Shown here in pieces: positions 1 to 64,000 of a stretch of DNA of 64,000 nucleotides (the stretch's first letter is position 1; each line of letters starts with the position of its first letter). A program made the position numbers and the translations under genes. The stretch covers positions 155,139,753 to 155,203,752 of the forward strand of contig NC_133123.1 in the NCBI RefSeq assembly GCF_033568475.1. The letters are read 5' to 3'. A model generated the notes under the pieces. The model worked only from the letters and a program-made list of their open reading frames with translations. It searched no databases and was not told the DNA's origin. Source of the stretch: Henckelia pumila (taxonomy: Eukaryota > Streptophyta > Magnoliopsida > Lamiales > Gesneriaceae).

Positions 1-669
1 GAATGCGAGACCAGTTTTATTGAATTGAAGAAGAGATTGACCAGGGCTCCGATCTTGTCTATTCCATCAGGTACGGGAGGTTATTCCGTTTACTGTGATG
101 CTTCTTACCATGGTCTTGGATGCATTCTTATGCAGAGGAAGCACATCATAGCTTATTCTTCGATGCAGCTGAAGCCGCATGAGACTCGTTATCCGATCCA
201 TGATCTTGAGCTTGCTGCGATTGTATTTGCTTTGAAGACCTGGCGCCATTATCTTTATGGCGAGTCGTTTGAGATATTTTTTGACCACAAGAGCCTGAAA
301 TACTTGTTTTCCCAGTCCGAGCTTAACATGAGACAGAGGAGATGGATGGATTTGCTTAAGGACATCGACTGTGAGATCAAGTATTATCGTGGAAAGTCGA
401 ATGCAGCTGCAGACGCTCTTAGTCGGAAGCTATGTTCATTATCTCTTTCTACGATTGGTGTTTCTCAGATGATAGAAGACTGTTGTACTTCTGGTTTGGA
501 GTTCGAGACCGATGGGAGATCCATCAGAGTTTTTGCAATTCAGGCAGAACCAGAGTTGTTTCAGTCAATTCCGTTAGAGAAGATTCAGTGGATTCGTCAC
601 GGAGTTGAAGAGGCAACTTGGGAGACCGAATCTGATATGAGGCAGCGATTTCCAAAATTTTTTGACTGA
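1..669 (+). pseudogene. Gypsy-1 pol 3' remnant: RNase H joined to chromodomain-like tail
   Basis: The frame is open from base 1, so the reading frame enters from outside the window. The first ~180 residues are the end of the reverse transcriptase and the RNase H domain of a Ty3/gypsy polyprotein ([59 protein letters not shown]). Near position 570 the sequence jumps to the polyprotein's very C-terminus ([21 protein letters not shown]), the chromodomain-like end seen in Tekay/Del-type chromoviruses. The whole integrase (zinc finger and DDE core, roughly 1.2 kb in its relatives in this window) is missing, with the frame kept. The copy cannot integrate by itself. It lies 80 bp before its own polypurine tract and 3' LTR. 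The domain assignment is clear; the lineage is by resemblance only. Confidence 0.85.
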
Positions 670-748
670 GGTGAGTTCTTCTTCAGTGTGGTTCTTTCTA
701 ATTGTTTCAGTCTGTGATTTGTCAGATTTCGAGGACGAAATCGAATCT

Positions 749-762
749 TAGAGGGGGAGAAT
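749..762 (+). other. Polypurine tract of gypsy-1
   Basis: A purine run (TAGAGGGGGAGAAT) directly precedes the TGTAAGGCCC start of the 3' LTR. This is where plus-strand priming is expected for an LTR retrotransposon, and it fixes the LTR start at 763. Confidence 0.8.
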
Positions 763-2751
763 TGTAAGGCCCTGAAATTATTATTTTTCGTGATTAACAG
801 AATTGATTATTAATTATTTTGGAGATTTATTGAGCCGGGATTGAATCGAATTAAATTGGGAGTTTCAGGGACCGAAATGCAAAAGTTGGATTATATTATT
901 TTACCTTGCAACTTGACCATCACATCACTTCATTTCCCTCTCCTTCCTCCCTCTCCATCTGTGCGTACCGAACAGAAAGCCATGGCCATCGAATTTTTGA
1001 GCTTTTCCTTCCTCTGATTCGCACGATCCGACCGTCAGATTTTGATTCCGAGTTGAGTTTCACGATCACCGCAACGAGGGCTTCGTTCTGATGTAAGTTT
1101 TGCTACGATCCTCGAACTTTGATTTTTGTCGGGTTGTCAGAATTTGATAATCTTGGAGTATGTTGTTATTGAGTTAGCATAGATCGTGTATTCGAAGTCG
1201 GTTCGGAAAAAGAACGAAGTTTGGATTTTATATGATTTTTGAGGCCTATTTTCGAAAATGGGTTGTTGGATTTTGCTGAGGTTTGTTGTGTTTTGTTGGT
1301 TTGGAAATGATATGGATGATATAGAATGGTTTGATGATGTTGATGATTTTTGGTTTGACCGTTTATAGCCGTTATGCCATCGAAATCGATTTTGAATTGG
1401 AGATTGTATTGTTTCGGTTTGATTTCCGGGGTTGATCGAATTAGTAGATTGATATCGAATCCGTTTATTCTTCATTTTCAGATTTGGATTGGAGTTTCAG
1501 GTTTTGGATCAAACTTGGGAGTTGATCGAATTGAGAATCGAAGACGGTATATTGATTGAGTTTATTTGTTTCGATTTGTTGTGATTCGATTGATTATTTA
1601 TTTGAGTTCGTTGTTATTTTCAGATTTGAATCCTCGACGGACTTAAAAGGTAAAAGACGACATTGAATTGAATGGGATCGAACACTCGAGTTCGAATTGA
1701 TTCTCGAGTCCCGAAATCACATACTGCATGCTATTTGCTTGTGTGAACTTGTTTAATTATTTTGTTTACACTTGCATTCATATTGAGCCGATTTCTCGAT
1801 TCGTTTTGAAATTAGACAATTTAGGGAGCTATAATGAAGTGGTCTTGGATTTCGAGTTTTTCCAAGTGCCAGAATACTTCTTATAGTTGCTCTGAAGTCT
1901 AGGGGTTGAGTTGAACGACGTCCACCCCGAATGGGTGTGTCGGTGGGTTGTTGTGAAAACCTGGCCCCGGGATCCCAACCGAATACCGATTGATATTTCG
2001 ATTATCTGGTTTGATAGTCCCGAGTTTTGAAGTCATGCATACATTCATTCTGATTTTGATTTGTTATTGATTATTGCATTTCAATCTGAGGTGTTTATTT
2101 GATATTGCATGTCTGTCTCTTTTATTTAGAAATTATATTTCTAATCAGTTTACCCGGCTGTTGTCTTTGTCTGTATCTGTACTTGGCAACAGGAGGATCA
2201 GGAGCTGGACCAAGTCATTTGGGTTAGCTCGGGGTGAGAGGATAGAAGTGAGACCCGCGTTGTAGGGTCGAATTTGTTGAACTGGTTTAGTAATTTTTGT
2301 TGAGTCGTTTGAACTCTATTGTCGAACTCGACCTAGTATTATATTTTGGGCAAAACTTAGTTTATGACATGCTCTAATTATGGATTTGTATTGTGTTTGA
2401 GTTTGAAATTATTTAGAATTGCCTTGGTTTGATTTTTCCAGGCCCTCTAATCCTCTCTGTCCGATTTGCCTGCGCGCGGGCGAGGCATAACCTCGCGCGC
2501 GCACAAGGAGCCTGGAGAGTCTCGGGAAATTTTGCCCGCGCACGTGCGAGCTCTCCTCTCACGCAGGCGCGAGCATTTCCGCGAGCCTCTGCTTGAGTAG
2601 CCTGCGCGCGCGTGAGGTGATGACCTCGCGTTGGCGCGAGGCTCTTAAAAAAAATAATAAAAAAATTTTGATTCGATTTTTTTTTCGCGGCTCTTCATGT
2701 TCGATTTTGTTTAATTATTCGAGAATAGAAGATTAGAAATGGGGTCTCACA
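763..2751 (+). repeat. 3' LTR of gypsy-1
   Basis: The LTR starts TGTAAGGCCCTGAAATTA just after the polypurine tract and ends GGGGTCTCACA, giving TG...CA termini and a length of about 1.99 kb. At 2752 the sequence changes abruptly into the integrase of gypsy D on the opposite strand, so gypsy-1 probably inserted into D. The 5-bp target duplication would then be GCATA (2752-2756), and a second copy should lie left of the missing 5' LTR outside the window. Apart from a GC-rich segment near the right end I see no host gene in this stretch. Confidence 0.85.
2460..2645 (+). repeat. GC-rich inverted-repeat cluster in gypsy-1 LTR
   Basis: This is a CpG-dense block in an otherwise AT-rich LTR. Near-complementary arms recur: GCGCGCGGGCGAGG ... 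CCTCGCGCGCGC around 2471-2503, and GCGCGCGTGAGG ... CCTCGCGTTGGCGCGAGG around 2603-2641, with related GC-rich words between them. It lies about 110 bp from the LTR 3' end. It could form hairpins in the transcript or be a methylation target; the function is unknown. Confidence 0.6.
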
Positions 2752-3755
2752 GCATAGCTGGCCTGACGATCCTGTGCAGTCTTAATCCGTTTCTTGATCT
2801 GATCAACAATATCTACTGTCTGCTGGATAAACTCCGGTTCCTCAGCCTGTCTCTCCCCCACTTCTTCCCAGAAGAGTGGAGTATGACAACGTCGCCCGTA
2901 CGACGCCTCAAAAGGTGCCATCCCAATGCTAGTATGATAGCTGTTGTTGTACGCGAACTCGATCAATGGCAAATGATCTTGCCAGGCTGAACCAAAATCC
3001 ATAACGCACGCTCGAAGCATATCCTCCAAAGTACAGATAGTGAGCTCTGACTGACCATCTGTCTCCGGATGATAGACAGTACTCAAACTGAGAGTAGTAC
3101 CAATCGCACGCTGAACACTCCCCCAGAACCTAGAAGTGAACCCGGGGTCTCGATCGCTGACAATGCTCACAGGCACTCCATGAAGTCGAACGATCTCCTG
3201 AACATACAACCGTGCCATGCGATCCACAGAGTACTCTCGACTATAGGCAATGAAATGCGCTGACTTGGTGAGTCGGTCCACCACAACCCAGATAGCATCA
3301 CAATTCCTCGAGGACATCGGCAAATGGGTCACAAAATCCATCGTAATAAACTCCCATTTCCACTCAGGAATAGGCAGACTGTGAAGAAAACCTCCAGGTC
3401 TTCGGTGTTCTGCCTTGACTTATTGACACACCAAACATCTCGAAACATATTGATACACGCTGCGTTTCATCCCCTTCCACCAAAACCGAGTATGTAGATC
3501 CTTGTACATCTTGTTGCTTCCCAGATGAATACTCAACTTGGTGCGATGTGCCTGAGACAAGATCTCCTCTCGCAACTCTTTATCCTGCGGAATCACAAGT
3601 CTACCAGACAAACACAGAAAACCATCTGACTGATAGTGAAATCCAGATGAGCTACCCTCGTTAGCTAGGCGAGCTAAACGCTGGGTCTTCGAGTCAGACA
3701 TCTGAGCATCTCGAATCCGCAAATACAAAGCTGGCTCAGATAATATTGCAAACAT
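2752..3755 (-). pseudogene. Gypsy D integrase, truncated by gypsy-1 LTR
   Basis: It contains an H2C2 zinc finger (ILSQAHRTKLSIHLG ... RCLVCQ), an in-frame TAA at about 3420-3422, then the DDE core ([42 protein letters not shown]). The frame ends after QDRQASYA, where relatives continue into a basic linker and a chromodomain-like tail. At that point the opposite-strand LTR end of gypsy-1 begins. Residues read after ASYA are therefore translated LTR sequence, not integrase. Confidence 0.85.
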
Positions 3756-5164
3756 TTAGATAGCCTGCATACCTTTCTTATGCTTGAAGGTATACCCTGA
3801 AGTACAACATTCACTGATAGTACTAGTCATCGAACAAGTCTGAAGTGCAGATAGTCGCATCTTGCGACTCAAGGCACCAGCGGTGAGATTGGCATCTCTC
3901 GGATGGTACTTAATCTCGCAATAATAATCCTTAAGCAAGTTCATCCAACATCTCTGCCTCATGTTCAACTCCGCCTGAGTGAACAAATACTTGAGACTCT
4001 TGTGGTCGGTAAAGATCTCAAATTTCTCGTCATACAGATAATGACGCCAGATCTTCAAAGCGAATACAATGGCTGCCAATTCCAAATCATGGACTGGGTA
4101 GTTGTCCTCGTGAAGCTTCAGCTGTCTAGAAGCGTATGCGATCACATGCCCATTCTGAGTCAGGACACAACCTAACCCCTGAAGAGAAGCATCAGTGTAT
4201 ACCACATACCCTCCAGATCCTGACGGTAATGCCAACACCGGCGCAGAAGTCAACCGCCTTCCAAGCTCACAGAAATTCTCCTCACACTCGGAGGACCACT
4301 CGAAATCAACACCCTTGCGGGTAAGCTGCATCAACGGTCGGGCTAGCTGAGAGAAGTTCAGAATGAAGTGTCGATAATATCCTGCTAGACCCAAAAAACT
4401 ACGGATCTCAGCAACCGTCGTTGGACGTGACCACTTAAGCACAGCCTCAATCTTGCTCGGATCAACTGAAATCCCCTCCCTGGAAATGATATGGCCAAGA
4501 AAGACCACTCGATCCATCTAGAACTCACACTTGCTCAGTTTGGCGTACAACTGTTCGTCCCGAAGAGTCTGCAGTACCACTCGCAAGTGAGAAACATGCT
4601 CTTCCGCATTACGCGAATACACCGAGATGTCGTCAATGAAGACCACGACAAACTTGTCTAAATACTCCCTAAAGACACGGTTCATCAGATCCATAAATAT
4701 AGCCGGCGCATTAGTCAATCCAAATGGCATCACTAGAAACTCATAATGCCCATAGCAAGTATGGAATGCAGTCTTGGCTACGTCCTGATCTCGAACTCTC
4801 AACTGATGATACCCAGATCTCAAGTCAATCTTGGAGTAAACCAAAGTACCCTGCAGCTGATCAAACAATTCATCAATGCGAGGCAACGGATACTTGTTCT
4901 TCACAGTAACTCGATTCAGCTGCCGATAGTCAATGCACAACCGCATAGACCCATCCTTCTTCTTTACAAAAAGAATAGGAGCTCCCCAAGGAGATACACT
5001 AGGACGAATGTACCCCTTGTCCAAAAGATCCTGTAACTCATTCTTCAACTCACGCATCTCTTACGGAGCCAGATGATACGGTGCTCGAGAAATAGGCGAA
5101 GTACCCGGCATCAGCTCTATGCCAAACTCGAATTCCCTAGCAGGAGGAAAACCCGGAATCTCAC
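3756..5164 (-). pseudogene. Gypsy D reverse transcriptase and RNase H, broken by stops
   Basis: The pre-RT linker (SRAPYHLAP) is followed by a TAA at about 5058-5060. The RT palm follows: [42 protein letters not shown], and FIDDISVYS at the catalytic YXDD position. A TAG at 4518-4520 stands where relatives have Trp ([13 protein letters not shown]). The connection and RNase H domains follow ([33 protein letters not shown]). Another TAA lies at 3756-3758. Every stop keeps the frame, which is the pattern of point decay rather than deletion. Role in an intact relative: copying the RNA and removing RNA from the hybrid inside the particle. Confidence 0.85.
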
Positions 5165-6062
5165 CTGATCCTGAACCAGAACTTCCTCCCCCAGATAGTG
5201 GACAATCCCTCCGGATATGACCAACCTCTCCACATCGGAAACAAGCTCCAGAAGCTTTACGGCACTTGTCTGACGGATGGTTCTTCCCACAATGATCACA
5301 CTTGTCCTTCTTCCCAAAACGGACAACACCAGCAGAGCCAGAGGAAGAAGAAGTAGATCCAGATTTCTTGAAAGATTGGGCACGGGGACCCAAAGAACTA
5401 GCAGGCCTCGACTGAGAGAAAGACCTGTTCCACCGAATGCTATCCTCCGCCTGGTGACAACGGCTCACCAAACCCTCATAGGACATGTCATTACCGACCA
5501 CCACACGGTTATGGATCTCAGGGTTAAGGCCCTGAAGGAACAGATTATACTTCATCTCAGAGCTGTCAGCAATCTCCGGGCAATAAGACAACAGATCGAA
5601 GAAATTGTGCTGATACTCGTCAATAGACATGGCTCCCTGTCACAGACTCAGTAGCTTGCCCGCCTTTGACTGACGAAGTGCAGGAGGAAAATACAGCTTC
5701 TGAAAAGCTGTGCGGAACTCGGCCCAGGTGGTCACTCCTCTTGCCGCAATAAAGGGTGCAGAAGTAAACCTCCACCACCTACGATCTCGCCCATCCACAA
5801 GATAGCCAAGGGTCTCCATCTTCTGCTCCTCGGTGCAGTGGAAAGTCTGAAAAGTCATCTCCATGCGGTCTAACCAGTTTTCCGCATTCTTCGGAGACTC
5901 ACCTTCAACCAAGGGCTTAGGACCCATCTGCAAGAATCGGCGCACTCTAAAACGGTCCTCATCACGACGACGATGATGACGGTCCCGACGACGCTCACGA
6001 TCGTCATCTCCCCAGCGTCCACCTCCACTACCATGGTTACTCTGGTCATCGTAGTTCGCCAT
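5165..6062 (-). pseudogene. Gypsy D gag (retrotransposon gag domain plus CCHC knuckle)
   Basis: The reading starts at the ATG at 6062 (MANYDDQSNHGSG), followed by an Arg/His/Asp-rich stretch and a standard gypsy gag domain (GESPKNAENWLDRMEMTF, WWRFTSAPF, FRTAFQKLYFPPALRQ). A TGA at about 5639 replaces the codon after LLSL (relatives read LTLRQGSM) and is an in-frame premature stop. After it the gag continues ([14 protein letters not shown]) to a CX2C-type cluster ([13 protein letters not shown]) and a canonical knuckle ([14 protein letters not shown]). Right after the knuckle the frame jumps to sequence that belongs just before the reverse transcriptase ([17 protein letters not shown]), so the aspartic protease is deleted. 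Gag would form the virus-like particle of the element. Confidence 0.85.
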
Positions 6063-6121
6063 CTACAAAAGTACCTCACGATTACCTTATGCAGAATCTA
6101 AATCCCAAGAATACTATGCAT

Positions 6122-6133
6122 GCTCTGATACCA
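6122..6133 (-). other. Primer-binding site of gypsy D
   Basis: The minus strand reads TGGTATCAGAGC, complementary to the 3' end of plant initiator methionine tRNA, four bases inside the LTR edge at 6138. It sets the element's direction and its 5' LTR boundary. The 59 bases between it and the gag ATG are leader. Confidence 0.9.
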
Positions 6134-6137
6134 TAAA

Positions 6138-6918
6138 TGTAGTGACCCTTACTCGGATCACCTACTAAACAGAACTTAGGCATGCAATTAACTTAATTAA
6201 ACAGAAATCAGAATTCAACTGCGGAAACCATAACATTTTATAAAATCCCAATAAAAGGAATCTGTAAATATCCAAATAATTATACAACCAGATCGAACGC
6301 TGTATAAACCCAATACAACAAAAATAAAACCCTAGACGAAGCTCCAGCTGGCCAACCACTGCCTAGCCCTCCTTGGATCCACCCGCCTCGTCCAATCGCA
6401 AACCTGCCCCATGGAATAGGCTGTCCAGAAACACAAAGTACGAGACGTGAGCATAAAACGCTCAGCACGAGAGTATGAGTATACATGCATGAAAAGTGAA
6501 CTCCCTATAAACTCGAGGTCAAGGATCAGATAACAGACACAGACCGGGCCCTGGTATGTAGCACGCTGTGCCGTCGCTGCAGGAGGTGGCTCCCATACCA
6601 AATACCAGTGGATATGCCGGACCCAATTCGATGGAAGTCCATCCAATAACAGGATAGGGTACAACCCTACTAATAGACATCTCGAAGGAGATAACTCAAT
6701 ATGCTAATGTATGCATCATAAAATCATGGCATATAAATCATGCAGTCACATAATACATGCATACTCAGTGAGGATATCTCGAACAGTACTTTCGTACCTC
6801 AAATACTAGGCAAGTGCTATCAGCCCTAGGTCCACGCCTATAATCCACGCTACACTGCCAAATGATACTACTATCATTATAGTGCTCTAAAAGCCTTAAC
6901 TAAGCTAAAGCATACTCC
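6138..6918 (-). repeat. Gypsy D 5' LTR, inner part
   Basis: Plus-strand reading begins TGTAGTGACCCTTACTCGG, and this edge abuts the primer-binding site. It resembles the inner ends of the gypsy B and C LTRs (TGTAGTGACCC, GACCTGCCCCATGGAATAGG, CGTGAGCG). It breaks off at ACTCC (6914-6918), where copia A is inserted, and resumes at 16451. No separate gene is present; apparent ORFs here are LTR sequence. Confidence 0.85.
6914..6918. other. Target-site duplication ACTCC, left copy, copia A
   Basis: ACTCC immediately precedes the TGTTGG terminus of copia A. The same five bases follow its other terminus at 16446-16450. Confidence 0.9.
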
Positions 6919-8800
6919 TGTTGGAAAACTGGCGTTCAGATCAATCACGATTGATACCCGGTGCAGCGGAAGTTTAAAAATTTTATTATGGAACAATTCC
7001 ATAGTGTGGGTATCAACCGTTCAACGATTAAATTATAAGTGTGTGTAAAATTTAAATAACAATTATTAAATTTTATCTTCAATCTCGAAGCGAGATTATT
7101 GGACACCAACAGAATTAATCTGCTCTTGTTGTCTCTCCCTGGAACCGATGAACTCCTTCAATCAGGTCCACGAATGAGGTTTAATCCCTCTGACAGATTG
7201 CACTAGAAAATCTGTCAGAAGTTTTTCTGCGAAGAGATTAAACGAATCTGATTCGTTATTCCTGACTGCAATTCAAAATCACAGACCGGAATTTTCTCTG
7301 ACAGAGTGAAGGGGGGCGGCCGAAATATGTTTGAGAGAGAGGGTAGGGTTTTCGAAAATTGCTCTCAAAATTATGACCTGTTGTGTGTAATTTCTGTACT
7401 GCAATAACTTATTTATAATGCAGGCCACTAACAGCTTAGGGCCCATTAGTCATAAGTTGAGGCCCGACAAGCAAAGCCCACACGTTCAGAAATTAATATA
7501 AAATTCATCGTGACTCCGATTGATGAACCGATTTCACCAATGTGCACAGAAACCATTTCTGCACATTTTAAAGTCAAGATAAATTTTCCTGAATCCGAAT
7601 TCAGTGATTTCCAAAAATGTCCATCCCTATGTCATTTTAGGAAATCCTACTCCCTTACTCTTATTTAAGAAGTCCAACTTCTTTATTCATTAAATTTAAC
7701 TCTTTAAATTTAACTATCTCAACGGGGATTAAAACTCCATTACACTGTGTGACCCTCAATGGTTCAGGGATACAGCTAGCCGTGGGCTCACAACTCCTTG
7801 TGACTCGGAACAACGATTTCCGACTTGCCCAACGAATCATGGTAAAGCGCCTAGCAACATCGCCCCATGATTCCCTAGGTATCACTGATAGTGCCTACAA
7901 GAACCAGTAGATTTCGGTTAGCGTACAGTACGGTCCCTTCATCCAAATATCCCGATCGAATCAACAACCATTGGTATATCGAGAGTCGCTCAAGATTCGA
8001 TAACTATGCAATACATCTTGAAGATCCAATTAGTGACATCGCATGTGCTACTAAGAAACCATTTCTTAAATCACATCAAGTACTCTGGCCAGAGATTCGT
8101 CACACTAATATCTTCTCAGATCGCATAGGATATCCACACTCGCAAGTATGTGGTGAATCCTTGACAACAATGCATCGACTCCTATATGTGTTGTAACTGT
8201 ACCCAATCCCGACACCTGATGACCCCCATAGAGTCGGTAAACGAGTCAAAGCACAGTACTAGCATATAGAGTCTCCATGATGTTTCAAGTAGTAAGGACT
8301 AATGGTGTACAACCAAAACCGCGGACTTTATCCACTCGATAAGTGATAACCACTTGGAAAGTCCGGATAGGGTAGTTCGATTATTCATCCTATGAATCTC
8401 CATTCATCCTATGAATATCCATTTGCATGCTTCGAACATCTCCATGTTCCCTACCAATGAAACGTGGTACTCCGCATCGCAAATGCTAGTCTCAAACTCG
8501 AGCGATCCTTATCCTTATTCTCGGACGGCTCAATTGACTAGGAACAGTTTAGAATATACAGTGACTATAAGACATGTTTCATGATAGACATCTCCATGTT
8601 CTACCACATCTTACATACACTATAGTACATTCAAGGTCTTTATCAAAACAACAATAGTATATCACAATATAACAATATGAAGAAAGATAAAGTCATTGCC
8701 ATTAATAAAAGTGTAAATAATATTAAACAAAAGATTGTTTGTACAAAGAGTCATCAAAGCCCATAGCCACAAGTTGGCTCACTGGGCACCCACTCTTTCA
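6919..8800 (-). repeat. Copia A 3' LTR
   Basis: In element orientation the LTR runs TGAAAGAGTGGGTGCCC ... CAGTTTTCCAACA. A TATAAATA box on the minus strand lies at 7417-7410. The differences I noticed from the other LTR are at about 7076 (T/C), 7388 (G/A), 7444 (C/A) and 8412 (C/A). Two ORFs of 101 and 74 codons inside it occur identically in both LTRs and look non-coding. Confidence 0.92.
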
Positions 8801-8812
8801 ATCTCCCACTTG
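8801..8812 (-). other. Polypurine tract of copia A
   Basis: The minus strand reads AAGTGGGAGAT directly before the TGAAAGAG LTR start, the normal copia plus-strand primer position. It overlaps the region just after the gag-pol stop codon. Confidence 0.8.
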
Positions 8813-8814
8813 CC

Positions 8815-11800
8815 CTATAGCCAACTAGTCATACTACGTAGACCCATTGCTTCGCGATGTTTGTCAAACAATGGTCCTGGCAAGGGCTTAGTAAGCGGAT
8901 CAGCGATATTGTCTGCAGAGGCCACTCGTTCGACAGTGATGTCTCCTCTTTCCACAATCTCCCGGATGATGTGGTATTTCCTCAGTACGTGTTTGGATCT
9001 TTGATGAGACCTTGGTTCCTTTGCTTGAGCAACGGCACCCGTGTTGTCACAAAACACCGGGACTGGACCAACAAATTCAGGAATGACGCCTAACTCTTGG
9101 ACGAACTTCCTCATCCAAACGGCCTCTTTAGCAGCAGCTGATGCTGCAATGTATTCAGCCTCAGTGGTGGAATCCGCTGTGGTGTCCTGCTTGGAACTTT
9201 TCCAAGAGACAGCACCGCCATTGAGCATGAACACAAATCCAGAGGTTGACTTCGAGTCATCCAAGTCACTTTGGAAGCTAGAGTCGGTATAGCCTTCCAA
9301 TTTCAGATCTCGTCCTCCATATACCATGAACATATTCTTAGTCCTTCGTAAGTACTTAAGAATGTCCTTCACGGCTTTCCAATGCATTTGACCGGGATTA
9401 GCTTGATATCTGCTCGTGACACTCAGAGCAAATGCTACATCCGGTCTGGTAGATATCATCCCATACATGATACTACCTATAGCTGACGCATATGGTACAT
9501 GTGTCATATTCTCTATCTCTGCATCAGTCTTGGGACACATAGACTTGGATAGAGAAACTCCATGACACATGGGTAGATGTCCTCTCTTGGACCCATCCAT
9601 TGAAAACCGTTTCAATATGGTATCGATGTAGGTTGATTGTGTGAGTCCTATCATTCTCTTAGATCTATCCCTATAGATCTGTATCCCAAGAATGTAGGAT
9701 GCCTCACCCAAATCCTTCATCGAGAATCTACCTGATAACCATATCTTTGTTGACTGCAACATCCCTACATCATTCCCAATGAGTAGGATGTCATCAACAT
9801 AAAGTACTAAGAATGTCACAGCATCCTTAACTACTTTCTTGTACACGCACGGTTCCTCCGGGTTCTTGATGAAACCAAAATCTTTTATTGTTTCATCAAA
9901 TTTCTGGTTCCAACTTCTTGATGCTTGTTTTAGACCATAAATTGATCTCTGAAGCTTGCATACCTTATGCTCGCTTCCCATGGATGTGAACCCCTCAGGC
10001 TGCTTCATATAGATTTCTTCCTTAATGTCTCCATTAAGAAAGGCAGTCTTCACATCCATTTGCCATATCTCATAGTCATACCATGCAGCTATGGCAATAA
10101 GGATTCTTATGGACTTGAACATTGCAACTGGTGAAAAGGTTTCATCATAGTCAACTCCTTGTCTTTGAGTATAACCTTTTGCCACCAATCGTGCCTTGTA
10201 GGTCAATACCTTACCATCAGGCCCAAGCTTTCTCTTGTAGATCCATTTACACCCTATTGGAACAATTCCATCAGGAGGATCTACTAAAGACCAAACTTGG
10301 TTTGTATGCATCGAATCCAATTCAGACTGCATAGCTTCAAGCCATAAATTTGAATCCGCATCAGAAATTGCTTCCTTGAAGTTTCTTGGATCACATCCAA
10401 TGTCGGGTTCATCTTGATCCCCTTCAAGAAGAAGACCATATCGAACAGGAGGTCTAGAAGTCCTCTCGGATCTTCTAGGTTCAGGCGTGTCCGGTAATGG
10501 TTCCTGAGGCGTAGGATCGTTATTTTGTATTTCGGGTTCTTCTCGAACTTCTTCGAGTTCCATCATCTCGCCTTTCTTATCCAATAAGAACTCCTTCTCC
10601 AAGAAGGTGGCATTCCTAGAAACAAACACCTTTGTTTCAGCAGGATAATAGAAATAATATCCGATTGAATTCTTCGGATACCCTACAAAATAACATAAAC
10701 TGGATCGACTATCCAACTTATCTCCCACTGTCCGCTTCACGTAAGCAGGACATCCCCAAATCCTTAAGTACGAATACTTAGGAGCTTTGCCATTCCATAA
10801 CTCGTATGGTGTTTTGTCCACTGCTTTAGTGTGGACGTTGTTCAACAACAATACCGCCGTTTCAAGCGCATAGCCCCAAAACGAAGGTGGAAGCTCAGTG
10901 AAGCTCATCATAGATCGAACCATGTCCAACAAAGTTCGATTACGACGCTCCGATACACCATTAAGCTGTGGTGTCATAGGAGGAGTCCACTGAGAGAGAA
11001 TCCCATTCTCTTTTAGATAGTCCAAAAACTCGGTACTCAAGTATTCTCCACCTCGATCCGATCTAAGTGCTTTAATACTTTTACCTAGCTTGTTTTCTAC
11101 TTCAGCCTTGAATTCTTTGAACTTTTCAAATGCTTCAGACTTATATTTCATTAAATATAAATACCCATACCTTGAATAATCATCAGTAAAGGTAATGAAG
11201 TAGGTGTGGCCATGTTGAGTCCCAACTCTAAATGGACCACAAACATCTGTATGGATCAAATCCAACAGATTTTGACTACGCTCAGGTTTCCCCTTAAAAG
11301 GAGATTTAGTCATTTTTCCTTTTAGGCAGGATTCACAAGTAGGTAGAGAGTTAATATCAGACATATCAAACATGCCCTCTCCCACTAGCTTGTTCATCCT
11401 CCTTGAGGAAATATGACCTAGTCTAGCGTGCCAAAGGTTTGCTGGGTTTTGACTATCGATTTTCCTTTTGTTTGTTGTCGCCGGTTTATCAATATAATTT
11501 ATTGGAACGTCTTTTAGTTTTAAGTTGTATAGATTGTTTTCAAGTTGTCCATTTCCAATCAAACATTCATTCTTGTAAATATTGCAAATCCCATTCACAA
11601 AATTGCAAGAATAACCATCTCTATCAAGCATAGAAATAGAAATAATGTTTTTAATTAAATCTGGAACAAATAAAACATCTCTTAATAATAACTTAAAACC
11701 ATTCTGCAAAGTTAAACAAACATCTCCAATGGCCGTAGCTTCAACTCTGGAACCATTCCCGAGCCTCAGTTGGGTCTCACCCATTCTAAGCCTGCGACTT

Positions 11801-12729
11801 CTTGTCATCACCTGCAAATCATTGCAAATGTGAGATCCACATCCGGTATCCAATACCCAAGAAGTTGTATTAAGTGAAATGTTTATTTCAATATAGAACA
11901 TACCCTTTGCAGTTCCCAACTGCTCTAGATATTCCTTGCAGTTGCGCTTCCAATGACCCGGCTTCTTGCAGTAATGGCAAACATCCTTGGATTTTGCATT
12001 GTTTGAAGCCTTTGTCTTGTGCTTCTTCTCGGGCTTGACTTTCTTGGGTGGGGCAGAACGTTTCTTGCCCTTCATACTTGGCCCCTTCTTAGCAGAAGAT
12101 GAGGAGCCCACCAAGAAAGCTGGCTTATCCTTCTTAAGTGTGGATTCATATGTAACGAGCATATTGACCATCTCTTCAAGGGTGGCCTCTATCTTGTTCA
12201 TATTAAAATTTATCACAAATCCATCAAACGAAGAAGGAAGAGACAGAAGCAGTAAATCCACGTTGAGTTCATGCTCCAACACCAAATCAAGGGTCGCTAA
12301 CTTTTGTATGAGCCAAATCACTCGTACCCCATGATCACGGACCGAAGTCCCTTCACGCATGCGACACGTCATCAGCTCCTTAACAGTAGCGAACCTTTCA
12401 GCCCTCGATTGAGCCCCAAAAAGTTCCTTGAGTTGAGCGTGAATGTCAGCAGCATTCACGGTGTCCTCAAATCGCCTCTGGAGTTCATCAGACATCGAGG
12501 CTTGCATATAGCATTTGGTCTTGATGTCATGGTCCCACCATGCATCAAGTTTGGCCAATTCCTCCGGACTTACATCAGCTGGTGCTTCCTTCGGAGGTGC
12601 TTTCTCTAACACGTAGAGCATTTTCTCCGAAGTCAAGACAATCTTCAACTTCCGGAACCATTCCGTATAGTTGGCGCCAGTCAACTTGTTTTGTTCGAGG
12701 ATCGAGAATAATGGATTTCGCGAATTCAT
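8815..12729 (-). CDS. Copia A gag-pol polyprotein, intact (1,304 aa)
   Basis: A single frame holds every domain in copia order. The gag capsid domain is at ~15-200 (UBN2-like), the CCHC knuckle at 251-264 (CHYCKKPGHWKRNC) and the aspartic protease around D294 (LDTGCGSH). The GAG-pre-integrase motif LWHARLGH is near 433-440. The integrase catalytic triad is D495, D558, E594, with the expected 35-residue gap between the last two. The reverse transcriptase spans ~810-1050 with YVDD at 977-980, and RNase H spans ~1130-1270 (GYTDSSFQSD, TTEAEYIAA, KHVLRKYHIIRE). The ATG at 12729 gives a typical copia start (MNSRNPLFSILEQNKLTGANY). No stop or frameshift is present, and the length is normal for the superfamily. 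The protein would be self-cleaved to make particles, cDNA and integrase. Lineage within copia was not determined. Confidence 0.95.
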   Translation of the reverse strand: MNSRNPLFSILEQNKLTGANYTEWFRKLKIVLTSEKMLYVLEKAPPKEAPADVSPEELAKLDAWWDHDIKTKCYMQASMSDELQRRFEDTVNAADIHAQLKELFGAQSRAERFATVKELMTCRMREGTSVRDHGVRVIWLIQKLATLDLVLEHELNVDLLLLSLPSSFDGFVINFNMNKIEATLEEMVNMLVTYESTLKKDKPAFLVGSSSSAKKGPSMKGKKRSAPPKKVKPEKKHKTKASNNAKSKDVCHYCKKPGHWKRNCKEYLEQLGTAKGMFYIEINISLNTTSWVLDTGCGSHICNDLQVMTRSRRLRMGETQLRLGNGSRVEATAIGDVCLTLQNGFKLLLRDVLFVPDLIKNIISISMLDRDGYSCNFVNGICNIYKNECLIGNGQLENNLYNLKLKDVPINYIDKPATTNKRKIDSQNPANLWHARLGHISSRRMNKLVGEGMFDMSDINSLPTCESCLKGKMTKSPFKGKPERSQNLLDLIHTDVCGPFRVGTQHGHTYFITFTDDYSRYGYLYLMKYKSEAFEKFKEFKAEVENKLGKSIKALRSDRGGEYLSTEFLDYLKENGILSQWTPPMTPQLNGVSERRNRTLLDMVRSMMSFTELPPSFWGYALETAVLLLNNVHTKAVDKTPYELWNGKAPKYSYLRIWGCPAYVKRTVGDKLDSRSSLCYFVGYPKNSIGYYFYYPAETKVFVSRNATFLEKEFLLDKKGEMMELEEVREEPEIQNNDPTPQEPLPDTPEPRRSERTSRPPVRYGLLLEGDQDEPDIGCDPRNFKEAISDADSNLWLEAMQSELDSMHTNQVWSLVDPPDGIVPIGCKWIYKRKLGPDGKVLTYKARLVAKGYTQRQGVDYDETFSPVAMFKSIRILIAIAAWYDYEIWQMDVKTAFLNGDIKEEIYMKQPEGFTSMGSEHKVCKLQRSIYGLKQASRSWNQKFDETIKDFGFIKNPEEPCVYKKVVKDAVTFLVLYVDDILLIGNDVGMLQSTKIWLSGRFSMKDLGEASYILGIQIYRDRSKRMIGLTQSTYIDTILKRFSMDGSKRGHLPMCHGVSLSKSMCPKTDAEIENMTHVPYASAIGSIMYGMISTRPDVAFALSVTSRYQANPGQMHWKAVKDILKYLRRTKNMFMVYGGRDLKLEGYTDSSFQSDLDDSKSTSGFVFMLNGGAVSWKSSKQDTTADSTTEAEYIAASAAAKEAVWMRKFVQELGVIPEFVGPVPVFCDNTGAVAQAKEPRSHQRSKHVLRKYHIIREIVERGDITVERVASADNIADPLTKPLPGPLFDKHREAMGLRSMTSWL

Positions 12730-12919
12730 TGTATGAAATACTGAAATGAAAAACAGACATATATCAATGATTGTTTAAGTAATTTACTAAGACATAAAAT
12801 AGGCGAATTTAATTTTATGAATCTCACTCCCACTATTTTAACGATTTCACCACCCTCTAGTGAAAACGGGAAACTTTTCCTTAGTGAGAACATGGAGTCC
12901 AATTGACAAACTTATGGTC

Positions 12920-13200
12920 CCGAATAATATCAGCCAACCATAATTCTCAAAAGGTAGAGCCCAATTGCTTCCAAAGCAACCCCCATGTATTTACCTCATG
13001 TCCAATAAGGGCCCAATAATATGACGCCGTTTAAAGTGACATGTCAAGATGACCCATCAATATTAAGTTGTGATGGACGGTCGCCATGTGGATCCCCCAA
13101 TAATATGAACCGATCCCATGGGAGTTCCACCCAACTTACAACATTTGTCGATCCAATGTACAGCTTTCCGACGGACGGGCCCCCCCAATAATATGAGCCG
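12920..13200. repeat. Dispersed CCCAATAATATGA repeats in copia A leader
   Basis: Variants of CCC(A/G)AATAATAT(G/C)A followed by CC or GCC occur around 12921, 13012, 13097 and 13185, with similar GGGNCC words around them. The corresponding part of copia E (42195-42490) has the same series, there with a longer poly-C run at 42461-42475. They look like decayed tandem units. Confidence 0.6.
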
Positions 13201-13879
13201 GACCGTATCCGCGGGTAGCATCACATACATTGACCGTTGATGGAAGGTAGGAACATTTAAACAAATTTAAATTTCCTTTATTTATCTTGATATCAATTTT
13301 AAATCATATTTAAAATGAGGGATTTTTAATTATAAAAATTTGTCTCATCATAATCATTTTATTGCATGCTTGCCGGATTCACGCAATTATGTCTAAAACA
13401 TGCATACAATCATAATATCATATATTATATAGGATGATCGATTCCATTTCTAATTGACCCGTGGTTGCCAATCACGAGTCTTAGTCCAATCCTAGGTAAT
13501 ATGCAGTATGCAATGCAATCCTATTACATGTGCTTCCAATTTACATTTCTTCAGTCTTTATTGTCTGCTGGGCCCACCATCTTCAAATCTTGATCTCCCA
13601 CTAAATCTAATGTATTTACAATAAATAACAATGACAAGTAGGGGATACATTTTTAGGGGGTGGGAACGGGCCATAAACCAAGCCCACTTTTATTACATAT
13701 GACATTCATACTGGGCCATAAACCAGGCCCATTAATAAAACCAACAACAATAAAAACAAATGTAAATTCCTAACATACACCTACAAAATTGGTCATGGCA
13801 ATCGATCATCCTTATCCAATAACATTTAATTCAAATTAATTTATTGGATAACATGCAGTGGCAATTCAAATTTAAACAG

Positions 13880-14010
13880 GATAAAATCATATTTTATATA
13901 TAAAATCTTATTTTACATATAAAATCATATTTTATCTCTTTATCAAATAAAATCATATTTTATCTACAAAATCCAATTTTATAGATAAAATCATATTTTA
14001 CTTAATATAT
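13880..14010. repeat. AT-rich tandem repeat (TATAAAATC-ATATTTTA units)
   Basis: Six or so near-copies of ATAAAATCATATTTTA follow one another. The unit is itself partly self-complementary. Copia E retains only a short version (43145-43170), so the array has expanded in A or contracted in E. Confidence 0.7.
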
Positions 14011-14245
14011 CCATAAGATCAAATCTTATCATCAATTGTACCAAAAATAATTGATTTCAAAATTCAATTTAAGGATAAAATATTAAAATTTTCCAAAAAT
14101 TCAAATTTATCCAAAAATCAATTTTAAAGTTTACGGACTCGAACAATTCGATCCGAAATCTCGTGAACCAATCAAAAACAATTTTTGACCGGACCAAAAA
14201 TAAAATTTTAACATATTAAAATTAATTTTAAATAAAAAATTTAAT

Positions 14246-14435
14246 TTTTCCCGCGGGCCGCCCGGGACACTCCCGGGCCGGCCCGCACCCGTGGGCGCGG
14301 GCCGGGGCAGCCCGGCTGCCCCTTTAGGGCAGCAACAATTGCTGCCCTGGGCGACGCCGTGCGCCGCCGTGGGCGGCGCACGGGGCAGCAACAATTGCTG
14401 CCCCACCGGGCAGCGATCCAATCGCTGCCCGGGTT
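14246..14435. repeat. GC-rich hairpin cluster near copia A primer-binding site
   Basis: Five perfect inverted repeats follow each other: GGCAGCCCGGCTGCC (14306-14320), arms GGGCAGCAA/TTGCTGCCC (14327-14347), GTGCGCCGCC/GGCGGCGCAC (14359-14381), GGGGCAGCAA/TTGCTGCCCC (14382-14404) and GGGCAGCGAT/ATCGCTGCCC (14408-14430). In the RNA they would lie 120-250 nt downstream of the primer-binding site, where dimerisation and packaging signals are found in retroviruses. Copia E has GC-rich inverted repeats at the same place (43412-43525) with different sequence. Confidence 0.8.
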
Positions 14436-14550
14436 TTGCCCCCGAAAATTTTTTTTTTTTTATTTAAAAATATTTATTTTGTTTCAAAAACCGAGACTCA
14501 AAAATTTTTTGTACAATTGATTAATTTAATCGTTTGATCTGAGCAACCTG

Positions 14551-14562
14551 GCTCTGATACCA
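14551..14562 (-). other. Primer-binding site of copia A
   Basis: The minus strand reads TGGTATCAGAGC, matching the 3' end of plant initiator methionine tRNA, one base from the LTR boundary at 14564. Confidence 0.92.
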
Positions 14563-14563
14563 C

Positions 14564-16445
14564 TGTTGGAAAACTGGCGTTCAGATCAATCACGATTGAT
14601 ACCCGGTGCAGCGGAAGTTTAAAAATTTTATTATGGAACAATTCCATAGTGTGGGTATCAACCGTTCAACGATTAAATTATAAGTGTGTGTAAAATTTAA
14701 ATAACAATTATTAAATTTTACCTTCAATCTCGAAGCGAGATTATTGGACACCAACAGAATTAATCTGCTCTTGTTGTCTCTCCCTGGAACCGATGAACTC
14801 CTTCAATCAGGTCCACGAATGAGGTTTAATCCCTCTGACAGATTGCACTAGAAAATCTGTCAGAAGTTTTTCTGCGAAGAGATTAAACGAATCTGATTCG
14901 TTATTCCTGACTGCAATTCAAAATCACAGACCGGAATTTTCTCTGACAGAGTGAAGGGGGGCGGCCGAAATATGTTTGAGAGAGAGGGTAGGGTTTTCGA
15001 AAATTGCTCTCAAAATTATGACCTGTTGTGTATAATTTCTGTACTGCAATAACTTATTTATAATGCAGGCCACTAACAGCTTAGGGCACATTAGTCATAA
15101 GTTGAGGCCCGACAAGCAAAGCCCACACGTTCAGAAATTAATATAAAATTCATCGTGACTCCGATTGATGAACCGATTTCACCAATGTGCACAGAAACCA
15201 TTTCTGCACATTTTAAAGTCAAGATAAATTTTCCTGAATCCGAATTCAGTGATTTCCAAAAATGTCCATCCCTATGTCATTTTAGGAAATCCTACTCCCT
15301 TACTCTTATTTAAGAAGTCCAACTTCTTTATTCATTAAATTTAACTCTTTAAATTTAACTATCTCAACGGGGATTAAAACTCCATTACACTGTGTGACCC
15401 TCAATGGTTCAGGGATACAGCTAGCCGTGGGCTCACAACTCCTTGTGACTCGGAACAACGATTTCCGACTTGCCCAACGAATCATGGTAAAGCGCCTAGC
15501 AACATCGCCCCATGATTCCCTAGGTATCACTGATAGTGCCTACAAGAACCAGTAGATTTCGGTTAGCGTACAGTACGGTCCCTTCATCCAAATATCCCGA
15601 TCGAATCAACAACCATTGGTATATCGAGAGTCGCTCAAGATTCGATAACTATGCAATACATCTTGAAGATCCAATTAGTGACATCGCATGTGCTACTAAG
15701 AAACCATTTCTTAAATCACATCAAGTACTCTGGCCAGAGATTCGTCACACTAATATCTTCTCAGATCGCATAGGATATCCACACTCGCAAGTATGTGGTG
15801 AATCCTTGACAACAATGCATCGACTCCTATATGTGTTGTAACTGTACCCAATCCCGACACCTGATGACCCCCATAGAGTCGGTAAACGAGTCAAAGCACA
15901 GTACTAGCATATAGAGTCTCCATGATGTTTCAAGTAGTAAGGACTAATGGTGTACAACCAAAACCGCGGACTTTATCCACTCGATAAGTGATAACCACTT
16001 GGAAAGTCCGGATAGGGTAGTTCGATTATTCATCCTATGAATCTCCATTCATCATATGAATATCCATTTGCATGCTTCGAACATCTCCATGTTCCCTACC
16101 AATGAAACGTGGTACTCCGCATCGCAAATGCTAGTCTCAAACTCGAGCGATCCTTATCCTTATTCTCGGACGGCTCAATTGACTAGGAACAGTTTAGAAT
16201 ATACAGTGACTATAAGACATGTTTCATGATAGACATCTCCATGTTCTACCACATCTTACATACACTATAGTACATTCAAGGTCTTTATCAAAACAACAAT
16301 AGTATATCACAATATAACAATATGAAGAAAGATAAAGTCATTGCCATTAATAAAAGTGTAAATAATATTAAACAAAAGATTGTTTGTACAAAGAGTCATC
16401 AAAGCCCATAGCCACAAGTTGGCTCACTGGGCACCCACTCTTTCA
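14564..16445 (-). repeat. Copia A 5' LTR
   Basis: The LTR is 1,882 bp with the same ends as the left LTR. In this copy the minus-strand TATAAATA (15062-15055) is the likely promoter of the full-length RNA. Near identity with 6919-8800 marks a recent insertion. Confidence 0.93.
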
Positions 16446-16450
16446 ACTCC
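16446..16450. other. Target-site duplication ACTCC, right copy, copia A
   Basis: It matches 6914-6918 exactly and is followed by the resumed gypsy D LTR. Confidence 0.9.
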
Positions 16451-17040
16451 TAAATATTTTTATGAATAAAAAGCTATACCTTCGTCCGTCGTTAGCCCTT
16501 TGCTGTCGATTGCCTCAAAACTAGGCCACAGCTCCGCTACGATGCCTGGATCGCTAAGCCACTTTTGGATTCCCGATGGAACGTCTAGAATTCCCTAGAT
16601 CTGAGTTTGAAGGTTAAGGAATCGAGAGAGAAGAGGTGATTGGTGCGTCTAAATCTGAATCTCGGCCCTCCTATTTATAGACGGAGTTTGGATCGTCCGA
16701 ACTGGACTTCGGAGCGTCCGAACATGATCGGACCGTCCGATCTCGACTTCGGGTCATTCGAACCCAATAATACGTCATTTCTTATGTCAGCACAATGACG
16801 TTATCCATGACGACTGTCGGCAGCACGTTTGGAGCGTCCGAACCCTGACTTCGGACCTTCCGAACCCTGACTTTGGAGCCTCCGAACTCGACGACCCTCG
16901 AACGATTTTCAAGTGTTCCGAATCCATTTCCGAACTCTGTTAATCCATCTGGGACTCCCTTAATCATGTTTTATTACATCTAAACATGATCGTATTATTA
17001 ATTACTCATAAATCGTTAATTCTGGATACGGGTTACTACA
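16451..17040 (-). repeat. Gypsy D 5' LTR, outer part with promoter
   Basis: This is the continuation of the LTR broken at 6918; the two parts sum to about 1,371 bp. It contains the minus-strand TATA box CTATAAATAG (16680-16671) and, just upstream of it, a CGGA-type dyad array. It ends TTACTACA at 17040, the same outer end as gypsy B and C. Confidence 0.88.
16682..16945 (-). promoter_or_regulatory. Dyad array upstream of gypsy D TATA box
   Basis: Seven clear sites of the type TTCGGANNGTCCGAA occur, with core starts near 16689, 16710, 16729, 16750, 16830, 16852 and 16874. Steps within clusters are 19-22 bp. The closest site is about 10 bp upstream of the minus-strand TATA box at 16680-16671. 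The position in U3 suggests an enhancer, but no binding factor is known to me. Confidence 0.65.
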
Positions 17041-17106
17041 TGTCATGATTGAGTTGTAATCGTTTGTAGACATAAAATAAATTTAATGTCACATTAAGGG
17101 GGAGCT
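17041..17106 (+). mobile_element. Possible pol-end and internal polypurine tract of Sirevirus-like element
   Basis: Short sequence squeezed between the gypsy D edge and the ORF promoter. It ends with AAGGGGGAGCT (17096-17106) followed by TGTTATT. This is the polypurine-tract signature found after pol in plant copia elements; Sireviruses carry several such tracts. It could instead be the 3' end of a separate copia element whose LTR starts at 17107. The assignment is tentative. Confidence 0.4.
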
Positions 17107-17254
17107 TGTTATTAAATTCGAGCAATTTAATTTTGGATAATATAAATAAATTGTATTTATTCAAAATTAAAAAGCTCACATTTTATGTGAATTATTTGAT
17201 TTAAAACTTAAATTTCAAAATTTAAATATTTAAGGTCATTTTCGATTTTCTGAC

Positions 17255-17613
17255 TTCGGCCAGTTCGGACCACCCGAACCCTAGTTCGGAGGACCCGAAC
17301 TGCCTCGCGCATTTTCAGTATAAAAACTTTCAAATTCCCTCCAAAATTACTAGTTCGGGCCCTCCGAACTTAGCTTCGGGTCGTCCGAACTCTTAGCGGT
17401 AAAACTTCGAATTTTGACCGCCCAATCTTCGGGCCCTCCGAAATTATTCGGACGTCACGAACTGAAAATGAACTGTTCGGACGCTCCGAACACTCTTCGG
17501 GTCCTCCGAACCTTTTCACAGCCTGACAGATAAGATAAAACTTATCACCTCGGTAATCAGGTTTGGGCCGTCCGAAACTAGGTTCGGACCGTCCGAACCC
17601 CCTGCTATAAATA
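17255..17613 (+). promoter_or_regulatory. Paired-dyad promoter with TATA box upstream of the 17687 ORF
   Basis: Ten TTCGG(A/G)-type dyads are arranged as five pairs. Core starts are 17266/17287, 17356/17377, 17430/17449, 17478/17498 and 17564/17585, giving within-pair steps of 21, 21, 19, 20 and 21 bp. A TATAAATA box follows at 17606-17613, 20 bp after the last site. The ORF ATG lies 73 bp after the box, as expected for a short leader. The region 17107-17254 before it is AT-rich with no recognised element. Confidence 0.7.
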
Positions 17614-17686
17614 CCTCAGGACATCCAAATGCTTCACACTAAAATCAATACTTTTCTCCTCCTTAATCCGAAATCTAGCCTACAAA

Positions 17687-18660
17687 ATGCCTGCCAAACG
17701 CCGTCGTGATCAAGCCAACTCTAGTCGCCCTATCCCTATTCATGATCCCAACCTACCTGCTATTTCACGTCATATCCCGGACGATTACCCCACTCGACCT
17801 TTTCTACCCGGTCGTACTTTAGATGTCACCTACCTTGCGACATCTCATCTGCTGATGTTGCCTCTCATTTCAGCCCAGCATTGGGAATCTTTTTTTCAGC
17901 CTTCCATTCCAGATTCTATTTTCCCAGAGTTACTTTACGAGTTCTATGCCAACCTGGAACTCGAACTTGGCGAGGAGCTCCATATCGCCACGATTGTCCA
18001 GGGTCGGCATGTTTGCTTTTCTGTCTCCAACTTTGCTGAGTGTTTTGATCTTCCTACAGCTGGACCCAGCAACTACTTTGGTCAGGGATGGCCTCTCGAT
18101 GATCCAAATTTTGATCGAGATGAGGTCCTTTCTACTATTCTTGGTCGTCCTGCTACTGCTTCCGATGATCGTCTGCTTTTGAAGCAACTCCGTCCTGACT
18201 ACCAAATCATTCAGAAATTGATCACCACTTCTATCATTCCGCGTAGTGGAGACTCCTCCACCTGCAAATATCTTGACCTCTATGTTCTCTATCATATCGT
18301 TTCCTCTCGTCCTTTCAACCTTCCTCGATTCATTATGCAGGCAATGCATAATGCGACTAAAGCCACGAGGAAAGTTTCTCTACCTTTTGCTCGTATCATC
18401 AACCGCATTTTGACTCATTTTGACATTTCTTTTGATGGCTTAACTCCTTTTTCCATCTCTCATTTCCACACTTTCAACCATTCTACGATTACCAAGATGA
18501 AACTATCTTGGAATCCTGTCCTTTCTTGTTGGGTTAATGACACAACTCGTGCCTTTAAAAAATATCTTTCGGACAAACATTTTTAACTTCCCTATTCCAG
18601 TCTTTCACCCACTTCTCAGGCTAAGGGCTTTCCCAATGGGCCGCCTGTAGAAGAAGGAGG
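17687..18660 (+). pseudogene. Envelope-position ORF of Sirevirus-like element, 5' part
   Basis: The ATG at 17687 starts a basic N-terminus (MPAKRRRD) and a 299-codon frame. It resembles the 'putative plant transposon protein' family seen in many plant genomes (LPLISAQHWESFF, LLYEFYANLEL, YLDLYVLYHIV, FDISFDG). A TAA at 18584-18586 ends the first frame, but the same frame stays open beyond it to 18660 and continues across the gypsy B insertion at 31971. That suggests one original gene with a single premature stop, or a readthrough stop. Function is unknown. It lies between a possible pol tail and the element's 3' LTR, the location of env-like genes in Sireviruses. I see no signal peptide. Confidence 0.65.
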
Positions 18661-18665
18661 ACCTT
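18661..18665. other. Target-site duplication ACCTT, left copy, gypsy B
   Basis: ACCTT lies directly before the TGTAGTGACCC edge of gypsy B and is repeated at 31971-31975. Confidence 0.92.
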
Positions 18666-20159
18666 TGTAGTGACCCTGCATGGAATCACCTACTAACTGG
18701 CAACTAATAGCATGCATTAAACTTAATACAGCAAAATACTTAACAGAGTAAAACGTGCGGAAACATAATCCATAAATTACATATCAGCTTAGTAAAATAT
18801 ATCCAAGCTTAATATTATAGTGATACAACCATATCGAAAAACTTAAAAGTAAACATTATACAGCTATATCGAATCCTGCTGTATAATAAACTCTTCAAGG
18901 CTCCTGCTCCCTATTCCTGCCTTGAACTACCAGCTCCGTCCATCCTGCGACCTGCCCCATGGAATAGGGTGTCCAAGATAATAATTAGGACGTGAGCGCT
19001 AACGCCCAGTACATAAACATGAGTAAACATATGTATATAGTGCATGCAACATGATGACTGGTAAAGGGTCATCTGAAAAGTCATGCTCAGTACCGGCGCC
19101 ACATGAGTGCTGCCACCGCATGGATCAACCTCTGGGTGCAATCACACTCGTCAAGTACACCAGAGTAGTCAGACATAAATTTCCCCGCCGTCGCGGTACT
19201 CTCAGTAACAGACTGTCGATTATAGAGCTGAGCGGCTCTATAATCAGGTATATCAAGGTATAGGCTCAACGTGTATATGCACATGACATATGAATATAGA
19301 AAGCGATAAATCATATATCATGCCATATAATAATGCCAAATAAATGCAACATATAAACATGTATACTCACTGGCAATCTCAGTCATTGTGTACGTACCTC
19401 TAAGCTAGTTCAAGTATAGTAGGATCCTAGGTTCCAAGCCTATATTCAGAAGTTCATCGTATCATTACACAAGTTCTATAAGCCTTAACTAAGATAATAA
19501 GTACTCCCAAAACTTAAATAGATTCCCGGACCATACCTTCGTCCGTCGATAGCCCTTTGAAGTCTCTAGTCCCGGATGACTATAATCACTCCTTGGTTAT
19601 TCCAGAACCTCTATTATAACCGATAGGGCCCTCAAGTGTATAACTCATACTATATAATTGAAGAAGAAAACTCGGGAATTCGTATTCAAATTATGACTCC
19701 GAAGAGCCCTATTTATAGGAAAATTTTCGGACGAGTTCGGGCCCTCCGAACTGGGGTTCGGATCATCCGATCCAACTCACTGCCTGCATGCGAGACACGT
19801 CGAGTTCGGACCATCCGATCACCACTTCGGGTCGTCCGAAGTGTCCTAAATTTGACACTTGTCAAAAACCATGGCTGAGTAATCTTGCCTACTTGGCACA
19901 GGTGAAGTTCGGGCCGTCCAATCTTACTTCGGATCGTCCGAACTTGCCTTAACTCCGAAGTCAACAAGCTCACCTTCGGAGCCCCCGATGTGCTGAGTTC
20001 GGGCCGTCCGAAGTCCTCTTCGGATCATCCAAACTGGCTCAGAAAATGAAAATCCAATTCTTGATTCTGAAGTCCGATTAAGCCCCCGAATTGGTTAATT
20101 ACCAACCCTTAATCATGTTTACCATATTATTATCTTAAAATGGAATATGGGTTACTACA
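18666..20159 (-). repeat. Gypsy B 3' LTR
   Basis: The LTR is 1,494 bp, TG...CA, adjacent to the polypurine tract at 20160. It contains a minus-strand TATAAATA at 19717-19710 and the dyad array at 19731-20035. No independent gene is present. Confidence 0.92.
19731..20035 (-). promoter_or_regulatory. Paired-dyad array in gypsy B LTR (TTCGG type)
   Basis: Sites of the TTCGG(A/G)NN(G/C/A)TCCGA(A/T) type have core starts at 19738/19759, 19807/19828 and 19910/19930, with within-pair steps 21, 21 and 20. Three more sites lie between 19975 and 20035. The TATA box is about 20 bp downstream in element orientation. The second LTR copy of the array is at 31545-31850. Confidence 0.75.
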
Positions 20160-20171
20160 TTCTCCCCACCT
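20160..20171 (-). other. Polypurine tract of gypsy B
   Basis: The minus strand reads AGGTGGGGAGAA, ending exactly at the LTR edge. The identical tract borders the gypsy C LTR at 26777-26788. Confidence 0.88.
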
Positions 20172-22303
20172 TTAGATATTTCGTCCGCGAAATAAAATCT
20201 AAAGACAAATCAAGATAATAATATGAAACATCAAACCATGTTTTATTACAACAAATACACAGCAAATAACTCAGGATATTCTGCTCGCATATGGCTCTCG
20301 GTTTCTCAAGTTGCTTCTTCAACGCCTCGGCGTTGCCACTGTACCATCACAAGTGGTATAGTCTTGTTCCGAAGAACTTTCTCCTTCCTGTCTAAGATAC
20401 GGAGTGGTCGTTCAACATACAACAGATCTGGCTTTAGCTGAACATCAGTAGATTGAATTACATGTGATTCATCAGCTATGTACTGTCGAAGTAACGACAC
20501 ATGAAAAACATTATGTATACTGGAAAAAGATGGCGGTAACGCCAAACGATAAGCAACATCTCCAATCTTCTTCAGTATCTGGAAAGGCCCAATGAAACAA
20601 GGTGACAACTTGCCTTTCACACCGAATCTCATCACCTTCCTGAAAGTTGATACTCGTAGGAACACATATTCACCAGGCTCAAACTGCAATGGCCTGCGAT
20701 GAATATTAGCATAACTGGCTTGTCTATCTTGAGCAGCTTTGATCCTCCGCTTGATCAAATCTACCTTATCTATAATCTGCTGCACCAACTCAGGACCCTC
20801 GACTTGTCGTTCTCCGACTTTATCCCAGAATAACGGAGTACGACACCGTCGACCATACAATGCCTCGAAAGGTGCCATATCAATACTACGATGATAAGTG
20901 TTATTGTAGGCAAATTCGATCAAAGGTAACTGATCCTACCAAGACAAACCAAAATCCATGACAGAAGAACGTAGCATATCCTCCAGCGTACGAATTGTCC
21001 GCTCTGACTGCCCATCAGTCTCCGGATGATATGCAGTGCTCAAACTCAGAGTGGTACCCAAAGCCTACTGAAAACTACCCCAAAAACGTGAGGTAAATCG
21101 CGGGTCTCTATCACTAACTATACTCACTGGAATCCCATGTAATCGCACTATCTCCTGGACATATAAGCGTGCCATGTGATCATAAGAATACTCCCGGTTG
21201 TAAGGAATAAAATGTGCTGATTTCATCAAACGGTCAACAACGACCCAGATAGCATCACACTGACGTGAAGTCATAGGCAAGTGAGTGACAAAATCCATAG
21301 TCACGTTCTCCCACTTCCATTCGGGAATCTCAAGATTCTGCAGTAATCCACCTGGTCTTCGATGTTCAGCCTTGACCTGTTGACAAACCAAACATCTTGA
21401 AACAAATTGATACACACTCCTCTTCATCCCTTTCCACCAGAATCTAGTTCGCAAGTCCTTATACATTTTCATACTACCAGGATGAACTGATAATCGACTC
21501 CTGTGAGATTGAGAAAGAATATCGTTCCTGAGATCCGCAACATTAGGTACAACCACTCGATTAGATAGGCACACTAATCCATCTGCCTGAAAATGGAATC
21601 CAGATGTATTAACCCCATTGGCTAGACGTGCCAAACGTTGAGTCTTAACATCAGATATCTGAGCATCTCTGATCCGAGGATACAATGCTGGCTCAGATAG
21701 AATAGTATACAATCGAATCTCATTTCTCCCTTTCCTGTGCTTGAGCGTAAAAATCAATGAACAGCACTCTTGTATCATATGAGATATTTCATTAGTCTGA
21801 AGTGCAGACAGTCTCACCTGCCGACTCAAGGCATCAGCAGTAAGATTAGCAGAACCTGGATGATATTTGATTTCACAATCATAATCCTTCAGAAGATCCA
21901 TCCAGCGTCTCTGTCGCATATTCAACTCCGCCTGAGTGAATAAATACTTCAAACTCTTGTGATCCGTAAATATCTCAAATTTCTCGCCATAAAGATAATG
22001 CCTCCAAATCTTGAGTGCAAATATAATGGCGGCTAACTTGAGATCATGTACTGGATAATTATTCTCATGCGTCTTCAACTGTCGAGAAACACAGGCTATA
22101 ACATGTCCATGCTGTGTAAGAACACATCCTAACCCCTGACTAGAGGCATCAGTATAGATAACATAACCTCCTGATCCAGAAGGTAGAGCTAACACAGGTG
22201 CAGTAGTAAGATGTCTACGCAGCTCGTGAAATGACTCCTCACAATCCGAGGACCATATGAAGGCAACATCTTTCCGTGTAAGCTGTGTCAAAGGCCTGGC
22301 CAA
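20172..22303 (-). pseudogene. Gypsy B RNase H, integrase and chromodomain-like tail, with stops
   Basis: RNase H is clear ([47 protein letters not shown]). The integrase follows, with its H2C2 finger ([10 protein letters not shown] ... CLVCQQ) and DDE core ([30 protein letters not shown]). In-frame stops occur at about 21068-21070 (relative has Lys in FQKALGTT), at 20936-20938 (Trp in SWQDQLPL region) and near 20304-20306 (Trp in EEATWETE). The C-terminal piece has the GEYVFLRVS linker and the LDRKEKVLRNKTIPLVMVQW ... GVEEAT tail of Tekay-type chromoviruses. Compare gypsy C, where the integrase half is still one frame. Confidence 0.88.
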
Positions 22304-23695
22304 TTATGCAAAATTCTCGATGAACCGAAGGTAATAACCCGCTAGACCCAAGAAACTTCGAATCTCAGCAACCGTCGTTGGACGAGACCAATTCAGCACT
22401 GCCTCTATCTTACTTGGATCAACAGATATCCCTTCACTAGAAATTACATGACCGAGAAACACTACGCGATCAAGCCAGAATTCGCACTTGCTTAATTTCA
22501 CATACAACTGCTTATCTCGTAACGTCTGTAAAACAATCCTCAGATGTTGTGCATGTTCATCCTTGTCATGAGAAAAGACAAGAATATCATCAATAAAGAT
22601 GATGACAAATCTATCCAGATATTCTCGAAATACCTGATTCATGAGATTCATAAAGACTTTCGGTGCATTCGTCAAACCGAATGGCATCACCAGAAATTCA
22701 TAATGCCCGTATCTGGTCCTGAAAGCAGTCGTAGAAATATTCGAGTCTCGTACCCGCATCTGGTCGTATCCAGATCTCATATCTATCTTCGAGTAAACAG
22801 AAGTACCCTGTAATTGATCGAACAGATCATCAATCCGCGGCAAAGGATACTTATTCTTGATGGTGACACGATTCAACTGCCTGTAATCAATACATAATCG
22901 CATCGATCCATCCTTATTCTTGAAAAACAACACAGGTGCTCCCCACGGAGAAACACTCGGACGGATATATCCCTTATCTAGCAGATCCTGTAACTTCTGT
23001 TTCAATTCCCTCATCTCTGATGGTGCCAGACGATAAGGTGCTCGGGATATAGGCGTAGTTCCTGGTACTAGATCAATACCAAATTCAACCTCTCGAACCG
23101 GAGGAAAACCAAGAATCTCATCAGGGAATACATCAGGAAACTCGCTGACAACCGGTAACTGATCGATACCCGGACTACTCGTGGACATATCAACTGCATA
23201 GATGAGGTAGCCCTCCCCACCTGACTCTAAGACATGACATGCCTTCAAAGCCGAAACAAGTGGCATCGGAGGTCGCGCACCCTCACCATAAAAGTACCAG
23301 CTATCACCCTCATCCGGATGAAACTGTACCAGACGCTGATAACAATCCACAGTAGCGTGATACAAAGTCAGCATATCTATTCCCAAAATACAATCAAAAT
23401 CTGCCATCGCTAGAATCATCATATTAGCAGACAACATGTGACCCTCAAACTCCAGAAGGCAACCCATCACTAGACGCTTAGTCACTACCTCCTGCTCTAG
23501 CGGAGTAGATACAACTAAATCCATATCTAATGATACATAAGGTAATCTATGTCTCTTAACAAAACGGCTAGAAATAAAGGAATGTGATGCTCCAGTATCA
23601 ATTAAAACAAGTGCAGGAATACCACATAACAAAAAGGTACCTGCCAACATGCGATCGCTTCCCTCAGTAGCCTGGTCTTGAGACAGAGCAAACAC
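22304..23695 (-). pseudogene. Gypsy B protease and reverse transcriptase (463-codon frame)
   Basis: The aspartic protease is near the start ([20 protein letters not shown]33 of this frame). After the linker [15 protein letters not shown] comes the full [46 protein letters not shown] (catalytic Asp pair), [25 protein letters not shown]. It ends in an in-frame TAA at 22304-22306 just before [11 protein letters not shown], so in the ancestor it continued into the RNase H part. Two small oddities are FFKNKDGS instead of FVKKKDGS, and GYDQ for the usual GYHQ. Confidence 0.9.
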
Positions 23696-23779
23696 CTGCC
23701 CTTGTGAGTGTGGATGGTAAACAGAAGAACTCTGTGGTGCTGGCTGCTGACGTGAAAAAGTAGAAGTCTGAGATCCAAC

Positions 23780-24714
23780 CTATGATCCCGATCCACTAGC
23801 AGAACTCGTACGCTGAGGACAATCTCTCCGCAGATGTCCCTGCTCACCACAAATATAACAAGCACCAGTAGCCTTCCGACATGAAGCTGCAGGATGTTTC
23901 TCTTCACAGTGGCTGCAAAATTCCTCCTTCTTCTTCTTCTTCTTCTTCCCGAAACGGAATGTACCTCGTGAACCACGAGAACCAGACGAAGTAATAGGAG
24001 TAGAAGAAGACATAGGTCCAGATTGCACAACAGATTGAGCTCTAGGCTCAAAAGATCCACTAGACTATCCTGGCATCATCAACTGTGCCCGCCTGTTGCT
24101 GGTCTCCACAAGACGGCAACGGTTCACCAAAGTCTCATAAGATGTCGGATCATCACAGACGACAACTTGTGAGTATATATCTTGATTCAAGCCTTGCAGA
24201 AAGATATCATACTTGGACGCATCACTGTCACTGATATGAGGACTAAAAGGTAGCAGATCAAGAATCGTTGCTGATATTGATCAATAGTCATTGATCCTTG
24301 CCTCAGAGTAAGCAACTCCAACGATCGTGCCTGGCGAACATCTGGAAGAAAATACAGTTTCTGAAACTGCTGACAGAAATCTCCCCAAGTCATCTGTCCT
24401 CTCTCAGTACGTGCCTGAGCAGCCTTGGCATCCCACCAAAAACGTGCTCGATCCTCTAGAACGAATTCTAGAACTTCCAATTTCTGCTCCTCAGTGCAAT
24501 AGAAAGCTCAAAAAGCACTCTCGAGTTTGTACATCCAACTTCTTGCTTGTTCAGGATTCTCGCCTCCCACCAAGGGTTTCGGTCCTACTTGCATGAACTT
24601 ATTAATAGTGTAGCGATGTCTACCCTCATGAGAACGATACTAATCATCACGATGGCGATGATGACGATCATGACCACCTCCCTGGCCAGCACTACCATGA
24701 CTCTCGTCAGCCAT
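23780..24714 (-). pseudogene. Gypsy B gag, frameshifted
   Basis: It starts at the ATG at 24714 (MADESHG, His/Arg-rich). Stops appear near 24641 and 24509, and the frame shifts around 24265 after QQRFL. The capsid part is recognisable (VLEFVLEDRARFWWDAKAAQ, WGDFCQQFQKLYF). A final frame (24028-23780) has a lysine run, a CX2C cluster (FCSHCEEKHPAASC) and the CCHC knuckle CYICGEQGHLRRDC. Confidence 0.85.
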
Positions 24715-24808
24715 ATCCTGAAAAGAATTGCACATTAAAATCCCAAATGTGCAAGAATTACTCAAGACTAAACTAAATACCAAGTACTAATTCCCAAAAT
24801 CTATGCAT

Positions 24809-24820
24809 GCTCTGATACCA
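24809..24820 (-). other. Primer-binding site of gypsy B
   Basis: The minus strand reads TGGTATCAGAGC, with a four-base gap to the LTR edge at 24825. Confidence 0.92.
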
Positions 24821-24824
24821 AAAA

Positions 24825-25317
24825 TGTAGTGACCCTGCATGGAATCATCTACTAACTGGCAACTAATAGCATGCATTAAACTTGAAACAGCAAAATACTT
24901 AACAGAGTAAAACGTGCGGAAACATAATCCATAAATTACATATCAGCTTAGTAAAATATATCCAGGCTTAATACTGTAGTGATACAACCATATCGAAAAA
25001 CTTAAAAGTAAACATTATACAGCTATATCGAATCCTGCTGTATAATAAACTCCTCAAGGCTCCTGCTCCCTAGTCCTGCCTTGAACTACCAGCTCCGTCC
25101 ATCCTGCGACCTGCCCCATGAAATAGGGTGTCCAAGATAATAACTAAGACGTGAGCGCTAACACTCAGTACATAAACATGAGTAAACATATGTATATAGT
25201 GCATGCAACATGATGACTGGTAAAGGGTCATCTGAAAAGTCATGCTCAGTACCGGCGCCACATGAGTGCTGCCACCGCACGGATCAACCTCTGGGTGAAA
25301 CCACACTTGTCAAGTAC
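24825..25317 (-). repeat. Gypsy B 5' LTR, inner part (493 bp)
   Basis: It begins TGTAGTGACCCTGCATGGAATCAT and matches 18666-19158 closely. It ends with AGTAC (25313-25317), the target duplication of gypsy C, and resumes at 30970. Confidence 0.92.
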
Positions 25318-26776
25318 TGTAGTGACCCTGCATGGTATCACCTACTAACTGGCAACTAATAGCATGCATTAAACTTAATACAGCAAAATAACTTACAGAG
25401 TAAAACATGCGGAAACAAAACCATAATTTACATATCAGCTTTAGTAATATAATCCAGGCTTAAATCTGTAGTGATACAACCAAATCAAAAACTTAAAAGT
25501 AAACATTATACAGCTATATCGAATCTTGCTGTATAATAAAATCCTCAAGGCTCCTACTCCCTAGTCTTGCCTTGAACTACCAGCTCCGTCCATCCTGCGA
25601 CCTGCCCCATGGAATAGGGTGTCCAAGATAACAACTAGGACGTGAGTGCTAACGCCCAGTACATAGACATGAGTACACATAAATATATGATGCATGCAAC
25701 ATGATGACTGGTAACGGGTCATCCGAAAATCATGCTCAGTACCGGCGCCACATGAGTGCTGCCACCGCACGGATCAACCTCTGGGCGCAACCACACTCGT
25801 CTAGTACACCAGAGTAGACAGACATAAATGCCCCCGCCGTCGCGGTACTCTTAGTGACAGACTATCGAGTATAGAGATGAGCGGCTCTATAGTCAGGTAT
25901 AACAAGGTATAGGCTCAACGTGTATATGTACATGACATATGAATATAGAAAGCGGTAAATCATATATCATGCCATATAATAATGCCAAATAAATGCAACA
26001 TATAAACATGTATACTCGCTGGCAATCTCAGTCAATATGTACGTACCTCTAGGCTAGTTCAAGTAAAGTAAGATCCTAGGTTCCAAGCCTATATTCAAAA
26101 GTTCACTGTATCACTACATCAATTCTATAAGCCTTAACTAAGCTAATAAGTACTCCCAAAACTTAAATAGATTCCCGGACCATACCTTCGTCCGTAGTTA
26201 GCCCTTTGGAGTCGCTAGTTCCGGATGACTATAACCATACCTTGGTTATTACAGAACCTCTATTATAACCGATAGGGCCCTCAAGTGTATATCTCACACT
26301 ATATAACTGAAGAAAGAAACTCGGGAATTCGTATTTCAAAATAAAATCGAACGAGCCCTATTTATAGGCAAAATTCCCGGCTAGGATCGGAACTTCCGAT
26401 TTCAGGATCGGAGCTTCCGATCCAGCTCACTGCGTGCATGTAAGACACGCCAGGATCGGAACTTCCGATCGGACGATCGGAGCTTCCGATCTGCTCTACG
26501 TTCAACACTTGTCAAAACTCGCGGCTGATTCATCGGGCAAAGCTGGCAGCCGGAGATCGGAACTTCCATTCCAGGATCGGAGCTTCCGATCTCGATGCTT
26601 CCGCTGAGCTTCCGAAGTGGCTGGGATCGGAGCTTCCGATCTGGGTTTGGAGCTTCCGATCCGGCCCAAAGTCAAAAGCCCATATTCCCTTCCGAAGTCC
26701 AATAACACTCCGAAATTACTAACCTTTAATCATGTTTAACATATTATTATCTTAAAATGGAATCTGGGTTACTACA
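25318..26776 (-). repeat. Gypsy C 3' LTR
   Basis: The LTR is 1,459 bp with TG...CA ends, bordered by the polypurine tract 26777-26788 (AGGTGGGGAGAA on the minus strand). It contains a minus-strand TATA box at 26366-26359. Confidence 0.92.
26385..26665 (-). promoter_or_regulatory. Paired-dyad array in gypsy C LTR (GATCGG type)
   Basis: Eight sites of GATCGGA(A/G)CTTCCGATC occur, two of them decayed. The first six start at 26385/26406, 26454/26475 and 26555/26575, so within-pair steps are 21, 21 and 20. In the first three pairs the left site has centre ACT and the right has GCT. The positions line up with the gypsy B array although the dyad sequence differs. The copy in the other LTR is at 30574-30860. 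Confidence 0.8.
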
Positions 26777-26896
26777 TTCTCCCCACCTTTAGATATTTCG
26801 TCCGCGAAATAACATCTAAAGACAAATTAAGATAACAATATGAAACATCAAACCATGTTTTATTCCAACAACTGTAATTACATCTTACATCGTAAA

Positions 26897-28222
26897 TCAT
26901 AAGTACAAAGCAAACAACTCAGGATATTTCGCTTGCATACGACTTTCAGTTTCCCAAGTTGCTTCTTCAACGCCTCGGCGCTGCCACTGTATCATCACAA
27001 GTGGTATAGTCTTGTTCCGAAGAACTTTCTCCTTCCTGTCTAGGATACGGATTGGTCGTTCAACAAAAGACAGATCTGGCTCTAGCTGAATATCAGTAGA
27101 CTGAATCACATGAGATTCATCAGCTATGTAATGTCGAATCAACGACACATGAAAAATATTATGTATACTGGAAAGATTTGGCGGTAAAGCCAAACGATAT
27201 GCAACATCTCCGATCTTTTCCAGTATCTGGAAAGGTCCAATAAAACGAGGAGACAACTTGCCTTTCACGCCGAACCTCATCACCTTCCTGAAAGGTGATA
27301 CTCGAAGAAACACATATTCACCAGGCTCAAACTGAAGTGGCCTGCGATGAATATTAGCATAACTGGCTTGTCCATCTTGAGCAACTTTGATCCTATGCTT
27401 GATCAAATCTACCTTGTTTACAATCTGCTGCACCAATTTAGGACCCTCGACTTGTCGTTCCCCGACTTCATCCCAGAATAACGGAGTACGACACCGTCGA
27501 CCGTACAATGCCTCGAAAGGTGCCATATCGATACTACGATGATAACTGTTATTGTAGGCAAATTCGATCAAAGGTAACTGATCCTGCCAAGATAAGCCAA
27601 AATTCATGACAGAAGAACGTAGCATATCCTCCAGCATACGAATCGTCCGTTCTGACTGCCCGTCAATCTTCGGATGATATGCAGTGCTCAAACTCAGAGT
27701 GGTACCCAACGCCTTCTGAAAACTACCCCAAAAACGTGAGGTAAATCGCGGGTCTCTATCACTGACTATGCTCACTGGAATCCCATGTAATCGCACTATC
27801 TCCTGGACATATAAGCGTGCCATGTGATCATAAGAATACTCCCGGTTGTAAGGAATAAAATGTGCTGATTTCATCAAACGGTCAACAACGACCCAGATAG
27901 CATCACACTGACGTGAAGTCATAGGCAAGTGAGTGACAAAATCCATAGTCACGTGCTCCCACTTCCATTCGGGAATCTCAAGATTCTGCAGTAATCCACC
28001 TGGTCGTCGATGTTCAGCCTTGACCTGTTGACAAACCAAACATCTTGAAACAAATTGATACACACTCCTCTTCATCCCTTTCCACCAGAATCTAGTTCGC
28101 AAGTCCTTATACAGTTTCATACTACCAGGATGAACTGATAATCGACTCCTGTGAGCTTGAGAAAGAATATCGTTCCTGAGCTCCGCAACATTAGGTACAA
28201 CCACTCGATTAGATAGGTACAC
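26897..28222 (-). pseudogene. Gypsy C integrase and chromodomain-like tail, uninterrupted (~440 codons)
   Basis: One open frame covers the H2C2 finger ([13 protein letters not shown] ... CLVCQQ), the DDE core (D in [11 protein letters not shown] in [16 protein letters not shown] in [12 protein letters not shown]), the GEYVFLRVSPF linker and the tail LDRKEKVLRNKTIPLVMIQW ... [21 protein letters not shown]. Gypsy B has three stops in the same region. Upstream of it, an in-frame TAG at about 28233-28235 separates it from RNase H. It might still fold as an integrase if expressed, but there is no RT in this element. Confidence 0.88.
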
Positions 28223-28235
28223 TAAACCATCTGCC

Positions 28236-28854
28236 TAAAAATGGAATCCAGATGTATTAACTCCATTGGCTAGACGTACCAAACGCTGAGTCTTAACATC
28301 AGATATCTGAGCATCTCTGATCCGAGAATACAATGCTGGCTCAGATAAAATAGTATACAATCGAATCCCATTTCTCCCTTTCTTGTGCTTGAGCATAAAA
28401 CTCAATGAACAGCACTCTTGAATCATATGAGATACTTCACTAGTCTGAAGTGCAGAAAGTCTCACCTGCCGACTCAAGGCATCAGCAGTAAGATTGGCAG
28501 AACCTGGATGATATTTGATTTCACAATCATAATCTTTCAGAATATCCATCCAGCGTCTCTGTCGCATATTCAACTCCGCCTGAGTGAATAAATACTTCAA
28601 ACTCTTGTGATCCGTGAATATCTCAAATTTCTCGCCATAAAGGTAATGCCTCCAAATCTTGAGCGCAAATACAATGGCGGCTAACTCGAGATCATGTACT
28701 GGATAATTAGTCTCATGCGTCTTCAACTATCGAGAGGCATAGGCATTAACATGTCCATGCTGTGTCAGAACACATCCTAACCCCTGACCAGAGGCATCAG
28801 TATAAACAACATAGCCTCCTGATCCAGAAGGTAGAGCTAGCACAGGTGCAGTAG
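28236..28854 (-). pseudogene. Gypsy C RNase H remnant
   Basis: It starts at the deletion joint near 28854 with the end of the RT region ([20 protein letters not shown]) and runs through RNase H ([36 protein letters not shown]). Two in-frame TAGs are present, at about 28728-28730 (Gln in ASRQLKTHE) and 28233-28235 (Gln in FHFQADGL). Both are CAG-to-TAG changes. Confidence 0.85.
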
Positions 28855-29396
28855 ATATCTTGGTTCAAACCTTGTAGAAAGATATCATACTTCGACGCAT
28901 CACTCTCATTGATATGAGGACTGAAAGGTAGCAGATCAAGAAATCGTTGCTGATATTGATCAATAGTCATTGATCCTTGCCTCAGAGTAAGCAACTCCAT
29001 CGATCGTGCTTGGCGAACAGCCGGAGGAAAATACAATTTCTGGAACTCCCGACAGAAATCCCCCCAAGTCACATGTCCTCTCTCAATACGTGCCTGAGCA
29101 GCCTTGGCATCCCACCAAAAACGTGCTCGATCCTCTAGAAAAAATTCTAGAACTTCCAATTTCTGATCCTCAGTACAATCGAAAGCACAAAAAGTACTCT
29201 CGAGTTTAGACATCCAACTTCTCGCTTGTTCAAGATTCTCACCTCCCACCAAGGGTTTCGGTCCTACTTGCATAAACTTATTAATAGAGTAGCGACTTCT
29301 ACCCTCATGATGACGATGTTGATCATCATGATGGCGGTGACGATGATGATGATGACCACCTCCCTGGCCAACACTAACATGACTCTCGTCAGCCAT
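28855..29396 (-). pseudogene. Gypsy C gag, truncated by internal deletion
   Basis: It starts at the ATG at 29396 (MADESHVSVGQGGGHHHH), with a long His/Arg/Asp-rich head and an intact capsid domain (CTEDQKLEVLEFFLEDRARFWW, FQKLYFPPAVRQARS, LLPFSPHINESDASKYDIFLQGLNQDIY). At about 28855 it fuses to sequence from the RT-RNase H boundary, out of frame. The CCHC knuckle, protease and RT are absent. A short repeated word (GTAGATATC/GTAGTAAG in relatives) at the joint suggests a microhomology deletion or template switch. Confidence 0.85.
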
Positions 29397-29489
29397 ATCC
29401 TGAAAAGAATTGCACATTAAAATCACAAATGCGCATTAATTACTCAAGACTAAACTAAATCCCAAGTACTAATCCCAAAATCTAAGCAT

Positions 29490-29501
29490 GCTCTGATACC
29501 A
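29490..29501 (-). other. Primer-binding site of gypsy C
   Basis: The minus strand reads TGGTATCAGAGC and sits next to the LTR edge at 29506. It is intact, so the RNA could still be primed by a helper system. Confidence 0.9.
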
Positions 29502-29505
29502 AAAA

Positions 29506-30964
29506 TGTAGTGACCCTACATGGTATCACCTACTAACTGGCAACTAATAGCATACATTAAACTTAATACAGCAAAATAACTTACAGAGTAAAACATGCGG
29601 AAACAAAACCATAATTTACATATCAGCTTTAGTAATATAATCCAGGCTTAAATCTGTAGTGATACAACCAAATCGAAAACTTAAAAGTAAACATTATACA
29701 GCTATATCGAATCCTGCTATATAATAAAATCCTCAAGGGTCCTGCTCCCTAGTCTTGCCTTGAACTACCAGCTCCGTCCATCCTGCGACCTGCCCCATGG
29801 AATAAGGTGTCCAAGATAACAACTAGGACGTGAGCGCTAACGCCCAGTACATAGACGTGAGTACACGTAAATATATGATGCATGCAACATGATGACTGGT
29901 AACGGGTCATCCGAAAATCATGCTCAGTACCGGCGCCACATGAGTGCTGCCACCGCACGGATCAACCTCTGGGCGCAACCACACTCGTCTAGTACACCAG
30001 AGTAGACAGACATAAATTCCCCCGCCGTCACGGTACTCTCAGTAACAGACTATCGAGTATAGAGCTGAGCGGCTCTATAGTCAGGTATAACAAGGTATAG
30101 GCTCAACGTGTATATGCACATGACATATGAATATAGAAAGCGGTAAATCATATATCATGCCATATAATAATGCCAAATAAATTCAACATATAAACATGTA
30201 TACTCGCTGGCAATCTCAGTCAATGTGTACGTACCTCTAGGCTAGTTCAAGTAAAGTAAGATCCTAGGTTCTAAGCCTATATTCAAAAGTTCACCGTATC
30301 ACTACATCAATTCTATAAGCCTTAACTAAGCTAATAAGTACTCCCAAAACTTAAATAGATTCCCGGGCCATACCTTCGTCCGTAGTTAGCCCTTTGGAAT
30401 CGCTAGTCCCGAATGACTATAACCACACCTTGGTTATTCCAGAACCTCTATTATAACCGATAGGGCCCTCAAGTGTATATCTCATACTATATAACTGAAG
30501 AAAGAAACTCGGGAATTCGTATTTCAAAATGAAATCGAACGAGCCCTATTTATAGGCAAAATTCCCGGCTAGGATCGGAACTTCCGATTTCAGGATCGGA
30601 GCTTCCGATCCAGCTCACTGCGTGCATGTAAGACATGACAGGATCGGAACTTCCGATCGGACGATCGGAGCTTCCGATCTACTCTACGTTCAACACTTGT
30701 CAAAACTCGTGGCTGAGTCATCGGGCAAAGCTGGCAGCCGGAGATCGGAACTTCCGTTCCAGGATGGGAGCTTCCGATCTCGGTGCTTCCGCTGAGCTTT
30801 CGAAGTGGCTGGAATTGGAGCTTCCGATCTGGGTTCGGAGCTTCCGATCCGGCCCAAAGTCAAAAGCCCATATTCCCTTCCGAAGTTCAATAACACTTCG
30901 AAATTACTAACCCTTAATCATGTTTAACATATTATTATCTTAAAATAGAATCTGGGTTACTACA
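29506..30964 (-). repeat. Gypsy C 5' LTR
   Basis: The LTR is 1,459 bp and contains the minus-strand TATA box (30554-30547) that would drive the element. It has the same dyad array as the 3' LTR with a few decayed sites. Confidence 0.92.
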
Positions 30965-30969
30965 AGTAC

Positions 30970-31970
30970 ACCAGAGTAGTCAGACATAAATATCCCCGCC
31001 GTCGCGGTACTCTCAGTGACAGACTGTCGAGTATAGAGCTGAGCGGCTCTATAATCAGGTATATCAAGGTATAGACTCAACGTGTATATGCACATGACAT
31101 ATGAATATAGAAAGCGGTAAATCATATATCATGCCATATAATAATGCCAAATAAATGCAACATATAAACATGTATACTCGCTGGCAATCTCAGTCATTGT
31201 GTACGTACCTCTAAGCTAGTTCAAGTATAGTAGGATCCTAGGTTCCAATCCTATATTCAGAAGTTCATCGTATCACTACATAAGTTCTATAAGCCTTAAC
31301 TAAGCTAATAAGTACTCCCAAAACTTAAATAGATTCCCGGATCATACCTTCGTCCGTCGATAGCCCTTTGAAGTCGCTAGTCCCGGATGACTATAACCAC
31401 TCCTTGGTTATTCCAGAACCTCTATTATAACCGATAGGGCCCTCAATTGTATAACTCACACTATATAACTGAAGAAGAAAACTCGGGAATTCGTATTCAA
31501 ATTATGACTCCGAAGAGCCCTATTTATAGGAAAATTTTTGAACGAGTTTGGGCCCTCTGAACTGGGGTTCGGATCGTCCGATCCAACTCACTGCCTGCAT
31601 GCGAGACACGTCGAGTTTGGACCGTCCGATCACCACTTCGGGTCGTCCGAAGTGTCCTAAATTCGACACTTGTCAAAAACCATGGCTGAGTAATCCTGCC
31701 TACTTGGCACATGTGAAGTTTGGGCCATCCGATCCTACTTCGGATCATCCGAACTTGCCTTAACTCCGAAGTCAACAAGCTCACCTTCGGAGCCCCCAGT
31801 GTGCTGAGTTCGGGCCGTCCGAAGTCCTCTTCGGATCGTCCGAACTGGCTCAGAAAATGAAAATCCAATTCTTGATTCTAAAGTCCGATTAAGCCCTCGA
31901 ATTGGTTAATTACCAACCCTTAATCATGTTTACCATATTATTATCTTAAAATGGAATATGGGTTACTACA
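30970..31970 (-). repeat. Gypsy B 5' LTR, outer part (1,001 bp)
   Basis: It resumes at ACCAGAGTAGTCAGAC after the AGTAC duplication and ends GGTTACTACA. It contains a TATA box (31528-31521, minus) and the TTCGG-type dyad array (31545-31850). Together with 24825-25317 it equals the 3' LTR length exactly. Confidence 0.92.
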
Positions 31971-32232
31971 ACCTTCTTATTCTGGCTTTCAGTCCATTCC
32001 AGCCAATCTTGGCGAGCTTCCATTTGAGATTCCCGAGATTCCTGCTACCCCTGCTCATCAGTATGATCGTCTTTTCGAGACTTTTCAGCGCATTGAAGGG
32101 AATCTAGTCAGCCACTTTGCATCTTCTACTGGCTCTATGGATGCCTTGAATATGAGAGTTGCCTCATTGGAGACTCGCTTTGACGACTTTCTTTCCTTCT
32201 ATCCTCCGCCTCAGCACGATGATGACTCTTAG
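31971..32232 (+). pseudogene. Envelope-position ORF of Sirevirus-like element, 3' part
   Basis: After the second ACCTT the frame left at 18660 resumes and stays open to a TAG at 32230-32232. The segment has a heptad-like stretch (FETFQRIEGNLVSHF, MDALNMRVASLETRFDDF) that could form a coiled coil, then a Pro/Asp-rich end. The phase is consistent: removing gypsy B and one TSD copy joins the two parts in frame, leaving only the TAA at 18584. Any ATG upstream of 31971 belongs to the LTR of gypsy B and is not the real start. Confidence 0.7.
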
Positions 32233-32521
32233 ATTTTATTTTGCTTTTTAAGTTGTACTTGTTTATGTTTTCTTGGCAAAATACAAAATTAGTTTAAATG
32301 AAATTATTGTGTATTTTAATTTTCTCATCTTTTATTAATTGCTTTTTGATTATCGCAAAAGGGGGAGAATTAATTTGGTTAAATAATTAAATGTTAAATT
32401 GAGGCGTAGTTTTAATGCTTAATCAATATTTGATTAAATTGTTTAAATATATTATTGCTCTATTGCTTATATTTTATTTCTCCTATTTAACCAAGTTTTG
32501 TGATCATCAAAAAGGGAAGAT
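32233..32521 (+). other. 3' untranslated region with two polypurine tracts, Sirevirus-like element
   Basis: This is AT-rich sequence without a gene. AAAAGGGGGAGA (32357-32368) and AAAAAGGGAAGAT (32509-32521) are polypurine tracts; the second abuts the LTR at 32522. More than one tract before the 3' LTR is a described Sirevirus trait. Confidence 0.6.
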
Positions 32522-32747
32522 TGTTACGCCTTAAATGCATACAAATCTCGTGTTATGATATTAATGTTTTTAATGCATTAACAACTTTCAAATTAAATTG
32601 TTTTGATGATTACAAAATTCAGTTAATCGTTACTAACATTTTAAAGTGAGAAATTTGCATATAATAATACTTTTGATTATGAACAATATTGGAAGCAAGA
32701 ACCGATAATCAAAAATTGGAGAAATAAAATTTAAAGTTCAAAATTGC

Positions 32748-33165
32748 CCAGGTTCGGACGACCCGAAGAAGGGTTCGGATGACCCAAAGATTTTTCCATA
32801 ATTAAATAAAGATCGGAGGACAGGCTCGGAGGGCACGGAAGACTTGTCCGGATGGTCCGAAGACAGTTCGGACAGCCCAAAGAATTTCCTGGATTTTAAA
32901 ATTGATCGAAGACACTCTCGGAGGCCACGAAATGCACACTTTGGACGACCCAAAGACTGGTTCGGAGGACCCAAACTACTTTACGGCCAGTGAAGATTTT
33001 GTCGAAAGAAAATTTGCCGAAATGAATTTAATGCAGCCGTTCGGATGACCCGAAGATGACTTCGGACCACCCGAACAGTTCATCAGCCGCAGAAATTTGA
33101 ACTTGAATCAGACAACGTTCGGACGACCCAAAGACCCGTTCGGAGGCTCCAAACCCGTTCGGATT
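32748..33165 (+). promoter_or_regulatory. Paired-dyad array in Sirevirus-like LTR
   Basis: Sites of the TTCGGA(N)GACCC(G/A)AA type have core starts at 32755/32776, 32827/32849/32869, 32919/32942/32963, 33042/33063 and 33120/33141. Most steps are 20-22 bp, and 21 is the most common. The right half-site is often CCCGAA or CCCAAA, so the dyads are less perfect than in gypsy C. The TATA box at 33172 follows the last site. Confidence 0.65.
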
Positions 33166-33494
33166 TGCAACTATAAATACATGCCATTTGAAGCCATTTC
33201 AACTCACCAATTCACTCCCATATCTCATTTCAAGCAACATCCTCTCCTTCAAAGTATTCAAGTGATAGTTGTGCGATTTATTCAAAATCGAGGTTTGTTT
33301 GTATTAAATCATTTGTGAGTTGGTTGCTCGATTATTGTAAACACTTGTGTGTGAAGCCAAGTGTATTTTGCGAGTGTTGTGGCTATCCTTGGAGCCCTTA
33401 AGGCCAAGTGTTCGAGTTGTATCGGCGCGGTGAACGTGTTGAGTTGTAAGGCTATCCTTGGAGCCATCAAGGCCAAGATGTTCGAAGTGCTAGT

Positions 33495-34099
33495 TAGGGG
33501 TGGGCGTCGGGTCGGGTTTTGTCGGGTTCGGGTGTTTCGGGTCGGGTACCCGACTAGTCGGGTAGTCATTTTGACTACCCGAATCCGACCCTAAAATATC
33601 GGGTAGTTTCGGGTATCACAATGCGGGTACCCGACATGTTTTCATTCAACCCTTTTTTTCTTCACAGGTCAGCTTTTTTTCACATAGAACAAATATCAAA
33701 CACATGGTGGACATTAATGAAAACAGGAACTGCTAAACGAAAAACACAACCAAATATGCAACAACAATCTCAATCAATAAGCAAACCTAAATCAGATTCT
33801 AGATCTAGCCAACACATACAAAGACAAGGTGTGAAAGTGGAGAACAAAATGTTCTAATAGATTGGGCATCTTTTTTTTCACAGATTCAGTGCTTCAATTC
33901 TTCAAGACTTCGATTCTCCTGGTATGAGAGAAAGAGAGTGATCAAGAACTTGGGAAACAAATCGAAACCAGCTGCCATAGACGCTACAGAAGAAGACCGG
34001 AAGAATTTAGATTTGGGCTTCCCAATTGTGTATATTGGACTTGGTTTAAGAACAGTGGCTAGATATTCCAAGTTCTAACCAGAAGTCGGATAGTGTATT

Positions 34100-34140
<41 letters not shown>

Positions 34141-34312
34141 TTAAAATTCGGGTACTCGAAACCCGATCGGATTTTTTTTAACAAACCCGACACCAAACCC
34201 GAAATAAAAAATTGGGTTCGGGTTTTTACCCGAACCCGACATTTTGACAAAATAACCGACCCGATCGGGTCGGTTCGGGTATTCGATACCCGAACCCGAA
34301 CGCCCACCCCTA
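33495..34312. mobile_element. Non-autonomous hAT-type element
   Basis: The ends are inverted (TAGGGGTGGGCG ... CGCCCACCCCTA) and flanked by a perfect 8-bp duplication GTGCTAGT (33487-33494, 34313-34320); both are hAT hallmarks. The subterminal parts are packed with GGGTCGGGT / ACCCGACCC repeats, the kind of motif hAT transposases bind. The 818-bp body has no transposase and contains a (TA)n run at 34103-34137. It is inserted in the Sirevirus-like LTR. Confidence 0.9.
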
Positions 34313-34663
34313 GTGCTAGTGGATCTTTGGTTAATCAATCTTAACCAAGAAGAGGAGACGTAGACGATTTATCGTCGAACTTCCATAAACATCTCTTATC
34401 CCTTTTACTGCTTTATTTACATTACGCATTTATTTACCGCATTTATTATTGATTTCTTTAAGTCTTCCGCTTGCGTACTTGCATAATTGCTTTAAATTGC
34501 TAAAGTTGACAATAGAACCTAAATCCCCCCCCCCCCCCATTTGGTTCTAACAGTTTCAAATAATATAGACAGAAAAAAAAAACAATTATCCTTTCAAATG
34601 ATCTCAAAATTTTGAGGGAAAAAAACCCGAGTAAGTGAACCTATAACATGATATATATATATA

Positions 34664-34827
34664 TAGAAATTTTCAGATGTCCAACCAATGATGCCCAACT
34701 CGTTCCCAAAAACTAAAACTCGATACCTTGTTTTAGTTATGAAAAAATTAAAAAAACAACTAAAATCGGGTTTTAGTAGTCGGGGATGAGTCAGGAAAAT
34801 ATTGTTGGGCAGCCGAAAAGTTCTCTA
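34664..34827. mobile_element. Small MITE-like fold-back in a (TA)n tract
   Basis: The left end TAGAAATTTTCAGATGTCCAAC and the right end (reverse complement TAGAGAACTTTTCGGCTGCCCA) are imperfect inverted repeats enclosing about 160 bp. Both sides are (AT)n runs, which fits an element using TA targets. The internal AACTAAAAC/GTTTTAGTT is a second inverted pair. 34553-34663 and 34828-35144 show nothing else recognisable. Confidence 0.5.
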
Positions 34828-35144
34828 TATATATATATATCATGCAATACTTGTATTTATCCAATCTTTTATTCTGTGTAGTTTAAAATACACACCATCG
34901 TCACAAAAATACCTATAGCACGTGTTTTAGTGGCATCTGCGAGCTAGTTTCCCATTGAATGTTTCAAAAACTACTCTGTTTCAAACTGCAAGGCCATAGA
35001 ATTGCGGGAATGGAAAAGAAATAAAAGACGAATAAAGTAAATCCAAGAATGAGAAGCCAAGAGTGCCGAAAATTTTGGAGTAGAGGAAAAGAAACTTAAG
35101 GAGAAGAAGGTTGAGAAGACAAAGATTGAACCTGAGCAGAAACA

Positions 35145-35945
35145 TATGTTTCAGCCACAGCTTCCGTACCCACAGAGTTACAAGAAAAAAGATTTGGATT
35201 AGCAGTTCAAATTTTTTTGAGATTTTCAAGAAGATACACATCAACATCCTCTTTGCTGATGTCTTTGAGAAAATTCCAAATTATTAAAAATTTAGTAAGG
35301 ATGTGATGTCTAAGAAAAGAAGATTGCAAGATAATGTAGTAGTAAACTTGACTGAAGAGTGCAGCGCCATTCTCCGAAAAAAGATGCCCCAAAAGTTGAA
35401 AGATCCAGGGAGTTCTACTATTTCTTGTTCTATAGGTGATGCTCATGTAAGTGGAGCTTTACGTGATTTAGGAACGGATATAAATTTGATGTTTTTGTCT
35501 GTATATAGGGCTCTAGAGCTTGGTGAGGTTAAAACAATCACAATCACCTTGCAGCTTGTTGATAGAAGCATCACGTATCCACGTGGAATTGTTGAAGATG
35601 TGTTAGTCAAGGTGGAAAAAAAATTATTTTTCTAGCTGATTTCGTGACTTTGGACATGGAAGAGGATCACGATGCTCCATCGATTACCATTTTTGGTCAT
35701 TGCTGAAGCTAAGATAGATGTCAAGAAAGGAGAGTTTTTGATCGGTGTTGAAGATGATGAAGTAGTTTTTAATGTATTCAAGGAAGCTAGCAATACATCC
35801 ATGGAAAAGGTGTTCGTAATCGAGCAATCAAAGAAAATGGAATGTTATCGCATAGCTATTAATGCAGTAGAATGGGTAAGGGAGGAAGATTCATCGATGG
35901 CAATTAAAAATGAAATAAAACAAAATTTAAAAAGAGTTTTGTAAA
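35145..35945 (+). pseudogene. Athila-like Ty3/gypsy gag-protease fragment
   Basis: The first part has the LPYPQSYKKKDLD spacer typical before Athila protease, then stops. A 110-codon frame (35303-35635) contains the retropepsin region: VNLTEECSAILRKKMPQKL, DPGSSTISCSIG, and DLGTDINLM at the active site (usual DLGASINLM). It continues as LADRS-like VDRSITYPRGIVEDVLVKV. After a stop and a frameshift, the next frame (35672-35944) carries KIDVKKGEFLIGVEDDEVVFNVF, the segment after protease in that clade. No RT follows. It is an old fragment, not a host protease. Confidence 0.8.
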
Positions 35946-36589
35946 GAATGTTCCCCCAAAAAAAAAAAAGAAATAGGGAAAGACCCCCAACAAAGCGACA
36001 ATTGTCTAGGACCGGTGACAATCTGCAGATGACTCAAAATCAAGAGCTTATTGGGAGACAACCCAAATATTTTCTAGTATTGTTATTTCTAGTCTTAGTT
36101 CGATTTTCTTTTTGGTGTTTTACTAGGCTTAATTTTGATCTCTGTTAAATTTTGTTACAGGCTAAAAGAGAAAATTCTATGGAGAGCATAAGTGTTTCAT
36201 CTTGAGCAACATAGCGCTACAATACACGTACACTTAGCTCAGCCGCGCTCAAACATGAGAAGGAGGTTTGTGAGGCACACGACAAAACCCGACCCAGAAA
36301 CTATATACCCACCAATAATATAACGACACACGTTATGATATGGCGAATCAGCTTCAGTGCGCCACGTGGATTAGCATTCTGCGCATGGGGCATTTGTTAG
36401 CCCCACTAGCAACTTAGCACATGGCTCTCTTCTTGATTCCCGAAAATACCCCTACATCTAACCATATTTATTTATTTATATTTATTATTTACTATTATTT
36501 TTCCTAATTTATGATATCAAAAGAAAACTAAAATTCTAATAGTTTTGTTTGTTTTTTACCCCACATATTTGCGAAGAGGATTTCACGTC
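35946..36589. other. Non-coding stretch after the Athila fragment
   Basis: It contains ATTGGGAGACAACCCAA (36048-36064), a word resembling sequence downstream of Athila-type ORFs, so part is probably further retroelement debris. The rest is AT-rich with no credible gene. Confidence 0.4.
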
Positions 36590-36699
36590 GTTGGGATTAG
36601 GGATGTCAATGAGTCCGAGTTGTACCCGGACCCGCAATGGACCCACCCTATGTGGGGAGGGTTTGGGTCCATTAAATGGGTCTTGGGGCGGGTCTGGGG

Positions 36700-38584
36700 T
36701 GTTGGAACACATTTTCAGATCAGTCAGATCTGATACCCGGAGCAGCGGAAGTTTAAAAATTTTTCTTTTCTGATATGGAACGATTCCATATCATGGGTAT
36801 CAAATTCTTACGATTAAAATAAACAAGTAAAATAATAATAACAATTAATATCTTACCTCTTCAAGCTATGGCTTGATTAATGGACTCCAACAGATTAAAT
36901 TTGCTAGTTGTAAATCCCAGGAACTGATGACTCGCTCGATCAACTCCTGAATTAGGTCCACGAATAGAAAACTAAAACCCTCTGATTGATTGCACTAGAA
37001 ATCAATCAGATGTTTATCAAAGAGATTTACAGATTTGATCTGTCAATTCAGAATGTAATTTTTCAGAAAAATCACAAACTGAATTCTCTCAAAAAGGGAG
37101 AAGGAATTCGAAAATTCCAACTTAGAATAATATGAGATTTTTGAAAATTGCAAGATAAGAAATGTTATGTTTTTCAAAAATCCCTATGTGTGATATATAT
37201 AATTTCTGTATTGGATTAAATTATACGTCTAATAGGACACTAACTTTGTAGGGCCCATTAGTCATAATTTAAGCCCAACAAGCCAAGCCTGCTATTATAG
37301 AAATTAATATAAAATTCATCATGACTCCGATTGATAAACTAATTTCACCAATGTGCACAGAAACCATTTCTGCATCTTTTAAAGTCAAGATAATTTTTCT
37401 GAATCCGAATTCAGTGATTTCCAAAAATGTCCATCCCTATGTCATTTTAGGAAATTCCACTCCCTTTACTTAAGAAGTCCAACTTCTCTTTCGCTAAATT
37501 TAACTCTTTAAATTTAATTATCTCAACGGGGATTAGTAATCCATTACTTGTGTAACCCTAAATGGTTCAGGGATACAGCTAGTCGTTAGCTCACAACTCC
37601 TTGTGACTCAGAACAACAATTTCCGACTTACCCATCGAATCATGGTAAGAGCGCCTAGAAACATCGCCCCATGATTCCCTAGGTATCACTGATAGTTCCT
37701 ACAAGAACTAGTAGGTTTTGGTTAGCATACAGTACGGTCCCTTCTTCCATATATCCCGATCGAATCAACAATCATTGGTACATCGAGAGTCATTCGAGAT
37801 TCGATAACTATGCAATACATCTTGATGATCAAATAGTGACATCTCATGTGCTACTAGGAAACCAAATAACCTAAAGCACATCATGTACTCTGGCCAGAGA
37901 TTTGTCACACTAATATCTCCTCAGATCGCATAGGATATCCACACTCACAAGCGTGTGGTGAATCCTTGACAACAAAGCATTGACTCCTATATGTGTTGTA
38001 ACTGTACCCAATCTCGACACCTGATGACCCTCATAGAGTCGGTAAACGAGTCAAAGTACATACTAGCATATAGAGTCTCCATGATGTTTCAAGTAGTAAG
38101 GACTAATGGTGTACAACCAAAACCGCGGACTTATCCACTCAATTAATGATAACCACTTGGAAAGTTCGAATAGGATAGTTCGATCATTCATCATATGAAT
38201 ATCCATTTGCATGCTTCGAACATCTCTATGTTCTATGCCAATGAAACGTTGTACTTAGACATTGCAAATGCTAGTCTCAATCTCGAGCGATCCTTATCTT
38301 TATTAGCGGACGGCTCAATTGACTAGGAACTGTTTAGAATATACAGTGATTATAAGATGTGTTTCATGATAGTCATTCAATTCTACTATCACATTTTACA
38401 TGCACTCTAGTATATTCAAGGTCTTTATCTAAACATCGTATAGTACGTCACAACATAATAATATGATAAAAGATAAAGTAAATGTCAATATAAAAGTGTA
38501 AATTATATTAAACAAAGATTATTTACACATAGAGTCACAAAAGCCTTTAGCCACAAGTTGGCTAACCGGGCACCCACTCTTTCA
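36700..38584 (-). repeat. Copia E 3' LTR
   Basis: In element direction it starts TGAAAGAGTGGGTGCCCGG and ends TGTGTTCCAACA. It is clearly homologous to the copia A LTR through most of its length (CTGATACCCGG..., CGGACTTATCCACT...) but diverged in the first third. Confidence 0.9.
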
Positions 38585-41273
38585 ATCTCCCACTTGCTGT
38601 AAAGCCAACTAGTCATACTAAGTAGTCTCATTGCTTCGCGATGTTTGTCAAATAATGGTCCTGGCAAGGGCTTAGTAAGTGGATCAGCGATATTGTCTGC
38701 AGAGGCCACTCTCTCGACAGTGATGTCTCCTCTTTCCACGATCTCCCGGATGATGTGGTATTTCCTCAGTATGTGTTTGGATCTTTGATGAGACCTTGGT
38801 TCCTTTGCCTGAGCAACGGCACCAGTGTTTTCACAGTACACCGGGACTGGACCAACAACTTTAGGAATTACGCCCAACTCTTGGACGAAATTCCTCATCC
38901 AAACGGCCTCTTTAGCAGCAGCTGATGCTACAATGTATTCTGCCTCAATGGTGGAATCCGTTGTGGTGTCCTGCTTGGAACTCTTCCAAGAGACAGCACC
39001 GCCATTGAGCATGAATACAAATCCAGAGGTTGATTTCGAGTCATCCACGTCACTTTGGAAGCTAGAGTCTGTATAGCCTTCCAATTTCAATTCTCTTCCC
39101 CCATAAACCATGAATATATTCTTAGTCCTTCTTAAGTACTTAAGAATATCCTTCACAGCTTCCTATGCATTTGACCGGGATTGGCTTGATATCTGCTCGT
39201 GACACTCAGAGCATAGGCCACATCCGGTCTGGTAAATATCATCCCATACATGATACTCCCTATGGCTGACGCATATGGTATGTGTGTCATTTTCTCTATC
39301 TCTTCGTCAGTCTTGGGAGACATAGACTTGGATAGAAAAACTCCATGGCACATAGGTAGATGTCCTCTCTTGGACTCATCCATAGAAAACCTTTTCAATA
39401 TGGTGTCGATGTAGGTTGCTTGAGTGAGTCCTATCATTCTCTTAGATCTATCTCTATAGATCTGTATTCCTAGAATATAGGACGCCTCACCCAAGTCTTT
39501 CATCGAGAATCTACCTGATAACCATATCTTTGTTGACTGCAACATCCCTACATTCCCAATGAGTAGGATGTCATCAACGTAAAGTACTAAGAATGTCACA
39601 GCATCCTTAACCACTTTCTTGTATACGCACGGTTCCTCCGGGTTCTTGATAAAACCAAAGTCCTTTATTGTTTCATCAAATTTTTGGTTCCAACTTCTTG
39701 ATGCCTGTTTGAAACCATAAATTGATCTCTGAAGCTTGCATACCTTATGCTTGCTTCCCATGGATGTGAATCCCTCGGGCTGCATCATATAGATCTCTTC
39801 CTTAATGTTTCCATTAAAAAATGCAGTCTTCACATTCATTTGCCATATCTCATAGTCATACCAAGCTGCTATGGCAATAAGGATTCTTATGGACTTGAAC
39901 ATTGCGACTGGTGAAAAAGTTTCATCATAGTCAACACCTTGTCTTTGAGTATAACCTTTTGCGACCAATCGTGCCTTGTAGGTCAGTACCTTACCATCAG
40001 GCCCAAGTTTTCTCTTGTAGATCCATTTACACCCTATTGGAACAATTCCATCGGGAGGATCTACTAAAGACCAAACTTGGTTTGTATGCATCGAGTCTAT
40101 TTCCGACTGCATAGCTTCAAGCCATAAGTTCGAATCAGCATCAGAAATTGCTTCCTTGAAGTTTCTTGGATCACATCCAATGTCGGGTTCACTTTGATCC
40201 CCTTCAAGAAGCAGACCATGTCGAATAGGAGGTCTAGAAGTCCTCTTGGATCTTCTAGGAAGATGCGTGTCAAGTATTGGTTCCAAAGGTACGGGATCGT
40301 TATTTTGTATCTCGGGTTCTTCTCGTATTTCTTCGAGTTCCATCATCTTGCCTTTCTTATCAAGTAAGAACTCCTTCTCCATCAAGGTGGCATTCCTCGA
40401 AACAAACACTTTTGTTTCAGTAGGATGATAGAAATAATATTCTATTGAATTCTTCGGATACCCTACAAAATAACATAAGGTTGATCGACTATCCAACTTA
40501 TCTCCCACTGTCTGCTTCACGTAAGCAGGACATCCCCAAATTCTTAAGTATGAATATTTAGGAGCTTTGCCATTCCATAATTCATATGGAGTTTTGTTCA
40601 CTGCTTTAGTATGGACATTGTTTAACAACAATACCGCCGTTTCAAGTGCATAGCCCCAAAACGAAGGTGGGAGCTCAGTGAAGCTCATCATAGATCGAAC
40701 CATGTCCAACAAAGTTCGATTGCGACGCTCCAAAACTCCATTTAGCTGAGATGTCATAGGAGGAGTCAATTGAGAGAGAATCCCATTCTCTTTTAGATAG
40801 CCCAAAAACTCGGTACTTAAGTATTCTCCACCTCGATCTGATCGAAGTGCTTTAATACTCCTACCTAGTTTGTTTTCTACTTCAGCCTTGAATTCTTTGA
40901 ACTTTTCAAATGATTCAGACTTATATTTCATCAAATATAAATACTCGTACCTAGAATAATCATCAGTAAAGGTAATGAAGTAGGTGTGACCATATTTAGT
41001 ACCAATACTAAATGGGCCGCAAACATCTGTATGGATCAAATCCAACAGATTTTGACTACGTTCAGGTTTTCCTTTGAAAGGAGTTTTAGTCATTTTTTCT
41101 TTTAGGCAGGACTCACAAGTTGGTAGAGAGTCAATATCAGACATATTAAACATGCCCTCTCCCACTAGCTTGTTCATCCTCCTTGAGGAAATATGACCTA
41201 GCCTAGCATGCCAAAGGTTTGCCGGGTTTTGACTATCATTTTTTTTTAATTGTTGTTGCCTGTTTATCAACAT
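38503..41273 (-). pseudogene. Copia E integrase-RT-RNase H, one frameshift
   Basis: The main frame (41273-39153, 706 codons) starts at the pre-integrase motif LWHARLGH. It has the integrase (HTDVCGPF, SDRGGEY, NGVLERRNRT), then RT (KWIYKRKLG, QMNVKTAFFNG, YVDDILLIGN). One base is lost near 39160 (GQMHRKL versus GQMHWKAV in copia A), which moves RNase H to another frame (39156-38503; GYTDSSFQSD, EAEYIVAS, KHILRKYHIIRE). The copia A stop codon TAG is TAC here, so the frame runs on into the LTR. The integrase triad looks intact. N-terminal domains are dealt with in the gag entry. Confidence 0.9.
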
Positions 41274-42009
41274 AATTAATTGGTACGTCTTTTAATTTTA
41301 AGTTATATAGATCATTTTCAAGTTGTCCACATCCAATCAAACATTCATTCTTGTAAATATTGCAAATCTCATTCGCAAAATTTCAATAAAAAACCATCTC
41401 TATCAAGCATAGAAATAGAAATAATGTTTTAATGAAATCTGGCACAAATGAAACATCTCTCAAAAATAGCTTAAAATTGTTTTACAAAATTTTAAACAAA
41501 TGTCTCCCACAGCTTTGGCATCAACTCTGGAACCATTCCCGAGCCTTAACTAGGTCTTACCCATCTTTAGCCTACGACTTCTTGTCATCATCTGCAACTC
41601 TTTACAAATGTGAGATCCACATCTGGTATCCTATACCCAAGAAGTAGTATTAAGTGATACATTTATTTCAATATAAAATATATCCTTTGCAGTTCGTAAC
41701 TGCACGATATATTCTTTGTTGTTGCGCTTCCAGTAACCGGGTTTCTTGTAGTGATGGCAAACTTCTTTAGACTTGTCCAGCTTTGCATGTAATATTTGGC
41801 CTTGAGATCATGGTCCCACCATTTCTCTAGTTCGGCCAACCTTTTCGAAGTTACATCAGCCGGGGCTGTTTTCGGAGGAGCCTTTTCTAGCACGTAGAAA
41901 ATCTTCTCTGAACTCAGGACAATCTTATCTTACGGAACCAATCCATATAGTTTGCGCCAGTCATTTTATTTTGTTTGAGAATAGAAACATGTGGATTGCG
42001 CGAATTCAT
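41274..42009 (-). pseudogene. Copia E gag-protease remnant with internal deletion
   Basis: Starting from the ATG at 42009, MNSRN-type sequence is followed by frame changes. A 76-codon frame (41893-41663) goes from MLEKAPPKTAPADVTSK and WWDHDLKAKYYMQ straight to the knuckle region; about 450 bp of capsid sequence present in copia A are missing. The knuckle itself is damaged (CHHYKKPGYW in place of CHYCKKPGHW) and the protease is not in one frame. Confidence 0.75.
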
Positions 42010-43633
42010 CATAATGAAATACTGAAAAGAAACAGACAATAATCGGTGATTGTTTAATTAATTTACTAAGACATAAAATAAGGCGAGATTAATTTTATGA
42101 ATTACACTCCCACTATTTTAACGATTTCACCACCTTCTAGTGAAAACGGGAAACTAGTTTCCTTAGTGGGAACATGGAGTCCAATTGACAAATCATAGTC
42201 CCGAATAATATCAGCCAACCATAATTTTCAAAAGGTAGAGCCCAATTGCTTCCAAAGCAACCCCCATGTTTTTACCTCATGTCTAATAAGGGCCCAATAA
42301 TATGACGTCGTTTATTGTAACATGTCAAGATGACTCATCAATATTAAGTTGTGATAGACGGTCGCCATGTGGATCCCCAATAATATGAGCCAATCCCATG
42401 GGAGTTCCACCCAACTTACAACATGTGTCGATCCAATGTACAGCTTTCCGACGAACAGGCCCCCCCCCCCCCCAATAATATGAGCCGGACCATGCCCGCG
42501 GGTAGTATCTCATACATTGATCGTTGATGAAAGGTAGGAACATTTAAACAATATTTAAATTTCTTTTTGTTAATCTTGATATCAATTTTAAATCATATTT
42601 AAAATGAGAGATTTTTAATTTTGAAAATTGTCTCATCATTTAAAAATTTTTATGCTTGCGGGATTCATGCAATTTAGTCTAAACATGCATACAACAATAA
42701 TATCAAATATTATATAAAGGATGATCGATGCCTAGATCTTATCGACCCGTGGTTGCCAATCACGAGTCTAAGTCCAATCCTAGGTGATATGCAAGTATGC
42801 AATGCAATCCTATTACATTGAGCTTTCAATTTACATTTCTTCGGTCTTTATTGTTTATCTCCCACTAAGTCTAATAAATTTACAATAAATTTTGATGACT
42901 AGTAGGGGATACATATTTAAGGGTGAGAACGGGCCATAAACCAGGCCCACTTTTATTACAAATGATAAATCAAATTTGGGTCATAAACCAAGCCCATTAA
43001 TAAAACTCAACAACAATAATAAAAACCAAATGTAAACAATCTAACATGCACCTACAAAATTGGTCATGGCAATCGATCATCCTCTTATCCAATAATTAAT
43101 TCAATTAAATCATTGGATAACATGCAATGGCAACATAATTAAAAAGATAAAATCAAATTTTATCTTATATCTCCATAAGATCATATCTTATTATCAATTG
43201 TACCAAAATAATCAATTTTATAAAATCTAATTTAACGGATAAAACTTATAAATTTTTCAAAAATCCAAATTTATCCAAAAATCAATTTTAAAAATTTCGG
43301 ACTCAAACAATTTGACTCGATGCCTCGTGGTCTAATCAAAACAATTTTCGATCGGACCAAAAACTAAAATTTCAAAAATTTAAAATTCTTAAAAAAACAA
43401 TTTTTAATTTTCCGGGCTGCCCGGGATGTTCCCGGGAAGCCCCGCCCCCACGTGGGGCAGGGCAGCCCCACGTGGGGCCTGGGCAGCCCGTCGCTGCCCT
43501 TGGGCAATGGCGATCGCTGTCCGTGTTGCCCTTAAAATTTTAATTTAAAAAAATTTTGTTTTGTTTTCCAAAAACTGAGGCCAAAATTTTGTACAATTGA
43601 TAAATTTTAATCGTTTGATCTGAAAACAACCTG
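42010..43633 (-). other. Copia E leader
   Basis: It is homologous to the copia A leader, with AATAATATGA-type repeats (42205-42490), a 15-base poly-C run (42461-42475), GGGCCATAAACCAGGCCC words (42930-42990) and a GC-rich hairpin block (43412-43525). No gene is present. Confidence 0.7.
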
Positions 43634-43645
43634 GCTTTGATACCA
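43634..43645 (-). other. Primer-binding site of copia E, mutated
   Basis: The minus strand reads TGGTATCAAAGC, one mismatch from TGGTATCAGAGC in copia A. The LTR edge is one base further, at 43647. Confidence 0.85.
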
Positions 43646-43646
43646 C

Positions 43647-45534
43647 TGTTGGAACACGTTTTCAGATCAGTCAGATTTGATACCCGGAGCAGCGAAAGTT
43701 TAAAAATTTTTCTTTTCTGATATGGAACGATTTCATATCATGGGTATCAAATCCTTACGATTAAAATAAACAAGTAAAATAATAATAACAATTAATATCT
43801 TACCACTTCAAGCTATGGCTTGATTAATGGACTCCAACAGATTAAATATGTTCTTGTTGTAAATCCCAGGAACTGATGACTCGCTCGATCAACTCCTGAA
43901 TTAGGTCCACGAATAGAAAACTAAAACTCTCTGATTGATTGCACTAAAAATCAATCAGATGTTTATCAAAGAGATTTACAGATTTGATCTGTCAATTCAG
44001 AATGTAATTTTTCAGAAAAATCACAGACTGAATTCTCTCAAAAAGGGAGAAGGAATTCGAAAATTCCAACCTAGAATAATATGAGATTTTCGAAAATTGC
44101 AAGATAAGCAATGTTATGTTTTTCGAAAATCCCTATGTGTGATATATATAATTTCTGTACTGGATTAAATTATATGTCTAATAGGACACTAACTCCTTAG
44201 GGTCCATTAGTCATAATTTAAGCCCAACAAGCCAAGCCTGTTATTATAAAAATTAATATAAAATTCATCATGACTCCGATTGATAAACTAATTTCACCAA
44301 TGTGCACAGAAACCATTTCTGCACCTTTTAAAGTCAAGATACTTTTTCTGAATCCGAATTCAGTGATTTCCAAAAATGTCCATCCTTATGTCATTTTAGG
44401 AAATTTCACTCCCTTTACTTAAGAAGTCCAACTTCTCTTTCGCTAAATTTAACTCTTTAAATTTAATTATCTCAACGGGGATTAGTAATTCATTACTTGT
44501 GTAACCCTCAATGGTTCAGGGATACAGCTAGCCGTGGGCTCACAACTCCTTGTGACTCGGAACAACAATTTCCGACTTACCCATCGAATCATGGTAAGAG
44601 CGCCTAGTAACATCGCCCCATGATTTCCTAGGTATCACTGATAGTGCCTGCAAGAACCAGTAGGTTTTGGTTAGCATACAGTACGGTTCCTTCATCCATA
44701 TATCCCGATCGAATCAACAACCATTGGTACATCGAGAGTCGTTCGAGATTCGATAACTATGCAATACATCTTGAAAATCAAATAGTGACATCGCATGTGC
44801 TACTAGGAAACCAAGTAACCTAAAGCACATTATGTACTCTGGCCAGAGATTTGTCACAGTAATATCTCCTCAGATCGCATAGGATATCCACACTCGCAAG
44901 CGTGTGGTGAATCCTTAACAACAAAGCATTGATTCCTATATGTGTCGTAACTGTACCCAATCTCGACACCTGATGACCCTCATAGAGTCGGTAAACGAGT
45001 CAAAGTACAGTACTAGCATATAGAGTCTCCATGATGTTTCAAGTAGTAAGGACTAATGGTGTACAACCAAAACCGCGGACTTATCCACTCAATTAATGAT
45101 AACCACTTGGAAAGTTCGAATAGGGTAGTTCGATCATCCATCATATGAATATTCATTTGCATGCTTCGAACATCTCTATGTTCTATACCAATGAAACGTT
45201 GTACTTAGGCATCGCAAATGCTAGTCTCAATCTCGAGCGATCCTTATCCTTATTAGCGGACGGCTCAATTGACTAGGAACTGTTTAGAATATACAGTGAT
45301 TATAAGATGTGTTTCATGATAGTCATTCAATTCTACTATCACATTTTACATGCACTCTAGTATATTCAAGGTCTTTATCTAAACATCGTATAGTACGTCA
45401 CAACATAATAATATGATAAAAAATAAAGTAAATGCCAATATAAAAGTGTAAATTATATTAAACAAAGATTGTTTACACATAGAGTCACAAAAGCCCTTAG
45501 CCACAAGTTGGCTAACCGGGCACCCACTCTTTCA
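43647..45534 (-). repeat. Copia E 5' LTR
   Basis: The LTR is 1,888 bp with TG...CA ends; its right end GCACCCACTCTTTCA equals the copia A terminus. Confidence 0.9.
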
Positions 45535-46121
45535 TCGGGTCCATTTTTTCAGACCCGAGAGGGTATGGGGCGGTAATGGGTTTTATAAGACCCGCCCCAG
45601 ACCCGCCCCATATAATACATACATATAAAAAATTATAGGTTTTTATTTCTCAAATATTATTTCTAGCCGTCATCATTTCTCTCACTTTCATATTTTAATT
45701 TAATTCCTAAAAAAATATTCTTAAATTCTTTATGTTTTTAATTAAACACAGGCTATAACTGGTCACTGTCTACCTACCCTTCGATATTTGTCTATCCTCC
45801 GGTGACTTCCTAACCTCCAACCACCACCTAAATCCATTGTTATGATACAAGTTTCATATTCAATTTTAATCGATAAGTAATTTAATGTTTTATTTTTCAT
45901 ATAATACTCGAAATATCAATTTTAAGGTTTTATTTTTCCTTTCGACTACCTCATACAGCAAGATTTGTTTTTAATTTTAATAAATTTATGGGTCTCATGG
46001 GTCTAACGGGTTCAATCCGCCCCATTTCAGATATGGGTAGGGTAGATCCAAAGTATATTTAAATGGGGTGGAGCGGATAATGGGTCCATATTTTGTTAAT
46101 GGAGCGGATAATGGGTCCGTA

Positions 46122-48434
46122 GTTGGGATTTCGAGAAATTGCTTCTAAATTGGGATTTCGAGTGTTCTATTCTTTAAAAAGAATAATAACCCCATGCATT
46201 ATATTATGCACCAAACATGTTCCAACAAATACTAGTCCAAAAAATAATGAACTATATTATATATAAATATATATATATATATATTCAACCAAAACTTTAC
46301 TTAAAATTACCTTTGATGCGAGCTGCAAATATGCCGCAGCCCAGTTCAAATTTCTTCGACAGTGAACAATACAAGTTTGAGTGAACCTTTGACCAATACG
46401 ATCGAAACATCCTCGACCATGGAAGAAGATTGAAAGTGATTAGAGGATTGTCATTAAACGTTCGATTCCACCAAAATTTCTCAGTAACTGAGTTCGAAAT
46501 CCATATATAAAAAATATTCTTTAGGTGTTGTTGGACTAAAAACAAACATGTACGTAATTTTATGGAAAAATAATTTTTTTGATCTAGTAACTTTACTCCA
46601 TTTGAATTTTGGTCCATTTTCAGTGTTTTTTTGTCCAAGTGCATACGTTTCAGCTTTTGATTGGTCCACGTCATCATTTTGGACCAATCGAAAGTTAACA
46701 CGTATGTAGTTGGACCAAAAAATACTGAAAATGCAAAGTTAATGTATCAAAACTCAAATCAAAAAAGTTAATGGACCAAAACCAAAGCTTGGACAAGTTA
46801 ATGAACCAAAAAAAATATTTTTTCTAATTTTATATATCAATCTACCGTGCACGCAGTTTACACGTGTAACGTGAATATTAACTACATTTAGTTAGCGTCT
46901 ATGATATCTAAAAAAATAAATAATTATAAATTTTTTTCTTAACAATTTTTTTCGAATTATAAATAAACAAAGGTTTTCCATCATCATGCATGGACATATT
47001 TTATCACCATACCGCCCTTCCCTAAATTTTATAGAGTTTGAACCAAATAATTCACATAAATAATAACAAAGATTAAAAAAAAAATACAAAACAATACAAA
47101 ACAAGAAACCTCGAGCCTTGAATGCAAGGTTTAAAATGTGTAGTACGGGTGGAAGGCTTCCAGCACCATTACATCCATTCATAATGTATCGAAAAGGTAT
47201 TAGTTTTGCTTAGAGCTAGGTTTTAAATTGGGTCAGTAGGACATGTCGATCAACAATTCATCTCAAATCACAGTTAGGTGAGACAGACCAACTCATCTTT
47301 TAGGTGGGTTGGAAAAACATCAACTCAACTCATCTATTTTAAGTGGCAGGACGAGCCAACCCAGCAAACCTATGTTTAATTTGGCGGGTTTAGACGCGCC
47401 AACCTGCAATCCACCATTAGACGAGGCAGAGGGGGGCGGCCCACATTTAGGCGGATTAAGAAATTTCTTACTCAATCCACCTATTTTATATGACGGAACG
47501 GGACAATCCGACACTTCTAACTCATTTTAACACCTCTAATTAAAATGTGACTTGCATTACAATACCCATAAGCTACAGACATATTTCAATTTATATATGT
47601 GTGTGTATAGTATCGAAAAATAAGCTCATTCCACGACGAGACTCTGAGAAACGCATTTTTGCATATATAATGAGTTTTAACATTAACTATTTTGTATTCG
47701 TCTTTTTAATTTGTGGGTTGAAAACAGTTGATACGAGTTTTCGTAGGAGTCCAATTTTAAAGAAGGAATTTATGACTCGTGTTAATAATGATAAATCATA
47801 AAAATCTCATTAGCTTTCTAACGAGAGGCGTTTTATGGCTCTAAATTTGGACCATGTGTGGAAGTTGGAAACATGTGGAGATGCATGATGCTCATGACCC
47901 AAAATATCAAAAATCTATTTAAAGCACTCGATCTGATGATGATGACCGATATTTATATTATGCATATGGTGGTTAGATGAACTAATTCAGACAGCACTTT
48001 TTTCGAGTAAAAATATCCTCAAATTTGATTTATAATTGTCTTTAGAGAAATGGGTTTTCATCTTCGCAAAATCTTTCCTAGCTAGATCACATCTTAAGAT
48101 AGGGCGGAAGCTAAAAAATCCAGGTTGAATCTACTCTATATTAGGTCTGTTAATTGATATCCGTGTATAAATCAGGAATAGTTTAAAAAATGACTTTGGA
48201 TAAATAATTTTTTTGTATTTATGATTTTTTTTAATTTTTTTTTTGTAAAATGACCTTCAAACATAAAAAAATATTAAATAATTATATTTCGAAATTATGA
48301 TCAAATAAAAATCATTTAATTAAATAATTCATATAAAAATTCGTATCAAGTGTAACATACCTGATATACACGAATATAGAGAGTCAACCCAAAAACTGTT
48401 TGTTACAAATCTTTTAAAAAAAACACTAATAAAA

Positions 48435-48467
<33 letters not shown>

Positions 48468-49350
48468 CTTTGCAAAGCACTAAAAATAAGTCAAATTTAG
48501 ATGTTTGGCAACTAATAGACCGTCTTTGAAAATGGCACTATCTTATTTTCAACAAAAATCTTATTTGGATATATCATGAAAAACAAAAATATCTCCGTAG
48601 ATTTTATGTTATCCTAAAACGTACCCTACTGAGATTCAATAACACAAATTCAAAATATTTAATAATACCGATTACACTATTTTTTGTTCTACTCATAACG
48701 ATAAATATGTATTTTTAAACTAATCATTTAATTTTCCATATATCATTTTAGAATAATGCCACAACAACTTATAAAAAATATTTAAAATAAATTCAGCCAA
48801 CCTTTTTCTAAATCAATTTTGATTGTATATCAGTGTACCAATGAAAAGAAACGAATCTGATACACTATCATATCCATTCATCGTTTTCTCCATTTTATGA
48901 TAAAAAAAAATTGTCAAGTATAGAAATCATAAATCAAAATGTATGTTCAGAAACGTTAGATAAAACAAATACGTGTAAATAACTTATGTTTCATCTTTCG
49001 GAACGGCTTGGAATATCGGGCATATGACCATGATCGCGAATGAAATACAACAAAACTCGATATTGAAACAAATTAAAACACAGCCAAACAACCTTTTGTA
49101 TACTCGATGAACACAATCCCCAATACAAAACTATCTGCAAGTCAGTTTACACTTAAATAATAATTTTTTTTGAAAAAACTATGTGCTTAATTATATGATG
49201 AAATATTGTAATATATATACTGACCAAATTCACCAAGATTGAAAACGAAGTAAATATTGGAATATAAATTTGGCTTTTTTTCAAATATTAGAAAAATATT
49301 TGTATTTTCAAATCAAATGTTAACGAAACGGTGAGATTTTGCCTTTTGGA
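46122..49350. other. AT-rich intergenic region left of the Dof gene
   Basis: No credible gene. It holds a (TA)n run (46257-46283) and a fold-back around 46610-46740, where GGTCCATTTTCAGTGTTTTT pairs with AAAAATACTGAAAATG and several GGACCAAAA words repeat. It also has a repeat rich in GGCGGGTT/AACCCGCC-like words (47215-47540) and a poly-A run (48438-48467). ORFs of 60-134 codons in here are low-complexity or out of context. Confidence 0.5.
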
Positions 49351-50244
49351 CTATGGAAGGTAAGGTAGGGAATGGTCACTGTCGGTCCACTGGTGTTGAC
49401 TCCAGTATGAAGGATCAAGGGCAGCCGTTAGATCAAACAGGCTTTGATCTCCGCCGCAGCTCCCCCAATCCAGCGCCGCCGTCAGACCGTCGCTGTTCAT
49501 GTCCTGCATCTTGATGAACTCGTCCACCTCCGAGGCGCCGGCCATTCCCGGACCTGGATTGTCGGCCGCCGGAGCTCGCGGCACGCCGTCGTACGACGTG
49601 GTGGGAATGTCGGCCATGCTGAACCCGATCATGCTCGCCGCATTATCAGACGACGCCATGAGTCCGTCGAAACTCCCGATCTCGGCGAAGATCAGGCCGT
49701 CGGCGGAGGCGGATTGGGTGATCAAAGGCGCCTGGCCGTGATCATCGAAGTTGGCGGTGGTGGCGGGAGGATCCGCGTCGTAGAACATCGCGCCTGAGAA
49801 ACCGTACTTCGTCGCGGAATCCGACGCAGCGGCGCTCAGCGCCGATGCTTCCTCCGCGACGGTGGCGGCGGTTAGGCTGGAGCTATCCGTGCTGCTCGGG
49901 CTCTGAGCTTTCGATTTGCGCTCCCTCGACCCGTCCCCGCCGCCGCTTTTCGACTTCGAACGCTTGGCCTTCCGGCAGCCACCGCCTACCGGAACGCTGC
50001 GGAGGACTCCGCCTTTGGTCCAGTACCGGCGGCAGGCCTTGCAGAAATGCCGCGGCTGTGAGAGATTATAGTTATTGTAATAGCAAAACTTGGTATTAAG
50101 CGAGTCGCAGCGAGGGCACTTCAAGGCTTGCTGAGCCAAGCTGTGGCCGTGCACACGCAGCCTCCGGTCCCCTCCGCCGCCGCCGAACAACCTCCCGCCG
50201 CTCCCTCCTCCGCCGCCGCCTCCGATGGCGTGCAAATCTTGCAT
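49351..50244 (-). CDS. Dof zinc-finger transcription factor, DOF5.4/OBP4-like (297 aa)
   Basis: The sequence shows a single Dof domain, C43-X2-C46-X21-C68-X2-C71 ([20 protein letters not shown] ... [12 protein letters not shown]), which in this family binds AAAG cores in promoters. A basic stretch RKAKRSKSK (91-99) follows and is the probable nuclear signal. The N-terminus MQDLH followed by glycine runs and DRRLR matches Arabidopsis DOF5.4 (OBP4). The C-terminus ends in an aromatic/acidic segment ([21 protein letters not shown]). The frame is complete, intronless and GC-rich against AT-rich surroundings. OBP4-type proteins are linked to cell-cycle and root-growth control in Arabidopsis; whether this one acts the same way is inference. 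It is the only clear host gene in the window. Confidence 0.95.
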
Positions 50245-50396
50245 TATTATTATATAATTATTTCTCCCCTACGAAGAATCTGCAGCATTCACCGAAGCTG
50301 AGAATTTGCTGAAACAATTTGAGTAACTGAGCTTTCTCTGGCAAACGAATATCCCCAACAAATCTTTCAGCTTCAACTAATATTTCATCGCTAGTA

Positions 50397-50414
50397 AATA
50401 ATTAATTAATTAAT

Positions 50415-50444
<30 letters not shown>
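50397..50444. repeat. AATT/AAT microsatellite upstream of the Dof gene
   Basis: About six TTAA/AATT units run into (AAT)n, about 155-200 bp upstream of the Dof ATG. It would lie in the 5' leader or core promoter and is likely length-variable. I cannot place a TATA box with confidence. Confidence 0.8.
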
Positions 50445-50445
<1 letters not shown>

Positions 50446-53400
50446 CAGTCCTACTTAAATGACCATATTGTCCTTGCAAACAGTCCAAATGACATTGAAA
50501 GCGACGGGACAACGAAATTACCGATAAACCCTCGGGGCCAAGAATCAATTCGATCTCATCGTCTGTTTATTTGCTCGCAATTTTATGCATTATAACGTTT
50601 TTTTAAAAAAATAATAGTTACATTATGTATATCAAATTATTGAACGTAAATTTGTAATATTATTTCTCATACGTTTCATTTCATTTATATTAATGGATGA
50701 CACTTGTGTTGTGAATATCACATGATAAATAACTTACGTGTTTGCAGGTTTTCAGATCATCTAATTTATTTATTTATTTTTGTGTGAGGGGTAGATTTCT
50801 TCTTCAAATTTATATAATTGTTGTTGTGAATGCGATCAATTGAAAGAAAAAAATGGGACAAGTGAGTTATTTGATGAAGTTTTTGTTCGGACGTATAGTA
50901 AAAGAAAGATAATGATTGGATATGAGTATAAAAAAAAGAAAATCATAAAAATCGCATGATAACAAAAAAAATTTATTATAATTTATATGTTACTCACAAT
51001 CAGTAAAATAGTAAAATATTTGGAGTGTGTTGATAATGAGACGGTTTTTCATTTTTAAGTTCTTCAAACGAGTCGATTTCACATAATTTATATTTACAAT
51101 AAAACTAAACAAAACGAGATGACGCCAATATTATTTACGACTTATCGGAGGGCTAGGTGGTAAATTGTAATTTCATGCCAAGTTGGAGATAAAATATTTT
51201 ATTTCTATTTGTTTAATGAAATGACCGTACGAGCAGTGGAATGAAGGAGATCTGGACACGTGTACGGCTTTCAGGAAGTGGCAGTAACCATAGATTTGTC
51301 GAGTTGTCGGCTAATGTTACGATCCGTGCAGCTCTGTATGGTGTCAGTTGTGATTGGATTTCAACCTTGCCACGTCCTCCTAGTGCGAGCCTATACTTCT
51401 AGGTATTGAATTATTAATCCAATGTTAATATGTTTTTAAGATTTATTGTACTATTTACTACCAAATTTTTAACTTTAAATCTAAAAATTTCTACTTTAAA
51501 TTTAAAAATAGGTCGGTGGGATGGATCGACCCACACTTAGTCTCAATCGATATAAGATGAGATATGTCAAAAAATTGTCAATTTAGTCCATTTTTTTAGG
51601 TAATAAGCTAAACTTAGCCACTATTGTATATAATTTGGTAAAGTCTAATTGATATTTTGTATAGCGGAGTTTACAGCTTTTCCGATAGATCTAGCTCATT
51701 TGCGTATATGTATAGTTATACAAAATGTAAATTTAGTTGTTCCGAGTATATTGACATAAAACTGTGAAAAATTTCAATTCCGTAAATTTGTTCGAGGATG
51801 CATAAGTTTTTGTTCTTGAACTTCGAAAAATAATGCTTGTGTGTACAGGATAAATCACTCTATTTAACATCGTGCATGTAATGAGAGAATCAGCTCGAAT
51901 ACGGTTTTGTGCTTATTTGCTTCTTGATGTTGGTATCCTCTACTTGTCTTTGCTATATAATGGTTTACTTAGTCAATTCGACGGGATTGTGTTGACAAAT
52001 TTGATTAGGGTGCATGAACAAATTTAAATAATATGTTTTTTAAACAGTATAACATTTATATTGTTTCCAATTTTTACATTACAAACTAATGCATTAAAAA
52101 AATCGTAACAATTTTTGGCAACAAGTAAAACATTTTACTATATAATATCAAACATTTGAAGTCTTGCATGGAAGTTTTGTGTATGTGTGTGTGGTGGTAA
52201 GAGCACCAGTAGATGATAATAATTAAAATAGTTATGAAGCAAGTGGTTGAATGATATGGGAACATAGATGGCCTCAATGCACATGGCTCTTGTGAGGGCC
52301 CATCCTCCGAGTACTTCTGGTACTTGTCCACATCTCTGTCTCATTATACATATAATATATTATTATATATACAAAACTTTTTTTTTTTATCAATTTGGTA
52401 AGACGGATATCCGACATAATTATTAAAAAATATTATTTTTATGTCAAAATATTAATTTTTATTGATGATATGGATCGAAACAAGTCGTCTCAAGGACATA
52501 GATATGTATGATTGTCTCATTGGAGATCCACTCATTAACGCTGCCCCGATGAACCTTCATACTTGTTGCGTGCTTGTGTAGTCAATACATAAGGTCGATT
52601 TGTCATGCCAAAAAATGGAGTGTGTTGAAATTGTACAATCAAGTTTTTAAAATTTATTGTATCAATAGATATTTGGAACGTTGAAAAAGAGTTTCTTCCC
52701 AAAGTAAAATATAAAACCTGATATCGAAATCGTGGGATCTGGATCGTACCGGAACAAGATCAGGTACTAGGCGGAGACGATTTACATGAATTCCATACAT
52801 GATAGTCACAAAACTTAGGTGGAAGATTATCATACTCATTCCATGGTTTTTCTTAAATTTGCAAAATTTTTGGATACATTATAGACGTGACTAGATGTTT
52901 GTGTGTCTATAAATATTTTTCACAATATGGTTGCGTTTATAATGGAAGTCACCATCAGAAGCCACCAGATTTTTGGGCTGTTAGCCTTCAAGCCTAGTTG
53001 GTTGGAATGTGGACATATCCTGCAAACGGGCCCACCAAATTAATCACTTGCCTCCTTGGGCTTGTGGGCCCCGTTGACTCTAGCCCAACCAATTGTGAGT
53101 TTCCATTAGGGATTTAAGTACATGAACTCGAACCATCTTTCCGAATCTCATCGATTGGAACCAAACTCAAGAGGTTGTGGTTTGGTTAATCGTAAATGTA
53201 ATTGACTACGGATTTTATGTACATTGTAGCAACATTCATTTTATGGAAAAAAAATCTTATCATACTGTTTCATAACCTCCACCATGTACTTCACCTATTA
53301 AATATTTTTTTAAAAATGAAATTTTTCATAGATATCAAGTTTTCTAAATTAAAGTACAAAATAGTTTTATTTTTTTAAACATAGGTTTAATACTCATGAT

Positions 53401-53714
53401 AAAATTTTGAAATTATTTTGAAATAACATTTATAATATTATATATTTTTTTGGTAACTTTGATAATAATTTTTTTTATAATGCAAAACACATCAGTATCC
53501 TTAATTTGTTTGAGATAAATTTATTCAAACACTTTAACAATATATTTTAAAAATAAATCCGACAGATTATAATCTTTTAAACCAACTTATAAGATATTTT
53601 TAATAAACTTAGCCAAACACCCAATATGTTGAAAATTCAATATAAAAAGAAAATAATATATACTGAAAGTGTAATTTGATTAAAAAAATGCTAATATTTA
53701 AAGTAAGACAAAAA
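50445..53714. other. AT-rich intergenic region right of the Dof gene
   Basis: No gene recognised. A stretch at 52386-52505 (AAGACGGATATCCGAC ... AAGTCGTCTCAAGG) resembles the fold-back at 53715 and is probably a decayed copy. A more GC-balanced patch at 52240-52345 yields overlapping minus-strand frames of 68-81 codons that I do not recognise. Confidence 0.5.
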
Positions 53715-53872
53715 CTCCTATGAGACGGTCTCAAGGTCATTTTTTTGAAACGAGTATCTAATATGAATTATCCATTAAAAAATATTACATTTTATGTCAA
53801 AAATATTACTTATTATTATTATAAATATGGATAGAATTGACTCGTCTCATAGATGAGACCGTCTCACAAGAG
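53715..53872. mobile_element. MITE-like fold-back with GAGACGGTCTC ends
   Basis: Imperfect inverted ends CTCCTATGAGACGGTCTCA and TGAGACCGTCTCACAAGAG enclose ~120 bp of AT-rich sequence. A partial extra end (CTTGTGAGACGGT) lies at 53892-53904. No coding capacity. Confidence 0.65.
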
Positions 53873-53997
53873 TGTAATTCTTAAAGTAAACATCTTGTGA
53901 GACGGTATGCGGATCGTTAAAAATAATAATATTTTTATAATTAATCCAAATAGGAAATGTCATACAAAACTGGTACTTGAGTTTTTTTTCGATATTT

Positions 53998-54342
53998 AGG
54001 GAGTGTTTGTAATAGATTGTGCTTTTGTAGAAGTGATTAATTTATAAATTATAAAAAAGTTAAGAAAAATCAAAAGTTGGTAGTGTTTGAAAACAAATGT
54101 AAAAATCTAAAAATCAAAGTTGGGTAGTGTTTGATAAATAAGTGATTAGAGTGATTTTAACGATGACCTTCTTGTTAGAATCATTTTTGGAGAATCATAA
54201 TCACCACATGACTAGCTTTTGAATTTCAATTAAATTAAGCATAAGCTAACACATAATTTATGTTTAAGAAACACACAAAAATGATTTTTTTAAGCCAAAA
54301 GCTAACAATCATTTTTTTTTAGTGATTGCAATCAATCCCTTA
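53998..54342. mobile_element. MITE-like element with TAGGGAGTGTTTG end
   Basis: The left end TAGGGAGTGTTTGTAATAGATTG pairs loosely with the right end CAATCAATCCCTTA. The interior has repeated GGTAGTGTTTGA and AAGTGATTA words, common in plant hAT-type MITEs. Its right three quarters are copied again at 55370-55676 by the tandem duplication. Confidence 0.5.
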
Positions 54343-54365
54343 ATTAGAGGTAGCCGAGTTATTCC

Positions 54366-54824
54366 TGTAGGCAAAGGTGGCCACTTGGTATTAATTGAGG
54401 CAAAAAACTTTGAATCAGGACAAAGAGGTGGCAGGCCAAGTGGACGGCAAATATATGAAGAAAATTCATAATTGAATTTCCTTTTTCATTTGCATCGAGG
54501 AATTGCACTATAAATAGGTGCATCCTCTCGGCATTCCAGTATCTCATTCTGAGTTTTCTTTTCAGTTTAATAACATTCAAATATTTTGAGTGTGCTTCTA
54601 TATATATTTGTGAGATAGGTTTTCTCATGTATTAAGAGAGTGAGTGTCTCTTTGGAAACACAGAGAGAGGTTGTAATTCTCTAAATATTATAGTGAAATC
54701 TTTTGGTCTTGCCCGTGGTTTTTACCCAAATAATTTTTGGGGGTTTTCCACGTAAATCTTGGTGTCTATTTATTCTTCAATTTCCATACTTTTTTATCTC
54801 GTAATGCCGCACCTGGGGCCAACA
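54366..54824 (+). repeat. Copia F 5' LTR, duplicate copy 1
   Basis: The LTR is 459 bp, TGTAGGCAAAGG ... GGGGCCAACA, with TATAAATA at about 54511-54518. It is preceded by ATTCC (54361-54365) and followed two bases later by the primer-binding site TGGTATCAGAGC (54827-54838). Confidence 0.9.
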
Positions 54825-54954
54825 AGTGGTATCAGAGCCTTGGCATAAAATTTCTTAAAATTCTGAGTATGCTCTGTGGTTGCAGCTTTGACTGATCTTC
54901 CATATCAGAAAAGATTTTTTGAAGATTTTATAAGGCAGGATTCTTGTAGTCAAG

Positions 54955-55369
54955 ATGACGGCAAAATACGAGATAGAAAAGTTCAATGGGAGCAATTTTT
55001 TGCTGTGAAAATTGAAGGTGCAAGCAATTCTGACAAAGGAGCGTTGCTTGGCAGCTATTGGAGATAGACCGGCGGACGTCACAGACGATCAAAAGTGGAA
55101 TTAGATGAATCACAATGCTATTGTCAATTTGCACTTGGCAATAACGGATGAAGTTTTGTCAAGTATCTCTGAAATAAAAAGCGCAAAACTTATTTGGGAT
55201 ACTTTGGCAAAATTGTACGAGATCAAGTCACTACACAACAAAATTTTCTTAAAGGGAAAGCTCTATACTCTTTGGATGGCGGAATCCTCATCGATGACCG
55301 AACATATCAACACACTGAATACTTTATTTTCCCAGCTCACGTCTATGGGGCATAAAATAGAGGAAAAAA
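54955..55369 (+). pseudogene. Copia F gag 5' fragment in the duplicate
   Basis: It starts at ATG 54955 (MTAKYEIEKFNGSNF). A stop at the position of a conserved Trp follows, then capsid sequence (AIVNLHLAITDEVLSSIS, IWDTLAKLYEIKSLHNKIFLKGKLYTL, HINTLNTLFSQLTSMGHKIEE). It ends at the duplication joint, so it is a stub without pol. Confidence 0.85.
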
Positions 55370-55698
55370 ATTAATTTATAGATTATAAAAAAGTTAAGAA
55401 AAATCAAAAGTTGGTAGTGTTTGGAAACAAATGTAAAAATCTAAAAATCAAAGTTGGGTAGTGTTTGATAAATAAGTTATTAGAGTGATTTTAACGATGA
55501 CTTTCTTGTTAGAATCACTTTTGGAGAATCATAATCACCACATGACTAGCTTTTGGATTTCAATTAAATTAAGCATAAGCTAACACATAATTTATGTTTA
55601 AGAAACACACAAAAATGATTTTTTTAAGCCAAAAGCTAACAATCATTTTTTTTAGTGATTGCAATCAATCCCTTAATTAGAGGTAGCCGAGTTATTCC

Positions 55699-56151
55699 TG
55701 TAGGCAAAGGTGGCCACTTGGTATTAATTGAGGCAGAAAACTTTGAATCAGGACAAAGAGGTGGCAGGCCAAGTGGACGGCAAATATATGAAAGAAATTC
55801 ATAATTGAATTTCCTTTTTCATTTGCACCGAGGAATTGCACTATAAATAGGTGCATCCTCTCGGCATTCCAGTATCCCATTCTGAGTTTTCTTTTCAGTT
55901 TAATAACATTCAAATATTTTGAGTGTGCTTCTATATATATTTGTGAGATAGGTTTTCTCCTGTATTAAGAGAGTGAGTGTCTCTTACACAGAGAGAGGTT
56001 GTAATTCTCTAAATATTATAGTGAAATCTTTTGGTCTTGCCCGTGGTTTTTACCCAAATAATTTTTGGGGGTTTTCCACGTAAATCTTGGTGCTATTTAT
56101 TCTTCAATTTCCATACTTTTTTATCTCGTAATACCGCACCTGGGGCCAACA
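55699..56151 (+). repeat. Copia F 5' LTR, copy 2
   Basis: The LTR is 453 bp. Compared with copy 1 it has lost a few bases at about 55987 (GTCTCTTACACAG for GTCTCTTTGGAAACACAG). The primer-binding site is at 56154-56165. Confidence 0.9.
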
Positions 56152-56281
56152 AGTGGTATCAGAGCCTTGGCATAAAATTTCTTAAAATTCTGAGTATGCT
56201 CTGTGGTTGCAGCTTTGACTGATCTTCCACATCAAAAAAGATTTTTTGAAGATTTTATAAAGCAGGATTCTTGTAGTCAAG

Positions 56282-57010
56282 ATGACGGAAAAATACGAGA
56301 TAGAAAAGTTCAATGGGAGCAATTTTTTGCTGTGAAAACTGAAGGTGCAAGCAATTATGACAAAGGAGCATTGCTTGGAAGCTATTGGAGATAGACTGGC
56401 GGACATCACAGACGATCAAAAGTGGAACATGAATCACAATGCTATTGTCAATTTGCACTTGGCAATAGCGGATGAATTTTTGTCAAGTATCTCTGAAATA
56501 AAAAGCGCAAAAGTTATTTGGGATACTTTGGCAAAACTGTACGAGATCAAGTCACTACACAACAAAATTTTCTTAAAGGAAAAGCTCTATACTCTTCGGA
56601 TGGCGGAATCCTCATCGATGACCAAACATATCAACACACTGAATACTCTATTTTCCCGGCTCACATCTATGGGGCATAAAATAGAGGAAAAAGAACGTGC
56701 GGAGCTTCTACTTCAAAGTCTACCAGATTCATACGATCAGCTCATCATCAATGTTACCAACAATGTTTTTTTGGATAATTTAAATTTTGACGACGTCTTA
56801 ACTGCGGTTCTTGGAGAAAAGAGTCGTCGAAGGAACAAGGAAGATGGGTTGGCAACGTCGAAGCAAGCAGAGGCTTTACCGATGACGAGAGGAAGATTGA
56901 CGGAGCGTGACTCCAGTGGAAGCCACAGATATAGTAGATCCAAGTCAAGAAGTAAGAAGAATAATATTTACTGCTTTAAATGTGGCGGTAAAGGGCACTT
57001 CAAGAGATAG
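56282..57010 (+). pseudogene. Copia F gag
   Basis: It starts at ATG 56282 (MTEKYEIEKFNGSNF). A TGA at about 56333-56335 replaces the Trp expected in the SLWKLK-type motif. The rest of the capsid is open (HLAIADEFLSSIS, LLLQSLPDSYDQLIINVTNN, VLGEKSRRRNKED). It then has a Ser/Arg-rich linker and a CCHC knuckle, CFKCGGKGHFKR-stop-C, in which a TAG (57008-57010) sits just before the last Cys. Confidence 0.9.
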
Positions 57011-60000
57011 TGTACGAAGAGCATCGAGAAGGGATCTCAAGGAAATGTGGCCAGTACTTCAGGAAGTGGTGAAATACTATTCAGCGAAGCAGCAACAATT
57101 GCGGAAGGCAGAAACAAATTTTGTGATGCATGGATTATGATTCAGGAGCGACGTGGCACATGACGTCAAGGAGAGAATGGTTCGATCAGTATGAACCAGT
57201 CTCAGGAGGATCTGTATTCATGGAAAATGATCATGCCTTGGAAATCGCTTGGGTCGGTACCATCAAAATCAAAATGTTTGATGGCACTATTTGCACCATA
57301 CAGGAGGTACGACATGTGAAGGGCCTGACAAAAAATCTTTTGTCTTTGGGGCAATTGGATGATATTGGGTGCAAAACCTGTATCGAGAAAGGGATTATGA
57401 AGATTGTGAAAGGCGCGCTTGTGGTTATGAAGGCGGAAAAGGTTGCTGCAAATCTGTATGTATTGTTGGAGGAAACAGACAAAGAGGCGGAACTAGCTGT
57501 TGCATCAATTGGTTTGGGAGAAAAATCAACAGTGTTGTGGCATAGAAAGCTTGGACATATGTCAGAACGAGGAATGAAGATTCTCTCTGAACGCAAGCTG
57601 TTGCCAGGGCTTACAAAAGTGACTCTACCCTTTTGTGAGCATTGTGTTACCAGTAAACAACACAGATTGAAGTTTGGCACATCTACTGCCAAAATCAAAG
57701 GCATATTGGAGCTGATTCATTCTGATGTTTGGCAAGCACCGGTGGTGTCCCTAGGAGGAGCGAGATACTTTGTCTCGTTTATTGATAATTTCTCTAGGAG
57801 ATGTTGGGTGTATCCAATCAAGAAGAAGTCAGATGTTTTCGAAGTCTTCAAAGTTTTCAAAGCGCGGGTTGAACTTGATTCTGACAAGAAAATCAAGTGT
57901 TTGAGGACTGACAATGGAGGAGAATATACCAGTGATGAGTTTGATGTATTTTGTCAGCATGAGGGCATCAAAAGACAGTTCACGACGGCGTACACGCCTC
58001 AGCAGAATGGAGTGGCAGAGCAGATGAAACAGAACTTTGTTGGACAGAACAAGGGCCATGTTGAGTACTGCGGGTCCAACCAAGTCATTTTGGGCAGAAG
58101 CAGTCAAAACTGCTTCTTACATCATCAATCGCTCTCCTTCAGTGGCGATTTATTTGAAGACTCCGATGGAGGTGTGGACTGGCAAGCCAGCTGATTATTC
58201 TCGGTTACATACATTTGGAAGTCCGGTGTACGTGTTGTATAATGATCAAGAAAGATCGAAGTTGGATTCCAAATCCAGAAAGTGTATCTTCTTGGGCTAT
58301 GCTGATGGAGTAAAGGGGTTTCACTTGTGGGATCCTACTGTCCATAAGCTTATCATCAGCAGAGATGTTATCTTCGAGGAAGATAAAGTGAAGGGAGACA
58401 AAGGCACACAAAATTCAAAAACTACTGTCATTCAGGTGAAAGATAAGACAGATGAAGATCAAGTTTCTTGTGAAACAGTACCAGAGCACGAGGTACAAGA
58501 ACCAGTTGAGTAAGAGGTTTCCAAAGTAAGGCAGTCAACTCGAGAGAGAAGACCACCAGGTTGGCTTTCAGATTATGTCACTGAAAGCAATATTGCATAT
58601 TGTCTATTAACAGAGGATGGTGAGCCATCGAGTTTCCATGAGGCTATTCAAAGCTTGGATGTATCCCTGTGGATGACAGCGATGCAGGAAGAATTGGAAG
58701 CATTGGACAGAAACAAAACTTGGGATCTTGTTACACTACCACGAGGGAGGAAATTTATCGGTAACAAATGGGTCTATAAGATCAAGCATGATGGCAATAA
58801 CCAAGTGGAGCGGTATCGTGCAAGATTGGTTGTCAAAGGGTATGCTCAAAAAGAAGGTATTGACTTCAATGAGATATTTTCTCCTGTGGTTCGACTTTCA
58901 ACAGTCAGAGTAGTATTGGCATTGTGTGCGGTGTTTAACCTACATCTAGAACAGCTAGATGTGAAAACGGCATTTCTTCATGGCGATCTTGAAGAAGAAA
59001 TTTATATGCTCCAGCCAGAAGGTTTTGCAGAAAAAGGCAAAGAGAACTTGGTTTGCAGGTTGAACAAATCTCTATACGGTCTCAAACAGGCGCCGAAGTG
59101 TTGGTACAAGAGATTTGATTCCTATATCATGAGCTTTGGATACAATAGATTCAGTGCAGACCCTTGTACGTATTTCAAGAGGTTTGGTGATGATGATTAT
59201 ATCATTTTGCTGTTGTACATGGACGACATGTTGGTAGCAGGGCCCAACAAAGATCGAGTCCAAGAATTAAAGGCACAGTTGGCTAGGAAATTTGATATGA
59301 AGGACTTGAGACCAGCAAACAAGATTCTAGGGATGCAAGTTCACCGAGACAGAAGCAACAGGAAGATTTGGATTTTCCAGAAAAATTATTTGAAGAAAGT
59401 CTTGCAGCGCTTCAACATACAAGATAGTAAGCCAGTTTCAACCCCTCTTTCTATTAACTTCAAGTTATCTTCTGAGATGTGTCCTAGCAGTGAAGCAGAG
59501 AAGATGGAGATGTCTCGAGTACCGTATGCATCAGCAGTGGGAAGTTTAATGTTCATCATGATTTGTACAAGACCAGACATTGCACAAGCAGTGGGAGCAG
59601 TCAGTCGGTATATGGTGAATCCTGGACAAGAGCATTGGAGCACGGTTAAGAGGATCCTTAGATACATTAAGGGTACCTCTAATGCTGCATTATGTTTTGG
59701 AGGATCAGATTTTACACTCAGGGGCTATGTGGATTCAGATTACGCAGGTGATCCAGATAAGAGAAAATCTACTACTGGTTATGTGTTTACAGTTGCAGGA
59801 GGTGCAGTCAGCTAGGTTTCAAAACTGCAAATAGTTGTGGCGTTATCTACAACGGAAGCAGAATACATGGCAGCTACTCAAGCTTGCAAGGAAGCAATAT
59901 GGATTAAAAGGTTTTTGGAGGAGCTTGGGCACACACAAGAAAAGATTCCTTTGTTTTGTGACAGTCAGAGTTTCTTGCACATTGCAAGGAATCCAGCCTT

Positions 60001-60181
60001 TCATTCCAGGACTAGACACATTGGAGTTCAATTTTACTTTGTACGAGAGGTAGTAGAGGAAGGAAGTGTAAATATGCAGAAAATCCATACTAAGGATAAC
60101 ATTGCTGATATTCCGACCAAGCCAGTGAACACAGATAAGTTTGAGTGGTGTAGATTCTCAAGTGGCCTAGCAGGAACGTAA
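57011..60181 (+). pseudogene. Copia F pol (protease, integrase, RT, RNase H) in several frames
   Basis: Protease: DSGATWHMTSRREWF near 57136, with a one-base loss just before it. Pre-integrase and integrase: LWHRKLGHMSERG, HSDVWQAPV, RTDNGGEYTSDEF, QQNGVAEQM; the frame shifts near 58025 and continues as LDRTRAMLSTAGPTKSFWAEA. A TAA lies at 58511-58513. RT: KWVYKIKHDGN, QLDVKTAFLHGDLEEEIYM, YMDDMLVAG. RNase H: GYVDSDYAGDPDKRKSTTG, then a TAG at 59813-59815 in place of a conserved Trp (AVS-W-VSKLQ), then LSTTEAEYMAATQACKEA and DNIADIPTKPV. The order is the standard copia order. Confidence 0.92.
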
Positions 60182-60242
60182 GCAGCAAGAATGACAAGAT
60201 TGAAAGGATGTGTGGAGATGAGTTTGATTCTCAATCAAATCT

Positions 60243-60256
60243 CCAAGTGGGAGAAA
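60243..60256 (+). other. Polypurine tract of copia F
   Basis: CCAAGTGGGAGAAA lies directly before the 3' LTR. Confidence 0.85.
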
Positions 60257-60713
60257 TATAGGCAAAGGTGGCCACTTGGTATTAATTGAGGCAGAAAACT
60301 TTGAATCAGGACAAAGAGGTGGCAGACCAAGTGGACGGCAAATATATGAAGGAAATTCATAATTGAATTTCCTTTTTCATTTGCACCGAGGAATTGCACT
60401 ATAAATAGGTGCATCCTCTCGGCATTCCAGTATCCCATTCTGAGTTTCCTTTTCAGTTTAATAACATTCAAATATTTTGAGTGTGCTTATATATATTTGT
60501 GAGATAGGTTTTCTCCTGTATTAAGAGAGTGAGTGTCTATTTGGAAACACAGAGAGAGGTTGTAATTCTCCAAATATTATAGTGAAATCTTTTGGTCTTG
60601 CCCGTGGTTTTTACCCAAATAGTTTTTGGGGGTTTTCCACGTAAATCTTGATGTCTATTTATTCTTCAATTTCCATAATTTTTTATCTCGTAATGCCGCA
60701 CCTGAGGCCAACA
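60257..60713 (+). repeat. Copia F 3' LTR
   Basis: The LTR is 457 bp. The first bases are TATAGGC, where the 5' LTR copies have TGTAGGC, so the terminal TG is mutated to TA. It ends GAGGCCAACA and is followed by ATTCC. Confidence 0.9.
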
Positions 60714-61039
60714 ATTCCAACTACCCGACCCAAAACATATCGGGTCATTCGGATATCCAAAAAACACCAATCGACAAATCTGGTACCCGACCCGTGGCCA
60801 CCCCGTTCGTGAGATTCTCCAACGAACTCTTCCCCGCCAAATCGTAGGGTTTTTTAGGGCTGGTTAAAAAAGTATGATTACTTTGTGAAGTATTTAAAAT
60901 AAAGGGATGTTGACTATTTATTTTAAAAAACAGGGAGTTGACTCATTTGAATTAAAATTAAACCTAATAAATAAATAAATTAAAATAATTAACAATGTCA
61001 GGAGGTTTATTATTTGTTTCTTCCCCCCCCCCCCCCAAT
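60714..61039. other. Flank right of copia F
   Basis: The first 120 bases are rich in ACCCGACCC/GGGTC words, and together with the left flank (TTAGAGGTAGCCGAG) may be an old hAT-like repeat into which copia F inserted. A poly-C run lies at 61025-61036. No gene. Confidence 0.4.
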
Positions 61040-61217
61040 ATGCCAAATTCTCCCGCAAAAGAAACGGAAAACCTATAAAAACCTGCAATATTCTTCATTT
61101 TTTTCTTCATCTGGATGCTAGTCCTTGAGCTGTGAAAAAAACCTAATCTATTTCAAACATCTTCTATTGCTCATTCATCTGTATTTGAAACAAAATTTTA
61201 TCAAAGTACAAGCGCAA

Positions 61218-61781
61218 GTAAGTTTTCTCCATTCTTGTTTTTTAAGAGAGTTTTGTCCATTATTGTTGAATGTAAGCTATCTAATTTAAGTCGTTATTCT
61301 TTTCATTTAGCAAGTGCAAATAAAAAAAATGATGTGTTGGAATCTGGGTCGATTCAAAGAACCACCCAAGCCCTGGGTTTACCCAAAGCTTGGGTCGACC
61401 CAAGCCTTGGGTTGACCCAAGCTCTGGTCGACCCAAGCCCTGGGTAAACCCAGAGCTTGGGTCAACCCAAGGCTTGGGTCGACCCAAGCTTTGGGTAAAC
61501 CCATAGCTTGGGTCAACCCAAGCTACCCAAACCTTGGGGGTTCCTTGGGTCGACCCAGGGTGATCCAAGCCTTGGGTCAACCCAATGAGTTTTGGGTCGA
61601 CCATGGTTGATCCAGAATTCATGGCCAAAACTCTTTTGGTTAACCATAGGTAGTTCTTGTTATTTTGTACCCAGAACTCTTTTGGTTGACCATGGGTAGA
61701 TCATAGACAGAGCATGTAGTGTTTTTGTTATTTTTTGTGATTAAAATAGTTTTATTCTTATAATTTATGTGAATTTTGTAG
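61218..61781 (+). other. Probable 5' UTR intron of the Mutator-like transposase
   Basis: CGCAA/GTAAGT at 61218 fits a donor site and TTTTGTAG/GTT at 61774-61781 fits an acceptor, three bases before the ATG at 61785. The enclosed 564 bp are T-rich near the end. It contains the palindrome array. The splice call is by eye only. Confidence 0.5.
61375..61605. repeat. 17-bp-period palindrome array, core GGGTNNACCC
   Basis: Nine consecutive units start at 61375, 61392, 61409, 61425, 61442, 61459, 61476, 61493 and 61510, each 16-17 bp after the last. More degenerate ones follow to about 61605. The best unit is the perfect 18-bp palindrome GCTTGGGTCGACCCAAGC. Central dinucleotides run TT, CG, TG, CG, AA, CA, CG, AA, CA, so left units look like the reverse complement of right units. 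Apparent ORFs on both strands across it are just translated repeat. Confidence 0.9.
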
Positions 61782-61784
61782 GTT

Positions 61785-63579
61785 ATGCCTACGGTAATCG
61801 TTGTTCATTTCGATGGTAGATGGGAAGCGAGTGAAGAAAACGTATATAAATGGAATCCCGGATCGAATTCAAAGTTTGCTGCTATTCCAGTATATGATGA
61901 TTTTTTTCTTCTTGAAAATTTAAATCGTGAACTATATAGAGCTGGAAAAATAGAAGAGTCTGCCAACCTGAGGTTGAGTTACCTTTTAGAGTTGTCGTGC
62001 AACATTCAACCGATTTATATAGAGAATGATCAAGATTTGAAAGCATATCTGTATTTTGGTTGTCCGAAAACGAGGCCAGTGCTTAAAGTTGAAATTGAAC
62101 ATGTTGTTGGTTTTTTGGATGTTTCTGATAATGTGCATGAAGTTGGTATTGATGAAGGCAATACTAATTATAACGATCAAAACTCTTATGATGATTATTT
62201 TGATTTGAATATTGTTTCTTTGGATCGTAATAATATTAGTGAGGCTTTTGATGAGACAAATGTGGTTGCAAATAATGAGGCCGTTATGGTTGCAACTGTG
62301 GATATTGATAGCGAGCCAATTGTGGTTGCAAGTAATGAGACAGTTGTGATTGCAAGAAATGAGTCAGATATGGTTGCAAATGTGGATATTGTTAATGACA
62401 CATTTTCATTCACAGATGGTTCAAACTTGTTTGTTGGTCAAGAATTTTCAAACAGAGATGCGGTGAAAAATTAGTTAAGAAGAATCAGTTTGGAAGCATG
62501 TTTTGAATTTGAGACAGTAAAAAGTAGTCAGGTGGTGTATGCTGTGAAATGTACCGTGGCTAATTGTAAGTGGAGAATCTAGACCTCAAAGATGAAAGAT
62601 TCACATGTATCCTCCATTCGAACATATTGCAATACACATACTTGTGATTTGACGGGGAGGCGTAAGAGAATCCGTGGAGCTAGTTCGGTTGTTGTTCGTG
62701 ATATGTTGGTGAATAATTTTCAAGGTAATCCAGTACAAATAACACCGAAAGCGGTCATGGCGATGATGCGCAATAATATGAATGCTGATATATCATATTA
62801 CAAGGCTTGGAGAGGAAAAGAACTAGCAGACAATATTTTGAAAGGTGATCCTATCAAGAGTTTTACTCTACTGCCTTGTTATTTGCACATGGTTGAGAAG
62901 ATGAACCGAGGAAGCATAACAGACATATGTGTTGACGAGAAAAATCGATTCAAGTATATGTTTCTTGCTTTTGGTGCGTGTGTCAGGAGATATCGAAGCA
63001 TGCGAAAATGTGTGTCAATTGATGGTACATGGTTGAAAGGCAAGTACAATGGTGTTTTACTTGTGGCATCCGCACAGGATGGAAATTATCATCAATATCC
63101 TTTGGCGTGGGGAATTTTCGATGGTGAGTCTACTTCTTCGTGGAGTTGGTTTTTGACGAAGTTTTTAGAAGTAGTACCAGACTCGAATGATCTGGTGATA
63201 ATTTCAGACAGACATCAGGGAATAATTAATGTTGTTTCTAGTGTTTATAAAAATGCACATCATGGTCATTGTGTGTGGCATTTATCCCAGAACTTGAAAA
63301 CCAGGTGCAAAAAAAAGGGCGCAACGGAAATGTTTTTGCAGATTGCAAAAATTTATAAGCAAAACGAGTTTGATGTTGCATACAGTGATTTTAGGAAGAG
63401 ATATCCTGAGGCTGCGCAGTTTTTGGACGAAAGAGATACACTTGATCGATGGACTCGAGCATATTGCCCAAATACTCGTTACAATATTTTGACGACAAAC
63501 GGGGTTGAATCAATCAATGCTAGACTACTTGAAGAGAGAAAGCTTCCTATAATATCACTTTTAGATTCTTTGCAGAGAC
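61785..63579 (+). pseudogene. Mutator-like (MULE) transposase, two stops, truncated by LTR
   Basis: The ATG at 61785 begins MPTVIVVHFDGRWEAS, the usual N-terminal domain of plant MULE transposases. An acidic region follows, then a repeated Val/Ala/Asn-rich segment (VVANNEAVMVATVDIDS, VVASNETVVIARNES). The zinc-binding MuDR domain follows (FVGQEFSNRDAVKN ... FEFETVKSSQVVYAVKCTVANCKWRI), with in-frame TAGs at 62472-62474 and 62580-62582. The catalytic part has CVSIDGTWLKGKYNGVLL (first Asp), LAWGIFDGES, IISDRHQGI (second Asp) and HCVWHLSQNLK. The frame ends at 63579 where an LTR begins, so the C-terminal SWIM-type finger is absent. Terminal inverted repeats were not found. Confidence 0.88.
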
Positions 63580-64000
63580 TGTAGTAGCTCGTAACCAAAA
63601 TCAGTAATTAAGAAATTAATCATAATTACTTGAATAGAGTTCGGAAGCTCCGAATGTAGGTTCGGAAGTTTCGAACAGGATCGGAAGCTCCGATCATATT
63701 ACGTCAGGCATGACGATTGGCTAGATCGGAAGCTCCGATCAGGATCGGAAGCTACGATCACCCCTATCCGAAGTCAACCAGTGATATTTTGACACATGGC
63801 AGATCAGGATCTTCGAAAGCTCCGATGGCAGGATCGGACGTTCCAATCGAGGTTCGGATATTCCGATCGAGGATCGGAAGTTCCGATCGTTGTCTATAAA
63901 TAGAGGGCCGGGGCTTCATTTCCAATTGCCAATTCCGAGTATTTCCCTCTCCTTTCTAGTCTATTCGAGTTGTTCTAGCCTTCCTAGGCTTGACTCGGTG
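63580..64000 (+). repeat. Gypsy-type LTR start, runs off the window
   Basis: It begins TGTAGTAGCTCGTAACC, similar to the outer end of gypsy B, C and D LTRs (TGTAGTAACCC), and interrupts the MULE reading frame. It contains a dyad array and a TATA box, so this should be the U3 of a + strand element continuing to the right. The 5-bp target word would be AGAGAC-like sequence ending at 63579. Confidence 0.7.
63640..63902 (+). promoter_or_regulatory. Mixed dyad array and TATA box in the right-edge LTR
   Basis: Both dyad types coexist: TTCGGAAGCTCCGAA-like sites at 63642 and 63663, and GATCGGAAGCTCCGATC-like sites at 63682, 63727, 63746, 63835 and 63875, with a hybrid at 63855. Steps are 19-21 bp within clusters. 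TATAAATA follows at 63895-63902. Confidence 0.75.

Follow-up and report, generated by a model that had tools for sequence, protein, structure and literature searches.

Retroelements at the locus

The window, the whole 64-kb stretch of DNA analysed, contains eight arrays of a short palindromic dyad, located in LTR retroelements of two kinds (Table 1). Two of the arrays belong to a single Sirevirus-type element: one is in its 3' LTR and the other precedes an ENV-like open reading frame (ORF). At most two mismatches they contain 11 and 10 dyads, respectively, of which 4 and 8 follow the strict pattern. The first part of the ORF matches Pfam family PF20167 ('Putative plant transposon protein', E 3.8e-21), the only Pfam match of this piece, for which no solved relative was found. 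Its putative identity as ENV follows from its position and PF20167, rather than from similarity to any named Sirevirus ENV. The sequence past gypsy B probably represents the downstream portion of this ORF, the two pieces lying unjoined on either side of gypsy B, which is flanked on both sides by the target duplication ACCTT. The 3' LTR is closely preceded by AAGGGAAG, which is the terminal tract, and exact copies of AGGGGGAG occur at 17097 and 32360. This octamer is the polypurine tract (PPT) described in section 6 of PMC2829016, according to which Sireviruses have multiple AGGGGGAG PPTs, the last of them 10 bp upstream of the 3' LTR. No copia pol of the Sirevirus-type element was recognised among the ORFs and Pfam matches of the window.

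The 5' LTR of gypsy B has been split by gypsy C, which has the target duplication AGTAC. The remainder of this LTR is at 24825-25317, and its upstream part is 96.3% identical to 19152-20159. Gypsy B contains the Pfam domains RVT_1, RNase H, integrase zinc domain and SH3_Tf2-1. In both gypsy B and gypsy C the 5' LTR is followed by TGGTATCAGAGC, which we take to be an initiator-Met primer site. The sequences of these two elements identify them as Ty3/gypsy, with a weak Chromo match in gypsy C (E 5.9e-4, 20.2 bits, under the cut-off of 25.1). Gypsy D is classed by its LTR only; the gypsy pol fragments at 2733-5060 may belong to it. The LTR at the right edge is probably also gypsy, judging from its terminus and its TATA region, where, with the dyads masked, it has a 20-base stretch in common with gypsy D (E 0.007).

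Table 1. Positions of the dyad arrays and of the elements that carry them (gap, distance from the last dyad to the TATA box)
Feature	Position	Strand	Remarks
Gypsy D LTR, 5' part	16451..17040	-	starts at 17040 with TGTAGTAACCC; truncated at 16450 by copia element
Gypsy D array	16687-16922	-	8 dyads; TATA 16672-16679, gap 7 bp
Pre-ENV array	17264..17597	+	10 dyads (at most 2 mismatches); gap 8 bp from dyad end
Pre-ENV array dyads	17266/17287, 17356/17377, 17430/17449, 17478/17498, 17564/17585	+	
Pre-ENV TATAAATA	17606	+	downstream of pre-ENV array
ENV-like ORF, first part	17582..18586	+	stop-to-stop; first ATG about 17687; broken by gypsy B
Gypsy B 3' LTR	18666..20159	-	array 19736-20033, 9 dyads; TATA 19710-19717, gap 18 bp
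Gypsy C 3' LTR	25318..26776	-	array 26386-26660, 8 dyads; TATA 26359-26366, gap 19 bp
Gypsy C integrase, SH3_Tf2-1, weak chromodomain	26897-28234	-	Pfam
Gypsy C gag	28797-29435	-	Pfam
Gypsy C 5' LTR	29506..30964	-	array 30574-30848, 8 dyads; TATA 30547-30554
Gypsy B 5' LTR, upstream part	30963..31970	-	array 31547-31844, 9 dyads; TATA 31521-31528
Sequence past gypsy B	31971..32231	+	frame from 31972 open until TAG
Sirevirus 3' LTR	32522..33500	+	begins TGTTACGCC; 33500 is an arbitrary right limit
Sirevirus LTR array	32753..33153	+	11 dyads; starts 231 bp after LTR start
Sirevirus LTR TATAAATA	33172	+	gap 18 bp
Right-edge LTR	63580..64000	+	starts TGTAGTAGCTCGTAACC at 63580, at MULE ORF end
Right-edge array	63640-63887	+	9 dyads; TATA 63895, gap 7 bp

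Form and spacing of the dyads

The pattern CGG[AG]N3[CT]CCG occurs 48 times in the 64-kb window, compared to a mean of 1.2 and a maximum of 5 in 100 dinucleotide-preserving shuffles. All but four of these sites (14254, 25715, 29903 and 43413) are inside eight array segments totalling 2703 bp, the limits of which are slightly wider than those given in the preliminary description of this DNA. The arrays claimed there are thus real and their coordinates correct to a few bases, except that the cores given as 26385/26406 were 3 off and are actually at 26388/26409. When spacers of 0 to 15 bases were scanned over the window, CGG-N5-CCG was found 51 times and any other spacer only 2-16 times. The 11-base pattern turned out to be too short. 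The consensus over 51 sites with at most one mismatch is G-[T/A]-TCGGA-NNN-TCCGA-[A/T]-C, spanning about 17 bp, with information near zero outside. At the inner position, 55 dyads are divided into A..T (31), A..C (18), G..T (6) and G..C (0), where R..Y is favoured by the search pattern itself. Such counts would be expected if the half-sites were read separately, with A preferred and G tolerated.

The distance between adjacent dyads was analysed using one LTR per element and allowing up to two mismatches. Most of the steps (31/49) are 19-23 bp long, two are 24-40 bp and none is shorter than 19 bp, whereas random non-overlapping placement puts 10.5 ± 2.6 steps into the 19-23 bp range, with a maximum of 19 (2000 simulations). 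The step originally reported therefore stands, also within each lineage alone: the share is 27/42 with gypsy C dropped, 11/19 for the Sirevirus arrays and 16/23 for gypsy D, gypsy B and the right edge, values matched by none of 4000 simulations at minimum spacings of 13, 17 or 19. The strict pattern alone gives a lower share (11/27) because many partner dyads are degenerate. The linkers between paired dyads are 4 to 8 bases long and mostly dissimilar in sequence; the gypsy D array has two identical linkers (GTCAGGG), and CAGG and CGAGG are repeated in the right-edge array. Short tandem arrays with a period of 19-22 were detected by TRF within the array segments. The 21-bp step could originate in part from close packing of 17-bp sites or from an old tandem duplication. 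The proposal that the sites share one face of the helix agrees with the step of about two turns within pairs, but it does not extend between pairs, as the 18 steps longer than 23 bp do not keep the phase of the pairs (R 0.43, p about 0.03) and often lie close to half a turn away.

Twenty-two TATAAATA boxes are present on the two strands. In eight cases the 320 bp upstream hold 6-9 dyads (at most one mismatch); these boxes are those of the eight LTR or promoter copies of both lineages, so that the arrays are directly upstream of TATA in 8/8 cases, as had been claimed. Thirteen boxes have no dyad upstream by the same measure, and the box at 17141 (+) has three, at positions belonging to the gypsy D array. 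Dyads are absent from the LTR-type repeats of other copia elements (0/6 repeats from two families, four of the six deriving from two elements that are 87-90% alike). The gap between the last dyad and TATA is 7, 7 or 8 bp, or 18, 18 or 19 bp, across six arrays. These gaps cluster in phase at 10.5 bp (p 0.002-0.005 by simulation, with relatives collapsed to four values). A dyad-to-TATA phase of one helical turn is, as far as we found, new, although the sample is small.

Relationships between the arrays

With the dyads masked, matches remain among the gypsy LTRs and between the two Sirevirus arrays, but no similarity between gypsy and Sirevirus was detected at E <= 1. The elements had been called unrelated, which is correct for the Sirevirus-type and Ty3/gypsy lineages but not within the latter: gypsy B, C and D form one lineage, to which the right-edge LTR probably also belongs. 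The gypsy arrays are mutually dependent, and the number of independent lineages is therefore two. The whole sample comes from a single window and covers these two lineages, each element contributing one or two LTRs.

Comparison of the 3' LTRs of gypsy B and C shows that the CGG/CCG bases of gypsy B's dyads are kept in 47/54 positions, compared to 42/81 for other dyad bases and 95/158 for the array spacers. The spacers are thus 60% identical, whereas identity from TATA onward is 91%. The dyads of gypsy C are near-uniform, with the centre AAG(C/T)T in 8/8 and the exact form ATCGGAAG(C/T)TCCGAT in 6/8. Those of gypsy B all end in CCGAA (9/9) and have mixed centres, and the proximal steps of 21, 48 and 21 are conserved with gypsy C. 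That two gypsy relatives differ by a dyad version that changed in concert is, as far as we found, new.

Differences of the C-T type between the two gypsy B LTRs affect 12/25 dyad CpGs compared to 3/30 elsewhere (p 0.002). Pooling gypsy B and C gives 15/41 versus 11/85 (p 0.004); gypsy C alone has no excess (3/16 versus 8/55, p 0.70). CpG methylation had been offered as the alternative to protein binding. The excess post-insertion decay of dyad CpGs in the gypsy B LTR pair agrees with methylation, but not with its being the opposite of a binding role.

Comparison with known systems

The preliminary description held that no plant enhancer of this form had been described. In fact, CGG-CCG palindromic 'RM' boxes upstream of TATA and before ENV in Sireviruses were published by Bousios et al. 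in 2010 (PMC2829016). They share with the present Sirevirus arrays the palindromic CGG-CCG core, many copies, CpG richness and a second cluster upstream of ENV, which corresponds here to 17264-17597 upstream of the PF20167 ORF. The RM consensus of HOPIE, CGGACCGTCCG, has exactly the form of the present dyads. Five bases likewise separate CGG from CCG in most other RM boxes of that account; some have four or six (Vitis, Usier; Osr9). RM boxes number at least eight per element, and the Sirevirus-type element has 10 + 11 dyads (at most two mismatches). In the LTR, the first RM boxes are 200-400 bp past the PPT/LTR junction, with TATA downstream of the cluster, which describes the Sirevirus array (231 bp from the LTR start, TATA 18 bp past the last dyad). 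The gypsy arrays fall outside this range because they begin about 60-126 bp from the LTR start. No step length was found in the available text of PMC2829016, whereas the step here is 19-23 bp. RM boxes are termed Sirevirus-specific in the same source and absent from classic copia elements. Confinement of the dyad arrays to Sireviruses is rejected by their presence in the LTRs of gypsy B, C and D and in the right-edge LTR.

A related palindrome, CACCGGACNNNGTCCGGTG, is known from maize Copia/Sirevirus elements (Martin et al. 2023, PMC10760457). It is likewise a CGG..CCG palindrome, found in structured regions of Copia elements and linked to small RNAs and methylation, but its inner bases differ and its spacer, as printed, is longer. 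In that report it is also the top motif in Helitrons; here it is gypsy LTRs that bear arrays.

Possible function of the arrays

The observations are, in our judgement, probably best explained jointly by arrays that are U3 enhancers in two lineages, made of candidate dimer sites about 21 bp apart, phased with TATA, methylated by the host and decaying by C-to-T change. The arrays would then be upstream cis-regulatory regions of a Sirevirus (Ty1/copia) and of a chromodomain-type Ty3/gypsy lineage. Each 17-bp palindrome would probably be occupied by a dimeric protein, with one (T/A)TCGG(A>G) half-site per subunit. Dyads about 21 bp apart would place two dimers on a common face of the helix, and the TATA-proximal dyad could be at either of two distances from TATA that differ by one turn. 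The Sirevirus arrays would belong to the RM box class, their second cluster serving as an internal promoter before ENV, and the gypsy lineage would have evolved or acquired the same type of site. After insertion, host methylation of the CpG-rich dyads would lead to their C-to-T decay.

The possibility that the palindromes act mainly through RNA, the U3 transcripts folding into hairpins that are diced and guide small-RNA-directed methylation and the array persisting as a by-product, appears unlikely. Clusters of the maize Sirevirus palindrome are enriched in mapped small RNAs (Bousios 2016, as reported in PMC10760457), and the excess of C-T changes at dyad CpGs in gypsy B and in the pooled data is in line with such silencing, but its absence from gypsy C alone speaks against it. 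Folding stability exceeds that of shuffles in four of six arrays (z -8.6, -7.0, -4.5 and -3.7), and values under -40 kcal/mol are reached within a 110-nt window in gypsy B, gypsy C and the right edge. Stable folding is not a distinguishing mark of the arrays, however, because the other two are ordinary (z -1.6 and -1.4) and two of four dyad-free controls, both copia LTR-type repeats, are stable (z -5.2 and -4.1; the others -1.6 and -1.1). Furthermore, A faces C at the innermost position of the stem in 18/55 dyads, a mismatch, and hairpins need neither a regular step nor a TATA phase. Still less probable is a purely neutral origin, in which slippage and gene conversion multiply a short U3 palindrome, the spacing mirrors the repeat unit and the dyads are not recognised by any protein. 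The TRF arrays, the repeated linkers and the rapid evolution of the array as a whole would suit such a process, but not the same dyad in two otherwise dissimilar lineages, the retention of CGG/CCG triplets above their surroundings or the constant position upstream of TATA.

About as improbable as the neutral origin is that the elements themselves encode an anti-silencing or regulatory protein that recognises the dyads, in the manner of VANC, which VANDAL elements encode and which removes methylation; family-specific site versions would then change together with the protein. VANC targets are similarly short, repeated, non-coding motifs that diverge fast, differ between related families and overlap methylation targets (PMC5735166, PMC10398659), and VANC6 motifs are present also in the unrelated element AT9TSD1 (PMC5735166). 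The near-uniform dyads of gypsy C, set against the different version in gypsy B with proximal steps conserved, fit this pattern, and the second Sirevirus array precedes an ENV-like gene of unproven function. On the other hand, VANC targets belong to DNA transposons, read YAGTATTAY or AGTTGT(C/A)C and are not described as palindromes, the stem 'palindrom' being absent from the main text of both papers. The searched ORFs of at least 150 aa in gypsy B and C are all gag or pol (28235-28726 and a 157-aa overlapping frame, 23602-24075, excluded), and the ENV-like piece has no solved relative and matches only PF20167 in Pfam.

An identical dyad and a 19-23 bp step, in lineages with no other similarity, point to one DNA-binding activity. 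This had been proposed from the outset; the sharing across two dissimilar lineages supports it, but the gypsy arrays do not count as mutually independent cases. A more specific form of the enhancer explanation is tentative: one dimeric DNA-binding activity, encoded by the host or by the elements, might serve two LTR superfamilies through a common grammar, and relatives might switch dyad version in concert, as if tracking the binder. That grammar, to be regarded with equal reserve, would comprise a dimer site of the form CGG-N5-CCG, a pair of dimers for every two helical turns and a TATA-phased last site. LOB-domain (LBD) proteins, a plant zinc-finger family with a CGG-like half-site, are possible candidates for a host binder. 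Binding to a palindrome is attributed to a LOB-domain dimer that has been crystallised (PMC6861928); in the literature available to the search, no LBD site of this exact form, nor anything direct, was found. The binder of RM boxes was not known in the 2010 description (PMC2829016), and none was found named since in the available literature.

New, as far as we found, are the RM-type dyad in gypsy LTRs and the shared step, together with the TATA phase and the concerted change of version. A common site and spacing in a second superfamily provide a precise probe for the binder, namely paired 17-bp sites with a 21-bp step. They also provide a clean comparison, as the same binder is expected to act on both superfamilies. 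If true, this would show unrelated transposons converging on or sharing one host activity while the host methylates those same bases.

Arrays of dyads upstream of TATA boxes

The dyad, CGG[AG]N3[CT]CCG, occurs at 48 sites in the 64-kb window, whereas 100 dinucleotide-preserving shuffles contain 1.2 on average and never more than 5. The length of the spacer is specific, since CGG-N5-CCG is present 51 times, and any other spacer length between 0 and 15 gives 2 - 16 occurrences. Forty-four of the 48 sites lie inside the eight segments of the preliminary description, provided that their bounds are drawn slightly wider. Outside them, the dyads at 14254 and 43413 lie at corresponding points of two copia elements that are related to each other, and gypsy C, a Ty3/gypsy element, has a dyad at an identical position in each of its two long terminal repeats (LTRs; 25715 and 29903). 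The complete motif, G-[T/A]-TCGGA-NNN-TCCGA-[A/T]-C, extends over about 17 bp, and the information content outside it is near zero (51 sites, each element being represented by one LTR). The observed/expected ratio of CpG is 1.05 - 1.62 in the eight arrays, compared to 0.80 - 1.15 in the remaining parts of those stretches. All statistics on the arrays derive from one 64-kb window.

On both strands of the window there are 22 TATAAATA boxes. In the 320 bp upstream of them, 6 - 9 dyads (up to one mismatch) are present for eight boxes, three for one box, all part of the array of gypsy D (another Ty3/gypsy element), and none for 13. No dyad, even with one mismatch allowed, is present in six LTR-type repeats that belong to other copia elements. 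These controls stand for two families, because four come from the elements at 6912-16450 and 36700-45534, which are 87 - 90% alike, and the last two (54036-56692) are tandem repeat units containing an LTR, not clean LTRs. The third copia element, to which coordinates 54036-56692 and 60259-60714 belong, has an RVT_2 domain at 58514-59815; at one end its LTR-bearing 1.33-kb unit is in tandem (54036-55368 and 55370-56692, 96.7% alike).

Arrangement of the elements

Self-comparison, inspection of boundaries and Pfam matches show that the elements form a nest, in which gypsy C lies in gypsy B and gypsy B in a Sirevirus-type (Ty1/copia) element. The insertion target of gypsy C was thus the LTR of its own close relative. 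The gypsy pol pieces at 2733-5060 (minus strand) may be gypsy D's own.

Features of the nested elements and of the LTRs that carry arrays
Feature	Position	Remarks
Sirevirus tract AGGGGGAG	17097	
Sirevirus pre-ENV dyad array	17264-17597	
TATA box TATAAATA after pre-ENV array	17606-17613	8 bp past last dyads, ~80 bp before ENV-like ATG
ENV-like ORF of Sirevirus	first ATG ~17687	PF20167
Sirevirus continuation past gypsy B	31971 on	frame open to 32231
Second Sirevirus AGGGGGAG	32360	
Sirevirus terminal tract AAGGGAAG, then 3' LTR	32522	LTR start TGTTACGCC
Gypsy B	in Sirevirus ENV-like ORF region	minus strand; target duplication ACCTT
Gypsy C	25318-30964	minus strand; inside gypsy B 5' LTR (pieces 24825-25317, 30963-31970); target duplication AGTAC
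Gypsy D LTR piece	from 17040 down	truncated by copia element at 16450
Right-edge LTR	start 63580	at end of MULE transposase ORF

The TATA box that follows the pre-ENV array is a candidate internal ENV promoter. Bousios et al. (PMC2829016) were unable to identify such a promoter conclusively. No solved relative of the ENV-like piece was found at E ≤ 1.

Other features of the window include the plus-strand sequence AGGGGGAGAATTGTAAGGCCC (752-772), a polypurine tract with what may be the start of an LTR behind it, and a Dof zinc-finger gene in a single ORF on the minus strand (49351-50268; PF02701, E 9.3e-34). A 17-bp near-palindromic tandem array, ACCCAAGCCTTGGGTCA, of about 9.5 copies occupies non-coding DNA at 61364-61523, and ORFs located about 260 bp downstream of it contain PF10532 and MULE transposase domains; the PF10532 match has 28.8 bits, below the cut-off of 30. 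This second palindromic array adjoins a MULE, the class that holds the targets of VANC, the proteins of VANDAL transposons. VANDALs are MULEs.

Number of independent lineages

The 3' LTRs of gypsy B and C are 91% identical from the TATA box onward (956/1049) and have common termini. Gypsy D has the TGTAGTAACCC terminus and downstream stretches in common with both (E 1e-7 and 3e-8). The right-edge LTR has a weaker link, to gypsy D: the termini are similar, and 20 bases match at the TATA box (E 0.007). These resemblances rule out counting the gypsy arrays as independent cases. In a blastn comparison with the dyads masked (word size 7, plus strand, E cut-off 1), for which the B and C LTRs were represented by their first 700 bases, matches were confined to within the gypsy group and within the pair of Sirevirus arrays, and none joined gypsy to Sirevirus. 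The arrays thus represent two lineages, not five or eight, and the dyad and the TATA box are all that the two were found to share. The elements had been called unrelated, which is correct for Sirevirus versus gypsy, but not among the gypsy arrays, which form one group that probably includes the right-edge LTR.

Spacing of the dyads

If up to two mismatches are allowed and each element is represented by one LTR, 31 of the 49 steps between neighbouring dyads measure 19 - 23 bp, compared to 10.5 under random non-overlapping placement (maximum 19 in 2000 trials), in good agreement with the step of about 21 bp noticed earlier. Only two of the 49 measure 24 - 40 bp. With gypsy C dropped the proportion is 27/42, and the separate lineages give 11/19 and 16/23, each above all 4000 simulations at minimum spacings of 13, 17 or 19. 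The strict pattern alone gives a low share (11/27) because partner dyads carry mismatches; 36 mismatches were counted among 72 dyads, and C-T type changes at outer CpGs account for 23 of them.

The linkers between paired dyads are 4 to 8 bases long and mostly differ in sequence, which argues against an origin of the step by recent tandem copying alone; repeated linkers occur in gypsy D and the right edge. Steps longer than 23 bp (18 values) are out of phase with the pairs and cluster weakly nearer half a turn off (p ~0.03), so that long-range helical phasing of all dyads is unsupported. The last dyad is separated from the TATA box by 7, 7 or 8 bp, or else by 18, 18 or 19 bp, one turn apart, and the Sirevirus LTR has a half-dyad inside this interval. 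The phase test gives p 0.002 - 0.005 with relatives collapsed to four values, a figure that is indicative only, because the test was applied to a regularity already noticed in the same data.

Comparison with the RM boxes of Sireviruses

The preliminary description knew of no plant enhancer of this form, but the RM boxes published for Sirevirus LTRs match the Sirevirus arrays in core sequence, number of copies, distance to the start of the LTR, TATA box and a second cluster before ENV (PMC2829016). The HOPIE RM box, CGGACCGTCCG, is a dyad of exactly the present form, whereas some other boxes given there have four or six inner bases. Bousios et al. suggested a regulatory role, were unable to name a binder, and described the motif as specific to Sireviruses. 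The same grammar is found in the gypsy arrays without other shared sequence. A gypsy version was not found among the matches listed in the open-licence literature, or in the parts available of PMC3485330, PMC6911290, PMC11963269 and PMC9073684, and may be reported elsewhere. In IMG/VR, one integrase query with exact peptide patterns gave no relative of gypsy C, and a search for the paired-dyad pattern matched one contig (L001).

Divergence of the sites

Between gypsy B and C, at sites defined in B, 47/54 bases of the CGG/CCG triplets are kept, compared to 42/81 other dyad bases and 95/158 spacer bases; the proximal steps (21, 48, 21) are conserved. The version of the dyad nevertheless differs between B and C. 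In gypsy C the centre is AAG(C/T)T in 8/8 dyads, six of which are exactly ATCGGAAG(C/T)TCCGAT, and the same centre is found in 7/9 dyads of the right edge. All nine gypsy B dyads end in CCGAA and have mixed centres, and the outer positions of the gypsy D and Sirevirus dyads are mostly T..A. A wide gap in three gypsy arrays retains a common TTTTGACANNTG (B ~19828-19910, C ~26478-26558, right edge 63746-63814), and TGACG/ACGTCA words occur in gaps of the gypsy D (16750-16830) and right-edge (63682-63727) arrays. We take these to be possible W-box or bZIP sites.

If the two LTRs of an element are taken as identical at insertion, C-T type changes have affected 12/25 dyad CpGs versus 3/30 other CpGs in gypsy B (p 0.002), 3/16 versus 8/55 in gypsy C (p 0.70), and 15/41 versus 11/85 in both pooled (p 0.004). 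This decay, which stands out clearly in B but cannot be told from the background in C, fits methylation after insertion.

Possible functions of the arrays

The inner position of the dyad is A..T in 31, A..C in 18, G..T in 6 and G..C in none of 55 cases, a pattern more in keeping with separate reading of two half-sites than with conservation of an RNA pair. RNA folding of six arrays gives z of -1.6, -8.6, -3.7, -7.0, -1.4 and -4.5, and four controls give -1.6, -1.1, -5.2 and -4.1. An RNA hairpin as an array-specific feature is not supported, because two of the four controls fold as well and array RNA is not consistently more structured. On these grounds, together with the match to the RM boxes and the grammar common to both lineages, the favoured reading is that the arrays are putative cis-regulatory arrays bound by a dimeric protein. 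A LOB-domain protein is one candidate for the binder by analogy only; a literature search for binders gave just this general lead. It is possible, by analogy to VANC, that a protein encoded by the elements binds the dyads instead, which would explain the concerted change of the dyad version.

In the favoured reading, a dimeric protein would bind the dyads of each array, and the two lineages would have acquired the same grammar by convergence or by common use of a host factor. Host methylation of the arrays would then be a consequence.
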